From NCBI GenBank assembly GCA_026182355.1, contig JAPFBL010000605.1, positions 62,001 to 126,000 on the forward strand: a DNA stretch of 64,000 nt, given 5' to 3'. The notes under the pieces are model-generated. The model made no database searches and had not been told where the DNA came from. It saw only the letters and a program-made list of their open reading frames with translations. Source of the stretch: Hermatobates lingyangjiaoensis (taxonomy: Eukaryota; Arthropoda; Insecta; Hemiptera; Hermatobatidae). Made by a program: the position numbers and the translations under genes. Below are positions 1 to 64,000 of this stretch, one piece after another. Position 1 is the stretch's first letter. Every line of letters starts with the position of its first letter.

Positions 1-1330
1 GACCTTATCAATAGTCACCATCAGGAGAAGAAGTAGAACGATGAGAATACATCAATCAACTAAAGAGAGGTTTCATGGAAGTCCAGGTTAGCAGAAGTGA
101 GAGATACTTATCCAGTAATAGTTATCAAATTTATTAACTTAAGAACTTAAAAACGTAAGTTTTTATTATAACGACAAAGGACATTTTGGCCTTAGTGTGC
201 ATTGAGTCCGTAAGAACTATTAGGCTCTCAGACTGAAAATAAAGAATAAATAATAGTTTGTAATGAAGTAATTAAAAGTAGCGTTGCATCTCAAATATGA
301 CTTTTTTTATAATCTTTTAATGCTTAACAAACTAATACACCTGTTCAACTCCATTCTTATTGACAAGTTTTGTAAGTTTATGTAAATATTTTCTATGTAA
401 ACTTAGAGATATTAGCATTATTTCAAGTTGAGTTTATTGTTTTTAAGTACATATTGAATCATATAACAATCTACAATTCTTGAAATTTGCATAATAACCT
501 ACTAATATTTGATTGATTGTTTCTGAAAATGTTAATATTTTATAATGCAGTTTTCAAAACAAATAAAATTCACGAAATGTAATTTTTATTTTCTATTGTA
601 TTAATGTAAAAAAAAATAGTTAAAAATTACATACAACGGTGGTTTAAAAACATTGTACCTTAATGTTTTACAAGCAATTAATGACGTAGGGAGTAGTTAT
701 TCTTCAGAAACAGTACGTAATTTGTTTGCTTTACTTGAAAATAAGGGAACTATTAAATTATTTAGAATATTCCATTAATGTCCACTGGCTCGGTTAACAC
801 TTCAAGGTCATTGACCAGACCTGTGATGAAAGGGAATTCACACCTCTTATCGTGTCGCCTCAGTGCCTAATTTAAACAAAATCCAACAAGAAACAGATAA
901 CGGAAATAGAATTTTAATAGTTATGATCTTTCAAGATAATTGACACCTATATTATTTCTGAACCGGAATTTTTTTTAAAGACGTCATAGTTATATATGTA
1001 CTCGCACTGTTTCAAAAAAAATGAGGTTTATTTTATAATTTAAACGAATTACTTGGCTGTTTTCGTCGTATTAATTGATTAATCAAGAATTTTGATGATT
1101 ATTAAAGATCTTCTAAATGTAGCGACTGATTAACTTTAATTGGATGCTAGTACCAGAGTTGTTGTTTGTTTTGTGGGCTTCCTTGAAAACTAGTTGAATT
1201 AGAAGACGATTGAACGGAAAACACACTGGTTATTACTTTAATAATAATCTATGGACAGTTCTTCATTACAAACATTTTAGTAATGTCATAAATCTATTTT
1301 ACTAAAACACAACTGCATATATTCATCTAT
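1..1330. other. AT-rich flank, no gene seen
   Basis: I see no open frame of coding character, RNA gene or structured repeat here, only AT-rich sequence with short homopolymers. It lies upstream of the putative exchanger promoter near 6.5 kb. Confidence 0.5.
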
Positions 1331-1332
1331 CA

Positions 1333-1475
1333 ATGTCCAAACCACAATAAGAAATGAGAAAAAAGACTAAGATCTTTCAACTGTAAGAAGCTGTCTTCAT
1401 CAGAGTCAAATCTCAACTGACTGGGTAATTTGGACTCAGCTGTAATTTGACTCTGATTAACGAGTCCAAATATAA
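1333..1475 (-). mobile_element. PLE terminal module, AGATCT hammerhead class
   Basis: A minus-strand hammerhead-like motif lies at 1365-1407. It has flanking GACU/AGUC (stem I), CUGAUGA, a weakened stem II, GAAA and AGAUCU. A damaged plus-strand partner (CTGATTA core) follows at 1425-1475, so this is an eroded head-to-head pair. The outer arm carries the class's conserved tail (accacaataagaaatgag). Confidence 0.65.
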
Positions 1476-1805
1476 AATATCTGGCCTTGCCTGTTCAGTG
1501 TTTTATAAGATTAATAATTAAAAATCTGGAATGACTTAATGACGGAAATTAGCTTAAAATTATTATCCGTTTTGTAATATAGAACAGCAGAGTCTATTTT
1601 TTATACAATATTACCCAAAGATAATATCATTTGTAAACACATGAAAATATACATCATTTATTAAGTTTTGTTCAAGGGTGCAACATATAGGTTAATTAGA
1701 GTATTTTGTTAGACAAATCGATCATACCATGGAAAGCATAGAAATTATAAGGTTTGATTAGCGTAGATTTTATAAATATAAAATTTTATTCTTCTTACAT
1801 CTTAT

Positions 1806-2065
1806 ATGAGCTGTTTATTTTGAAAGTGGCCTAATTCCATTTTCCAAAAAAATTTAGCTAGCTATTTAAATAATTACATTTTTACGTTATCTTTACCTTT
1901 TGCAGCAAATTGTACAAAATTTATTTAAAATTACTAAGTTTTTTTATAACAAAAATTAGTTGATAAATAAAATGACAATATTTTTAAATTTTGTAAACGC
2001 AAACCCTTAAATATCTCGATTTTAACATAAATGGAATTAGGCCACTTTCAAAATAAGCGGCTCAT
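1806..2065. mobile_element. MITE-like element with 35-bp inverted ends
   Basis: Positions 1806-1840 and 2031-2065 are near-perfect inverted repeats beginning ATGAGC and reading into AAAGTGGCCTAATTCCAT. The roughly 190-bp interior is AT-rich and non-coding. The structure is that of a small non-autonomous DNA transposon. The superfamily is not clear because the flanking duplication is ambiguous in this AT-rich context. Confidence 0.6.
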
Positions 2066-2577
2066 ATTAAGTCGTGAAATCATTTAAAATTATTTCATTA
2101 AACCTCTAAACATCAATTTTATTTCAGTCTATTCAGTTAAAAAATTTCGAAGTCAACGTAAACAATGTAAATAAATGTAAACTAATCCGACAATTTTAGC
2201 AGGTGATTCATTAATCCAGGAATGAATATTCGGTTATTATTATTTCTGTTTGCGTTAATTGAAATTGTACCAATTTGCCAACCAGTAAAATCACAATCTT
2301 CATAAAGCATTACTTTCAGTATATTAAGCTGTGACTTATTATATTACATTAAGTAATAAATACGGTTTCCGTGTCGGGTATTGCCAGGAAATAGGATGTG
2401 GTTTTTTTAATGGGTCGGGCGGGACCCCCAACCTCACATACCCTGAGCAAGACGTCTTGCTAAGGGATCTGATGAACAAATTTTTCCACATCCTACGACG
2501 AAAAAAAAAAATTGAAATTGTACTATTTTTTTTTATAAATTGATAATCATTGTTATCATTATGATTACAAAGTACTA

Positions 2578-2610
<33 letters not shown>

Positions 2611-2678
2611 TCCAGCTATCATCTATTTTTTAATAATAAAAAAAAATTATTATTATTATTCGACTCCAGCTGGAGTCG
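2578..2678. repeat. (ATT)n microsatellite and short palindrome
   Basis: An ATT run occupies about 2578-2611. An 18-bp perfect palindrome, cgactccagctggagtcg, lies at 2661-2678. No gene is seen between 2073 and 3050. A short GC-richer patch at 2370-2485 resembles nothing I recognise. Confidence 0.6.
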
Positions 2679-3054
2679 AAGTCGGCTGTTGACAAATAGA
2701 GGATATATTATTTAAAGCAGTAATAAACATAAAAAGAAGGCTCTCAGAGTTAACATGATGGTTTAAATTATTAAAGATTAAAACTAGATATAAGTGAAAT
2801 AAAACGGATATTAAAAATAAGAAATTTAGGCGTATATTGGCGCTGCTTGTTTGATAGGAGGATGGGATAGGATTAAAACTGAATATTCTTTGACTATGAT
2901 TATTGTTTGACTACTGAATATCCGCCTGATTATTGACTACGTGCAAAATGAGTCAACAGGAGGATGTCAACAACAATTGATAGATTTGACCTCACAAAGT
3001 TTGATAGATTTTGTAAATTAAAAATCGAAGAAAAGTAACACAAAGACTATCGTC

Positions 3055-3215
3055 TTTAGGAGAGGACGTTAAGCCGTCGGTCTTGACGGCTCTTAACTTA
3101 ACTGTCTTAACTTGTCTTAACTGTACTCTTTTCAGGTACTTGTTAAAGATCTCTATTTGAAATGTACTTGACTTAGGCAAAATTTTAGGACTCCCAATGT
3201 AGAATCACGGATTAA
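3055..3215 (+). mobile_element. SINE body fragment (TTAGG-tailed family)
   Basis: This matches the central part of the tRNA-derived SINE seen complete at 27262-27595, in the opposite orientation. Shared blocks are gaggacgttaa, gttaaagatc and aggcaaaattttaggactc. The tRNA head and the TTAGG-type tail are missing, and the middle is diverged by small repeats (cttaactgtcttaact). Confidence 0.6.
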
Positions 3216-3289
3216 ACAAAAAGCCGGTAAACAGCTGACGTTATCACCCGCTAGGAAATCGGTTTAAACAATAAAAAAAAAAAATAAGC

Positions 3290-3610
3290 ACAAAAACTAA
3301 AGAAACACTCTTACAAACTCAAATTTTTGTGTAACTTGTCTTCAAGAGAAAATAGTAGTTCTACAGCGTGTTTGGTTCTGCGTCTCTCTTTTCTCCTGAA
3401 GGCGGATTACACGGAAATTTGAGTTTGTGTGTTTCTTTACTCTGTATATGACTTTTCTTCGATTTTGAACTTATGTATATATAATTAAAGTTACAGCTAG
3501 AGAACACAAGAAAAAGGACTAACACTCACGAATCTCGATAATTTCGGCGTCTTACCGTCTTCAGGAGAGAAGAAAAAAGAAAATAAAAAGGAGAAGGAAT
3601 GAAGGAACGG
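3290..3610. mobile_element. Cluster of AATTT-class hammerhead modules
   Basis: Three damaged motifs sit together: minus at about 3312-3350, plus at 3392-3430 (ctcctgaaggcgg...cggaaattt) and minus at 3531-3575 (CTGAAGACGG core). The first two form an inverted pair with matching outer arms. The plus copy ends in the class tail 'cgattttgaactt' next to TA-rich sequence. Confidence 0.6.
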
Positions 3611-3712
3611 AGACGTAAATGTGTCCACTGGCCGATATAAAACTGGCCAATATATATTTATATATATAAAACGTAAACATAAAACTGGCCGATATATATG
3701 TATATATATATA

Positions 3713-3836
3713 TATATATATTATTGAATTTGATAGCAGATTCTGCATTCACGATTTTCCTACTTATAGCTTCTATTTTCCTTACAATTCTCTTTTGAGA
3801 AGGTGATAATTGCCAAAGCAAACTAGCATACGACAT
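3713..3836 (-). pseudogene. PLE ORF N-terminal fragment
   Basis: The minus frame starts at ATG 3836 and reads MSYASLLWQ..., then a lysine-rich KIEAISRKIVNAES helix, then KFNN, and stops abruptly at a (TA)n tract. Penelope-like reverse transcriptases share this kind of N-terminus: basic helices, then FN-x(2)-C-L-x-E-G-L-L-P-x-Y-T-N. Only about 40 codons are present, so it cannot make an enzyme. A hammerhead motif lies about 75 bp upstream in the same orientation. Confidence 0.6.
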
Positions 3837-3911
3837 TCAGAAGGCTGAAACACTAAATAAACACTTCACTGGGGATAACTATTTTTAATTAAACACTACA
3901 CTAGATTAAAC

Positions 3912-3957
3912 TAAGATAACAAGCTTTCGGCCCCATGGGTCATCATCAGGTTCTTAA
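3912..3957 (-). ncRNA. Hammerhead-like motif, AGCT class
   Basis: On the minus strand: CUGAUGA, one extra U, a GC-rich stem II (GACCC...GGGGCC), GAAA, self-complementary AGCU, then U as the predicted cleavage nucleotide. The core is intact. It stands directly upstream of the PLE N-terminal fragment, the expected place for a pseudo-LTR ribozyme. Confidence 0.6.
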
Positions 3958-3960
3958 ACT

Positions 3961-3999
3961 ACATGCTTGAAAGAGGACTTGCTGCCAAAATACACTAAT
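3961..3999 (+). pseudogene. PLE N-terminal fragment, CLKEDLLPKYTN block
   Basis: Thirteen codons read TCLKEDLLPKYTN on the plus strand and run into TA-rich DNA. This is the conserved end of the PLE N-terminal segment, joined head-to-head to the minus-strand copy at 3713-3957. Confidence 0.6.
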
Positions 4000-4023
4000 A
4001 TACATACATACATATATATATAT

Positions 4024-4225
4024 ATATAAATCAAAACTTGAAATGGTCCAACAGGACTACTAGTTCACACAGGAAAGCTAACTGCAGTTGGCTTCAGCTA
4101 CTCAAAGGGACTACTTCTGCCCGATGACGACGACTGTCGAAATATCGTTGTGAGTCTTTTGTGTGTGTCTTTATTTGTTTTTTCTCTTTCCTGTGTGAAC
4201 TATATATATATATATATATATATAT
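4024..4225 (+). mobile_element. ATAT-class hammerhead module
   Basis: The plus motif at about 4112-4160 has CCGATGA (U4 changed to C), stem II GAC/GUC, GAAA, AUAU, C and GUUGUGAG. Its tail ends ctttcctgtgtgaac next to (TA)n. A short inverted copy of that tail precedes it. It is closely related to 47890-48170. Confidence 0.65.
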
Positions 4226-4619
4226 AGAATACTGTCCGTTAAAGTGTTATTTTTAGTCCACTTCAGTTTTACCAATGATAAGAGGTGTCAGCGTTTACAG
4301 AATTTGCTTACCTCAGCGACACGTTCAATCCGATAGTCCTCCTTACTAGGAACAAGATAACACTCTGCCCATCATCTGATTTATAACTCTTCTCTTTTCC
4401 ACTTCATTTCAATTTTTTTTTTATTTTGTGTACTTATAATTAATAACTGCTTCTATTCGTAAAATATTATTTCATAAAAGGTCGTGTAAAGTGGATGACT
4501 TGATATTAGCTGACTGGAAATAGAATACACTTCAATCACCAATAGATATTTATTAAATGGAAGTCGTCGCCATCTGTGTCCATAATGTAAAGCTGTTTTG
4601 ACGTTACCTTAAATCAGTG

Positions 4620-4905
4620 AAGATGAGTTGCGAGAAGATGAAAGCCAACTATATATATAGTTGGCTTTTGTTGGTTTTTTTGGTTGGGTTGGGTTTTTGA
4701 CTCTGATGAAGATGGCTTGTTACGGTTGAAAGATCTTAGTCTTTTTACCTTATTTCATATTGTGATTTGATCATTGTTATACATATCTATCAATAATCAA
4801 ACCACAATAAGAAAATGGGAAAACAAGGCTAAGATCTTTCAACCGTAACAAGCGGCCTTCGTCAGAGTCAAAAACCCAACTGTTATATGGTATACATATC
4901 TATAT
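4620..4905. mobile_element. Tail-to-tail AGATCT hammerhead modules
   Basis: A plus motif at 4699-4741 (CTGATGA) and a minus motif at 4827-4868 (CTGACGA) face each other through their 3' tails (tcatattgtgatttgatcat and its complement). Both keep GAAA, AGATCT and the flanking stem I bases. An 8-bp inverted repeat around tatatata lies upstream. Confidence 0.7.
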
Positions 4906-5035
4906 ATACGAGTTCAACATTCAAGAAGAGTAACACACAGAGAAAGGAAACACATTTACAGACTCAAAGTCTGTAAGTGTGTTTTCTTACTCTGGGTGTT
5001 ACTCTTCTTGAATTTTGAACTCGTATGGAGTCCAG
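4906..5035. repeat. Palindrome of AATTT-class module tails
   Basis: Two inverted copies of the tail (acgagttcaacattcaagaa, gagtaacacacagag, cttacagactcaaa) meet at about 4968. The ribozyme core is absent from both, so this is a head-to-head pair truncated just 3' of the cleavage site. Confidence 0.65.
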
Positions 5036-5059
5036 TTTGGATCGTCTTTCGTTTTATTA

Positions 5060-5280
5060 AATGATATATATATACTTCGAATAAAATGAAAGGTCCATGT
5101 GGACAATAAACACTTTAATACAGAGAAAAGAACACAGAAAGACACTACAGAACTCACTTCGATATTTCGACATGACGACGGATGTCGAAATATCGAAGTG
5201 AGTTCTGTAGTGTCTTTCTGTGTTCTTTTCTCTGTATTAAAGTGTATGCATATATATATATATATATGAATTAAAGACCA
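5060..5280. repeat. Palindrome of ATAT-class modules
   Basis: Arms of roughly 90 bp (cactttaatacagagaaaag ... ctcacttcgatatttcgaca) are inverted around about 5172. Both arms retain GTCGAAATATCGAAGTGAG but the CUGAUGA half is lost at the centre. A TA tract follows on the right. Confidence 0.65.
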
Positions 5281-5406
5281 CAATAAACAAATATATATTA
5301 GATACATTGTGGTTTTATATTGTGATTTATTGTGGTTTTATATTGTGATTTATTGTGGTTGTTTAATTCATATTTTATATCAAGAGTTATTGTTTATTAT
5401 TAATTG

Positions 5407-5409
<3 letters not shown>

Positions 5410-5467
<58 letters not shown>
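5410..5467. repeat. (TA)n microsatellite
   Basis: An uninterrupted TA run of about 58 bp directly abuts the last PLE codons of the minus-strand module at 5468-5695. It is among the longest of about two dozen TA tracts in the window. Confidence 0.9.
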
Positions 5468-5469
<2 letters not shown>

Positions 5470-5630
5470 GTATATTTGGGGAACAGTCCTTCATTTATAC
5501 ATGTGAGATTAAATTTTCTGCCCACTTTTGTCTTAATTAGTTTTCTGGATTTCTTTTCCAAATCTCGAAGTCTTACTTTCATTTCTTTGGGAACTAGGTG
5601 TAATAACTCACCATATGTTTTGTTGTCCAT
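5468..5630 (-). pseudogene. PLE N-terminal fragment (KTYGEL type)
   Basis: The frame from ATG 5630 reads MDNKTYGELLHLVPKE, then a basic helix (LRDLEKKSRKLIKTKVG), then KFNLTCINEGLFPKYTN, and runs into (TA)n. This is one of the best-preserved copies of the conserved PLE N-terminal block. It sits downstream of a PLE C-terminal fragment (5794-6081) and a hammerhead-like motif on the same strand, giving a PLE 3' end in the expected order. Confidence 0.7.
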
Positions 5631-5639
5631 TTTTTTATT

Positions 5640-5695
5640 TTTACCGACGTTCGGTCTTCTTCGACCATCTACTGGGTGATTTTAGAACACATACT
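5640..5695 (-). ncRNA. Degenerate hammerhead motif between PLE C- and N-terminal pieces
   Basis: The minus strand reads CAGTAGATGGTC...GACCGAACGTCGG. Stem II (GGUC/GACC) and the ACGU stem III survive, but the core is CAGUAGA and GAAA has become GAA. It is probably inactive. The related copies at 46983-47026 and 47238-47280 keep CUGAAGA. Confidence 0.5.
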
Positions 5696-5793
5696 ATTTT
5701 AAACTATTTAACATTTTTAACAAAAACTAAATTTTAACGCTCGACTAACAAAATATAAATGTAAACAATTAAACTGGCAGGTTGCAATTCCTG

Positions 5794-6081
5794 TTATACA
5801 CAGACAGGTGTGTCTTCAGTTTCTTCATTCCTTGTTGAATTTCCTATATGTAGAGGTTGGAATTGTCCCATGTGCAACTTCAATATGTTTGCAAAACTTG
5901 CAGTTTGATTATTGATACTTGGTCTCTTTTCCAAAATATTCAGGGCCTCTACAATACCTAATCTGCTGTGATCGCGTTCTTGATATAGTATTTCGGTATT
6001 GTTTGTAAGCATTTCCCTGGTCAGCTTCACTTTATGTAACCTTTCTGTGTGGTCCTTAGGTCCTCCTGCAGCTAGGTGCAT
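5794..6081 (-). pseudogene. PLE C-terminal fragment (end of GIY-YIG endonuclease region)
   Basis: The 95-codon minus frame contains ERDHSRLGIVEALNILEKRP followed by SINNQTASFANILKL, and ends ...DTPVCV-stop. PLE proteins are a reverse transcriptase followed by a GIY-YIG endonuclease, and their C-terminal tails carry a similar (R)L-x-I-x-EAL-x-I-x(2)-(K)P-x-IN-x-Q block. The reverse transcriptase and endonuclease core are absent, so it is a 5'-truncated 3' end. Downstream in the same orientation come a hammerhead relic, an ORF N-terminus and (TA)n. A short inverted copy of its own sequence (ataccgaaatactatatcaa) follows at about 6115. Confidence 0.65.
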
Positions 6082-6164
6082 CGTGAGGCGTCTGGAAAAA
6101 GTTGTGGTTATATTAATACCGAAATACTATATCAAGAACGCGATATGACACACACAGACGTCAT

Positions 6165-6285
6165 CGAAAAAACTTCATAAAAAGACTAATGGGACCTCAA
6201 AATATAATTCCATCAAAATCTTGAGATCAAATTTTTTCATATTTGAGATCAAGTACCACTATATTTTACTTTAAGCAAAGTAAAA
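6165..6285. repeat. End fragment of the TTACTTTACTATAAG element family
   Basis: This matches the right inverted terminus of the 54494-58026 element: acgtcatcgaaaaaact, gggacctcaaaa, aattccatcaaaatctt and a terminal ttttactttaagcaaagtaaa. It is diverged. Confidence 0.55.
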
Positions 6286-6499
6286 ATATAATTTCATATT
6301 ACACATAAATATTACTTAAAAGTAATTACTTTTCTTTTTTATGAGGGAAGCTGGAGATTACTTCTCCATATCGGTGAGTGTTTACATATTTTTCTGCTTT
6401 ACTATGAGTTCTTTGAGCTAAATTTATTATTAGATTATTTTATAATGAAATGTATGTTGCCGTTTATAGGTAATTTCTAGAAATGGGAAAGGAATAATA

Positions 6500-6682
6500 T
6501 TTAGAGATTTGGATAAGGAGTTCTTCTCCCACTGCTTCGATAGGCAAGTCGCGCGGTTGGCACAGTACCGCGTGCGCGATCCCTTGGACTCCACTCGGGG
6601 ACTCGGCTGTCCGTCCCGTCCGCCTCTCGCCTTGCCCCAGGGAGGGGGAGATCGTTTGCCGACCGGTCAGTCAGTTATAAGC
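6500..6682 (+). promoter_or_regulatory. CpG-rich 5' region of the putative exchanger gene
   Basis: About 6540-6665 is markedly richer in G+C and CpG than its surroundings (gcgcggttggcacagtaccg and what follows), as expected for a promoter or 5' UTR in an otherwise 30% GC region. No TATA box stands out. An upstream in-frame ATG at 6509 exists, but starting there would bury the signal peptide. Confidence 0.4.
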
Positions 6683-6794
6683 ATGAGGAGGCGGCTCGTG
6701 TGGCAGGCCGCTTGCCTTATTATAGTCTTCGCTAATCTTTCCTTTGTTCAACCTCATATAAAACAACACAGGACACTTATTCTCAAGACAACAG
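6683..6794 (+). CDS. Putative first coding exon (signal peptide) of Na/K/Ca-exchanger-like gene
   Basis: From ATG 6683 the frame reads MRRRLVWQAACLIIVFANLS then FVQPHIKQHRTLILKTT. This is a charged start, a hydrophobic core and a polar follow-on, typical of a signal peptide. A plausible donor (AACAG|GTACAA) follows 6794 and leaves phase 1. The exchanger exon at 48318 starts in the matching phase, and the join creates a Gly codon (LKTT-G-DGDNCT). K-dependent Na/Ca exchangers (SLC24/NCKX, including insect zydeco) have an N-terminal hydrophobic segment, then an extracellular loop, then a transmembrane bundle. Linking two exons 41 kb apart is inference. The exon could belong to another gene. Confidence 0.5.
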
Positions 6795-7294
6795 GTACAA
6801 AAAACACCAATTACTGTATATTTATAAACAATCAATCTTACTTCTCAGTATTATTCCCCTTAACAGATTCTCAGAAACAATTATCCTTTCATACATGCTT
6901 ATAAATTTCCACTTCATTTCAATTCCAACCAACTAGGAATACCACATCTCAATTTTATCAAAACTTTTGCCAGATATCGCTTCCCGATGGTAGAATTCTA
7001 GAATTTTGCATGGGTTCATAAAAAAAAAACAGAATGATCTTCAAGCTAAAAAAAAAAAAAAATTTTTCCTTTCAAAAGAAATTTATTGAAAATATCAAAA
7101 TTAATTCGTATTGTAATATCAAATTCAATATCAACTGGTGAATTGCATCCTCTAATAATTGCTCATAAATATGAGTTTTTATAAAGACCTTTCAGTTAAT
7201 TATATCTGGAAAATCTTCAACTAATAATTCCAACTTGTCACTTGCTAATACATTTTACGGGAGTTCTCTGATAAAAGCTAACTGATATATATAC

Positions 7295-7505
7295 CAATGA
7301 TCAAACCACAATAAGAAATGGGAAAACAAGACTAAGATCCTTTCAACCTAAACAAGCGGTTTTCGTCAGAGTCAAAAACCCAACTGACGAAGTTTTTTGA
7401 CTTTGACTCTGACGAAGACCGCTTGTTACGGTTGAAAGATCTTAGTCTTGTTTTCCCATTTCTTATTGTGGTTTGATCATTGATTGTTATTTCACGTGTT
7501 TATGT
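7295..7505. mobile_element. Palindromic AGATCT hammerhead pair
   Basis: A minus motif (7330-7373) and a plus motif (7405-7447) lie head-to-head with about 100-bp arms. The plus copy is intact: GACT, CTGACGA, A, GACCG/CGGTT stem II, GAAA, AGATCT, T and AGTC. The minus copy has one inserted C (gatcctttc). Tails end at (TA)n near 7518. Confidence 0.75.
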
Positions 7506-7544
7506 GAAATTGTTTTATATATATATATATATATATATATCTTT

Positions 7545-7692
7545 CGCGCTCCGTTCTTCGACGTGGAGAGATCTCTCTCACTTCGTCCTCTCTTCTAGTC
7601 TACTCCTGATGACGAACAACAGTTCAAAATATTGAATTCTGTAAGTGTTCTCTTTATTCTTTTTTCTGCTTCGTGCTTTGTGTAATTTGAAG

Positions 7693-7695
<3 letters not shown>
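7545..7695 (+). mobile_element. ATATT-class hammerhead module
   Basis: The plus motif at 7602-7645 has CTGATGA, C, GAAC/GTTC stem II, then AAAA in place of GAAA (G12 lost) and ATATTG. It is flanked by (TA)n on both sides. The intact relative is at 15352-15505. Confidence 0.65.
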
Positions 7696-7732
<37 letters not shown>

Positions 7733-7734
7733 CC

Positions 7735-8235
7735 ACAGTGTCTGTAAACCACACTGAAAATACAGAAATATGAGTAAGAAGTTTTGACCAAGTAACTTCT
7801 TCTTCTCAAAGTTTGAGAGTAGCTGAAACTAACTTATATAAATATATATGTCTCTAAACCACAGTGAAAATACAGAAATATGAGTAAGAAGTTCCGCAAT
7901 GAATAACAAACTTCGATGACAATGAATTATTCGTGTCGTTTATTTTATAGTTTGTAATGTATTTTTATATTGATATAGCTTCTCGGCCACTGATTTTTCA
8001 ATTTCACTTAAAGAGTTCTTGAGGCTTATGGTCATAAAAATTCAACTCCTGATTATATGCCAACGTTTTTGTTTTCTATTGGTTGGTATTCCGTGGATGT
8101 ATTTGTCTTGCTTTACTTATATTGTTAATAAATTCGTTTTTAGACTTGAAAATTCCAAATAACTTTTGGTAAAACGTTGGCATATAATCAGGAGTTGAAT
8201 TTTTATGGCCAAAATCCTCAAGAACTCCTTCTGTG
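7735..8235. repeat. Short duplication and inverted repeat
   Basis: Two diverged direct copies (accacactgaaaatacagaa, gagtaagaagtt) lie at about 7735-7790 and 7857-7900. An inverted repeat follows, with arms at about 8008-8070 and 8172-8230 (aactcctgattatatgccaa and its complement) and a 100-bp spacer. The inner edge carries TTTTGGTAAAACGTTGGCA, a possible eroded ACGTT hammerhead. Confidence 0.5.
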
Positions 8236-8589
8236 AACTTCTATTTTTATATATGTGTATAATTTGCCTATATAATTTTTTTCACTTTTGATTTTGTATT
8301 ACAAGAGCGATAAAAATAAACAGAAATAATGGTATTTCAAAACGGATAGTTACGTAATACTAATGATAAAAGCTTTCATCCAAACAATACATAAGTAAAC
8401 AACAAACAAATTTTCACTAAAGACGCACAAATATATTTTTTACTCAAATTACAAACATTTAATGTACATTAATAGAAACTCCTTGGTAAATCATTTTAAT
8501 ACATCTTAATATACGCTATTCAAATATGCTGTCACTTCTTAATTAGTGAGATTTAATCGTTTTTAATATGAAGCATTTCTCGGGTTTTT

Positions 8590-9167
8590 AGTAGTAGTAG
8601 TAGCAACCTTTAGATTGCAGTGACTGTTCCACAAGTGAACGCACACGTATAGACCGAACATTGGGCCCTTTGTGACAACACACTGTCAAGATTGATTCGA
8701 CATTGGGATTCCTAAATTTTGCCTAACTCAAAAGTATTTAGAGGAGGGTTCTTTAACAAGTACGTGACATCGTACAGGCTCGGGACCGACCCTGGTCGTG
8801 GAAGTTCCCCTCCTTGAGGTCCACCTCGGGCGTATCTCGAATGCTTGGTTTGCCTCTATCTTTAGAGGCAAAAAACTCTTAAAACTCTCTCTTTAGCTAG
8901 TACTCGTTGTCCCCGAGATGCGGTTAAAGAGCTTTGACGTATAAAAGGCATCAGTCTGTTCTTTTATTATCCGCGATATAGCTAAACAAGCACGTCACGC
9001 GAAATAATAATACCAAAACAGTCTTAACGTCCTCTCCGAGGGACGAAATGCTCAGATTTATTCACCTCTCACGTAAATATAATCGAGGGCTAGGTGGTTA
9101 TCGAACCCCAAACCTTCCAGTTCAGAGGAGATTACAATAACCACTGAGCTAACCTGGCCTCCTTCCT
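8590..9167 (-). mobile_element. tRNA-derived SINE, long variant
   Basis: Read on the minus strand from 9167, it begins with a tRNA-like head containing an A box (TTAGCTCAGTGG) and a B-box-like GGTTCGATAACC. The conserved SINE body follows. Relative to the copy at 27262-27595 it carries about 250 extra bases (roughly 8780-9028) in the body, either a nested insertion or a longer subfamily. No TTAGG tail remains; a GTAGTAGTAGTAG run lies at the 3' side. Confidence 0.65.
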
Positions 9168-9311
9168 AGCGTTTCTATTCTCTGTTCATTCTGATCTGTG
9201 ACTATAATAACTCCATCTTCACTTCTCAGATTATGGACAAATGGCCATCTCAATATGGACTGTACTACCCAAAAAATCACAAATTTTCTTTGATGAGCAT
9301 TACAATGGTGG

Positions 9312-11997
9312 AAATTAACTTGGTTCCTCTTTTGATTTATTCATGTTCCTAAGACTCTCGGTTCATTACATGATACAACAGAATAGGTTGATGAATTAAC
9401 TAGGTACCTGTTTTGTTTGATTCATGTTTCTAAGCCTCTCGGCTTCTTATATGATAAAGTAGAATAACTTGATGAATTAGCTAGGTATCTGTTTTGTTTG
9501 ATTCATGTTCCTAAGTCTCTCGGCTCTTTACAAGATAAAACAGAATAGGTTGATGAATTAGCTAGGTATCTGTTTTGTTTGATTCATGTTCCTAAGCCTC
9601 TCGGATCTTTACAAGATAAAACAGAATAGGTTGATGAATTAGCTAGGTATCTGTTTTGTTTGATTCATGTTCCTAAGCCTCTCAGCTTATTACATGATAA
9701 AACAGAATAGGTTGATGAATTAGCTAGGTATCTGTTTTGTTTGATTCATATTCCTAAGCCTCTCCGCTCTTTACAAGATAAAGCAGAATATTTTGATGAA
9801 TTAGCTAGGTATCTGTTTTGTTTGATTCATGTTCCTAAGCCTCTCGGCTCTTTACAAGATAAAACAGAATAGGTTGATGAATTAGCTAGGTATCTGTTTT
9901 GTTTGATTCATATTCCTAAGCATCTCCGCTCTTTACAAGATAAAGCAGAATAGGTTGATGAATTAGCTAGGTATCTGTTTTGTTTGATTCATGTTCCTAA
10001 GCCTCTCGGCTTATTACATGATAAAACAGAATAGTTTGATGAATTAGCTAGGTATCTGTTTTGTTTGATTCATGTTCCTATGCCTCTCGGCTGTTTACAT
10101 GATAAAACAGAATATGTTGATGAATTAGCTAGGTATCTGTTTTGTTTGATTCATGTTCCTAAGCCTCTCGGCTCTTTACAAGATAAAACAGAATAGGTTG
10201 ATGAATTAGCTAGGTATCTGTTTTGTTTGATTCATATTCCTAAGCATCTCCGCTCTTTACAAGATAAAGCAGAATAGGTTGATGAATTAGCTAGGTATCT
10301 GTTTTGTTTGATTCATGTTCCTAAGCCTCTCGGCTTATTACATGATAAAACAGAATAGTTTGATGAATTAGCTAGGTATCTGTTTTGTTTGATTCATGTT
10401 CCTATGCCTCTCGGCTGTTTACAAGATAAAACAGAATAGGTTGATGAATTAGCTAGGTATCTGTTTTGTTTGATTCATATTCCTAAGCATCTCCGCTCTT
10501 TACAAGATAAAGCAGAATAGGTTGATGAATTAGCTAGGTATCTGTTTTGTTTGATTCATGTTCCTAAGCCTCTCGGCTTATTACATGATAAAACAGAATA
10601 TGTTGATGAATTAGCTAGGTATCTGTTTTGTTTGATTCATGTTCCTAAGCCTCTCGGCTTATTACATGATAAAACAGAATAGTTTGATGAATTAGCTAGG
10701 TATCTGTTTTGTTTGATTCATGTTCCTATGCCTCTCGGCTGTTTACAAGATAAAACAGAATAGGTTGATGAATTAGCTAGGTATCTGTTTTGTTTGATTC
10801 ATATTCCTAAGCATCTCCGCTCTTTACAAGATAAAGCAGAATAGGTTGATGAATTAGCTAGGTATCTGTTTTGTTTGATTCATGTTCCTAAGCCTCTCGG
10901 CTTATTACATGATAAAACAGAATATGTTGATGAATTAGCTAGGTATCTGTTTTGTTTGATTCATGTTCCTAAGCCTCTCGGCTCTTTACAAGATAAAACA
11001 GAATAGGTTGATGAATTAGCTAGGTATCTGTTTTGTTTGATTCATATTCCTAAGCATCTCCGCTCTTTACAAGATAAAGCAGAATAGGTTGATGAATTAG
11101 CTAGGTATCTGTTTTGTTTGATTCATGTTCCTAAGCCTCTCGGCTTATTACATGATAAAACAGAATAGTTTGATGAATTAGCTAGGTATCTGTTTTGTTT
11201 GATTCATGTTCCTATGCCTCTCGGCTGTTTACAAGATAAAACAGAATAGGTTGATGAATTAGCTAGGTATCTGTTTTGTTTGATTCATATTCCTAAGCAT
11301 CTCCGCTCTTTACAAGATAAGCAGAATAGGTTGATGAATTAGCTAGGTATCTGTTTTGTTTGATTCATGTTCCTAAGCCTCTCGGCTTATTACATGATAA
11401 AACAGAATAGTTTGATGAATTAGCTAGGTATCTGTTTTGTTTGATTCATGTTCCTATGCCTCTCGGCTCTTTACAAGATAAAGCCGAATAGTTTGATGAA
11501 TTAGCTAGGTATCTGTTTTGTTTGATTCATGTTCCTAAGCCTCTCGGCTTATTACATGATAAAACAGAATAGTTTGATGAATTAGCTAGGTATCTGTTTT
11601 GTTTGATTCATGTTCCTATGCCTCTCGGCTGTTTACAAGATAAAACAGAATAGGTTGATGAATTAGCTAGGTATCTGTTTTGTTTGATTCATGTTCCTAA
11701 GCCTCTCGGCTCTTTACAAGATAAAACAGAATAGTTTGATGAATTAGCTAGGTATCTGTTTTGTTTGATTCATGTTCCTATGCCTCTCGGCTGTTTACAA
11801 GATAAAGCCGAATAGTTTGATGAATTAGCTAGGTATCTGTTTTGTTTGATTCATGTTCCTATGCCTCTCGGCTGTTTACAAGATAAAACAGAATAGGTTG
11901 ATGAATTAGCTAGGTATCTGTTTTGTTTGATTCATGTTCCTAAGCCTCTCGGCTCTTTACATGATAAAACAGAATAGGTTGATGAATTAGCTAGGTA
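9312..11997. repeat. 81-bp satellite array, about 33 units
   Basis: The unit is 81 bp (ttgatgaattagctaggtat ... gataaaacagaatagg) and very regular: the start motif recurs at 9388, 9469, 9550 and so on. Variants differ at fixed sites: attcctaagcatctccgc (C), cttattacatgat (A), cctatgcctctcggctgttt (B) and ctctttacaagat (D). They recur in the order C-A-B, giving a 243-bp higher-order period in the middle. One unit near 11251 has a 1-bp deletion. No coding role is apparent. Confidence 0.9.
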
Positions 11998-11999
11998 CC

Positions 12000-13330
12000 G
12001 GGTTAGTTTTTGTGAATCTCCCACCATCCACTTATCATCTTCATTCGTAAACCAAAGTTTTATATCATGGTGTTATTTAAAACTCTAGAACAAGAGTCAA
12101 ACAACAACCCTATTGTAAATCTAACTAGTAATTAACATCAAAGCTATATGAATTTTGTTCACCAATCCAAAACGTATTTCAATGTATGAAAAAACCCCTG
12201 TCTATAAAATGTTAATTTGTTCAACTACAACCTAACAATATTCAATCATGTTCTGATGAGTACAAAATAAACCTGCTATAGATTTTACTAAATAAATATG
12301 AAAAAAAAATAGTCAGGGATTTTTTATATTCCATAAGGTGAAACCACACCATGATTTGAAATGGATATTAATTTGATCCCTACATCATTGGACTTACAAC
12401 AAATGAAGACATAAATTACCTACGATCCAAAGTTCTTTTTTCAAGACTTAATTTGGGAGACAATTTATTTTCACAAAAGTTGTAGAAAACATGTTAAGTA
12501 ACATGAAAAATCAGTTGTTAGAGCTGAAAAAATTAGTGACCTATTTTTGTTTATAAATAATACGAATCATATTTGTATACATATCAGTTATGTGATAAGA
12601 TATATCGACGTTGTTATCATTAAAGTCTACATTAATAAAATTAATGATTAATAATTAATTAAATAATTATTAATTATAATAAATAATCTCATAATGATTA
12701 ATTAATAATTTTAAACTCTACAATTATTTATAGTTTTTCTAAATAATATTATTTTGAAGGTATTTTAATTTGAATATTTTGTTTCGTAATCCTTTTTTTT
12801 TTTTGAAATTAAGAAATTATTCCCAATTTTACATCAGTTGAGGCTGAATTTAAAAAAAAAAATTTAATTTCTCTTGCTTAGGTTATGAAAAGAATGCATT
12901 GTTGAAATTTCACGTTTTGATTTAAAGCAGTTTTAAAACTTTTTATAACACTACCTCTCCTATTGTTATCCGTAGAACGGATCATATTGTAATAAATGAC
13001 CTATAAGGCACCCTATGAAAACCATGAAAACATAGGACTTTCTTATGGCAGGCTAAAAGAGGATTTCACAAGGTTTCCTGACATTCCGACATGTTAAAGC
13101 ACAATAATTAAACAGTAATAGGTCTCCGTCTGCAACTGATAATTGGAACATACGACACAATGTGCGTAAATAGAAGCACACAATTGGCTGGTATTAGAAG
13201 CTCTTCAACTGGTGAGGGTATCTTTATTAACAATCCGTATCAATATATTTATTGCCATTGGATATAGCAGTGAAATTCTGATTCATTTCTGTGTGTCCTT
13301 TTTGTGAATATATTTCGAATGTATATATAT
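12000..13330. other. AT-rich stretch, nothing recognised
   Basis: No gene or clear repeat is seen. The interval 12640-12760 is a low-complexity run of aataattaatta words. Confidence 0.5.
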
Positions 13331-13334
13331 TTAA

Positions 13335-13632
13335 TGATCAAAACACAATAAGAAATGGGAAAACAAGACTAAGATCTTTCAACCATAACAAGCGGTCTTC
13401 GTCAGAGTAAAAAAACCCAACTGAAAACAAGACTAAGATCTTTCAACCGTAACAAGCGGTCTTCGTCAGAGTCAAAAACCCAACTGAAAAAAAGACCAAG
13501 ATCTTTCAACCGTAACAAGCGGTCTTCAGAGTCAAAACCCAAAACGGTTTTCATCGTGAGTTGGGTTTTGACTCTGAAGACCGCTTGTTACGGTTCTTAG
13601 TCTTTTTTTACCATTTCATATTGTGGTTTGAT
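13335..13632. mobile_element. Tandem triple AGATCT hammerhead module plus inverted partner
   Basis: Three minus-strand motifs repeat at a 63-64 bp spacing (13367-13408, 13430-13473, 13494-13533). A damaged plus copy follows (13570-13602, GAAAGAT lost). The third minus copy has a 3-bp core deletion that leaves CUGAAGA. The repeat unit spans the stretch from the ribozyme to just short of the tail. Confidence 0.7.
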
Positions 13633-13649
13633 TATATATATATGAAAGT

Positions 13650-13800
13650 ATAAACCACAAGGAAAAAGTAAAAAAGACACAAAAAATTTACTCTAAGGCC
13701 TTTCAAATATGTCATCAGAGAGCAACTCTAAGTTGAAAGGCCTTACAGCACATTTTCTGTGTCTTTTTTACTTTTTCCTTGTAGCTTATACTTTCATTAG
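13650..13800. mobile_element. AGGCCT hammerhead palindrome
   Basis: The minus motif at 13691-13735 has CTCT, CTGATGA, C, a very weak stem II, GAAA, AGGCCT, T and AGAG. Stem I is four perfect pairs. The plus partner keeps only TTGAAAGGCCTTA onwards. The arms share tails ending tttttactttttccttgt. Confidence 0.65.
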
Positions 13801-13819
13801 TTTTCATCTCGTGTTTATT

Positions 13820-13997
13820 GTGCAGCAGCTTCTGCATTTACGACCTTCCTGCTGATAGCCTCGATTTTTCTTACTAACTTTCGATGTACTAAAGTAAGTA
13901 AAAAAAATCGAGGCTATCAGCAGGATGGTCGTAAATGCAGAAGCTGCTGCACATTTTAATTCCATTTGTTTACAAGAAGACCTGCTGCCCTCTTATA

Positions 13998-13999
<2 letters not shown>
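13820..13999 (+). pseudogene. PLE N-terminal fragment with inverted partner
   Basis: On the plus strand, about 13905-13999 reads KIEAISRMVVNAEAAAHF, then NSICLQEDLLPSYTN, then (TA)n. A shorter inverted copy (13825-13880) precedes it, sharing gcagcagcttctgcatttac. It is the same N-terminal type as 3713-3836. No ribozyme core remains. Confidence 0.65.
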
Positions 14000-14038
<39 letters not shown>

Positions 14039-14039
14039 G

Positions 14040-14233
14040 ATTTCACATAAACACGTGAAACAACAATCAATGATCAAACCACAACAAGAAATGGGAAAAC
14101 AAGATTAAGATCTTTCAACCGTAACAAGCGGTCTTCGTCAGAGTCAGAGTTGGGTTTTTGGCTCTGACGAAGACCGCTTGTTACGGTTGAAAGATCTTAG
14201 TCTTGTTTTCCCATTTCTTGTTGTGGTTTGATC

Positions 14234-14235
<2 letters not shown>
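14040..14235. mobile_element. Palindromic AGATCT hammerhead pair
   Basis: Minus 14103-14145 and plus 14160-14202 lie head-to-head with a 14-bp gap, and both cores are intact (CTGACGA, GAAA, AGATCT). In each, the outer stem I pair has changed (GATT and GGCT in place of GACT). Arms are about 90 bp and the palindrome is bounded by (TA)n on both sides. Confidence 0.75.
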
Positions 14236-14271
<36 letters not shown>

Positions 14272-14299
14272 CGTTATCAGCCTTTGGAATGATTAATAC

Positions 14300-14360
14300 C
14301 TATTCCTGATGACGAAGACTCCAAAATATAGGAGTGGCGTCATCATTAATTAAATTTAAC
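14300..14360 (+). ncRNA. Damaged hammerhead motif, ATAT class
   Basis: It reads CCTGATGACGAAGACTCC then AAAATATAGGAGTGGCG. The 5' core is intact but stem II no longer pairs well and G12 is A. It is likely inactive. Confidence 0.45.
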
Positions 14361-14814
14361 AAACTGAATACAAGAAACCTCAGTAATGGTTAATTCAATT
14401 TTGAACATTTCAAATGATAAACTTCAAATTTTTTTTCTATTATTTCACTAAACTTATATATTTTTTTCTATTTTCAGAAATTGATTAAGAGTAGTAAGAA
14501 TTCTTATTCTGTAATTTGATATAGAAGGAAATTCCCAGTTTTTATATCACACATCAGACAGTTAATATAATTGCTCTAAATTTTTTCCTTGTTTTACCTG
14601 AACTCATAATTGTCACCTTACTTTTTCAAAACGTTTTCTGATAAAAAATATCTACTATTTAAGTATTCACTGTAACTTGAATAATTCCCCTATTCAAGAC
14701 AATTGAAGGATATAATACTTAACCTAAAAATCCGGATAATTGCCATAAGAAGTAAAACATGATCAGATATATTGAGGAAATTCAAGAATAACGTCTCCAT
14801 ACAAAGAAAAAAAT

Positions 14815-14885
14815 AATATGAAATTAACAATGCGTTTCGAACACTTTGTGTTCTTCTTCAGGTTAACAACTAAAAAATATACATA
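14815..14885 (-). ncRNA. Hammerhead-like motif, ACGCGT class (ACGCAT here)
   Basis: The minus strand reads CCTGAAGAAGAACACAAAGT then GTTCGAAACGCATTG. Stem II is six pairs (GAACAC/GTGTTC). Stem III is ACGCAT, one base off the palindrome seen at 29318-29365. The region 14890-15350 beyond shows nothing recognisable. Confidence 0.55.
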
Positions 14886-15351
14886 TCTGTGAGCTTTAAG
14901 AACATCCGTGTGAATTATGTGGAATCGAACACTTTATATGAATGTTGAATTGAATTGTTGAGGTTAATTTTTGAATTCCCGCAATATGAGTAAATACCAC
15001 ATATAACCGATTGCATAAGTAATGAATGATCAAGTCTATTTAAGGGTTTTTTTTAAACAGAACTTACTAGTTATTCTGCTTGGCTTTTATGATCGTTATG
15101 TTACTCTATATTTGATCCTTGTTCTCATCTTTGTTAAATTAGCGAACTGAAATCAGTAAAAATTATATGCTAGTTTGTGGAGATTACAGAGTCATGAAGA
15201 GTTGTTTTATAATTGTGTGAAAGGATTTTAAATAGTTTGGAACAGTTTAAATACTATCGAAAAGCAGGAGGACATCCTACTTAAATAAATAAAAAAAAAT
15301 CCTATTTTGGCAGAATTTCGAATACAGATCAAATATTATATATATATGACT

Positions 15352-15505
15352 TTAAATTACACAAAGCACGACACAGAAAAGAGAATACAAAGAAAACTTA
15401 CAGAATTCAATATTTCGAACTGTTGTTCGTCATCAGGAGAGTAGACTAGTAGAGAGGACGAAGTGAGAGAGATCTCCCCACGTCGAAGAACGGAGCGCGA
15501 AATAT
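15352..15505 (-). mobile_element. ATATT-class hammerhead module, intact core
   Basis: The minus motif at 15400-15445 has CTGATGA, C, GAAC-AACA-GTTC, GAAA, ATAT, T and GAATTCTGTAAG. All core positions fit apart from the extra C before stem II. The tail continues ctttgtgtaatttaaagtc to a TA tract. It is a close relative of 7545-7695 in the opposite orientation. Confidence 0.7.
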
Positions 15506-15539
15506 ATATATATATATATATAACAGATTCAATAATATA

Positions 15540-15705
15540 TCGACCGTTTGATAGAATAGGTGTGTTCTCTAATCGGGGTTCGGTCAATTTACTTACTTCT
15601 GCCTATGAAAAATGTTTTAAATAAAACCGAAACGTTGGCAACGAGAGTTTGATTTTTTATCCTGGAAAATTGACCGAAACCCGATTAGAGAACACACCTA
15701 TATAT
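15540..15705 (+). mobile_element. ACGTT-class module with G5-deleted core
   Basis: The plus strand at 15598-15655 has TGCC, TATGA, a long AU-rich stem II, GAAA, ACGTT and GGCA. Stem I UGCC/GGCA pairs perfectly, but the core CUGAUGA has become CUAUGA (G5 missing). An inverted copy of its tail (tgtgttctctaatcgg) precedes it and (TA)n follows. Confidence 0.65.
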
Positions 15706-15779
15706 ATATATATATATAGTTTTAAAATTCGACAAGAATTATTAAGTTGGATATTTATGGCTGGCTGCTTATATATATA

Positions 15780-15925
15780 TATACGAGTTTAAAATCGAAG
15801 AGGAGTAACACACAGAATAAAGAAGTACACTTACAAACTCAAATTTTTGGGAAATCCGTCTTCAGTAGAAAAGAGAAAGGGAGCTAAGGAATTGAACTCG
15901 TACGTATTACGTCCAGTTGCGATCG
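15780..15925 (-). mobile_element. AATTT-class hammerhead module
   Basis: The minus motif at about 15835-15880 reads CTGAAGACGGATTTCCCAAA in place of CCCGAAA, so the GAAA box is damaged. The tail reads cttcgattttaaactcgtat to a TA tract, and a 44-bp TA tract follows at 15953. Confidence 0.6.
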
Positions 15926-15945
15926 TCTTTCCGATTTTTAAGTGA

Positions 15946-16001
<56 letters not shown>

Positions 16002-16441
16002 TTTTTTTAATAAAAATGAAAACATTTTTATTTTTGTAGTTAGTCATTAATAATATAAAAATAATTAAAATATCAGTTAAAATGATAATTGGATACAAGT
16101 CGTAGTTAATAATAGACCATGGTTATAAAATTATTTTGAACCTTCAAGTTACAGTTTTTGTAGCTACTTCCGACAAATTAATAATGATTACTGCCTGAAA
16201 TTAAGTAAGTGCTGTATTTCTCTATAATGGTAAAGACAATAAGACTACCGATACGTGTCAAACTAGTCTATATAATTTTGTTCACTTCCTGAGAAGTTTC
16301 ATGCAAATGTAAGTTTGTTTTTTTTTTATTTCATTAACTGTGACTTGTATCTAATTAACGCATTTTAACTGTTCTTTCAATTATTTTTATTTATTAATGA
16401 CTAACTACAAAATTAAAAATGTACTTATTTTTATTAAAATA

Positions 16442-16473
<32 letters not shown>

Positions 16474-16594
16474 CAAAATTATAGTTTATCAGGACTCAGA
16501 CGGTTCTTTAATTTTGTTTCTATTTCACGGTCTATACTTTTATGTATTACTATATATATATAAATATATATATGAGTCACCGCTCTGCCTTGCT

Positions 16595-16833
16595 GCGGAA
16601 CTCTTCGTATTTTGATGACGACGATGGTCGAAATATAGAAGTGAGTTATTCCTGTGTCTATCTGTGTGCTATCTTTTTTTAATTGGTTATATATAAATAT
16701 ATATATATATAATAAATTCAAAACGAAGGAAACACACAGAAAGACACAGACATAACTCACATCGATATTTCGAGCATCGTCGTCATCAGGAGGTGTGAAG
16801 AGCGAAGAGTCCCGCAAAAAGGCAAGGCGGTGA

Positions 16834-16835
<2 letters not shown>
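16595..16835. mobile_element. Tail-to-tail ATAT-class hammerhead modules
   Basis: The plus motif at 16603-16645 has UUGAUGA, C, GAC-GATG-GTC, GAAA, ATATA and GAAGTGAG. The minus motif at 16755-16800 has CTGATGA, GAAA, ATAT, C and GATGTGAG, with about six of eight stem I pairs. They meet through TA-rich tails near 16690-16712. A 50-bp TA tract bounds the right side. Confidence 0.7.

Positions 16836-16886
<51 letters not shown>
16836..16886. repeat. (TA)n microsatellite
   Basis: A TA run of about 50 bp at the head side of the minus ATAT module. Confidence 0.9.
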
Positions 16887-16891
<5 letters not shown>

Positions 16892-16915
16892 AAAATCTAC
16901 ATGAGGTGTCTGGTT

Positions 16916-17170
16916 CTGATATCTGATTGGTTGATGCGGGACCAAATAAGCTTGACGGGACCGGGAAAACTCGAAGTGGGAAAGTCGACATCGCACGGCA
17001 ACTGTTCATTTTCTGAGGGAGTGCGAGCACTTATACTATTTGCTGTGTCGGCGGAGATGACTCCATGGAAGAGAAGAACCACTATACGTGACTTTGATCA
17101 GAGCTAGAAGCCTTCAACTTTGAATAAAATGAGTCAAGCTCATTTGGTCCGCATCACCAATCAGATATAT
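16916..17170. repeat. Inverted repeat with GC-richer interior
   Basis: Arms at 16916-16955 and about 17132-17170 (atatctgattggttgatgcg and complement) flank 175 bp of GC-richer sequence. The arm resembles the head side of other PLE modules (compare 39690-39740). No ribozyme core was found in it. The open frames inside are short and not recognisable. Confidence 0.5.
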
Positions 17171-17209
17171 ACTCGTATATATTGCCTTCCACTAGCACTC
17201 CTGAACGCA

Positions 17210-17300
17210 CGTACCTCTTCTTCTTCCCTTTTAATCTCTTCCTGACGACGAACTTCAGTTCGAAATATTGATCCAGTAAGTGTTCTCGGTTTCTTGCATG
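17210..17300 (+). ncRNA. Hammerhead-like motif, ATATT class
   Basis: It has CTGACGA, C, GAAC-TTCA-GTTC, GAAA, ATAT, T, GATCCAGTAAGTG at 17236-17285. The core fits (position 7 may be any base). It is joined at about 17300 to the 3' side of a minus-strand PLE module. Confidence 0.65.
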
Positions 17301-17317
17301 TGTTGTATTTTTCAATG

Positions 17318-17440
17318 CTTGGTTACCTTTTTAGAGAGTTTCTCTAATGTCCTACAGGCTCTTCTAAGTTACTCGGGGAATAACAAAATCAACTGTCCCA
17401 AACTTTTCCTTTCATATATACACATTCGAGACTATTTATA
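17318..17440 (-). pseudogene. PLE N-terminal fragment (LGQLI type) with nonsense codon
   Basis: The minus frame reads KSLGQLILLFPE-stop-LRRACRTLEKLSKKVTKH and ends at 17318. The TAA replaces the Glu codon present at 43393-43516. The same stop occurs in the plus copy at 17822-17990, so both derive from one broken source. The hammerhead at 17478-17530 lies upstream in the same orientation, and 17535-17700 matches the 3' UTR of the 43.1-kb copy. Confidence 0.65.
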
Positions 17441-17477
17441 TCTAACACTATTTAATAACTAACTAAATATTATTTTC

Positions 17478-17530
17478 ACTAAACAACGACATGTTTCAGT
17501 CTCGTACTCGTAGACCATCATCAGGCTAAG
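17478..17530 (-). ncRNA. Hammerhead-like motif, ACATGT class
   Basis: The minus strand has CTGATGA, T, stem II closed by GTCT/AGAC, GAAA, palindromic ACATGT, C and GTTGTTT. The core is intact. It is a close relative of 43293-43345. Confidence 0.65.
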
Positions 17531-17821
17531 CTTACGACTAAAGTATAGAGTATATTACAATGTAATGTCACATCGTGTAAGAGTCAATGCACAAACTGAA
17601 CTATTCCTAGCTGGGGTTGAGACATCTGTTGGGTGGTTGATGAGAGGGGGTGGGGTGGTTTCAGGTATGTAGTGGGTCATTCCTTGCAGTGCCTCGCACT
17701 AAATATTGGCGTTGGCGAATAACCTTAGAACTCTGCTAAAATTCAAACTTTGATTTTTTATTTGGGGATTTCTCTAGGATATGCAATGCTCCTATTATTC
17801 GTCTATTATTATTCTATATTA

Positions 17822-17981
17822 TTCAATTGGAAAAGTTTGGGACAGTTGATTTTTTTATTCCCCGAGTAACTCAGAAGAGCCTATAGGACATTAGAGAAAC
17901 TCTCTAAAAAGGTAACTAAGCATGAAATTGGCATAAAATATTTAGAAACATATTTGCAAGAAGGATTGCTACCAACCTTCA

Positions 17982-17990
<9 letters not shown>
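17822..17990 (+). pseudogene. PLE N-terminal fragment ending at (TA)n
   Basis: It reads SLGQLIFLFPE-stop-LRRAYRTLEKLSKKVTKHEI, then LETYLQEGLLPTFTN, then (TA)n. It is head-to-head with 17318-17700. The junction after Thr-Asn is the same as in most modules here. Confidence 0.7.
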
Positions 17991-18019
<29 letters not shown>

Positions 18020-18679
18020 AAAAGACGAGCCAATCCCTGTTACGTATTACTTTGGGCACTTCTTATTGGTTGTGGGTGTTTATTCGTTGAACACGTTTCT
18101 CCTTAGCACACTCCGTCTGCTCGGCCGCCTCAGCCTTCACTCCGGGAGAGGGCTCGCAGTCCCTACTTAATTTTCCAATAGAGTTGGATGAAGGTCTTGG
18201 CGTCCTGGCTTGGAAGTGTACCTCGTCGAACTCGGTGTTTTTTACTATGGGCTTAGTGGATTTCATTAGATACTGGTTGTTGGTGTATTCTGTAAATTCT
18301 ATTGATGTGGGTGTATGTAGACCTTTTCCCCGTCGGTTTCTTAACACGCTTGGCTGCATCCGCCGTCCTTCCTGGAGAGGGCTCGCAGTCCCTACTTTAA
18401 ATTCAGAGAAAATAAGAGACCATCGTATTAATATTTTCTCTTATTTAAAATATTAAATAAGAGAAAATTAAGTAGGGACTGCGAGCCCTCTCCCGGAGTG
18501 AAGGCTGAGGCGGCCGAGCAGACGGAGTGTGCTAAGGAGAAACGTGTTCAACGAATAAACACCCACAACCAATAAGAAGTGCCCAAAGTAATACGTAACA
18601 GGGATTGGCTCGTCTTTTACAATATCTAATCTGGCATTCAACATATAATAACGCACAATCCAGCCAGGAACTACACCCA

Positions 18680-18725
18680 CCAGCTTGAGAATGACCGAGG
18701 AACGGTCGAAACCGGTCGCAACGAC
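18680..18725 (+). ncRNA. Hammerhead-like motif in 658-bp unit, copy 1
   Basis: UUGAGAA at 18685-18691, extra U, stem II GACCG-AGGAA-CGGUC (five pairs), GAAA, palindromic ACCGGU (18711-18716) and C17 at 18717, so predicted cleavage is 18717/18718. Relative to CUGANGA, C3 is U and G8 is A. These two positions normally pair, so U3-A8 would keep a pair. Stem I is weak (GC/GC). Confidence 0.55.
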
Positions 18726-19337
18726 ACAGGAAGGCGCCACGCATTCTTCAAGAAAACACTGCAGTAAAGGGGTCTAATGACAAAACGCCACACACACTCA
18801 ACTTCAACTTCAAATCATAATGCCCATAGCCCGGACCAGATTCTTACGAGGAACTCTTCTGCGTGAGGACGCCTATGCCATTCCTGCCCTCTGTGAAATT
18901 AAAGTAGGGACTGCGAGCCCTCTCCAGGAAGGACGGCGGATGCAGCCAAGCGTGTTAAGAAACCGACGGGGAAAAGGTCTACATACACCCACATCAATAG
19001 AATTTACAGAATACACCAACAACCAGTATCTAATGAAATCCACTAAGCCCATAGTAAACACCGAGTTCGACGAGGTACACTTCCAAGCCAGGACGCCAAG
19101 ACCTTCATCCAACTCTATTGGAAAATTAAGTAGGGACTGCGAGCCCTCTCCCGGAGTGAAGGCTGAGGCGGCCGAGCAGACGGAGTGTGCTAAGGAGAAA
19201 CGTGTTCAACGAATAAACACCCACAACCAATAAGAAGTGCCCAAAGTAATACGTAACAGGGATTGGCTCGTCTTTTACAATATCTAATCTGGCATTCAAC
19301 ATATAATAACGCACAATCCAGCCAGGAACTACACCCA

Positions 19338-19383
19338 CCAGCTTGAGAATGACCGAGGAACGGTCGAAACCGGTCGCAACGAC
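19338..19383 (+). ncRNA. Hammerhead-like motif in 658-bp unit, copy 2
   Basis: Same motif exactly 658 bp downstream: UUGAGAA at 19343-19349, stem II 19351-19365, GAAA 19366-19369, predicted cleavage 19375/19376. Confidence 0.55.
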
Positions 19384-19435
19384 ACGAGGAAGGCGCCACG
19401 CATTCTTCAAGAAAACACTGCAGTAAAGGGGTCTA

Positions 19436-19891
19436 ATGACAAACGCCACACACACTCAACTTCAACTTCAAATCATAATGCCCATAGCCCGGACCAGATT
19501 CTTACGAGGAACTCTTCTGCGTGAGGACGCCTATGCCATTCCTGCCCTCTGTGAAATTAAAGTAGGGACTGCGAGCCCTCTCCAGGAAGGACGGCGGATG
19601 CAGCCAAGCGTGTTAAGAAACCGACGGGGAAAAGGTCTACATACACCCACATCAATAGAATTTACAGAATACACCAACAACCAGTATCTAATGAAATCCA
19701 CTAAGCCCATAGTAAACACCGAGTTCGACGAGGTACACTTCCAAGCCAGGACGCCAAGACCTTCATCCAACTCTATTGGAAAATTAAGTAGGGACTGCGA
19801 GCCCTCTCCCGGAGTGAAGGCTGAGGCGGCCGAGCAGACGGAGTGTGCTAAGGAGAAACGTGTTCAACGAATAAACACCCACAACCAATAA
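19436..19891 (+). CDS. 151-codon open frame of the 658-bp unit, function unknown
   Basis: It starts about 60 bp after the predicted ribozyme cleavage site and ends INTHNQ-stop. The product is basic and rich in Pro, Ser, Thr and Arg (for example RTRFLRGTLLREDAY, KSTKPIVNTEFDEV). I recognise no domain, and it lacks the PLE N-terminal Cys/LLP block. It recurs at 20094-20549 and, N-terminally shorter (137 codons), at 18820-19233. The opposite strand is also open over about 109 codons with hydrophobic stretches, so openness may partly reflect base composition. Coding status is uncertain. Confidence 0.3.
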   Translation: MTNATHTQLQLQIIMPIARTRFLRGTLLREDAYAIPALCEIKVGTASPLQEGRRMQPSVLRNRRGKGLHTPTSIEFTEYTNNQYLMKSTKPIVNTEFDEVHFQARTPRPSSNSIGKLSRDCEPSPGVKAEAAEQTECAKEKRVQRINTHNQ

Positions 19892-19995
19892 GAAGTGCCC
19901 AAAGTAATACGTAACAGGGATTGGCTCGTCTTTTACAATATCTAATCTGGCATTCAACATATAATAACGCACAATCCAGCCAGGAACTACACCCA

Positions 19996-20041
19996 CCAGC
20001 TTGAGAATGACCAAGGAACGGTCGAAACCGGTCGCAACGAC
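19996..20041 (+). ncRNA. Hammerhead-like motif in 658-bp unit, copy 3
   Basis: Same motif at 20001 with one change in stem II (gaccaagg for gaccgagg), which leaves four pairs and a larger loop. Core, GAAA and ACCGGU are unchanged. Predicted cleavage is 20033/20034. Confidence 0.55.
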
Positions 20042-20719
20042 ACGAGGAAGGCGCCACGCATTCTTCAAGAAAACACTGCAGTAAAGGGGTCTAATGACAA
20101 ACGCCACACACACTCAACTTCAACTTCAAATCATAATGCCCATAGCCCGGACCAGATTCTTACGAGGAACTCTTCTGCGTGAGGACGCCTATGCCATTCC
20201 TGCCCTCTGTGAAATTAAAGTAGGGACTGCGAGCCCTCTCCAGGAAGGACGGCGGATGCAGCCAAGCGTGTTAAGAAACCGACGGGGAAAAGGTCTACAT
20301 ACACCCACATCAATAGAATTTACAGAATACACCAACAACCAGTATCTAATGAAATCCACTAAGCCCATAGTAAACACCGAGTTCGACGAGGTACACTTCC
20401 AAGCCAGGACGCCAAGACCTTCATCCAACTCTATTGGAAAATTAAGTAGGGACTGCGAGCCCTCTCCCGGAGTGAAGGCTGAGGCGGCCGAGCAGACGGA
20501 GTGTGCTAAGGAGAAACGTGTTCAACGAATAAACACCCACAACCAATAAGAAGTGCCCAAAGTAATACGTAACAGGGATTGGCTCGTCTTTTACAATATC
20601 TAATCTGGCATTCAACATATATATATATATGTATATAATAAACAATTAAGTAAAATGATATATATATATATATACACATATTCATATATTTATATATAAA
20701 CAATTAAATAAAATGATTT

Positions 20720-20880
20720 CACGAAGTAAATAAACTAAATTCACAGAAAGAACCCTCTTAAAAGAGGTAAAACAGAAACACATTACTATAATTCTACCTG
20801 ATGATGTGGCAGTCGAAATATAGAAGTGAGTTGTATTCAAACAAAAGGTACAAATATCTCTCTTGGTTCAAAAAAAAATT
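20720..20880 (+). mobile_element. ATAT-class hammerhead module
   Basis: The motif at 20793-20835 has CTGATGA, stem II weakened to GUGGCAGUC, GAAA, ATATA and GAAGTGAG. It follows TA-rich sequence at 20617-20700. The tail beyond 20850 is diverged. Confidence 0.6.
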
Positions 20881-20899
20881 AAACAGAAATCAATATTCA

Positions 20900-21490
20900 T
20901 TTGAATGTCAACGTTTTTTTTAACTGATTTTTCTTGCATACGTAATCGGAATGTACTAATTGGACATTATTATAATCCTAACTGTAAGACTAAAAAGAAT
21001 GAAGAATTTTTTTTTTAAGGATTTAGGATTTCTGATAATATATAAGTGCTATATCAGTAATTATCAGTCCTACTGAAAAGAAATCTGATTAATATCATTT
21101 TAAATTTGATTTCATTTAATTCTTATAAATATCGCAAAATACTATGGGTTTAATTTTGACAACTGTTTTAGACTTCTTAATGATGATATTATTTATTATA
21201 TAATGAGTATTTTTAAAATGTAATTGATAATTTTGAAAAAAAAAATGAAATTTTACTCAAAGTACCTTTGAACTGTGTTGAGATGTGTTCTAGACAGTTT
21301 AAAGTTTGTAGTGAAGGTGATACCTTGTTGGTGGGGTGGGGGGGATTTAAAACGGTAGCATAGAAAGGATGTGAGACAGTGTTGCCCGAATCCCAGAATG
21401 ATTCAATCTGCAAAAATCATTCTAAATGAAGTCATTTGTTCGTTATAACCGCACTATTTAACTTTAAGGACTAAATATCGGAAATATAGC
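20900..21490. other. No gene seen
   Basis: AT-rich sequence without recognisable features. A short run of g at 21340-21352 lies near the next transposon relic. Confidence 0.5.
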
Positions 21491-21499
21491 GTGAAAGGG

Positions 21500-21790
21500 T
21501 GCAGTGACATAGCAACTATTTTTGGCGCCCAGGGTGTTCGTAATTTATTTTTAATTTGTAAATATTATAGTTGAAAATCCAGTTTAAAAACAGTATTTCA
21601 CAAATAAAACATAAAAAACAATTACAATTTTAAAAACTCATTTTGGTATAGAATTCAGATTTTTTTTTATTAGCGTTTTATTACTTTAACTTTTTTTTCT
21701 ATTTTCTATTTCAAAAAATATAAAAAAATTCAACCCCTCTATTTTATACGTCTCCTAGCACCTGCTCGCCCCCCTCCTTGTTACGCTACC
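21500..21790. mobile_element. Non-autonomous hAT-like element (CAGTGRCRTAGC ends)
   Basis: The left end cagtgacatagcaac (21503) and right end ccttgttacgctacc (to about 21787) are inverted. Many hAT elements begin CAGTGGCGTAGC. The interior is AT-rich and related to 28140-28435. This copy lacks the central block seen at 22080-22200, so it is internally deleted. Confidence 0.5.
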
Positions 21791-21841
21791 GGAAGGGTGA
21801 CCAGACCAACTGGATTATGGATGTGGCATGGACAACCTTTT

Positions 21842-21853
21842 TTTTTTTTTTTT

Positions 21854-21889
<36 letters not shown>
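21842..21889. repeat. poly-T and (TA)n
   Basis: A T run is followed directly by about 28 bp of TA, then 'ggggccgacaaag'. Confidence 0.85.
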
Positions 21890-21891
<2 letters not shown>

Positions 21892-22004
21892 GCCGACAAA
21901 GTCAGCCCTCCGATACTGAATTTTCAAAGGAATATTGCTCCTCTTATTGATTATAAAATTTTGCTTAACTCAAGTATATTTAAAGTAGGGGGTCTTTAAC
22001 TTTA

Positions 22005-22200
22005 AGCACCAAATATCGAAAATATAGCGTGAAAGGGTGGTGCACTGGTGTGGCAACTATTTTTGGCGCCCGGGGTGTTGGTAAGATTTGCCCCCCCCCC
22101 CCTCCCCCCACGAACACTTACTGTTGGTAATCCGTTAATATTCAAAACTCTTGAACGTCCTAAAAATATTTCATTTTCATGGAATTATAATCAAGGATAT
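22005..22200 (+). mobile_element. hAT-like element, left part with poly-C
   Basis: It repeats the 21480-21540 start (aatatagcgtgaaagggtgg, ggcgcccggggtgttggtaa), then gatttg followed by a C run (22089-22110), then ttcaaaactcttgaacgtcc. The same order, inverted, occurs at 36195-37012, where the poly-C part has become a large array. Confidence 0.5.
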
Positions 22201-22243
22201 TATTTTAAACTACTCTTATTAAACTAACATATCCATAATTTTG

Positions 22244-22420
22244 TACCTGACATCGTACTGGCTCGGGACCGACAGTGTAACATCGGTTGTCTCCGAGGGA
22301 CAATGTGCTCACATGTATTCACCTTGTCACGTGAATAAATAGAGGGCCAGAGTGAGTATCGAACTCTGGATATACCAGTTCAAAGGCGAGCACCTTAACC
22401 ACTCAGCCAACCTGGTCCTG
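22244..22420 (-). mobile_element. tRNA-derived SINE, 5' half
   Basis: Read on the minus strand from 22420: an A box (TTGGCTGAGTGG), a B-box-like GAGTTCGATACTCAC, then the SINE body up to gtacgatgtcag. The 3' half and tail are missing. Confidence 0.65.
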
Positions 22421-22949
22421 AAAGGGCAACATTCTGAAGAGAAATAGAAAAAAAATATCAACATTTGAAAACGTATACAAATAAAAATTATGAATATTAA
22501 TCCTTGAACACATGTGTTTCAAAATACAATAATCTTAGAATTTTTTTCACAAGAGGTTAGCACATGGAATTACTATATTTATTTGACGCATGCGTAGTTG
22601 TGTATGTCTAAATTGTTCCAGTTTTTGCAGGGGGTTGCATTCGTATTTAAAGGGCAGAAACTTTGTATAATGGTTTAGAACTTCGTTGTTTTTTTATAGT
22701 TTATCTTGAAAATAGATCAAAAATATCTGTGGGATATCTATTATTTTTATGATAATATGTTGTTTACTAATCCCTGTGGTACTAACCATAATGTTAGTTA
22801 TTACTAATAACACAATATGTATGCACTACTTTTGATGTTGATGTTGATGCAATGTTGAATGCAACATTAAAAACCAACCAATGATTAGAATACAGCACAT
22901 TTAATTATTATGATTAATTGAGGGTGACTATAGTACTCCGTCCTAAGAA

Positions 22950-23727
22950 CTATTGCATTTCCCCCCTTCTGTATTACAGTACTCCAGTTAGCTTCAGTGC
23001 CTCCAAGAAGCTCAGCACTTTTGCTGGGTCCATCGGTAAAAGTTCTTCTATGGTTTTGTTGAGTGTCCCAAAGCACTTGCCTCTGTAGCACAGTGGCTTG
23101 ACAATCAGCCAGCAGGTGCAACGGTTTTTTTTCTCTTCTTTGCACAATCTGCACAAAACCATTATTGATAATGCCTATTCTTCGCAGATGGCCATTAAGT
23201 TTGCAGTGACACGTTAGAAATCAGGTTAAAGTCCTTAGATTATTCCCTACTCCTTTCCATACAATACTAGATCTGCCTATTCTCAAACTTATTCAGAAAT
23301 ACTTTGATTGTCTGTGTCCTTGAAGATGATACCAATTTTCATCCTCTTTTCCTTATCCTCTTTCCTAAGAAGTTATTGAATAGTGCGTTAATCCTATCCC
23401 TTGTAAGTTCGTCTGTTCGTTCATTTCCCTCTACTCCTGCATGTCCTGGTACCCAGTCAGAGAGATCCTGTTCCTCATACCCAGGAGATAGTGTTTATTT
23501 TTTCAGTTCAGGACCATCTATGAGCTGATAAGGTTTGACATCAATGCTTGAATTGCTGCTTGACTATCAGACATTATTGCTGTATGTCTGTTCGTAATAT
23601 TAAATTGTGCACATCTTTCGATGATATGGATTTCAACCTGGAAGATACTGGTATACATACCCATAGATTCAGAGTGTTTGGTCTTAATTCCAAATGCTCC
23701 AGATCTTGTGCCTTCATCGAAGGACAT
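22950..23727 (-). pseudogene. Non-LTR retrotransposon 3' end: RNase H and zinc knuckle
   Basis: Minus-strand frames give, in order, an RNase H domain (IFQVEIHIIERCAQ, then DSQAAIQALMS at about 23560, then WVPGHAGVEGNERTDELTRD at about 23400-23460) and a Cys-rich C-terminal segment (CRLCKEEKKNRCTC at about 23110-23155). RNase H plus a C-terminal CCHC segment is typical of Jockey/I/R1-type LINEs. Frames shift between the parts and the reverse transcriptase is absent, so this is a dead 5'-truncated copy. Confidence 0.8.
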
Positions 23728-23799
23728 TTAAAGTCAACAATCGAATTCTTACAAATATTAATAAACGAAAACAGTCAAACGCTCTACATGTAGTCTCTA

Positions 23800-24390
23800 A
23801 GATCGTCCTTCGAAATCTGTAATACAGAGAAAGATATAAATCGAAAAAGATCGAAGATGTATCTTCAATGAAAAAGGAAAGACCGGACACGAGGTCGAAA
23901 GATTAAAGGCTTTTAACATCTATTTGTTTTACTAAGATCAAAGTCCAACTCTAAACGAACAAACAAATTTAATAAACTTGCATTTTCCTCATAAATTCAT
24001 GAAGTTTAGATATCGTTTATAAATAGTAAATGAGGCCAGACTAAATTCTTAACAATCTTTCCGTTCTCTATTTGATCGTTTTGTAACAAGTTGTTATCAA
24101 TAACTGAAAAGTTTTAGCTGTTATTGCTTTTGACATTACAGACAACTTTATGTAAAGGAAGAAATAAACAAATTATGACATGACAGATATCTCATTGATG
24201 ATCGATATTTATTGTTTGTTAGATTATTTATTTATATTATCATATATTAGTATTATTATTTATTAATAATAATTAATAATTATATAAATAATTATTATTA
24301 TGATAATAATTATTAATAATATATCAATATATATATTAATAATAATATTATTATTATTTATTTATATATATTTATTTACAAAATTAATGT
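23800..24390. other. AT-rich, no gene seen
   Basis: The interval 24230-24370 is low-complexity att/aat/ata sequence. Confidence 0.5.
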
Positions 24391-24393
24391 TTA

Positions 24394-24748
24394 TCAGGAC
24401 TCTGTCTGAACCTTAAGAACTGACCGAGTCCTGATAAACAAGGTTCTCCAGAACCTCAAGAACTGGCCGAGCCCTGATAAACAAGGTTCTCCAGAACCTC
24501 AAGAACTGACCGAGTCCTGATAAACAAGGTTCTCCAAAACCTCAAGAACTGACCGAGTCCTGATAAACAAGGTTCTCCAGAACCTCAAGAACTGACCGAG
24601 TCCTGATAAACAAGGTTCTCCAGAACCTCAAGAACTGACCGAGTCCTGATAAACAAGGTTCTCCAGAACCTCAAGAACTGACCGAGTCCTGATAAACAAG
24701 GTTCTTCAGAACCTCAAGAACTGATCGACTCTGATAAACATTAATTTT
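24394..24748. repeat. 43-bp minisatellite derived from an ACGTT-class module tail
   Basis: About eight copies of a 43-bp unit (ggttctccagaacctcaaga, then actgaccgagtcctgataaa). The unit is homologous to sequence just downstream of ACGTT hammerheads (gaacctgaagaactgaccga at 32335 and 46622). The array ends in the same module's distal tail (ttcacggtcgatacttttat) and TA-rich DNA, so it expanded inside a PLE module. Confidence 0.8.
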
Positions 24749-24749
24749 G

Positions 24750-24794
24750 TTTCACGGTCGATACTTTTATCAATATTTATATTTATTTATATAG

Positions 24795-24830
<36 letters not shown>

Positions 24831-25600
24831 AATATAATACAATGAAAATATTTATTCATATAATTACAATGTTTTGCTGTTGTTCATAAAATTTGAGAAA
24901 AGATAATTTTTAAACTGTCGATGTTTAAAATGAAAAAAAAAAATTGAAAATTCTGCTCCTTGTGAAAAAGATTGCTAATTAACAAATAAACCACACCAAC
25001 TATACATAGACAATAATAAACTTCATGCTTTTTAAGTATTTATATGCTTTATTTATATATTTAAAAGAACATAAGAGTGTTTTTACGAATATTAAATTGA
25101 ACAGTTAACAGTAATAATGGAGGGAATAGATTTTCAAAAGTATTACTATCAGAATGCTATCTTCTACTAAAGGTTTTCACTTTTCCTTAGTTAATTAACA
25201 GTTTTTTTTTTTAAATTTTCCTTCCAGTCTTTTGATGAATGAGCAATTCTTTAAAATTCAAATGTCACATTGAGTAACAATTCATTCCTCAATATTGATT
25301 AGTTTGTCAGGGTTTGTAACAGTTTTAAGTATCGGTGTAGCAATAACGGGAAAAAATGCCCAACTATAATTACTTCATTTGAAATATGGATATATTTAAA
25401 GGAAAAATTAATTACTTAATCAAAGTAATTTTTCTTTTTCCAATTGAATTAAGTATTGGTATTGACAATTTATTGAAGTTAGCTGAGTATAACACATATT
25501 ATTATTGTTAATTCCAGATATGTTGTTAGTAACATCTAAAGGAGAATGAAGCATCTTGTCACTTTGTTTTCTGAGAATCTCTATCAAATTTTCATTATTA
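24750..25600. other. No gene seen
   Basis: AT-rich sequence with a TA tract near 24799-24826. Confidence 0.5.
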
Positions 25601-25607
25601 TTATGTC

Positions 25608-26352
25608 ATTTAGAATTCCTGTCGTACCAACAATAATATTAGTGTTATTTACAATTCCTGTCGTACTAACAATAATATTAGTCTTATTTACAATTCATGT
25701 CGTACTAACAATAATATTAGTGTTATTTACAATTCCTGTCGTACTAACAATAATATTAGTGTTATTTACAATTCATGTCGTACTAACAATAATATTAGTG
25801 TTATTTACAATTCCTGTCGTACTAACAATAATATTAGTGTTATTTACAATTCCTGTCGTAGTAACAATAATATAAGTGTTATTTAGAATTCCTGTCGTAC
25901 CAACAATAATATTAGTGTCATTTACAATTCCTTTCGTACTAACGATAATATTAGTGTTATTTACAATTCCTTTCGTACTAACAATAATAGTAGTAGTGTT
26001 ATTTACAATTCATGTCGTACTAACAATAATATTAGTGTTATTTACAATTCCTGTCGTACTAATAATAATATTAGTGTTATTTACAATTCCTGTCGTAGTA
26101 ACAATAATATTAGTGTTATTTACAATTCCTGTCGTAGTAACAATAATATTAGTGTTATTTACAATTCCTATCGTACTAACAATAATATTAGTGTTATTTA
26201 CAATTCCTGTCGTAGTAACAATAATATTAGTGTTATTTACAATTCCTATCGTACTAACAATAATATTAGTGTTATTTACAATTCCTGTCGTACTAACAAT
26301 AATATTAGTGTTATTTACAATTCCTGTCGTACTAACAATAATATTAATGTTA
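25608..26352. repeat. 39-bp minisatellite, about 19 units
   Basis: Unit ttagtgttatttacaattcc plus tgtcgtactaacaataata. Because 39 is a multiple of 3, the plus strand stays open and reads a 13-residue hydrophobic repeat (FTIPVVLTIILVL). One TAA interrupts it at about 25873. Substitutions are not biased to third positions, so I treat it as non-coding. Confidence 0.9.
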
Positions 26353-26504
26353 TTTTAATTGAATTTGAGGTTTATTATTAACGTTATTTTACGTAAAAGA
26401 GGCTTGTATTTTATAGAATTAAAGTCACGGGATGATTATTTGTTCTGACTCTTACCATCGATTCTAATGTGCTTTTCTTAATGTTGATGCCAAGGAAATT
26501 TTGA

Positions 26505-27065
26505 AATAAGCTTTTTAGTCCAGGGGAAAAACATGGGAGGATTTGCAAGACTTTCAACTAAATTAATGAACACAAAAAGAGTTGGTCAAGGCATTCAGAG
26601 CCAAACTTGTGCTACTTAAAGGCCAGGTAAAAGTAAAGAATTTTACTCATTTTCCATCTTGTGAAAAATTTCATGCAGAAAGTCAAGTTGAATTTCCCTT
26701 CTTCCTACCAAAAATTTTCCAAAATGAAATATCTGAAATCTAACTATTAAACAAATTTGTTTGATAATAATTTGAAATTGAATATTACAATCATCTAATC
26801 TGGAACCTGATTTAATTAAATTTTGAACTCAAAACGACAGTATTATTCGTCACACTAATTTGGTTGCATAAAACTAAAGGCACGAATCTGTGTTCCTTAC
26901 CCTGATTTTCTTCAACAATATGTGTTTTAATTTGACCATGTTTATACTCTAATACTTGAAGAAATTAAATTACTGGCACTGATTTTTTTTTTATTTCTTC
27001 GGCCCGCATAAATCTGGGAAGTATATGATGTGGCCCTTACATTGAAAAGTTTGGATACCCCTGCT
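26505..27065 (+). pseudogene. hAT transposon relic (Zaphod/GTF2IRD2-type)
   Basis: The plus frame near 26580-26740 reads KAFRAKLVLLKGQVKVKNFT then HFPSCEKFHAESQVEF, resembling the 'KAFR-x-KL-x-L... HFP' region of hAT transposases domesticated in GTF2IRD2-type proteins. The right edge at 27063 is aaaagtttggatacccctg, the complement of the common hAT end CAGGGGTGTCCAAACTTTT. Stops and frameshifts disrupt the rest. Confidence 0.6.
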
Positions 27066-27261
27066 ATATATCATCAAATTTTTTACATTATAATTATTAT
27101 ACTACATTATGTAAATTCATAAATAAAGATATCAAGATGTATAACTATAGCAATATATTAAGGCAATAATTTAAAGTTTCAAGTAACAGGGAATGTATAT
27201 AACAGGGTTTTGACGAAACAAACAAAGAACTTAGTTTCTTCAAAAAATCATGTTATTTCGG

Positions 27262-27595
27262 TATAGGTTAGGTTAGGTTAGGTTGCAGTGGCAGACCCAC
27301 AAGGGAACACACATAGGCCAAGCATTGGCCCTTTGTGATACCACACAATGAAGATTGATTCTACAGTGAGAGTCCTAAATTTTGCCTAACTCAAATGTAT
27401 TTAGAGTAGGGATCTTTAACGAGTAACTGACATCGTACAGGCTCGGGACCGACGGTTTAACGTCCTTCTCAGAGAAACGACGTGCTCAGATTTATTCACC
27501 TCCCGCGTAAATAAATCGAGGGCCAGGTGAGGATTGAACCCCGGTTCTATCAGTTCAGAGGTGAGTACGTAACCACTGAGCTAGCCTCGCCTCCT
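27262..27595 (-). mobile_element. Complete tRNA-derived SINE with TTAGG-type tail
   Basis: On the minus strand from 27595: a tRNA-like head with A box TAGCTCAGTGG and B box GGTTCAATCC, a body of about 230 bp, then gtgggtctgccactgcaacc and a (CCTAA)n tail (plus strand taggttaggttaggttagg at 27265-27286). Transcription would be by RNA polymerase III from the internal boxes. Best reference copy in the window; relatives at 3055, 8590, 22244, 58440 and 58855. Confidence 0.8.
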
Positions 27596-27839
27596 ATTTC
27601 GGTATATAAATTATTATTATTTCTTCTACAAATCAGTTTTCTTCCATTTCAAGCTCTTTAGAAGATTTTGATATTCTGTTAATGAATACATGGAGTCCTG
27701 CACTCAAGCTAAAATTACTAGTGTATTTCCAATATAATTATTAAAATTATTTCGTCACATTCAAAATACATTATGATAAGTCAATTGGTTTGATAATTCA
27801 ACAGTTAGAAATTACGTTTGTTTATAGTAAATTTAAGTG

Positions 27840-28440
27840 AAAACATCTCACGAGTACCTCATTAACTCGTTAACCTTCAAAATTCCAGAAAGTCCACAAA
27901 ATATTTCTATTCATGGAATTACAATAAAGGATGTAATTTTAGACTGTGCTGCTATTAGTCCCAGACTTACATCATATTGCAGTACTCCTCGTATACATAT
28001 ACAGTCATCATCAAAGAAAACCAAAAATTTTCAAAAAAAAAAGATCGTATAATTCAAATTATAAAAAAATTATTAAACTAAATTAACTGGCTAGCAAATC
28101 AATATAATGAAAGTGATTTCAACCACTCAAAAAAAAATAATTTTAGAAAATTTAAAATAGATTTATTTTTAATTTACAAATATTACTGATGAAAATTTTG
28201 TTTAAAAATAGTATTACACACGTAAAACATAAGAATAGATAAGACATGAAAAAAACATTTTGATATAAAATTTAAAATTTTTGTTTAGCTTTTTATGATT
28301 TTAATTTTTTTCTATTTTCTATATTTACGCCCTAAAAATGCGTTATGATTTTAATTTTTTTCTATTTTCTATATTTACGCCCTCGGGGGGGGGGGGGGGG
28401 GCCGCTCCTCCCCCTCCTCCTTGCTACGCTACAGGGAAAA
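27840..28440 (+). mobile_element. hAT-like element, central and right part
   Basis: The interval 27870-28050 (aaaattccagaaagtccaca, tcatggaattac) matches, inverted, 36200-36390. The interval 28140-28435 matches 21545-21790 and ends ccttgctacgctacag. It contains a direct duplication (28300-28340 and 28345-28380) and a G run at 28384-28400. The left end is missing. Confidence 0.5.
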
Positions 28441-28489
28441 GTTTGTTTGCTAGAAAAGTAGTTGGTACAGAAATGTAAATATGGATATT

Positions 28490-28850
28490 ATTGAATTTTT
28501 CGTGAACCCTCAAAGGTCATTGTTGGAAAAGAACTGGAATTGTTGGGAACCCCTGATCTTATAATTTTGTTTAAAATATTATTGAATATTTCGTGAACCC
28601 GCAAGGGTCATTGTTGGAAAACAACTGGAATTGCTGGGAACCCGTGGTTTTATAATTTTGTTAATAATATTATTGAATTTTTCGTGAACCCACAAGGGTC
28701 ATTGTTGGAAAAGAACTGGAATTGCTGGAAACCCCTGGTCTTATAATTTTGTTAAAAATATTATTGCAATTTTCGTGAACCCTCAAAGGTCATTATTGGA
28801 AAACAACTAGAATTGCTGGGAACCCCTGGTCTTATAATTTGCTTAATCGC
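28490..28850. repeat. 91-bp tandem repeat, four units
   Basis: The word cgtgaaccc recurs at 28501, 28592, 28683 and 28774, exactly 91 bp apart. Each unit continues ggtcattgttggaaaa and gctgggaacccctggtctta. Not coding. Confidence 0.85.
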
Positions 28851-29314
28851 ATTTATAATTGGCCTTGTCTGCCTCGTTTGTATCTAGTTAGCACATCTGT
28901 TTGGTCGGTATTGTTGAAAACATTTAAATGTGCGTATCAAACCTTACGTGAGCCACTTAACGCAAAATTAATACTTCACTAATCAATCGAGAAGAGATTA
29001 AGAACCATCAACCAAGCAGAATTTCTCACTTTGACAGTGTTAATGTCACAAACTTGGTGTGTTTGTAAATTATTTATTTTATTTATATATTTTTGAAATA
29101 CTAAAAGATGGTGATCATATATTTTCATATGTATGTTTGAAACAAATTACATATAACCAAATATATGTATATTTCGCAACGGATCTGTTTCCTACTAGTT
29201 GTTTTCACTGGACTAACCCGTCAGTACCACAACCTTGGGTATGTCTTAAATTCTCTTAATTGAATTTTATTATTTCACTCTAATTTTGTAACTGATTAGA
29301 TATAATTTGTATTA

Positions 29315-29430
29315 TAGTGTCTTCCTGATGATGAACACAAAGTGTTCGAAACGCGTTGAATAAACTTCATTTGTGTGGAGACTTTTGTTGGGTTATCCAT
29401 TTTACCTCAGAATATTTGGTTATATATATA
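29315..29430 (+). mobile_element. ACGCGT-class hammerhead module, intact
   Basis: TTC, CTGATGA (29325-29331), T, stem II GAACAC-AAA-GTGTTC, GAAA (29348-29351), palindromic ACGCGT and T17, then GAA pairing with the upstream TTC. Predicted cleavage 29357/29358. The tail ends ctcagaatatttggttatat in (TA)n. This has the strongest stem II in the window. Confidence 0.75.
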
Positions 29431-29444
29431 TATATATATATTTC

Positions 29445-29625
29445 ACTGATAAAACGAAATACGATCCAAACTGGACACAATACGAGTTCGAGATTAACAA
29501 AGAGCAACACACAAAGTAGGGAAACACACTTACAGACTCAAATTTTTGGGTAATCCGTCTTCAGGAGAAAAGAGAATGGGAGACCAAGCACGTTGTAGAC
29601 GCAACGGCAAGTAACCATACCATAT
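29445..29625 (-). mobile_element. AATTT-class hammerhead module
   Basis: The minus motif at 29532-29575 has CTGAAGA, C, GGATTACCC and then AAAAATTTGAGTC (G of GAAA lost). It carries the long tail cgatccaaactggacacaat to 29445, adjacent to the TA tract of the previous module. The head side shares gtctacaacgtgcttggtct with 40.2 kb. Confidence 0.65.
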
Positions 29626-29658
<33 letters not shown>

Positions 29659-29659
29659 T

Positions 29660-29793
29660 AAAAACGTTATGTCCGATTTTACTTTACATATCTTTGTTGA
29701 ATGTTTTTTCAAACTTTGAAGCTTTTTCTTCAATTCAAAGTTGTTCAAATCAAAGATTAGATCACCAGACTTTTTCAAATTTGTATTTGACAT
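29660..29793 (-). pseudogene. PLE N-terminal fragment whose frame begins inside the hammerhead
   Basis: The minus frame reads (MKYRN)MSNTNLKKSGDLIFDLNNF, then LKKKLQSLKKHSTKI, then VKSDITFLI and (TA)n. The in-frame ATGs at 29793 and 29808 both lie within the hammerhead motif (stem III and the stem II loop). This is a PLE N-terminal region with typical basic helices, cut by (TA)n before the Cys/LLP block. Confidence 0.6.
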
Positions 29794-29826
29794 GTTTCGG
29801 TACTTCATACACCATCTTCAGAATTT
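29784..29826 (-). ncRNA. Hammerhead-like motif, ACATGT class
   Basis: The minus strand has CTGAAGA (29821-29815), T, stem II GGT...ACC, GAAA (29798-29795), ACATGT and C17 at 29789. Predicted cleavage lies just after the second codon of the ORF start MS. Confidence 0.6.
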
Positions 29827-29908
29827 CCAATTTTACTATACTAAATAACAATTAACCCAAAAAAATATAAAGTTAAATTGCACTAATTAAGTAAAGATTC
29901 TAAGCAGG

Positions 29909-30003
29909 TTACACAGGCAGGTATGAAGTTACAGTGTTGATATCAGTTTGTGTTTGTCCTGAGATCTGTGAAAGGTCTGATGTTTCATCTACTGCAGAGC
30001 TTG
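29909..30003 (-). pseudogene. PLE C-terminal tail fragment
   Basis: The minus frame reads VDETSDLSQISGQTQTDI then NTVTSYLPV-stop, a Ser/Thr-rich C-terminal tail. It is followed in order by a short 3' UTR, the hammerhead and the N-terminal fragment. This is the same layout as 5468-6081, though no conserved enzyme motif is included. Confidence 0.45.
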
Positions 30004-30083
30004 AACAACGCTGGTTATATCTTAATTTCGTCCCTCCATCCTGTGTCCCTCTCAACCTAAAATTTAAGAAAATATTTCCAAGA

Positions 30084-30290
30084 TGGTGAACTAATCTTTG
30101 ATTTGAACAACCTAGAATTGAAGAAAAGGTTTCGAAGTTAACCAGTGCTGTTAGTTCAAGCTCTGGAGTAGATGAAACATCAGACCTTCCAGGGATCCCA
30201 AGACTGGAATATCAACACTGGATATCAACACTGCAATTTTATACCTGGCTGTGTAACCTACTTAGAATGTTTACTTAATAAGTATAGTTT
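30084..30290 (+). repeat. Inverted partner of the 29.7-30.0 kb PLE end
   Basis: It contains the N-terminal piece (aactaatctttgatttgaac) and then the C-terminal tail region (gtagatgaaacatcagacct ... atacctggctgtgtaaccta) in plus orientation, inverted against 29885-30010. A rearranged 5'-truncated copy. Confidence 0.5.
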
Positions 30291-30559
30291 ATACAGGAAA
30301 ACAGGTGTATAGCTAAAATATTAATAAAATACAGGTATTTTTAATCTTTTAACCTTTATTGACAGTTGATAATATTTGAGAACTTCAGTCATTTATGTGG
30401 CCGCATATGCATCACTGACGAATGTCAGTGTTGTTGTTGTCAAGAAAGTGATGCATTGACAATATTGTCGTCAGTGATGCAGTTGATCACAGATGCATCT
30501 CTGACGAATAATGACAATATCACAATGTCAACAAATGATGAATTCAAACATTTATAGTT

Positions 30560-31210
30560 TTTTTTTTGTAATTTTGAAACCTTAGATATCGTCACAGAGA
30601 AAAATGTTTAAAATAAAATTAACAATTAAACGATCGTGTGTTTTCAGAAAATGTTTAATAGTCATTTATATTTAAATTATTATAATTTAAATAGTTTGTT
30701 ATAAAACTTGCTTTTATGTGATTCTTGTTTGCTCTTCAAGCCGTAATTAACAATATGACTTTAGTTTATTAATAGCATTCGCAGATAGATTACTACTAGA
30801 TAAAGCTATTAAAACTATTATAACACGTAGGGATTGTTATAAAAAGTCGTGAGCTAGTTGTTATTAGGAGTAATACACGTGTGATACAGAGGTGAACCAT
30901 ACATTGCAAGTAGCCTGCTTCAAGTAGTTTTGTTAGATATGATAAAAATGGTTTATCAATCAAAACTTACAAGTTGATAACAGAAATAAACAACTTCTGC
31001 GACTCTATTAGATACCTTTAGGCATGCCAGTCTTTGACGGTATTTTACAAAAATTCAGAGATTATACGTAGTATTCCAAAATATTAGTAGAAATTACAGA
31101 ATAGTAGAAAATATCATTTAGTAGTTTCTTTTACGTTTTAAAACTTTATATACTGAGCTCAAATTAGATGCATATTTCTTATTTAGTACTTGGACAGATG
31201 GGCTTACTTT
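30560..31210. other. No gene seen
   Basis: AT-rich sequence without recognisable features. A short imperfect inverted repeat (gatgcatcactgacgaa) occurs at 30410-30510. Confidence 0.5.
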
Positions 31211-31214
31211 TTTA

Positions 31215-31532
31215 AAGCGAGTAAAAAGACCAACGCAATTAACATTAACTAACAGTACCTACTTGCCACAGTATCAGGAACCTAAAAATACCAAGGCAAT
31301 TAACATTAACTAACAGTACCTACTTGCCACAGTATCAGGAACCTAAAAACACCAAGGCAATTAACATTAACTAACAGTACCTACTTGCCGCAGTATCAGG
31401 AACCTAAAAACGCCAAGGCAATTAACATTAACTAACAGTACCTACTTGCCGCAGTATCAGGAACCTAAAAACACCAAGGCAATTAACATTAACTAACAGT
31501 ACCTACTTGCCGCAGTATCAGGAACCTAAAAA
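31215..31532. repeat. 61-bp tandem repeat, five units
   Basis: aattaacatt recurs at 31237, 31298 and 31359 and onwards at 61 bp. The unit continues ctaacagtacctacttgccr and cagtatcaggaacctaaaaa. Copies are nearly identical, so expansion is recent. Confidence 0.9.
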
Positions 31533-32024
31533 TACCTGTATTTTATTTATATTTTAGCTATACATCTGTATAAATTAATATAATTTAATTTAATTAATTT
31601 GTTTTTAATACAACCTCTTTAATTTAAGGACTGTAACATATTTGAAACAATTTGATAAACTAAAACTCGTTTTTTAAAGCTACATTTATTTCAAATAAAC
31701 TAACTGCAATATTTCAATTTAGCTTGGAGCTGTATCAAAAAATCATTCCTAAATCTTTGTCTTGAAAACCTGCACTGATTTTCAGTCACTTATATCTGAT
31801 TGATAAGAAAATTACTATATTTATAAAGAAAAACTTATGCATAATCGTCAATCGTAACGAATTTTCTATTCATTTGCTCAGGACTAATATAAATAAAAAA
31901 ACAACATTTCATTTAATACTGTCGAGTCACTGCATATATAAAATACATATATACTGATAAAAACATCGATGGTGAATTAAAAAAAATAAAATTTCAGTTT
32001 ATAAAAATAAAAGAACTCAGTCAG

Positions 32025-32350
32025 TTCTTCAGATTCAAATTAAACTCTCATTGCCAACATTTCGGTCTTTATTTAAAACCTTTTTCATAGGCCTAAAAAG
32101 CAGAAGAAATATAAGATATAATACAATTATTCAAAAATCAAACATACATAGAAAGTTACAAATAAGAAATTTGTATGTATGACAAATTTTCTTATTTGTA
32201 ACTTTTTTTCACTTTTTATGTATGTTTGATTTTTGAATGACTATACCATATCTTACAATTTCGTTTGGTTTATAGGCCTATGAAAAAGGTTCTAAATAAA
32301 AACTGAAACGTTGGCAATAAGAGTTTAATTTGAACCTGAAGAACTGACCG
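32025..32350. mobile_element. Inverted pair of ACGTT-class modules
   Basis: The minus copy (32045-32095) and plus copy (32275-32330) each read GCC-TATGA, a long stem II, GAAA and ACRTT/ACGTT, then GGCAAT or TTGGCA. Both have the G5-deleted core. The spacer has inverted repeats of cttatttgtaact. The plus tail reads gaacctgaagaactgaccga. Confidence 0.65.
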
Positions 32351-32534
32351 AGCCCTGATAAAAATTTTATTTTCTAAAGACATGTATGCAGATTAACTTG
32401 AATTTATTCCATTAAATGTAATGAATTTAATTTTTATTATATTATTTCATTAATCGAATTTCTTCCTTATCTCGACCACATATTTTTTAACTCTATTTTT
32501 TCTTTTTTATCGAGGTTTGGTCTAGCTTCAATAA

Positions 32535-32660
32535 TACAAACCTTCAAGCCGACGTTTCGTCTATATTTGTAGACATCTGAAGATGACATTGATGTAGCTC
32601 TGAAGATGTCTACAAACATCAGTTTAAAGGGGTTGTATTATTGAAGCTAGATCAAACCTA
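32535..32660. mobile_element. Inverted pair of damaged hammerheads, ACGT type
   Basis: The minus copy keeps stem II (GTCTA/TAGAC), GAAA, ACGT and C but its 5' core reads CUUCAGA. The plus copy keeps CTGAAGATGTC but lost GAAA and stem III. Both tails (ttattgaagctag) are inverted. The two copies have decayed in different halves. Confidence 0.55.
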
Positions 32661-32944
32661 GCTTATTATTTTATTGTATATATTTTTTGTTAGTATGTTC
32701 CCCAAAAAACTTATTTTTAAGCATGTTAATGTTTAATACTCATTGTTACCTAAAAACACTTAGATTTTTTTTGTAAAAGTTATATATGAATATTTACAAT
32801 TGTCTTTTATGATTGGAAATTTGAGGTAGATTGAATTAAGTAGATAAAAATTTAATGCATTTAATTTTTATTAAATTATTTTCTTGTATATTTTTTTTTA
32901 GTATGTTCCTCAAAAACTTATTTGTATATATATATATATATATA

Positions 32945-33120
32945 TAGTTCAATATAGACAAAGAAACATAGAGAAATCAAAAGAACACACTTACAGTCTC
33001 TAATTTTCGGTTTGAACCGTCTTCAGGAGAGATAAGAGAGGGAAACCAAGCGCACTGGTTCAGAGACGGTTGGAGACCCTAAATATATTGAACTATATTT
33101 AGCCGTTTTGGATCGTATTT
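32945..33120 (-). mobile_element. AATTA-class hammerhead module, intact
   Basis: The minus motif at 32993-33035 has TCTC, CTGAAGA, C, GGTT-CAA-ACC, GAAA, AATT, A17 and GAGA. Stem I TCTC/GAGA is four perfect pairs. The tail ends tctatattgaac at a TA tract; the head side continues aagcgcactggttcagagac. Confidence 0.7.
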
Positions 33121-33131
33121 CCAACGAAAAA

Positions 33132-33134
33132 GTG

Positions 33135-33197
<63 letters not shown>
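33132..33197. repeat. (TA)n microsatellite
   Basis: TA run of about 62 bp with one TT interruption, between the AATTA module and an AGATCT module. Confidence 0.9.
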
Positions 33198-33198
<1 letters not shown>

Positions 33199-33370
33199 AT
33201 GATCAAACCACAATAAGAAATGGGAAAACAAGACTAAGACCCAACAATCAGTTGGGTTTTTGACTCTGACGAAGACCGCTTGTTACGGTTGAAAGATCTT
33301 AGTCTTGTTTTCCCATTTCTTATTGTGGTTTGATCATTGATTGTTATTTTACGTGTTTATGTGAAATCTT
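33198..33370 (+). mobile_element. AGATCT hammerhead module with truncated inverted partner
   Basis: Plus motif 33262-33304 is intact (GACT, CTGACGA, GACCG/CGGTT, GAAA, AGATCT, AGTC). The inverted partner retains only the tail up to gactaaga. A TA tract follows at 33374. From 33440 to 33970 nothing else is recognised. Confidence 0.75.
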
Positions 33371-33971
33371 TTTATATATATATATATATATATATATTTA
33401 TTAATTTATATATTAATATATTTATATATTAATCTTTAATAATTTTCCTGTGCACTGTGACTCAATGTTTAGTAGCTAAAAACAAATAGATAACATAGTG
33501 GGACTGTGATTATCAAATAGATAATCTGATATCAATCAGTTTAAATGTCATAATAAGTCATTAATGCTTTGAAGAAAACAGACTATAATACAAAGGTTGT
33601 TTCTAGTAGAAAAAAAAATAAAATAAATAAAAAAGAAAGAATAGGAGGAAAATGCCGGTCTGTTTATTTTCTGACATGACACCAGTCAAACGTATTGCTC
33701 AAACCAATTACAATAATGGAATTTTAATAGTGGAAAAGTGATTTATTATTGAATTTCCTCATTTCTAAAGCAGGTCTAAGAGGCTGGCGTGAGGTGATTC
33801 CCCTGCGGCTCCCAAAGCTCTGACCTTCAGCTTTGTGTCTGTCAGCCTTTTGTTTACCTTCTATTCTATGATGATCATGTCTTGCTCATCTATAGGATAT
33901 TTTATTTTGCCATATATATATTCGACATTTATTATTCCAATATTAACAATTAACATAATATCTCTGTTATA

Positions 33972-34549
33972 CAGGGTGTCCATAAAGTCCGTGTGCGTTT
34001 TTAAAAAAAATATACCCTTATTTGTAGCTGGGATAGAAATGATCTGTAAAAAGGATTAGAAAGAAGTAAATCTATATTTTTTAAAGTTTTATTGAAATTT
34101 TATCCACTTAACCTCCATCATGTGGTAATCTCTTCCATACAGATAAATCACGAATTTCCTAACAGATAAATCGGAAGAGGTGAACCATTTCATTTATCTT
34201 TACGCCAGACTTGACTCCATTAGATTTTTCTTATAGGGGTACGTGAAAACAACTGTGCATGAATCTAAATCTTTTTCATTTGAAGATTTGAAATTTAAAA
34301 TAACTAATAAGATTTTACGGATTATTGTAAATCAGTTGGCACATGTTTTCCGTAAACTGCAAAGCTGCATTACTCTTTATATTGCTAATAAATGGAGGAC
34401 TGTGGAAAATAAAAATTAATTTTACAATAAAACCTTAAAAATGTAGGTTTACTCCCTTCTAATCTTTTTTACAGATTATTTCTATCGCAAATACGAATAA
34501 AGTTATATTTTTTTTAAACTGCACATGGACTTTATGGACACCCTGTATC
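33972..34549 (+). mobile_element. mariner-family relic
   Basis: TA-flanked inverted ends begin CAGGGTGTCCATAAAGTCC and share about 110 bp. Inside, the plus strand near 34205-34420 reads PDLTPLDFFL-stop-GYVKTTVHE, then SFEDLKFKITNKI, then HVFRKLQSCI. This is the C-terminal part of a mariner DD34D/E-type transposase, including its P-D-L-x-P-L-D-F box with the usual Trp codon changed to TAG. The N-terminus and most of the catalytic domain are deleted, so it is non-autonomous. Confidence 0.8.
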
Positions 34550-34663
34550 TAGTGGGCGTAGCAACCATTTTTGCCGATCCGTAGCCCTCGCAACATTTGC
34601 ATAAAATCTAGGATATATATTTATGTTGCAAATGTGACCAAAAAAACTTATTGAATTAAACTA

Positions 34664-34850
34664 TTTTGTTACTTTACTATAAGTAAGGTGATCCTGAAAA
34701 AATTTGATCTCGAGATTTTAACAGATTTACATGTTTTGAAGTTCCCAAAATCGTTTTTTGCGTTTTTTCCATGATGTCTATGTATGTATGGGTGGGTGGG
34801 TGTATATTCAAGATTTTTTATAACTTTTGTCTTTAGATTTATGTCTTAGT
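34664..34850. repeat. End fragment of the TTACTTTACTATAAG element family
   Basis: It starts ttactttactataagtaagg and matches the first 150 bp of the left terminus at 54494: ctcgagattttaacaga, tacatgttttgaag, atgatgtct and a (GGGT)n run. From 34850 to 35450 nothing is recognised. Confidence 0.6.
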
Positions 34851-35449
34851 ATAATCTAAAAAGTAATCTATATGGAATGGTTCTAGATAGTAATACCGAC
34901 TTTGTTCATTAGTAGTTTACACACAGATAGTAGAATCCGTTAAGTACCAAAAAAATTAAGTTTTATTTATAGAATAGTAGTATTCAAATTATAAATGAAC
35001 TAATTTTCTTGAATTTTTATACTAAAATTTAAAATTTGAATACCATTTGAATATTTCTGTACTGCGAATGTATACAAAGAAAAAGACACCTTTTATTTCT
35101 ATTGAAAGTAAATTAAAAGATATCCATGTAAAAAAAATAGAAAAATATTTTACCACCATATTTATAAATTATTATGTTTATGTAGTTTAAAGATAAAGTA
35201 GAATGAGTGTCCTTCGCAGATGTTATAAAAATATCAACTAATACATTAAAAATAGTTTTCTTGTGGTAGCAAAAAATATGAGGTGTGATATAAAGAAATA
35301 TAAAATCAAAATATCGTGTATTTTCTCTTGAAAAATTATCATTTTTATTTTTTATAGAAAACAATAAATACTGTAAATTGACATTTATATTTAGCGGGCT
35401 AATTCATAACAAGAAATTTTATAGTAAAAATGTTATTAAGCAATCAGTC

Positions 35450-35650
35450 AGTTTTCTAGTTTTCAAATCAAACTTTCACAGCTAAAGTTTTTGGTTGGTT
35501 TGAAGTTTTCTTCATAGGTTTATTTGAAGTATGAAAAATGAGGTATGAAATCACAAGGAAAAAGGAAAACAATAGAAATAAATGCTCTGAGGCCTTTCAA
35601 TTTATATCATCAGTTCTTATTGTTTTCCTTTTTACTTCATTTATTGCATT
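35450..35650 (-). mobile_element. Damaged ACGTT-class and AGGCCT-class modules
   Basis: The interval 35455-35525 is a strongly decayed minus ACGTT-type copy (ttcataggttt, aatcaaactttcac). The minus motif at 35582-35625 has CTGATGA, a weak stem II, GAAA, AGGCCT and C. Its 3' tail matches 13650-13690. Confidence 0.5.
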
Positions 35651-35713
35651 ACGTGTTTATTTTGATATTTTTTTGAGTAACTAAAAAATATGTTAACCCT
35701 ATTTAACACGAAA

Positions 35714-35926
35714 TTTCCTGCTATTGCAAAGGAAGCACTTCACACATTGCTGCCACTTCCCACTACCTAATTATGTAAAACTGGATTTTCCTTTTATACT
35801 GCCATAAAAACTAACTACCGAAGTAGACTTAATGCTGCTGCTGACTTGAGAATCAGACTCTCAACTATAAAGTCAAACATTAAAGAATGGTCTGAATATA
35901 TTAAACAAAAACATTATGCTCAATAA
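35714..35926 (+). pseudogene. hAT transposase C-terminal fragment (ZBED5/SCAND3-like)
   Basis: 71 codons read FPAIAKEALHTLLPLPTT-stop-LCKTGFSFYTAIKTNYRSRL, then NAAADLRIRLSTIKSNIKEW. This is the hAT dimerisation-domain C-terminus (LLPFPTTYLCE-x-GFS-x-L-x-x-IKTKYR-x-RL). The Tyr codon of TTY is TAA. A dead fragment ending at a natural stop (HYAQ-stop). Confidence 0.8.
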
Positions 35927-36194
35927 ACCTTACAAAATTATTGTAATTACATGACATTTCTAGTACATGATTACAAAATAAACACAGTGTTAAAATTGCT
36001 AGTAATTCTGTTTTATGTGTTATGTACTTGTGGAAAATATGGAAATTAAAATCTTTTTAGTTTTAAATTTCTATGTAGTTCTGAAAAAATACAAATTTCA
36101 ATGTTATTACGTTTTAATTCTTTTTAGACGTACATACTATTTATAAAGACATATGATAATATTTACATTTTGAACGTAGAAAATCATTAGTGTT

Positions 36195-36400
36195 TTGGGT
36201 TCCCGGGAAAGTTACTGAACCAAAAAGGGTTCCACGTTGAAAAAAAAATTTGATAAACTCTGAAGTACTATAATAAGATGTAAGTCTGGGACCAATGAAA
36301 GCAGTCTAAAATTAGATCCCCTGAATGTAATTCCATGAAAGTAAATATTTCCAGGACGTTCTGGAGTTTTGAATTTTAATGGATTATCAACACTAGTGGT
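36195..36400 (-). mobile_element. hAT-like element, central part
   Basis: Minus-strand match to 27870-28050 and 22138-22200 (attaaaattcaaaactccag, tttcatggaattacattcag). It continues into the G-rich array at 36400 and the terminal CAGTGGCGTATC at about 37005, so the array sits inside this element. Confidence 0.5.
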
Positions 36401-37012
36401 GAGGGAGGGCAAATCCTGAGGGGGGGGGCATTATATGGGAGGGGGCAAACCATGAGGGGGGAATCATGGGGAGGGGGCAAATCATGGGGGGGGGGCAATC
36501 ATGGGAAGCAATTCATGGCGGGGGCAAATCATGGGAGGTAATTCATGGGGGGGGGGCAAATGATGAGGGGGAATCATTGGGGGGTGGGGGGCCAAATCAT
36601 GGGGGTGCCAATCATGGGAAGCAATTCATGGCGAGGGCAAATCATGAGGGGGGAATCATGGGGGGGGGGGCAATCATGGGAAGTAATTCATGGTGGCGGC
36701 AACTCATGAGGGGGGAATCATGGGAGGGGGTGCAAATCATGGGTGGGGGGGCAATCATGGGAAGCAATTCATGGCGGGGGAAAATCATGAGGGGGGAATC
36801 ATGGGGGGGGGGCAATCATGGGAAGCAATTCATGGCGGGGGCAAATCATGGGGGGGGAATCATGGGAAGCAATTCATGGCGGGGGGAAATCATGGGGGGG
36901 GGGCAATCATGAGGGGGGAATCATGGGAGCCAAATCATGGGGGGGGAATCATGGGGGGGGAAATCATGGGTGGCAAATCATGGGGGGGCACTATTTGATA
37001 CGCCACTGGTAA
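36400..37012. repeat. G-rich minisatellite inside a hAT-like element
   Basis: About 600 bp of short units such as aatcatggggggg, gcaaatcatgagg and gcaattcatggcgggg, with dozens of runs of 5-10 G on the plus strand. It can form many G-quadruplexes. The right edge gatacgccactgg is the complement of the hAT-like end CAGTGGCGTATC. The stop-free plus frames (Gly/His/Met/Trp repeats) are a consequence of the repeat. Confidence 0.85.
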
Positions 37013-37113
37013 GCTGATTTCGATCATCTCATTAATATAAAATTAATCTAAAATCTCTCACTCTCACTCATTTGACCCATTTCAATTTTTCACACTATCT
37101 CAACTATTTCTCC

Positions 37114-37162
<49 letters not shown>
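37114..37162. repeat. (AAT)n microsatellite
   Basis: About 48 bp of aataataat. The surroundings, 37020-37670, show no gene. Confidence 0.9.
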
Positions 37163-37167
<5 letters not shown>

Positions 37168-37674
37168 AAAAACCCTTGGATTCTATTATCAAGGTCATAA
37201 AAAATGATTAAAATTTATTGCATATACGGTCAATTGTCCTGCCTCACTCTGTCACCTAGTTATCATGTCAAACTTTGACAATGGACTTTTCAAACGTCAT
37301 TTCCTCCATTTTGTTAAACATTTCCACTCAGAGATAGTTCTCTAACTGTTTCATTTAATCAGAAAAATTATCTTTATTAATTTATAAAAAATTACAAATA
37401 GTTAATACAATTTTTTTCATAAATTCAAACGACTGATTAATTTATTTTAAGTTTATCATCTGTATTATCAAATATGAAGAACTCATACTGAAAAAAAAAT
37501 AATTAATGTACGCAATATAACAAAAAGTTGTAATGCATTAAAAAATTAATAAATTTGTTCGATATATCATTTGAAAAGTATAAAGTTTCCAAAATATTAC
37601 ATTTAAATTTTGAAACTATTATGCATAATTTTTTTTTACTTAAAATATATTGTAATGTTAAAAGCTAATGAAAT

Positions 37675-38150
37675 AGTCTCCACATATAGAAATTTAATAG
37701 TAAGAACAACGCGTTTCGAACATATTGTGTTCTTCTTCAAGGGTTAACTAGAAAAAATACAATGTCATCAGAGAGTTATCTATTGTATAAATTAAATGGT
37801 ACTTTAGAACTTTAAATGGTACTATTAGAAATTTAATAGCATAAACAAAGCGTTTCGAACGCGTAGTTTTCTTCTTCAGGCATTAACTAAAAAAATACAG
37901 TGTCATCAGAGAGTTGTCTACAGTATAAAATAATGTCATCAAAGAGTTATCTATAGTATAAAGTAATGTCATCAGAAAGTTATCTATAGTATAAACATAT
38001 AGTATAAAAATGGTATAAAGTACCATTTACTTTATACTATAGAGAACTCTCTGATGACACTGTATTTTTTTAGTTAATGCCTAAAAAAGAACACTACGTG
38101 TTCGAAACGCATTGTTCATACTATTAAATTTCTATATGTGGAGACTATAT
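37675..38150. mobile_element. Cluster of ACGCGT-class modules
   Basis: Two minus motifs (about 37706-37745 and 37843-37885) and one plus motif (38075-38120) share the GTTCGAAACGCRTT block and a 'taaatttctatatgtggaga' tail. The 5' cores are damaged (TTGAAGA, CTGAAGA, CTAAAAA). Between them atcatcagagagttrtctat repeats about five times. Confidence 0.6.
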
Positions 38151-38159
38151 CATTATCTT

Positions 38160-38830
38160 TTTACCCTACAATGAGTAAATACCACATAATAACTAATTCC
38201 ACTACCTTAGAATTTAAATTATTTGGCATAAATACAAGTTTTATTTAAAAAATATTAAAAAAAAGATTATATCACTTCTTCAAAGTAGTTATAAATAAAT
38301 ATATTACTCTTGATATCAAGTTTTTGATGGTTTGTACTTTTGGTCCCCAGGGGTCAAACATTTTTAGTGTTTTCATGACTGTAGTTTCATGTACGTCTGA
38401 ATGCGTGTAGTTGTATGCTAGATTGTTTATCTAGATTTTGGTGAATGATGGACTACAGTTTTTTTTGACACTATTATGAGTAAGAAGTCATTGACTAGCT
38501 TATATTATTACTGTTATGACATATATTTTGAAAAAAATATACATAGAAAATAATTTATAAAAATAAATAAAAATCGAAGTTTAAACATCAGTTTCATTTA
38601 AAATTGATTCAAGATCTTTTGATCTTTTTGAAATTAAAGATTTTTTTGATAACAGAAAAACTATTTTGGTCCATTGCTAGTTAAAAAAATTTAGTTCCAT
38701 TTTAAAATTTCTTTACTGGGTTTTATACGTTGGATCAAATATAAATATACGATATTCCAATTCTTGTGAAAAGACAGGTATAAAAAGACGATCGAAACTG
38801 GCTTCATCTGATAATTGAGGTCGTTTCAAG
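38160..38830. other. No gene seen
   Basis: AT-rich sequence, nothing recognised. Confidence 0.5.
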
Positions 38831-39055
38831 CACTGTAGTATGGTATTCGAGTGGTTCACCCATAACCGATGTGGGAACCAATTAGGCAATAAGCCACACT
38901 CTTCACACCTACAACATCACAATGAAGATGGATGTCTGTAGTGTGGTTGTAGTATGGTAATAGTGTAGTTCACCCAAAACCGATGTGCCCCAGATAAGCC
39001 AAACTCTTCAGAGTTACAACATCACCATGAAGATGGATGTCTGTACAAGTTGGAA
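38830..39055. repeat. Imperfect tandem duplication, about 105-120 bp
   Basis: Two copies of tgtagtatggtattcgagtg ... atgaagatggatgtctgta. The second copy has lost about 15 bp. No coding potential recognised. Nothing recognised from 39060 to 39530. Confidence 0.7.
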
Positions 39056-39530
39056 GAAAAACCTTGAGACATAAATGTTTCAGTAAAACTCAAGGTTGTT
39101 AGTAAAGAGATTAGATTATCATAGAAGTATTGCAGCAATAATGCTTGAATGACGTTGTCAGTATAGCGACATTGAAATAATGTGATAAGACTATAAGAAG
39201 AAGAATGGGTGCATTTGACCAGACTAAACTGTTAAGTGAATATGAATGTATGATAAAGAGTGATATTGACAATGTATAATTGCCTTTATTTATGGCAAAC
39301 TGATAACTTGTTATTGTTTTATAGTTAAACTAATGATAATTACAAATACTTATTTCTAATTATTATTCACATTAATAAAATATAAGGATGTTTAAAAATT
39401 GTGTAGGACTAGGCTGACGGATGGTTCTTAATATGAACCGTATAAATATTGTAGAGGACAGACCGTAACTATAGGTAGTCCCTTTCTTTGCCGTGTTATC
39501 TAAACTAGTATTGATTGCGTTATATTCAAT

Positions 39531-39567
39531 GAACTACCGTCCTGTCTATTAGACAGGACGGTAGTTC
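39531..39567. repeat. Perfect 17-bp palindrome with 3-nt loop
   Basis: gaactaccgtcctgtct and its exact complement are separated by 'att'. A partial third copy (gacaggacggc) follows. A strong hairpin, origin unknown. Confidence 0.8.
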
Positions 39568-39769
39568 ATTTGACAGGACGGCTTAATTGCATTAAGCCGC
39601 AAATGAAAGTCACAAATCGGCAGTTATTAGAACAACAAAAGTGAAGACAAAGCGAATCTTATGGAGTAATAAACTTTTGATTGAGGTACAGACTCCTGAT
39701 ATCTGATTTGTCATTATCTGGACCTGCTGTGCTACTCCTAAAGAAATTTATCTGGTCTAGACGCAGGCA

Positions 39770-39895
39770 AGAAACGCAGGCGAGCTTTGTCTCCCACTCT
39801 CTTTTTTCCTGAAGATGGATTATCCAAAAACTTGAGTAAGTAAATGTGTCTCTTTCTCTGTGTGTTACTAGCCTTCGTTTTTGAACTTATATATA
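39770..39895 (+). mobile_element. AATTT-class hammerhead module
   Basis: Plus motif 39802-39845 has CTGAAGATGGATTATCC then AAAAACTTGAG; G12 is lost. The tail gccttcgtttttgaactta runs to TA-rich sequence. Confidence 0.6.
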
Positions 39896-40076
39896 TATTT
39901 ATACTTCTTTCGTTTTCATTGTATTCAACCTGTACATATTCTGTGAAACTGTCCAGTTGGCTTTCGTACCCTCACTGCTAAACTTCCTTTCCTGAGGACG
40001 ACCATTAAAAGAGTCGAAATATTAAATATGTGTCCTAGTATTTGTTTTTCATTTGTGTTTTCTCGGTGTTTCCTAC

Positions 40077-40077
<1 letters not shown>

Positions 40078-40120
<43 letters not shown>
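40078..40120. repeat. (TA)n microsatellite
   Basis: Pure TA run abutting the tail of the AATTT palindrome that follows. Confidence 0.9.
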
Positions 40121-40122
<2 letters not shown>

Positions 40123-40450
40123 GAGTTCGAGATTAACAAAGATCAACACACAAAGTAGGGAAACACACTTACAGACTCAAATTTTCGGGTAATCCGTCTT
40201 CAGGAGAAAAGAGAATGGGAGACCAAGCACGTTGTAGACGCAACGGCAAGTAACCAACCCGTTGCAGGTTGGTTACTTGCCGTTGCGTCTACAACGTGCT
40301 TGGTCTCCCATTTTCTTTTCTCCTGAAGACGGATTACCCGAAAATTTGAGTCTGTAAGTGTGTTTCCCTACTTTGTGTGTTGCTCTTTGTTAATCTCGAA
40401 CTCGTATTGTGTCCAGTTTGGATCGTATTTCGTTTTATCAGTGAATATAT
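40121..40450. mobile_element. Long palindromic AATTT hammerhead pair, intact cores
   Basis: Minus (40171-40210) and plus (40317-40360) motifs lie head-to-head with about 140-bp arms, almost identical, meeting near 40260. Both read CTC, CTGAAGA, C, GG-ATTA-CC, C, GAAA, AATT, T, GAG with stem I CTC/GAG. The plus tail extends to the distal cgatcgtatttcgttttatc and TA. Confidence 0.75.
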
Positions 40451-40456
40451 ATATAT

Positions 40457-40508
<52 letters not shown>

Positions 40509-40514
40509 TATATA

Positions 40515-40655
40515 AAAGTTCAAAATCGAAGAAGAGTAACACACAGAGCATAGAAACACACTTGCAAACTTAAATTTTCGGGCCATCCGTCTTCAGGAAA
40601 AAAGAGAATGGGAGGTCAAGCTCCTTGTAGACGCTACAGCAAGTAACCCTTTATT
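40515..40655 (-). mobile_element. AATTT-class hammerhead module
   Basis: Minus motif 40570-40605 has CTGAAGA, C, GGATGGCCC, GAAA, AATT. The tail is next to the TA tract at 40495-40513 and the head side (gtagacgctacagcaagtaa) to another TA tract. Confidence 0.65.
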
Positions 40656-40675
40656 AAGTATATATATATATATAT

Positions 40676-40795
40676 ATGGACTAATTTACCACAATGAAAC
40701 AATTTTGTAAAACAATGCTCTAAGGCCTTTCGTCAACACATCGTCAGAGAGCAAGTGATTAAATAAATTAGTCCATCTATTACATCAAGTGTCAT
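40676..40795 (-). mobile_element. AGGCCT hammerhead module, good stem I
   Basis: Minus motif 40715-40755 has GCTCT, CTGACGA, T, GT-GTTG-AC, GAAA, AGGCCT, T and AGAGC. Stem I is five perfect pairs but stem II only two. An inverted piece of its tail (aaattagtcca) lies at 40775-40785. Confidence 0.65.
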
Positions 40796-40803
40796 TTTGA
40801 TTA

Positions 40804-40834
<31 letters not shown>

Positions 40835-40840
<6 letters not shown>

Positions 40841-41028
40841 CAAACCGCAATACGAAATGGGAAAAAAAGACTAAGATGTTTCAACCATAACAAGCGGTCT
40901 TTGTCAGAGTCAAAAACCTGACTCTGAGAAAGACTACTTGTTACAGTTGAATGATCTTAGTCTTTTTTCCCATTTCATATTTTGGTTTGATCATTGATTG
41001 TTATTTCACGTTTTTATTTTTAATCTTG

Positions 41029-41030
<2 letters not shown>
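40835..41030. mobile_element. AGATCT hammerhead pair, partly decayed
   Basis: Minus 40869-40911 (CTGACAA, stem III AACATCT) and plus 40920-40962 (CTGAGAA, GAATGATCTT) are head-to-head with arms of about 75 bp. Both cores carry substitutions. TA tracts bound both sides. Confidence 0.65.
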
Positions 41031-41062
<32 letters not shown>

Positions 41063-41629
41063 ATTATAAAATCTGAAAGACGTTCCAAACTGGACACAAT
41101 ACAAGTTCAATATGGAAGAAGGTAACTTAAACTTACTTTTCTTCAATTTTGAACCATAATATATATACTTTTTTTAAGTACATCATCAGATCAGATTTAA
41201 TTTCATTTGAATTGATGTATGAATCCACTTTAATGTTTGTATGTATATTAACAATGTCAAAACTACAGTATTAAATTTAGACATATCACTAAGATCTTAT
41301 ATGTTTTCAAAGAATATCATAAAAAATCAATTTTTTAGATTCTGTGTATTTTAACTAAGTCTGAAACAAAATTTACACACCAAAAAAGAAAAGAAAAAAT
41401 ACAAGGTAGCAATTAAGATTTAAAAATGCAAAAGTGTATGATGGCATAAAGAAAAAAATAAAGACAAATTGACAGGAATTGTAACAAGATAAAAGTAAGG
41501 GGTGAAACAGGGTTTCCAGAATTTCACTTTTATGCTTCTGAAAATGGGACACAAATGACAGGCCTAAATTATCTAAATTGTGAGAGCACCATCGTTTATC
41601 ATATTTTGTTTAAATATTTTCATAAGTGG

Positions 41630-41845
41630 TGTGATACACAAAAATAAGCGTATATATTGATAAGTGAATTAATCAAAATCTGCACTACCTCCAGGAATGA
41701 AAGACTAATAAATATTTTCTATTAAGATATTTATATGATATTTAAATAAACATTATATATAATATACCCAAGAAGTATGATATTGTTTAGTTATAGTGAA
41801 GTTGAGTGTAGGCCAATCGAGATTTTTTTTACTGTTGTTGTATAA
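41630..41845. repeat. Dispersed repeat related to 60.9-61.1 kb
   Basis: Shares gaatgaaagactaa, tatacccaagaagtatgata and agtgaagttgagtgtaggc with 60880-61105. It is an end of the TTACTTTACTATAAG element family or a linked element. Nothing else is recognised in 41150-42250. Confidence 0.55.
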
Positions 41846-42261
41846 AGGCATATTTAATTATAAATGTTTTTTTTTATAGATTAATATAGGTTAGTTTGTT
41901 TCATACAGTACTTGTTTGTCAGACTTACTGAAAATAGATCGTAATCATTTCGTGAAAGCATAATAGACCACTGGAGTATTTATTTCCGCTTGTTTACAAT
42001 TGTGACACGTTTAACGGTTTCATAGAGAGACTATCATTTCGATTGTAAATGAGAGCAGAGCTCTCAATAAAAAATGTTTATTTATTATTTCTTTTATAAT
42101 CACAATGATTATTAATTAGAGTAATTTATTTTAAGCTACACCAATAAACTTATTGTGAATATAAACCAAATTACGTCGTAGATTTTCTTCTTAACGAATT
42201 GCTAGTATTAGCAATATCAGCTTTGGAAGACTTGCTGTCGATTTACGCCAATATTTAATAT

Positions 42262-43108
42262 ACAGGGTGTCCACAAAGTCTTTATAATTTGAAGATTTAT
42301 TACAAAAGCAGATTATAAGATATCTTAACTGGATTTGTTTTATTTTAATATTAATATTATTTGTTTTAATAAGTGTTTATTAAAAGTTTTTTCATATAGA
42401 ACTTTTGTGTTTTAGATACTCTGCCCATTGAAAAAACCTGACTCACTGAATCTCTTTAAAATAGCTATACCTTAAGAAAAAGCGCAAAGTGTATCGTGGT
42501 TCATTGAAACAAAGTCCGATGTATTGACTCAACGAAACTACAGAACTAGGTATGAAAGAGATCTCCACTCTTATATCATTCCATTCGACCATAGTGGAAG
42601 AAATTTATAGAGACAGGTATACGAGTATTATTGGATAAACGGATAACCGTTCGCACTGCTGCCCAGAGAGTTGCAAATACCATGTTCAACAGAGCACAAG
42701 GTTCTCGACAAGAACTTTCGCTTGTAAGCCTTACAAAATGCACCTGCTATCAGCTCTTGAGCCAAATGACAAGACAAAACCAACAGAGTTTGTTGAAGAA
42801 ATCCGTCCCAGTATTTTCATTGAGTTTCATTGTAGTTTCATTGATTCTATACATCGGACTTTGTTTCAGTGAACCACGATACACTTTGTTCTTTTTCTTA
42901 AGGTGTAGCCATTTTAAAGGGATTCAGTGAATCAGTTTTCTTCCATCGGCAGAGTATATGAAACATAAAAGTTCTATATCAAAGAAACTTTTGATAAATA
43001 AACATTTATTAAAATAAAACAACTCTGCTTAAAATATCTCACAAACTGCTTTTGTAATGCATCTTTCAAATTGTAAAGAGACTTCGTTGAACCCTATATT
43101 ATATATAT
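42262..43108. mobile_element. Non-autonomous element with long (about 270 bp) inverted ends, mariner-like
   Basis: The left end CAGGGTGTCCACAAAGTC follows TA, and the right end (aaagagacttcgttgaaccc) is a decayed complement. Inverted arms about 42263-42530 and 42845-43108 include cgtatcgtggttcattgaaac and complement. The roughly 310-bp centre has an open frame from about 42631 (KRITVRTAAQRVANTMF) that I cannot assign. It would fold as a long hairpin. Confidence 0.65.
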
Positions 43109-43129
43109 AATATATTATTATATATTATA

Positions 43130-43292
43130 TAATTACATGCAGGGCATGACCCACTGCATACCTGAAACTACCCCACCCCCTCTCATCAACCACCCAACAG
43201 ATGTCTCAACCCCAACCAGGAACAGTTCAGTTTGTGCATTGACTCTCACACAATGTGACATTACATTGTAATACACCCTATACTTTAGTCGT
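43130..43292 (+). mobile_element. PLE 3' UTR segment
   Basis: Matches the minus-strand 17535-17700 (gggcatgacccactgcatac, catcaaccacccaacagatg). Leads into the hammerhead at 43293. The C-terminal coding part is not included. Confidence 0.6.
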
Positions 43293-43345
43293 AAGGTTAG
43301 CCTGATGATGGTCTACAAGACCGAAACATGTCGTTGTTTTATTGA
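43293..43345 (+). ncRNA. Hammerhead-like motif, ACATGT class, intact
   Basis: CTGATGA 43302-43308, extra T, stem II GGTC-TACAA-GACC (43310-43322), GAAA 43323-43326, palindromic ACATGT 43326-43331, C17 43332 and predicted cleavage before 43333. Stem I uses TTAGC/GTTGT with wobble pairs. Among the clearest examples. Confidence 0.75.
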
Positions 43346-43392
43346 AAATAATATTTAGTTGGTTCTTAAATAGTGTTAGATATAGTGTTAAA

Positions 43393-43509
43393 ATGAATAG
43401 TTATGAAAAGAAAAGTTTGGGCCAGTTGATTTTTTTATTCCCCGAGGAACTGAGAAGAGCCTGTAGGACATTAGAGAAACTCTCAAAAAAGGTAACCAAG
43501 CATGAAATT

Positions 43510-43516
<7 letters not shown>
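43393..43516 (+). pseudogene. PLE N-terminal fragment (LGQLI type), no internal stop
   Basis: Frame from ATG 43393: MNSYEKKSLGQLIFLFPEEL, then RRACRTLEKLSKKVTKHEIG, then (TA)n. It ends about 20 codons earlier than the 17.9-kb copy. The Glu codon that is a stop in the 17-kb copies is intact here. Same order as other modules: 3' UTR, hammerhead, ORF start, (TA)n. Confidence 0.7.
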
Positions 43517-43552
<36 letters not shown>

Positions 43553-43700
43553 CAATGTACATAAAGAAACGTAGAGAAATTAAAAACACACACTTACAGT
43601 CTCTAATTTTCGGTTGAACCGTCTTCGGGAGAAATAGGAGAGGGAAACCAAGCGCACTGGTACAGAGACGGTTGGATACCCAACCGTCTCCAACAATATA
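43553..43700 (-). mobile_element. AATTA-class hammerhead module
   Basis: Minus motif about 43597-43632 has CCGAAGA (one core change), C, GGTTCAACC, GAAA, AATT, A and GAGAC. The tail touches the TA tract of the preceding PLE fragment and the head ends in a partial palindrome (caaccgtctccaa) beside a second TA tract. Confidence 0.65.
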
Positions 43701-43727
43701 TATATATATATATATATATAAACAGAC

Positions 43728-43870
43728 ACAGGAATAACTCTCTTCTATGCTTCGACTATCGGTGACACTGCCCTGGCTTCCTGCAAGACTCTTCGCCTCC
43801 TGATGACAACGATCGTCGAAATATAGAAGTGAGTTATTCCTGTGTCTATCTGTGAGCTACCTTCGTTTTT
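43728..43870 (+). mobile_element. ATAT-class hammerhead module with truncated partner
   Basis: Plus motif 43798-43840 has CTGATGA, C, AAC-GATC-GTC, GAAA, ATATA and GAAGTGAG. A shortened inverted copy (gacacaggaataactctctt) starts the module at 43728. Confidence 0.65.
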
Positions 43871-44029
43871 AATTCGTTTTTATTTATAATGTACATGCTA
43901 TTAAACACTCTAAGGATACAAAACAGTTTTCTTCTTTATGGGAAGGGTGGAGAGGGTATTTAGTACTGGCTTAAGGGATGAAATGTCCTACAATTATTAA
44001 TACTCCTAGTCGTCATATAAATATATCTC

Positions 44030-44245
44030 TAAAAAGATTTCACATAAACACGTGAAATAACAATCAATGATCAAACCACAATATGAAATGGGAAAACAAG
44101 ACTAAGATTTTTCAACCGTAACAAGCGGTCTTCGTCTGAGTCAAAAACCCAACGACTCTGGGTTTTTGACTCTGACGAAGACCGCTTGTTACGGTTGAAA
44201 GATCTTAGTCTTATTTTCCCATTTCTTATTGTGGTTCGATCATTA
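44030..44245. mobile_element. Palindromic AGATCT hammerhead pair
   Basis: Minus 44100-44142 (stem III AAATCT, core CAGACGA) and plus 44168-44210 (intact) head-to-head with about 100-bp arms. The minus side extends to the distal 'gatttcacataaacacgtga' tail. Confidence 0.75.
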
Positions 44246-44389
44246 AATATATCTTCGTGTAGACCAGCATTTGCTGTATTCATACGCCTAGCACATTCAT
44301 ATTTAAGTCAGCTTCAAAAGGGATTATTTCATTCCTAACAGATTGATTACTGATGACTTTACTGTGGATTCAACTCGATGACTGTTTTG

Positions 44390-45000
44390 ACGGCTTAGCA
44401 CAAACAGGTGGATCAATGAGGGTTAGTGTGGGTGCGAGTGGTGGGGGGGGGGGGGGGGCAGTTCAACGACAGTCGTCCCTCCCTAATGAAGACCTAATGG
44501 TGGACGGAAGCAGGGTACGGAAGTAGTTATGTCAACTGACCTGGTCAACAAAAGCACCTCTTTGTATCAGTCCTTCAATGATAACTAGCTTCTGCCTCCT
44601 CCCCCCCCCCCCCACTCTTTAAACAATTTCACAAACTATCACCAATGTCCCGTTAATGCTTTCAAACTATTCACTAAATAATAGTTCACTAAAACAAAGT
44701 TGTAGACTTGTTTGAGTCAACTATTTTGATAGACAAATGCTTGGTATACTGTACTATATCTGATAGGTCACGTTACTGATTTCAATCATAAATAGAAGGT
44801 GTTCTTTAAATTCAAACTAAATTATTCTAGTCCCATTACATCGCACACAAACATATAATAACATTGTTGTGTTTGTGACACGCATTCTTGCATACACACA
44901 GACGCATACAAGAAGACATACGCACGAGAATATATGCAGATATATATCACAGCACTCAAACATACACACACACACACACACACATACAAAGTTTTTTTAC
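44390..45000. repeat. Homopolymer and CA-repeat region
   Basis: A G run (about 44441-44458), a C run (about 44600-44612) and a CA run (about 44960-44983) in otherwise unrecognised sequence. No gene seen. Confidence 0.7.
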
Positions 45001-45046
45001 CATCTTTATTTACAAGTATACAACAACGCATTCGAAAATTCTAGTT

Positions 45047-45050
<4 letters not shown>

Positions 45051-45094
<44 letters not shown>
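45051..45094. repeat. (TA)n microsatellite
   Basis: About 44-bp TA run abutting the left tail of the AATTT palindrome. Confidence 0.9.
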
Positions 45095-45097
<3 letters not shown>

Positions 45098-45280
45098 TTC
45101 AAAATTCAAGAAGAGTAACACACAGAGTAAGGAAACACACTTACAGACTCAAATTTTCGGTAATCCATCTTCAGCAGAAAATTTGAGTCTGTAAGTGTGT
45201 TTCCTTACTCTGTGTGTTACTCTTCTTGAATTTTGAACTCGTATTGTGTCCAGTTTGGATCGTGTTTCGTTTAATTAAGT

Positions 45281-45284
<4 letters not shown>
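45095..45284. mobile_element. AATTT hammerhead palindrome, core on minus arm only
   Basis: The minus arm keeps a motif at 45145-45180 (CTGAAGA, TGGATTACC, GAAA, AATT). The plus arm begins only at GAAAATTTGAGTC. Arms of about 70 bp, the plus tail extending to gatcgtgtttcgtttaatta. TA tracts on both sides. Confidence 0.7.
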
Positions 45285-45324
<40 letters not shown>

Positions 45325-45329
<5 letters not shown>

Positions 45330-45545
45330 GAATTTAAAAAGAACACATAGAAAGGAAATCACTGAACTCACTACTATATTTCGATGTCCTCGTCTTCAGG
45401 AAAAGAAGTGAATCGCTCCAAAGGCTGATAACGACTGAAGCCTTTGGAGCGATTCACTTCTTTTCCTGAAGACGAGGACATCGAAATATAGTAGTGAGTT
45501 CAGTGATTTCCTTTCTACGTGTTCTTTTTAAATTCTAGTTTATTC
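45325..45545. mobile_element. Near-perfect palindrome of ATAT-class hammerheads
   Basis: Minus (45370-45410) and plus (45465-45500) motifs lie in arms of about 105 bp that match almost base for base, with a short centre (gataacgact). Core CTGAAGA, C, GAGGACATC stem II, GAAA, ATATA, GTAGTGAG. The stem II pairs are few (GA/TC). Confidence 0.75.
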
Positions 45546-45739
45546 AGTTCGAAGAATCGTTTCATCTAATTAATCTAATATATATCGTTGAATAATTGAC
45601 CACATTTTGCTGAAGTCATTTTTTCATAAGTTTTTCAAAATTTTTAAATAGTTTCTTCTTTACAACGAAATAGTGTGGTACTGGGTAGTCAGTGTGTATA
45701 CCACGCATACCATTGATTCCGAGTCACTAATCGTTTCCA

Positions 45740-45964
45740 TTCAAACGATTGCCTTGTCCTGTCATTGTTTGTTTCGCAATGATGGTAACTAAGTCGCAAG
45801 GGGAAACTCTATCTATCGCAGGAATTGAAGTGAGTCAGACCAAGTTTTTCTCATATGGACAATTGTAGTTTGCTTGCCAAAGAGTCAGAAGTTCCAACAC
45901 TTTGTTCTTCCATGAACCTGAAGGACGGACAGCTAATGTGGTGTCTACAGAGGCATTTGCGTAA
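45740..45964 (+). pseudogene. Helitron/PIF1-type helicase C-terminal fragment
   Basis: 75 codons read FKRLPCPVIVCFAMMVTKSQ, GETLSIAGIEVSQTKFFSYG, QL-stop-FACQRVRSSNTLF. This matches the last helicase motifs of Helitron Rep-helicases (F-P-V-x-L-x-FAMTINKSQGQTL ... F-SHGQLYVA-x-SRV). The Tyr before the last motif is TAG, so it is dead. Confidence 0.8.
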
Positions 45965-46086
45965 CACTGTACTAATAATGATATTTTCTATTATTCTATA
46001 TATTCTAATGATATTTTGAAATACCATGTATCATATCCAATTTTTTGCAAAAGTACCTGTCAACGACGGTCACTTTTGCTAGTATA

Positions 46087-46094
<8 letters not shown>

Positions 46095-46146
<52 letters not shown>

Positions 46147-46255
46147 CTGATAAAACGAAATACGATCCAAACTGGACACAATACGAGTTCGAGATTAACA
46201 AAGAGCAACACACAAATTGTGTGTTGCTCTTTGTTAATCTCAAACTCGTATATAT
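46095..46255. repeat. (TA)n and palindrome of AATTT tails
   Basis: A TA run to 46142 then inverted tails (cgagttcgagattaacaaag, agcaacacacaa) meeting near 46216. No ribozyme core remains. A TA tract closes the right side. Confidence 0.7.
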
Positions 46256-46269
46256 ATATATATATATAT

Positions 46270-46670
46270 TGATAAAAGTATCGACCGTAGAATAGAATCA
46301 AAACTAAAGTTTATCGGGACTCGGTCAGTTCTTCAGGTTCAAATTAAACTCTCACTGCCAACGTTTCGGTCTTTATTTACAACCTTTTTCATAGGCAGAA
46401 GTATAAATTTTAAAACAGAAAAACTAAGTATTACATTACAAATGATTTTACATAGAAAAATAGTCTGTGGATTTCAACAACAACTGTAGTTTGAATGAAC
46501 ACGTGACACTTGTAATGTATTTGTAATGTAATACTTAGGTTTTCTGTTTCAAAATTTATACTTCTGCCTATGAAAAAGGTTTTAGATAAAGACCGAAATG
46601 TTGGCAATGAGAGTTTAATTTGAACGTGAAGAACTGGCCGAGTCCCGATAAACTTTAGTTTTGTATATAT
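46270..46670. mobile_element. Inverted pair of ACGTT-class modules
   Basis: Minus (46350-46400) and plus (46563-46620) copies share TGCC-TATGA, long stem II, GAAA, ACGTT/ATGTT, GGCA, and tails gaactgaccgagtccc. Both lack G5. The spacer contains short inverted pieces (gtattacattacaaatga, tgtaatgtatttgtaatgta). Confidence 0.7.
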
Positions 46671-46675
46671 CTATG

Positions 46676-46760
46676 GATTAATTTACCACAATGAAAATAA
46701 TTTGGAAACAATGCTTTAAGGCCTTTCATCAACACATCGTCAGAGAGCAAGTGAACTAAA
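46676..46760 (-). mobile_element. AGGCCT hammerhead module
   Basis: Minus motif 46711-46752 has CTCT, CTGACGA, T, GTGTTGAT, GAAA, AGGCCT, T and AAAG. Close relative of 40676-40795. Stem I is one pair worse. Confidence 0.6.
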
Positions 46761-46884
46761 AAATAATAAATACTTGGTTGATTGAAGTTTCTAGAATTGT
46801 TGGTAACCCTGAATATGAATCTCTAAATGCAGCCTAATTAATTTTTAATCAAAATTAAATTTTAAATTAATTAAAATTTTAATT

Positions 46885-47452
46885 AATTTTTTGGATAACT
46901 TTTCTAAAGCTCTTAAGAGTCTTTTAAATTCACGAGGAACTAGGTACATCAACTCACCATACGTTTTGTTTTCAATGATTATATTTCTTCCGACGTTTCT
47001 GTCATCTTCGACCATCTTCAGGGGGTAAAACGTATATACAATATCCTAAAACCTATTGAATTGTATAAACACTTAAATATAACACTGAAAGTTCATAACA
47101 CCTGCTGACATGAAATGGAAATGCCTACCAGCCAGTTTAAATGTTCACATTTGATTTAGTAGTTATCAACTTTGAGTGCTATTTTTAAGTGTTTTAAACA
47201 ATGTTCAATAGGTTTTAAGATATTGTATATACGTTTTACCCCCTGAAGATGGTCGAAGACGACCGAAATGTTGGAAGAAATATAAGCATTGAAAACAAAA
47301 CGTATGGTGAGTTGATGTACCTAGTTCCTCATGAATTTAAAAGACTCTTAAGGGCTTTGGAAAAGTTATCCAAAAAAGTAATTAAAAAACAATAGGCCGT
47401 AAATTCAATCTCACATGTATAAAAAAGGACTGTTTCTTAAATATTCAAATTT

Positions 47453-47460
<8 letters not shown>
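46885..47460. mobile_element. Head-to-head PLE ends (KTYGEL type) with hammerheads
   Basis: The minus copy 46885-47030 has an N-terminal piece and a hammerhead at 46983-47026 (CTGAAGA, stem II GTC..GAC, GAAA, ACGT, C, GGAAG). The plus copy from 47238 has CTGAAGA (47243), GGTC/GACC, GAAA, ATGT, T, GGAAG, then the frame ENKTYGELMYLVPHEFKRLL to a stop near 47391 and the remnant FLKYSNF before (TA)n. The 47040-47230 spacer is itself partly inverted. Confidence 0.7.
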
Positions 47461-47464
<4 letters not shown>

Positions 47465-47486
<22 letters not shown>

Positions 47487-47885
47487 GTATATTTCGGGAG
47501 CAGACCTTCGTTTATTCATGTCTTGTTAAATTGTATGCCTACTTTTAATCTCACAACTTTTCTACTGAATCTCTCGATTTCTCTAATACACTTTCTCCAT
47601 TTTTGTGGTACAAGATAGATTAGTTGACCAAAGTTTTTATTTACATAGCCCGACATGTTTCGGTCCTCACTGACCATTATCAAGGATTATCAATCATTAT
47701 CAATCCTTGATAATGGTCAGTGAGGACCGAAACATGTCGGGCTATGTAAATAAAAACTTTGGTCAACTAATCTATCTTGTACCACAAAAATGGAGAAAGT
47801 GTATTAGAGAAATTGAGAGATTCAGTAGAAAAGTTGTGAGATTAAAAGTAGGCATACAATTTAACAAGACATATATATTATATAT
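47465..47885. mobile_element. Palindromic PLE ends (NFGQL type) with U3-A8 hammerheads
   Basis: The minus copy 47465-47690 and plus copy 47700-47885 are almost exact inverted copies. Each has the hammerhead, then the frame MSGYVNKNFGQLIYLVPQKW, then KCIREIERFSRKVVRLKVG and FNKT, ending at (TA)n. The minus copy runs on to the INEG-LLPKYTN-equivalent region, slightly damaged. The two share ribozyme changes and are one duplication event. Confidence 0.75.
47700..47750 (+). ncRNA. Hammerhead-like motif with U3/A8 core, ACATGT class
   Basis: UUGAUAA 47707-47713, extra U, stem II GGTC...GACC, GAAA 47729-47732, ACATGT 47732-47737, C17 47738. Relative to CUGAUGA, C3 is U and G8 is A, which preserves the 3-8 pair. 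The ORF's ATG (47734-47736) lies in stem III, two bases before the predicted cleavage site. Confidence 0.6.
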
Positions 47886-47889
47886 ATAT

Positions 47890-48170
47890 ATATATATAAA
47901 TCAAAACTTGAAATGGTCCAACAGGACTACTAGTTAACACATTAAAGAGAAAAAACAAATAAAGATACACACAAAAGACTCACAACGATATTTCGACAGT
48001 CGTCGTCATCGGGTAGAAGTAGTCCCTTTGAGTAGCTGAAGCTAACTGAGTTAGCTTCAGCTACTCAAAGGGACTACTTCTACCCGATAACGACGACTGT
48101 CGAAATATCGTTGTGAGTCTTTTGTGTGTATCTTTATTTGTTTTTTCTCTTTAATGTGTTAACTATATAT
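47890..48170. mobile_element. Long palindromic ATAT-class hammerhead pair
   Basis: Minus (47981-48020, CCGATGA) and plus (48071-48118, CCGATAA) motifs in arms of about 115 bp centred near 48045. Tails end taactagtagtcctgttgga on the left and at (TA)n on the right. It lies only 40 bp from the possible alternative exon at 48211. Confidence 0.75.
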
Positions 48171-48210
48171 ATATAAAATTATATTTACGATATTATAAAA
48201 TGTCGTAAAT

Positions 48211-48244
48211 ATGGACGGCAAGACAGCCAAAATGATCGAGAATA
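48211..48244 (+). CDS. Possible alternative first exon of the exchanger gene
   Basis: ATG GAC GGC AAG ... GAG AAT A encodes MDGKTAKMIEN and ends at a strong donor GTGAGT (48245). The phase (1) also matches the exon at 48318, giving MIEN-R-DGDNCT across a 73-bp intron with a pyrimidine-rich stretch and TTTGCTAG acceptor. It would lack a signal peptide. It could instead be a small internal exon or chance. Confidence 0.3.
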
Positions 48245-48317
48245 GTGAGTGTTAGTCTCTTTTTTGTTTTGCATTTATAACTTTAATTGTATGTATAAAC
48301 ACAAACTTGTTTGCTAG

Positions 48318-48503
48318 GAGATGGCGACAACTGCACCTCGAAGCAAAGCGAGGAGTCCGACTTTCCCACCGATTTGTTCACGTTGTCCCAGAGGAGGCAC
48401 GGCGCCATTGTCTTACACTTCATATGCAGTCTCTACGGATTCCTTCTCATAGCAATCGTCTGCAACGACTACTTTTTGCCTTCAGTTGACTGTATCTGTC
48501 AAG
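48318..48503 (+). CDS. Exon of a K-dependent Na/Ca exchanger (NCKX/SLC24, zydeco-like)
   Basis: This 186-bp phase 1-1 exon encodes DGDNCTSKQSEESDFPTDLF, TLSQRRHGAIVLHFICSLYG and FLLIAIVCNDYFLPSVDCIC-Q. The order 'NCT ... FP-x-DLF ... RR-x-GAIVLH ... Y-x-F-x-x-x-AIVC(N/D)-x-(Y/F)F-(V/L)PS' is the start of the exchanger fold: end of the extracellular loop and first transmembrane helix of the alpha-1 half. CNDYFLPSV(E/D)CIC is what I recall of arthropod zydeco-type members. Acceptor TTTGCTAG precedes 48318 and donor AAG|GTATGC follows 48503. The next expected exon, with the GA(T)xMAxGxSxPE alpha repeat, was not found in the window. Confidence 0.8.
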
Positions 48504-48939
48504 GTATGCAAGCTTTTTGCAATATTTTATTATATATTTTGGTAAACTTAAATATTTTATTTAAGAATGCTTATTTCTCTTTGAGCTTATGCAATATCCT
48601 CTCCAAATCGGTGAAAGATAAGAGAATGAGAATTGCCAGGAATAAATACAGTTAAAATCGTTCAACCTTTATCAAGAAGAAAAAAAAAGTAGACTTCAAA
48701 GAGCTGTTAATCAAAAATACTAAAATAGAACTCTAAGAGATACGCAAAAACGTTTGAGTCGTCTCTTCAAGTGAACGACTAAACTGGAAAAGCCATGTAA
48801 CAGATATATAAGGTGTCCGTCTGTACGAGGTCTTACAAAGGAATGCTGATACCTGCTTTGACTTTATATGTGTTCTTAAGCCTTTCGGCCATATAACCTG
48901 TGTTGAACTTTATACGCATCAAGCCATATTTCAGGCCAT

Positions 48940-49135
48940 ATCGTTTTTTAAATCAAGTCAGGTTGTCTTTTTACGATTTGCCCTTTAGCCGTCCCATGTT
49001 CACATGGCGACGCCCAGGGTGGACCACGCGGAGGCGGGCAACTCGATACTATTCGCGCAACAGTATATTTACATCGCGAAACGGTTACACTGGGTACGAA
49101 TGATATTTCGGAGCAAAGGGAAGATCCCATGTAAC
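48940..49135. repeat. GC-richer dispersed repeat fragment
   Basis: Contains tgccctttagcc and ggaccacgcggagg, both shared with 49440-49500. It flanks the LINE fragment and may be part of the same or a repeated LINE 3' region. The frames are open but unrecognised. Confidence 0.4.
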
Positions 49136-49229
49136 ATTACTAGGTCAAACTTTGTCTGATACATTATACATTTTACTTTCTTTTTTTTTTTACATTAAAC
49201 TATAGGTAATGTCCTAGGGTGATTTAACC

Positions 49230-49421
49230 CTAGGCATGGATGTAGCTCAGGAACGCCGGGAGGTTGACTTTTTCAAGTACTCTACCGTATGAGTTGGACA
49301 GGGTAGAGCCTAAAAACATCTCCACTCTGTATCTCTCCCTGTCGTATCTCGGGCAGGCTTCGAGGACATGCTGCACAGACTCAGTCGGGTGCTCACAGCC
49401 ATATAACCACCGAAAAATCAA
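49230..49421 (-). pseudogene. Non-LTR retrotransposon C-terminal zinc-knuckle fragment
   Basis: The minus frame reads WLYGCEHPTESVQHVLEACP then RYDRERYRVEMFL and ends SYIHA-stop. The C-x(n)-E(T/S)-x-x-HVL-x-x-CP-x-Y-x-x-ER pattern is the usual C-terminus of LINE ORF2 proteins. Only the last 60 or so codons are present, followed by a 3' UTR (ccctaggacattacctatag). Confidence 0.75.
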
Positions 49422-49519
49422 ATCAGGCCGACTAGTTTAACGTGCTGCCCTTTAGCCACTTTAGATCACTCCAAAGTGCTCGAGGTGACCACGCGGAGGA
49501 ATGTTGATACCAAGTAATG

Positions 49520-50680
49520 ATCAGTTGTAGATTCTTTGGACTGTAAGATCTAAAAACAAATAAATTCGTTAAATTTATTGTCTGTAACTTAGATAACATT
49601 ATATCAGAGAGCTTGAAATGACGTCTACATGAAAGCCACATTAAAATAAAACCAAAACTAAATTCATTATCAACGAGTTTAGTATTATATTTAATCATAG
49701 GAAAAATGAGGATAGGTAATGCCAATTTTTTTCTGCGCTTCTTGTAGATTGTTTTATATCTAAACTATACATATTACACATCAAATATCTCTATAATACA
49801 ATGATGTTGTTGGTAATTAATTATTATTTTTTGTTTAAATATTTAGAAATTGTTTGGCTTCCTGGGATTTTCTTATTTGATTTCTGTTTCGTAATTTTCT
49901 CTTTCCAACTGAGTCTAGACTTGTCATAATGTATAATAGATAATGTCCTTCAACTACGACAACGACACTTGCAGGTCGCACGGTTACCACCAGACATATA
50001 ATTAGTTATCTAGTAGAACAACATCTATCCTCTTCATAATAACCAAATTCTATACAAAGATCATTTTCAAATAAAATATAAATAGGTTTTACTCACTATT
50101 AAAAAAAATTAAATACACCAAATACTTTTTTAAATCATTGAATTTTATCTTTCTTGATAAATTATATAAAAATTTAGTATTTTGTTTAAAATAAATAAAA
50201 AAATTTGTTATCTTATTAATATAAATAGCAAGAATTATACTTATTTTGTTATAATCTTTCATGGTGTTTATAAATTTAAAAAAACAATGTGGCCGGTGCC
50301 TTTGTCTCAGTTGTTTTATTATTAATCTCGCACTCATTTTCTCTATTCTATCTCCTGTAGTAGTTGATGCACTTCCAGGAGCTCTGATTATCGACTGGAG
50401 TTAAACAGTTGTGCTGCTATCTATGCTGTTTTCTTTTAAACCATACTCAGCATTTTTATGATTGGTCACAGTCTCATAGGCCAGTTTGTTTGCCACTCAT
50501 GCTAATAGCTATAGTCTTCTTTTGAATTGTACACTGCAAGTCCTAATTCTCAAATTTGTTCCTCTACTTCTCTTACCTCGATATATAATAATACATATTC
50601 AGATTGTAGATACTCTTTTAGGCGAAACATTGCAATTCCCAAACCAAAATGTATTTCATATATTATATTATATACGTAAA
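49520..50680. other. No gene seen
   Basis: AT-rich sequence; the open frames here are short and unrecognised. Confidence 0.5.
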
Positions 50681-50682
50681 AC

Positions 50683-50714
50683 TCACACACACGCACACAA
50701 ACACAAACACACAC

Positions 50715-50776
<62 letters not shown>
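50683..50776. repeat. (CA)n then (TA)n microsatellite
   Basis: A CA run of about 65 bp with a few cg interruptions changes directly to TA at 50752. It abuts a PLE N-terminal fragment. Confidence 0.9.
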
Positions 50777-50784
<8 letters not shown>

Positions 50785-50785
<1 letters not shown>

Positions 50786-50995
50786 GTAAAAGTTGGATGC
50801 AGTCCTTCATTTAAACATATATTGTTAAATAACGCCCCATATTTGACTTGTATCTGTTTCTTACACAATTTATCCAGTTTCCGGAATTCCTTCGTCGTCT
50901 CTTCATGAAGAGACGAGGAAGGAATTCCGGAAACTGGAGAAATTGTGTAAGAAACAGATACAAGCCAAATATGGGGCGTTTTTAACAATATATAT
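50785..50995. pseudogene. Palindrome of PLE N-terminal fragments without ribozyme
   Basis: Minus 50785-50905 reads ETTKEFRKLDKLCKKQIQVKY then NNICLNEGLHPTFTY to (TA)n. Plus 50906-50990 is a shorter inverted copy reaching KYGAF then (TA)n. They meet at the 'gaagag/ctcttc' centre. Neither has a hammerhead, so the 5' truncation fell downstream of it. Confidence 0.65.
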
Positions 50996-51004
50996 ATATA
51001 TATA

Positions 51005-51182
51005 TATACCATGATAACGGAAACGGTCCTCCAGGACAGATAACACTTAAAATAAACTGTGACACATAGACAGAAACATAACAAATGCTCACTTTTCAAT
51101 ATTTTGACCGCCATTACGGTCAAAATATTGAAAAGTGAGTCTTTGTTATGTTTCTGTCTGTGTATCACAGTTTATTTTAAGT

Positions 51183-51185
<3 letters not shown>
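51005..51185. mobile_element. Palindrome of ATATT-type modules, core truncated
   Basis: Arms cagacagaaacataacaaa ... cttttcaatattttgaccg and complement, centred near 51112. Each keeps GGTCAAAATATTGAAAAGTGAG but not CUGANGA. TA tracts on both sides. Confidence 0.6.
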
Positions 51186-51224
<39 letters not shown>

Positions 51225-51228
<4 letters not shown>

Positions 51229-51518
51229 GGTGTGTTATCTAATCGGGATTCAGCCAAATTTTTTAGGTTCAAAAATCAAACCCTCATTGCCGACGTTTCG
51301 GTTTTATTGAAACGTTGGCAACGAGAGTTTGATTTTGTATCCTGGAAAATTGACCGGACCCCGATTAGAGAACACACCTATTTATCTAACGGTCGATATA
51401 TTATTGAATCTGTAATATATATATATATATAAAATGATAAAAGTATCGACCGTGGAATAGAAACAAAACTAAAATTTATCGGGACTCGGTCACTGACAAG
51501 TCCCCATAAATTTTAGTT

Positions 51519-51530
<12 letters not shown>
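51225..51530. mobile_element. ACGTT-class module pieces in inverted pairs
   Basis: At 51240-51380 two tails (tgtgttatctaatcgggatt, aaccctcattgccgacgttt and complements) are fused at GGTTTTATTGAAACG. At 51430-51520 a second pair of distal tails (aagtatcgaccgtggaatag, aaatttatcgggactcggtc) is inverted. No complete core. Confidence 0.55.
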
Positions 51531-51559
<29 letters not shown>

Positions 51560-51564
<5 letters not shown>

Positions 51565-52440
51565 GGAATGACTGTATTTGAACATAGAAATAAAAAAAAT
51601 ATGCAAAATTTTACTCGGTTGTTTAGCTAATGATATGTTGGTGCTGCAAAATAGTCTTGGATGCATTATAAAAAAATCCTGATTATTTATAATATTATGA
51701 TAATTATGGTTATGATAATCATTGATTATGATAATTAGTGGGTACTGACTACAGAAATTAAAATAATATATTATTTAACAATTTAATAATGCAGATATTA
51801 AGCTGAAAGGTACTTTAAAAGTTTGATGAGGCCTGCTGAAGTCTAAATACATTCGTTTGTTTCCAAACATTTCGTTTAATTTTTTTTTTCCTGTTTATAT
51901 GACGTACGATTGTCAACAGAGCTACAGTTGACTGGAGTTCAGAGAAAAAAAAAGAAGGCCTGAATCTTGCGTGGGAGACTTGGCCTGCCTTAATATCAGG
52001 TCTGACATAGAATTGTCTTAGAACGACCCTGACGCCTGGAAACCTTCCCATAGGACGGTCTCAAAGCCTCCTGCAGGTTGGTTGCTCAATGACCGAAACA
52101 CACGTAGTAAACAAAATCCCATTACTCCTAATTGTACTATTCCTGGTATTTAATTCAACTATTAACTCTCAAAATATTTTCCTTAAAAAAGATAAAAATA
52201 TTTTGTTAGATAACGGAAATTAATTAATCTGGAAGCGAAACTTGTTTTGTATCAGTCTATTTCATAAACAATAATGTGCAGAAATCCTATTTAGGATTAC
52301 ACGATCCAATTACAAATTATATATATTAGTAAAAAAAAAAACGAATACAAAGTTTTCAAAATTTTGATCTAAATGGAGTCTACAATTCATGAATCCACCC
52401 ATTATAATAATCTAGATTATACAAGTTTTTTTTGTTTAAA
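51560..52440. other. No gene seen
   Basis: AT-rich sequence with low-complexity gat/aat words at 51690-51740. Confidence 0.5.
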
Positions 52441-52454
52441 GACGAAATCATTGT

Positions 52455-52670
52455 TACCCAAATAAAACACATACTTACAGTCTCTAATTTTCAGTTTGAA
52501 CCGTCTTCAGGAGAGATAAGAGAGGGAACAAAGGGCACTGGAGACGTCTCTGTACCAGTGTGCTTAGTTTCTTTCTCTTATCTCTTCTCAAGACGGTTCA
52601 AACCAAAAATTAGAGACTGTAAGAGTGTGTTTTCAATATTTCTATGTTTCTTTATCTACATTGAACATCA
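52455..52670. mobile_element. AATTA-class hammerhead palindrome
   Basis: The minus motif (52477-52515) has CTGAAGA, C, GGTT-CAA-ACT, GAAA, AATT, A and GAGAC. The plus motif (52583-52622) has CTCAAGA and CCAAAAATTA, so it is damaged. Arms of about 95 bp. The right tail ctacattgaaca runs to (TA)n. Confidence 0.65.
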
Positions 52671-52689
52671 TATATATATATATATATAT

Positions 52690-52810
52690 GTATATATGAA
52701 GCAGTCGTTGTCTGCCTGCAGAGCGACTCGTTTCTATCTTCCTGATGACGAGGACATCGAAATATAGTAGTGAGTTTCTGTTTCATTTCTGAGTGTTATT
52801 TGTGTCAATT

Positions 52811-52812
<2 letters not shown>
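52690..52812 (+). mobile_element. ATAT-class hammerhead module
   Basis: Plus motif 52735-52775 has CTGATGA, C, GAGGACATC, GAAA, ATATA and GTAGTGAG. Flanked by TA tracts on both sides. Same stem II as 45325-45545, which has CTGAAGA. Confidence 0.65.

Positions 52813-52814
<2 letters not shown>

Positions 52815-52892
<78 letters not shown>
52815..52892. repeat. (TA)n then (GT)n microsatellite
   Basis: A TA run of about 40 bp is followed by a GT run of about 36 bp, a compound tract at the 3' tail of the ATAT module. Confidence 0.9.
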
Positions 52893-53014
52893 TTTCCACA
52901 TTATGCCCAAAAACTATAAAGATTAGCTACACTCTGGTGGCCGTTTTCAATATAATACCACTTTGATTTATTAATTGGTGTAACCTGTAGTGTATCTACA
53001 AACTAAAGGATAAA

Positions 53015-53345
53015 AAGATTTTACATAACCACGTGAAATATCAATCAATGATCAAACCACAATATGGAATGGGAAAACAAGACTAAAATCTTTCAACCCT
53101 AAGAAGCGGTCTTCGTCAGAGTCAAAAACCCAACTGAAACACTAGATGCAGAAAACATCTGGTGAGGGGTTGAGAAGAGTGGTATTTTAAAAGGGGTATT
53201 TGAAACCCTCCCACTCTTCTCAACCCCTCACCAGATGTTTTCTGCATCTAGTGTTTCACTTGGGTTTTTGACTCTGACGAAGACCGCTTGTTACGGTTGA
53301 AAGATCTTAATCTTGTTTTCCCATTTCTTATTGTGGTTTGATCAT
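53015..53345. mobile_element. AGATCT hammerhead palindrome with extended inner arms
   Basis: Minus 53081-53123 (stem III AGATTT) and plus 53270-53312 (GAAA, AGATCT, stem I AATC). Between them another roughly 55-bp inverted pair (aacactagatgcagaaaaca, tctggtgaggggttgagaag) brings the palindrome to about 150 bp per arm. The extra arms would be sequence normally 5' of the hammerhead. Confidence 0.75.
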
Positions 53346-53389
53346 TAAACTATTAGATATTCGTCCATACACGCGTACACACAGCCGTA

Positions 53390-53560
53390 CTCTGAACCAC
53401 AGTAAGAAATCAGAAAAGAGCACTAAGATCATTCAACCGTAACAAACGGTTTTCGTCAGAGTCTAATCTCAATTGAGAAGACTACTTGTTTTGATTTCCC
53501 ACTGTGGTTTGAACATTGATTTTTGTTTCATGTGTTTATTGTAAAATCTTGTTATACATA
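53390..53560 (-). mobile_element. AGATCT hammerhead module, older copy
   Basis: Minus motif 53421-53463 has CTGACGA, stem II AACCG/CGGTT, GAATGATCTT in place of GAAAGATCTT. A heavily decayed plus partner (gagaagactacttgtt) follows. Confidence 0.6.
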
Positions 53561-53569
53561 CATATATAA

Positions 53570-53800
53570 AAAGATTTCACATAAACATGTGAAATAACAA
53601 TCAATGATGAAACCACAATATGAAATGGGAAAACAAGACTAAGATCTTTCAACCCTAACAAGCGGTCTTCGTCAGAGTCACAAAACCAACTGAACCAAGT
53701 TGGGTTTTTGACTCTGACGAAGACCCCTTGTTACGGTTGAAAGATCTTAGTCTTGTTTTCCCATTTCATATTGTGGTTTGACCATTGACATTCATATATA
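53570..53800. mobile_element. Palindromic AGATCT hammerhead pair
   Basis: Minus 53637-53679 and plus 53710-53752 both keep GACT, CTGACGA, GAAA, AGATCT and AGTC. Stem II has one mismatch in each (cccct; acccta). Arms of about 110 bp including the distal cacataaacatgtgaaataa. Confidence 0.75.
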
Positions 53801-54929
53801 TATACCTACCGAATTCAAAACATGATAAAAAAAAACCTTTTAAAATGAACTTAGAAAACTCAAAATTTGTAAATTTATGAAAATTTTAAAATAAAATATT
53901 TTCTCAATGGATATACTTTATTTATAACAGAAAAGAAAATGTAATTTCTCCTGGTAGCAAGGAATGGCTTGTTATTTTACGAGTAACAGAAAACTCATGT
54001 TACAATAAACAAACCATCATTTCAATTTATAGTTTAGTGTTTTCCAGAGGGTAAAATTAACAGTGTTGTAACTATTTTGCATTGTATGGTTATTGATATT
54101 ATTACTATATTTACAAATTTCTTTGACCATAATTTTTAATCAGCTTCATTTTGTTAATTGTAATGAATTTAACAGCATTCGTTGAACAATTGCTATAAAT
54201 CCTTATACCAATATGAAACAAAACATATACGTTTAATAAATCAACAATAATGTACTTATATAACACTCAATACAATGTACTTGAAGAACTAAATTTGAAA
54301 CCAATCTAATAAAAATTGGAAATTCACATTTAGTTAGGTACTTTGAATTCAATTTTAAAATCTTTTCTCGTATTAAATCTTATAAAATAAAAAAAAAGGA
54401 TCAGATGGAATTTAATATCCAGAAAAATTATCTTTATTCCCTGCAAGAAATACTTCTTAAGTTTGGAAAGAGGTTTCCTTTTGGTTACAATTGTTACTTT
54501 ACTATAAGTAAAGTATAGTGAACGTGAAAAAAATCGATCTCGAGATTTTGACGGAATTACATGTTTTGAGGTCCCAGAAGTCGTTTTATGACGTTTTTTC
54601 GATGATGTCTGTGTGTGTGGGTGGGTGGGTGGGTGGGTGGGTGGGTGAGTGTGTTAGCATTGCTTGTTACCAAGCTACGGTCCAGAATCATTGATGGATC
54701 AAGTTGATATTTTACACAAAAATGGGCCCCATAAAGTCGAAGATCCCTATTGTTTGGGAAGAATTATGCATGATGGGAAAGTCACTTTTTTTGCCAAAAA
54801 CCGTTTTTTAGAAAACATTTATTTCTCCTGAACTGATAATCCTAGAGTTTTGAAATTTTGACATTATCTTTGAGGTTACAAATGGAACAAACGAAAAATA
54901 TATTCAGAATTTTAAAACAACAGGAAATA

Positions 54930-56110
54930 TTTTTTTTTCAATAAAATGTAAAAATTTTGACTTATAATTCAATCTCAAACCTTGTGAGAGCGATACAAGC
55001 CATACTGTTTGACGAATCAAAATGAAACTATGCCTAAAAATAGAACATTATGTGGAGAATGAGTTGAGATATTTTTTTCAAAATTACATTCGCTAAAGGG
55101 GCATTACAGTACGATTTGTGTTTAGAGAAATTAGAGAAATTAGAAATTTAGCGGTCTTTTTACATTCGCTAAAGGGGCGTTACAGTACGATTTCTGTTTT
55201 CAGAAAATGTTTTTTTGACGCTAAACGGTTCATTAAAAAATAATGAAAATTTGACCAAAAATGGAACGAAAAATTAGCAATTCATAAAAAAAATCATGAA
55301 GGTTCAATTACGGAAAAGAGCAATAACGCTATAAAAACTGTTTGTTTATCATAGACTAAGAGATCACCTGCTATACTTGTCGAATTTTGTATATTTCTTT
55401 ACATTGTTTACATTGACTTAGAAATTTTTTGAGCGAATCCACTGAGATAAAATTGATATTTATAAAGGAACAATTTAAAATGTTTATTGTCTTATATGAG
55501 ATGTAAGAGGAATAATATTGGGCAGGAAAATGATAACACTCACTCAGAAAAAAATCGTATATATGTTATTTGACAAAGAGGAAGGAAAATGATATTATTA
55601 AATACTAAGAAGCCATAAAATTCAAAGTATAATAATTCTGTAAAAAACCCAAATTGTAAAAGATAATTCAAAATTGAAGTCTTTTGTTTAGAGATTAATA
55701 AATGTAATTATCGTACATCTTTAATTATAAATCACCTTAAAACAACATTTTCTTGGCTGTTTATGATGTTTTTCAGAGAAAAAAAGGTTATTTTCCTGTT
55801 TTAAATTTGAAAATTTTACTTTAATATTCAATGTAGAAGGATGTCAAGTGAACGATGTAAGAAATCCACTGGCTATTTGAACAAAAACCATGTTCTCTTG
55901 TAGGAGAATATTTCGTTTCAAGAAATGTTCACATTGGATTTTCAAAAATGTTATTACTGCTGTAGTTATACTAATGAAATTATTTCCATCAGCTGTGTGA
56001 TGTACGAAAATAAGCTATATTGATATGACATATATTGATATGTCCTTCAATCACTATTTGTACTACCTCAGGAATGAAAGATTAATAATCATATCCCATT
56101 TAGATGTTTA
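54930..56110. repeat. Dispersed repeat, copy 1 (partner at 59395-61105)
   Basis: Shares with 59395-61105, in the same order: tcagaattttaaaacaac, tgtgagagcgatacaag, ttacagtacgatttctnttt, gatccactggctattngan and ctacctcaggaatgaaaga. No coding frame survives. Confidence 0.65.
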
Positions 56111-56157
56111 CGTTATGCTTTACGAATTGCCGTGTAATTTCATGAAAAGACCAAGAA

Positions 56158-56970
56158 GATAAACCTTCCTTTCCGACAGAGACGAACGCTTCTGGGTTTT
56201 TCTGCTTGCCACTCATAGCGACCTTGTTATTCCTTCTTGGCGCTACACATAACTTCCCTAACTCACTTGCTACCTTCTTGTCGGGGGATTCTCTCCTTAA
56301 CACATCCGTGGGAGCGGAAAAGGGCTAGCCCATTGACGTCCTTACATACTTCCCATCTGCACCCCTCGGCCGGGGGTTGTCAGCCTTAATTGGGCTTCGC
56401 ATCTTATCCTCCGCTAAACTTGCCCTAGGAGATTTTCTCATCTGGACCTCGCTCCTGGAGGAGGTCGTTTTCTGTTCAGCTTTTGGTGACTTCCCACTCA
56501 TGTCACCGGATACTCTTTGCAGTCCTGATTAAAATGGCGTTTTCCCCCGTGCCTGTAGCTCCTCCTGGAGCCGAGATAAACGCGTTCAAAGGTAGGTTCA
56601 AAGTTCAATCCAGAAATTTTCTGGGTTAGGGGATTGGCCCAGAGGGCCGGATATGATGGCAAACCGTCAGGGGGAGTAATAAAATAAAATTGTGTACGGG
56701 CCAGGTATAAAAAAATGGGGGGGGGGGGGAGTAAACTGAGAAAAACTCAAAAAACCGCTGAAAATTCAATAAGTGAGGGTTAAAAACTTCTCACAATGCT
56801 CCAAAGGTAAAAAGCTCAAGGTGACAACGCACTAAAAGGTGCTCAACGCACTATTGCGCTCTCTCTCAATTAAATTGAGAAAAAATTTCCCGTGGGGGAT
56901 GCTCTCAATATCACCGAAGGTCCAGGATATCGCCGTACCCGGACAAGTTTCGCACACGACGACTGACGAC
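56158..56970 (-). pseudogene. LINE 5' end with ORF1-like frame, one internal stop
   Basis: Read on the minus strand from 56970: a GC-richer 5' leader (gtcgtcagtcgtcgtgtgcg), then ATG at 56501 opening a basic frame MSGKSPKAEQKTTSSRSEVQ ... GADGKYVRTSMG-stop-PFSAPTDVLRRESPDKK ... NPEAFVSVGKEGL. Lys/Arg/Ser/Pro-rich with no domain, as in the N-terminal parts of many LINE ORF1 (gag-like) proteins. It lies within the 43-bp array: the repeat sequence tttcatgaaaagaccaaga occurs on both sides. Confidence 0.45.
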
Positions 56971-56984
56971 ACGATACTTCATGA

Positions 56985-57595
56985 AAAGACCAAGAGATGG
57001 CGTTAGAATCGCCGTGTAATTTCATGAAAAGACCAAGAGATGGCGTTAGAATCGCCGTGTAATTGCATGAACAGACCAAGAGATGGCGTTAGAATCGCCG
57101 TGTAATTTATGTAAAGACCAAGAGATGGCGTTAGAATCGCCGTGTAATTTCATGAAAAGTTCAAGAGATGGCGTTAGAATCGCCGTGTAATTTCATGAAA
57201 CGACCAAGAGATGGCGTTAGAATCGCCGTGTAATTTCATGAACAGACCAAGAGATGGCGTTAGAATCGCCGTGTAATTTCATGAAAAGATCAAGAGATGG
57301 CGTTAGAATCGCCGTGTAATTTCATGAAACGACCAAGAGATGGCGTTAGAATCGCCGTGTAATTTCATGAACAGACCAAGAGATGGCGTTAGAATCGCCG
57401 TGTAATTTCATGAAAATATCAAGAGATGGCGTTAGAATCGCCGTGTAATTGCATGAACAGACCAAGAGATGGCGTTAGTATCGCCGTGTAATTTCATGAA
57501 AAGACCAAGAGATGGCGTTAGAATCGCCGTGTAATTTCATAAAAGACCAAGAGATGGCGTTAGAATCGCTGTATACTTTCATGAAAAGACGTTAT
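56985..57595. repeat. 43-bp minisatellite, about 14 units
   Basis: Unit agagatggcgttagaatcgc, cgtgtaatttcatgaaaaga, cca, spacing 43 bp (56993, 57036 and so on). A single further unit lies at 56120-56157, on the other side of the LINE fragment. Confidence 0.9.
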
Positions 57596-58439
57596 TTCAT
57601 GAAAAAAATATTTCCCGTTGTTTGTAAATTCTGAATATATTTTTCGTTTATTGCATTAGTTACACAAAGATAATGCCATATTTTCAAAACTCTTAGAATT
57701 AATAGTTTAGGGGAAAAAATATAATCTAAAAACTTTTTTTGACAAAAATGTTTCTTTGCTATCATGCATATTTCTCCCAAACAACTGGGTTTATGTACAC
57801 TATGAGGTCCATTTTTGTGTAAACTATCAACTTCATCCAGAAAAGATTCTGAACTGTAGCGTGGTAACAAGCAATGCTAACACACTCACCCACCCACCTA
57901 CATCCACACTCAGACATCATTGAAAATCTTCATGAAACGTCTTTTGGGACCTCAAAACATTTAATTCCGTCAAAATCTCGAAATTTTTTTTTCACGATCA
58001 CTATACTTTACTTATAGTAAAGTAAAAACTAAAATATGAATTTTCAGTTTACTAGTTGACTAAGTTTTATTTATACTTCCGATTTGATGAAAGGCCTTAA
58101 TGCATTGATTGATGTAGAAGAACGTTTGAAGTGGTGAAGTGGGCTGTAAAAATTTTGACAGGTCAGCACTGATATGGTAGTATTCCTCAGGATATAGCCA
58201 ATTTATCATCTGGTCCTAATTTACCCACCAACAAGTCAAACGCACTTCTTTTGGTGAAAGTAAAACCTACTCACGACAATATTCGTTATCAGAATGAGAT
58301 CAACCACGTAAAGTTGTCTTACATCAAAACAGTCAACATAGAGCATTCTTGATTTTAATTTTTATTGTATGTCTTCTCTTCTGTGAAAGTTTAATACTAA
58401 TTTTCCTTTTTTGAATGTTTTTTATGTGGTAAATATAAA

Positions 58440-58625
58440 TCGGGAAGGACGTTAAGCAGTCTGTCTCGAGCTTATATGATGCCAGGTAGTCGCTAAAGAT
58501 CCCTACTCTAAATTCACTCGAGTTAGGAAGAGTGTTCATTGTGTGGTATCACAAAGGAGGGCAATGTTCTGGCTATGTGTGTTCTCTTGTGAGAGTGCCA
58601 TTGCAACCTAACCTAACCTAACCTT
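58440..58625 (+). mobile_element. SINE 3' half with TTAGG-type tail
   Basis: Body words aaggacgttaagc, aaagatccctactctaaatt and gtgtggtatcacaaagg lead to gcaacctaacctaacctaacc. Head absent. Same family as 27262-27595. Confidence 0.7.
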
Positions 58626-58854
58626 TCCTTGGTGAAAAAGAGGATTAGATCCAACTATAAGAGAGAGTAGATCTTCCAATGAACTAAAGGTTGAATATCA
58701 CTCCTTTAAGAAACGTCGATCTGAAAACACATCGACTGACCGAATGAATGCATTCAAATAACTAAACCAGAACAGATGTGGATCAAGCTGTTTCAGATAC
58801 TATCAATATTATATTTTTAATACACTTGAGTTAAGTGAAATCTAGAATTACGAA

Positions 58855-58955
58855 ATGTAGAATGTTCATTGTGTAGTATCAGAATGGGTCAATGTTCTGG
58901 CTATGTGTGTTCCCTTGTGAGACTGACACTGCAACCTAACTTAATCTAACCTAGG
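58855..58955 (+). mobile_element. SINE 3' end fragment
   Basis: Second copy about 300 bp downstream (gttcattgtgtagtatcaga, gtgttcccttgtgagac, then degenerated aacctaacttaatctaacct). The sequences following both copies also match (gaggattagat, ataagagagagta), so this is a local duplication. Confidence 0.65.
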
Positions 58956-58998
58956 TGTAAAACAGGATTAGATGCAGGTACATATAAGAGAGAGTAAT

Positions 58999-59262
58999 CG
59001 TTCTAAACGCAATAAGAAATGAGAAAAAGCGGTCTTCGTCAGAGTCCCAACTGACTAAACGTTCTAAACACAATTAGAAATGAGAAAAAGCGGTCTTCGT
59101 CAGAGTCCCAACTGACTAAACGTCCTAAACACAATAAGAAATGAGAAAAAGCGGTCTTAGTCAGAGTCCCAACTGACACTGTCAGTGGGGATTTGACTCT
59201 TATCAAAGTGTTGTGGTTTGAACGTTGATTGTTATTTCACCTGTTTATTGTGAAATCTTTTA
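58999..59262 (-). mobile_element. Internally deleted AGATCT module in three tandem copies
   Basis: Three 61-bp units (starts about 58999, 59060, 59121) join tail 'aaacacaataagaaatgaga' directly to 'aaagcggtcttcgtcagagt', losing AGATCT, GAAA and the 3' part of stem II. A plus remnant (gtcagtggggatttgactct ... ttgtggtttgaacg) closes the palindrome. It splits the duplicated ataagagagagta sequence. Confidence 0.6.
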
Positions 59263-59394
59263 TAAGAGAGAGTAAACCTTACAATGAACTAAAGATTAAA
59301 TGTCACACCTTTATATCTAGGAAACGTCACTTTTTAATAAACATCGACTGACCGAATAAACACACTGAAATAACTATATCTATAACTATACTCA

Positions 59395-61105
59395 CACTGA
59401 AAAATATATTCAGAATTTTAAAACAACGGGAAATATTCTTTTTCCAATAAAATGTAAAAATTTGTACTTATAATTCAATCTCAAAGCTTGTGAGAGCGAT
59501 ACAAGTCATACCGTTAGATGTTCTATTTTTATGCCTAAAAATAGAACATTATGTAGAGGAAGAGATGAGATAATTTTTTTCAAAATTACAGTCGCCGAAG
59601 GGGTGTTACAGTACGATTTCTCTTTTCAGAAAATGTTTTTTGACGCTAAACGGCTCATTAAAAAATCTTGAAAATTTGACCAAAAATGGAACAAAAAATT
59701 GGCAATTCATAAAAAAATGATCAAATTTCAATTACGTCAAAGAGCAATAAAACTATAAAAACTGTTTGTTCATCCTAGACTAAGGGATTACCTGCTATAC
59801 TTGTCAAATTTTTGATATTTTTTACATTATTTACATTGACTTAGAAATTTTTTTTAGTGAATTCACCGAACTAATATAATCTTTAAAGGTATAATGAAAA
59901 TGTTTAAACGATTTAAGGACTTGTATGTGATGTATGAAGAATAAAATTCTTATATGTAAAAAATCAACAACAGTAGAGCATATGCACATATAATTTCTGA
60001 TCCTTTTTAAAGTATGATGGGTTTGTCTAACAAAATGTTCTAATCAATCTATATGTTGCACCATTCTACAAAGGTTAATATCAGATGCTGATTTTTTTAC
60101 GTTTATGAATAACATTATTATTGGGTAATATTGAAGTTTTTGGAATGCACTTTTACGTCCTATAGAAGGGCTTCTATGTTTTTTCTAATTTCCAGTTTTT
60201 TCACTATTCTAATCTAATAGTTTATACTATTATTTCTAAAAATTTCAAGCTTCTAGCTTTTAAATTTAAAATTATACAGAGAAGTTGGCTTTGAACCAGA
60301 TTTAAGAACGAAAAAGTGGCTAATTACCAAAATATTTTTTCTCAATATACATTTATAGCAAACTTATAACAGAGTACAGCACGTGGGAAAAAATAACATT
60401 CGCTGAGACTAAATTGGTTTTTTATGATTTTTGACTAAGGGAAAGAAAAGTGAGTTTTTAAAAACCCTAGCATGCCATAAAATTTCCAGTATAATAATTT
60501 TATAGAAGACCAAAAATATAGAACATTATTCAGAAAAAAAAATCTTTTTAAAAATGATTATTTTTAAATCATTTAAAAATAATAAATTAAATTATCCTAC
60601 ATCTTAAATTAAAAATTATCTGAGAGTGACAATTTTTCTTACATGTTTATGACATTTCAGACAAAAACTTTGTAATGTTTTTAAAATACATAAAATATTT
60701 TCAAGTTCTAAAAGGGGAAAATTTTTCTTAAGTATTAAATGTAGGAGGAGGTCAGATAAACTATGTAAGAGATCCACTGGCTATTGGAGCAAAAGCCATG
60801 CTCTCTTGTAGGAAATTATTTCGTATAAGCAAATTTTCACTTTGGCTTTTCACAATGTTACTACTGCTGTAGTTATACTAATGATTGTATACCCATTAAT
60901 TGTATGACATGCAAAAAAGGCTTATCTATTGATAAGTGGTTCAATCACTATCTGTACTACCTCAGGAATGAAAGACTAACAAACAACTCCCATTTAGACG
61001 ATTATATTATGCTTAAATGAGGCATTATATATTATATACCCAAGAAGTTTGATATTAAGTTTACTTATAGTAAAGTTGAGTGTAGGCTGCTCCAGATTTT
61101 TTTTT
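59395..61105. repeat. Dispersed repeat, copy 2
   Basis: Diverged longer copy of 54930-56110, ending at acttatagtaaagttgagtg near 61060, which links it to the TTACTTTACTATAAG family and to 41630-41845. Confidence 0.6.
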
Positions 61106-61109
61106 TTAT

Positions 61110-64000
61110 AATGCAGATAGAAATATACAATTATTACTCAAAAGTCATTAAAAATCAAATATATATAATATGAAAACTTGAATAACCTTATATTATCTTA
61201 ACATCTGAGTTGTAAAATTATTAGTGTTGTTGAAAAAGTATACCCAAAGAATTGAACTTTAGCTGAATAGTTAAATATTTAAGTCTTTGTAAAACTTTGT
61301 GTTAGAAATTTCTTTCAAGTAGGATGTAGTTATTTTTCTAAGTGAGTACTAAAAAGTAATAACTCCCAAGGATAGCAATAAAATCAATAATAAAAAGTAT
61401 GAAATCAGAAAAACAAATTTTCATATCAATTATATTCACTATAATATTGGTAAACCATATTTTTAATGTTCAAGTATATTTTAAATATTATATTACAGTT
61501 ATGAATTCGAAGATTATTATTTATAAAGGATTCTATTCTGAAATAATCAAAACTATATGTTTACAATGATTGAATTGCATAAACCACTGATTTATGAAAG
61601 TTAACTTTGTAAAAAAGCATAATGAAGTTTAAAAAAAGAAAAGTTACATTATAGTTTTTGTTTACTACAAAGAAATTTATCTAATTAACTGATAAAAGTC
61701 TTTTTAAACCTTTAAGAATCGTTTATTAATTTGAAGTATTGACTAATAAACTCAGACTTGTTAAGAAATTTAAATATATATGCTATTGTACTAGCTCAAC
61801 TTGCATTTAAGATGTATAAAACAAATAACATACCTCTTAATGTTTTACTTGTTACATGTATCAAATAATGTTAAACCAATCAGGAGTTGTTAAAATGAAA
61901 CATATTCATAAAAACGTACAATTTGACTTGACGAATCGAAAAATAGAAAATAACTATATTTCACTTTAGAATTTATTAATGAATGTAAATGAACGTAGTT
62001 TTAGCAAGTGATGACATTAAATTCTAATTAATTCAATTCAATAAATGTAATATTTAAATTCATTTATTAAATAACGATAAAATAATATGGTTATTTTATC
62101 TATTATCTATTATCTATTATCATGACCTTAACTTTAGTTAAACTCCTGATCACATTAAACTTTGGATATAAAGAAATATTTCAATTGGTATTATTTAAAT
62201 AGTAATATGGTTTCAACTATTTATTTTAAATATCTGCTGAATATCTGCAGTCATTGACTGATGAATAATGAATATAAAGTGTAAAGAAAATCATTAACGA
62301 TCAGAAAATTTTAACTTTGATTGTTTTATTTCTTTGAGAAATATTAAACTAACCTGATTGTCTTCATATAGTTAACTTAGGCTTTGTTTTATAATGATAA
62401 TGTGAAATTTTTATATTATAAAAGTCATCTTACCTCATGAATCATTGTTAAATAGCCGCCCAACAGGTTTGTACGTTCTGAATTTTCAAGTGGTACTGAT
62501 AATTGTCGAATGATCCTGGGAAACAAGTAATGCCAATATATGCTAAATTTCCTATTATTAGAATTATTTTATTTATTATCTGATTTTATTCTTTTAAAGT
62601 TAGCATTATCATTGCCAAAAACATCCAGTCATCTTTTTAGTTTTATTATTGTTATTTATTATTGAATTCAATTTTAATTCAATTGAATTAAGTTATTGTG
62701 TTAATAAATAAACGTTTATTAACTCAATGACTTAAGTGACTGAAGTTAATAAACTAAGTCAATGAGTTTATTGACTTAGTAATATGGTTTACTAAGTCAA
62801 TAAACCATTTTACTAACTGGAACAAATACATACTTAATGTATACACATACATTTTCACATGTGTGTGGAACATGTTTGTAAATGTATCATACACATGTTC
62901 CACAATTAAGTGTGGTACATTACTTAATATGAAATGTACATAATTGCAAGGGTTAGCGAAAAAGAAAGTTAAATTTAATACCATCTTGTATGGTACTTCA
63001 GAATAAGTACCTTTTCCATGTTTCAATCGGATATAATTTATTCGATTGATGTTAATCAGTTCATTTATTAAATTAACTTTGTTTTTATGTTTATAAATTG
63101 AGAGTTCCTCTACTATATTTAATCTTTCTCACTTATGTCCCGTTTTTATTAAATTTGAAGGTAAATCCAATGTAGACAACTTCTATAATAGATGATTGCT
63201 AACCTCTGTGGTACTAACAATTTCCATGTAAAATTGTTGAAATTGAAATGCAAATTAAGGCCGTGTTTAGGATGAGAAATGTATATAAATTATATAATAG
63301 AAGAATAATAAGAAGTAGAAGAATATGTTCAGTAAATCTACATTGATTGAAATTTGCATTTGTTTACTAATAATTATCTCCCAATTTACAGCGATAATAC
63401 AGAAAGGCAATAACACTTGAATATTGACGAACGAATTTAATAAACTCTTCAATGTTTACTTTCAATGCTTTTATTTAGTGTTATCTCAGAAATTATTGCA
63501 ACCTGATGAAGGCTACAACAGTTATATAACGTTTAAGAGATTTTTGAACTATCTTAATAACATTAAGGTAACAATACAATAAAATAATACAAATAATTTG
63601 TATTATTTGAACAAACTTAATAAGTTTGTAATGAAAAATTAAAATTATTCAAATATTCCAAAGTTTCTGTAATAAAAGTTTAAATTTTTTGTTAAGAAAT
63701 TACAGAATGTTTTAAAATAAACTTTAAACTTTGATGTTTATACTATGATTTTGTGAGTTTTATATGAAAAATAAACAACTAAAATCAATATTTAAATGGA
63801 AAAATATCGCCAAAAACTAAAGTTCTTATTAAAAAGGTTTCTTTTATGTGAAATTGGTTGAAAATAATTAATTGTGATTATACATTACTTAGCCAAATGT
63901 TGATAACAGTTAAAGCAAAAAATCTTGAGTGGTGTACTCTAGACTCATCTTAAGTACACGAATTATCAAAGTTATTGGCAATCAATTGTATTAATTAATT
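61110..64000. other. AT-rich flank, no gene seen
   Basis: No gene or structured repeat recognised apart from small inverted words (actaagtcaat) at 62745-62800. A CCTGATGAAGGCTACAAC word at about 63503 resembles a hammerhead start but lacks GAAA and stem III. Confidence 0.5.

Follow-up and report, generated by a model that had tools for sequence, protein, structure and literature searches.

In the genome of Hermatobates lingyangjiaoensis, a 658-bp unit that carries a hammerhead-like motif and a long open frame is repeated in tandem between two TA-rich tracts, next to an inverted partial copy of itself. The question raised by this locus is what kind of element it represents and by what route it was inserted. 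The original prediction, made from the letters of the window (the whole 64,000-nt stretch of DNA analysed here), was of a mobile, retrozyme-like element, perhaps protein-coding or derived from a Penelope-like element (PLE), moved by PLE machinery at TA tracts.

The array and its hammerhead-like motif

The array (about 18010-20621) consists of an inverted partial copy, a 53-nt insert and a plus-strand arm, and both the TA borders and the inverted left end proposed for it were recovered. Its left target flank is a (TA)n tract at 17985-18016, recognised from the sequence, as is the TA-rich right target flank at 20617-20698. Between them lie the inverted or B-end arm (18010-18409, minus strand), delimited by sequence comparison within the window and with other loci, the AT-rich insert at which the two arms meet (18410-18462), and the tandem or A-end arm (18463-20616, plus strand), which comprises three full units and 180 nt. 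The B-end arm terminates outwardly in ...TTTTACAA followed by TATATA, at about 18010-18017, and inwardly at unit position M248; the outer end of the A-end arm reads ...GGCATTCAAC followed by ATATAT. Unit positions (M) refer to one window unit rotated to begin after ...GGCATTCAAC, M being the window position minus 19300. On this map the motif occupies M43-75, cleavage is predicted after M75, the open frame spans M136-591, and the sites termed B and A below fall at M638 and M658. Successive units of the array are 99.6-99.8% identical over long stretches, and the GC content of the unit is 48.5% vs 31.9% for the whole window. A segment at 18846-18951 is duplicated at 19070-19177 (both plus strand; 73% identical). 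In a blastn self-comparison of the window (matches of at least 80 nt) the array matched only itself, which does not sustain the idea that the element derives from a PLE by sequence.

The motif TTGAGAATGACCGAGGAACGGTCGAAACCGGTC occurs three times on the plus strand at the predicted spacing of 658 bp (18685-18717, 19343-19375 and 20001-20033), with stem II of five, five and four pairs, GAAA and a palindromic ACCGGT (ACCGGU in the RNA). The first copy has the core UUGAGAA and a predicted cut after 18717, and the third has GACCA instead of GACCG, a G to A change that costs one stem II pair. Positions 3 and 8 pair in the active hammerhead core. The array motif departs from the conserved core CUGANGA...GAAA...NUH precisely there: it reads TTGAGAA and lacks a CTGANGA box, C3 being changed to U and G8 to A, so that a UUGANAA core with U3-A8 replaces C3-G8. 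Aligned by eye with a canonical PLE-type motif at 43302 in the window (AGC CTGATGA T GGTC tacaa GACC GAAA CATGTC GTTG), the array motif (AGC TTGAGAA T GACCG aggaa CGGTC GAAA CCGGTC GCAACG) matches part by part, and the core differs at positions 3 and 8 and at the free position 7. According to the accessible text of PMC3088659, U3-A8 covariation is natural in several hammerheads and such ribozymes are active in vitro, and a PLE hammerhead was partly rescued by another 3-8 double change (PMC11167929). By analogy, the U3-A8 core of the array is interpreted as a tolerated hammerhead variant.

Descriptor matches in the window comprised 15 of class C3-G8, five U3-A8, two A3-G8 and one U3-G8. The five U3-A8 matches represent two independent places (the array, and a palindrome at 47683/47707); by comparison, dinucleotide shuffling of the window, repeated 60 times, produced two in all, and no match of any class arose when the unit was shuffled 3000 times. 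Genome-wide, a related PLE-type pattern that differs from the array's own was found 1244 times with U3-A8, 13 times with U3-G8 and 16 times with C3-A8, counts that include family copies and hence non-independent ones, while the reversed-pattern control gave 0 for each. These counts indicate that in the related pattern the 3-8 pair has been kept by compensatory change in many genome copies.

Because stem III is palindromic, its pairing needs a dimer; in a predicted fold of two motif strands, each strand forms its stem II and the two share an intermolecular stem III. In contrast to the 5-bp stem II, stem I has only 2 bp and is the weak point of the motif. In two other copies of the element a change beside the motif, G41T in L026 and C77G in L025 (each removing the second stem I pair), is present in all covering units, so these elements jumped with the change. 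Rfam lists no hammerhead for the array motif; since it is also silent on the window stretch with canonical CTGANGA motifs, we rejected it as a judge and give this negative no weight. Unlike those of published retrozymes, the circular fold of the unit is not more stable than its shuffles (z +1.7).

A dispersed family with paired outer ends

The host genome (910 Mb) holds many near-identical copies of the 658-bp unit. A DNA search with the unit yielded 222 matches (883 candidates, 40 scored), and a search with the open frame gave 150 scored matches out of 2616 candidates, each at least 98% identical. Our comparison covers 58 independent loci, namely the window, another 39 taken from the DNA search (L009-L047) and 18 that the frame search supplied (L049, L050 and L056-L071). 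These are the best-matching and hence young copies, the DNA set favouring multi-unit arms and the frame set complete frames. The original prediction had named a lack of other TA-flanked copies as evidence against a mobile element; many were found, dispersed and with the insertion anatomy of PLEs, and the proposal of a mobile, retrozyme-like element is upheld.

Most of the 58 loci consist of a minus and a plus arm joined head to head inside (TA)n; the window array conforms to this common plan, its inverted left end being one of the two cDNA arms. Outer ends fall at two sites: A, the end after ...GGCATTCAAC, and B, the end after ...CTTTTACAA, 20 nt upstream of A. Each of the 44 loci in which both ends could be typed has one A and one B end (A+A, 0; B+B, 0), with B on the left in 25 and A on the left in 19, and in 42 of these 44 alternating TA lies within 20 nt of both outer ends. 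An end was untyped in the other 14 of the 58 (L011, L014, L022, L025, L027, L029, L031, L038, L039, L041, L042, L043, L045 and L059); among them L025 has a very short B arm, L022 a B-like remnant, and L059 is apparently one-armed. Since AUAU-like letters come next in the RNA at both sites, a TA primer could plausibly anneal there.

Arm junctions were compared in 27 loci, with inserts in 18, overlaps of 1-6 nt in eight and an unreadable junction in L021; the A arm is the longer in 12 of the 27 (noisy L021 included). Among 94 arms, 37 run for less than one lap of the unit, 37 for one lap and 20 for two or more, the longest for six. Spacing is exactly 658 in 19 of 31 successive full-unit pairs and 636-657 in the rest.

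Apparent diverged subfamilies in L031 and L021 were rejected as assembly noise (random indels). L062 has a Jockey/I-like LINE nested inside it. An exact 22-mer, sought in viral contigs, was not found. The window also holds a second, short hammerhead family, in which all six printed copies, typed by eye, have one long and one short end (7285-7540, 14009-14244, about 33195-33390, about 40830-41050, 44015-44253 and 53553-53804); further copies outside these six lie at about 1317-1437, 4680-4882, 13316-13650 and 53010-53466.

The inverted-arm anatomy with A and B ends points to a single-unit RNA that is reverse transcribed by two-sided target priming. The two outer ends imply that each target strand primes synthesis, the two internal start sites lying 20 nt from each other. 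We consider the element most probably to be a 658-nt non-autonomous retrozyme-like element moved by the reverse transcriptase/GIY-YIG endonuclease of a PLE.

Template, predicted cut and open frame

The nature of the template can be approached through sequence variants. From the pieces of the loci we kept those longer than 60 nt and at least 97% identical, 200 in number, of which the 180 with at most three indel columns were used; substitutions lying within 8 nt of either end of a piece, and those at position 642, were dropped. Among 160 locus-substitutions with at least two covering units, 92 were fixed, 66 private to one unit (a class that includes some changes at sites covered by one unit only) and two mixed, position 370 accounting for 41 of the 92. 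With at least three covering units the figures were 47 fixed, 41 private and two mixed, or 22, 41 and two when position 370 is left out. Of 67 cases in which a lineage variant was covered in both arms, 63 showed it in every unit of the two arms; 33 of these 63 concern positions other than 370 and 30 position 370. Exceptions to a single template were L012, L028, L037, L062, L029 and the arms of L044. Units that share substitutions in this way imply that mutations pass through a one-unit bottleneck and that the two cDNAs of an insertion usually share one template, which points to a template of one unit length, most simply a circle, for both arms; a homogeneous concatemer or later gene conversion may also give this pattern.

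The principal alternative is that a linear, concatemeric read-through transcript serves as template for PLE two-sided insertion, the hammerhead being vestigial and no circle being formed. In vitro, the dominant substrate of an Anolis PLE is unprocessed RNA, and hammerhead mutants are inserted equally well (PMC11167929); the weakness of stem I points the same way. A concatemer accounts for the tandem arms without extra assumptions, but for these alone, whereas the tandem arms, their homogeneity and the A+B rule all follow from a monomeric circle that has a single A and a single B site. On a concatemer single-unit mutations should be passed on as mosaics, yet only two of the 160 testable locus-variants are mixed, and variants seen at several loci, position 370 aside, occur 37 times with at least two covering units and are fixed in 34 of these. 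Having several A and B sites, it should also yield A+A and B+B insertions, and there were none among 44. We regard a linear concatemer as unlikely.

If some templates were linear RNAs cut after M75, arms shorter than one lap would be expected to stop just downstream. Inner ends in M73-100, an interval chosen after the fact, were found in 10 of 37 sub-lap arms vs two of 57 longer arms (Fisher p 0.0013). A scan statistic within M1-136 gave p 0.058, which fell to 0.026 when symmetric pairs were collapsed; loci found through the open frame are biased to ends below M136, and those found by DNA search showed no peak of inner ends near the cut. Eleven of the 37 arms below one lap have their inner end at M1-72, upstream of the cut, as a concatemer would allow. 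This comparison and the lap counts of the 94 arms omit four loci with noisy or interrupted middles (L021, L056, L062 and L064) and any arm whose outer end was untyped, and include the partly noisy L027, L029, L031 and L042. The pile-up is suggestive only as a trace of self-cleavage at the predicted cut.

Every unit of the array contains the open frame that had been predicted, on the plus strand: 137 aa in unit 1 (18820-19233), in which an upstream 1-nt indel shifts the frame before its ATG, and 151 aa in units 2 (19436-19891) and 3 (20094-20549), where it begins 60 nt past the predicted cut. Under a further alternative the element would be a small protein-coding retroelement: its 151-aa frame, with the circle as a possible messenger, would yield a protein that aids mobilisation. 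An ATG-started frame of at least 151 codons arose in 0.55% of 2000 unit shuffles on the plus strand (1.3% on either strand), the frame begins at the first AUG past the predicted cut, and it contains neither of the two indels that are fixed within a locus. Lineage-fixed changes had an N:S ratio of 10:8 vs 60:18 for single-unit changes, the 60 including three stops (Fisher p 0.08). Against this, the three stop changes are about the number expected by chance, codon-position structure is weak, and the internal duplication, its copies being 224 bp apart, is read in two different frames. Pfam gave no match to the frame (longest version 151-154 aa) and nothing useful for other frames of the window, and an AlphaFold model had a mean pLDDT of 34, although it was built without an alignment and is by itself a poor test. 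The evidence for a protein, which the original prediction had raised as a possibility, is thus weak and mixed; we lean towards a non-coding frame and consider a coding element rather improbable. That the array is an ordinary satellite, homogenised by unequal exchange and gene conversion, with motif and TA flanks incidental, would fit its tandem, near-identical units, since homogenised arrays look alike, but is very improbable given that the copies read are short, mostly two-armed, dispersed over many contigs and fixed in their outer ends, and that private variants survive in 63 single-locus cases.

Probable Penelope-like mobilisation and known systems

Candidate machinery is abundant in the host. 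A GIY-YIG search of the genome gave 142 hits over cut-off among 150 scored of 9198 candidates; the open frames reach 850 aa, and several lie paired head to head. From the GIY-YIG domain, frame length and pairing, these frames are inferred to be PLEs. One copy, L068, adjoins a frame with a sub-threshold GIY-YIG match only (E 0.015), a PDB sequence search with two flanking PLE-like frames returned nothing, and no helper PLE for the element was identified in this genome analysis. The proposed mobilisation by PLEs at TA tracts is supported by the insertion anatomy and by the many GIY-YIG frames.

The Anolis PLE, Poseidon, provides a close parallel. It has a minimal hammerhead, and its protein cuts both strands of AT-rich DNA, extends them and starts from two neighbouring internal sites, between which the tail lies (PMC11167929). 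Poseidon and, in the available parts of PMC3846280, the Penelope of a bdelloid rotifer share with the element AT-rich targets and inverted head-to-head copies with a tail at one outer end, the last seen here in all 44 typed loci of the 58; in the rotifer PLE the tail is described there as optional on one of two inverted pLTRs. PLEs differ in encoding their enzymes: the 658-bp unit encodes neither a reverse transcriptase nor a GIY-YIG endonuclease, and, being short, is copied repeatedly. Its A-B distance, the equivalent of the tail, is 20 nt, with one tail per insertion in 44 of 44 typed loci, and a strict rule of one end of each kind per insertion is not stated for PLEs in PMC11167929 or the accessible portions of PMC3846280.

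Metazoan non-LTR retrozymes, as described by Cervera and de la Pena (2020) in the sections available of PMC7229834, consist of short tandem units with a type I hammerhead and a GC content below 50% and are non-autonomous; they have a circular RNA intermediate, and PLE mobilisation has been proposed for them (PMC7229834 and PMC7761336, available in part). The element resembles them in its dispersed, mobile tandem hammerhead units (in the loci read), its GC content and its non-autonomy. Their units measure about 150-450 bp in these two partial sources, vs 658 here, and their hammerhead is of canonical type I, whereas that of the element is minimal and PLE-like, with U3-A8 and a palindromic stem III; head-to-head two-armed (TA)n insertions, paired A/B ends and a 151-codon frame further set the element apart from them as they are portrayed there. 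Plant LTR retrozymes share a hammerhead, a similar length (600-1000 nt) and, on the circle model, a circular RNA life cycle, but have LTRs of about 350 bp, a PBS, a PPT, 4-bp duplications and type III hammerheads (from excerpts of PMC7761336, PMC6155905 and PMC7229834). The W-elements of Schistosoma are likewise satellite-like repeats, some with functional hammerheads, and suspected of mobility; the accessible text of PMC8490949 does not mention two-armed (TA)n insertion. Departing from retrozymes in size and hammerhead type and from PLEs in coding capacity, the element is best filed as PLE-mobilised and retrozyme-like. Neither it nor the rule of one A and one B end with single-template variants was recognised among the titles and abstracts listed for PLEs, retrozymes, hammerheads and rolling-circle reverse transcription, with most subscription papers lying outside this survey.

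On the favoured reading, to which we give a probability of roughly 0.7, tandem genomic units would be transcribed and the transcript cut after M75 by a hammerhead with a U3-A8 core, probably dimeric through its palindromic stem III and perhaps protein-assisted, and the monomers would be ligated into circles. Insertion is into (TA)n, the outer ends at M658 and M638 both adjoining TA DNA in the copies read. One unit-length template, or a homogeneous multi-unit one, serves both arms with few exceptions, and arms of up to six laps would most simply be made by rolling round a circle. The two cDNAs meet head to head; their inner join points are scattered and show small overlaps or inserts. A more specific version, to which we give even odds, is that a dimer of PLE reverse transcriptase loads the two target strands on adjacent starts of one circle; the two enzymes would then circle the RNA one behind the other and produce two inverted tandem arms, and this would be the route by which animal hammerhead circles re-enter the genome.

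In the portions of PMC7761336 consulted, animal retrozymes are said to show no motif that reveals their helper element, and the role of minimal hammerheads in PLEs is called a mystery. Here, a hammerhead element is linked to PLE-type integration through the way it is inserted. The sequence variants allow a single-unit and probably circular template to be tested for in genomic data, and the paired A/B rule is an insertion constraint open to checking wherever a genome has young copies. Finally, a compensatory change in the hammerhead core is visible in many copies across this genome.

Irregularities in element copies outside the window

At two loci elsewhere in the genome, the point at which the two inverted arms of a 658-bp element insertion meet head to head carries a short insert (L013, 2465-2486; L016, 1190-1227). 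These inserts are composed of element sequence, repeated or palindromic, and hint at template slippage or snap-back at cDNA ends. Another copy (L062) is interrupted at 3779-8751 by a Jockey/I-like LINE with a zinc-knuckle frame and an RVT_1 match, flanked by a 10-bp target duplication (gccaggaact). Single-base indels are densely packed in L021 (2089-2796), L031 (3944-4890) and L042, stretches that apparently represent uncorrected assembly within palindromic arrays.

Minisatellites of the window

Minisatellite arrays occupy window positions 9330-11997 (81 bp x 33), 25599-26355 (39 bp x 19), 56978-57590 (43 bp x 14) and 36400-36990 (G-rich).

Further hammerhead modules

The module at 47600-47790, a palindrome roughly 190 bp long, contains two hammerhead motifs head to head, both with the U3-A8 core (TTGATAATGGTCAGTGAGGACCGAAACATGTC), in which U3-A8 replaces C3-G8; a pattern search found this motif repeatedly genome-wide. 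Hammerheads with the core CTGACGA occur in the units of a 63-bp tandem repeat (13359-13542; minus-strand motifs at 13405 and 13469) and in six short, mostly palindromic modules located at TA-rich sites (7285-7540, 14009-14244, 33195-33390, 40830-41050, 44015-44253 and 53553-53804). Each of the six copies examined has one long and one short end, and these modules probably constitute another non-autonomous family of the Penelope-like element (PLE) type.
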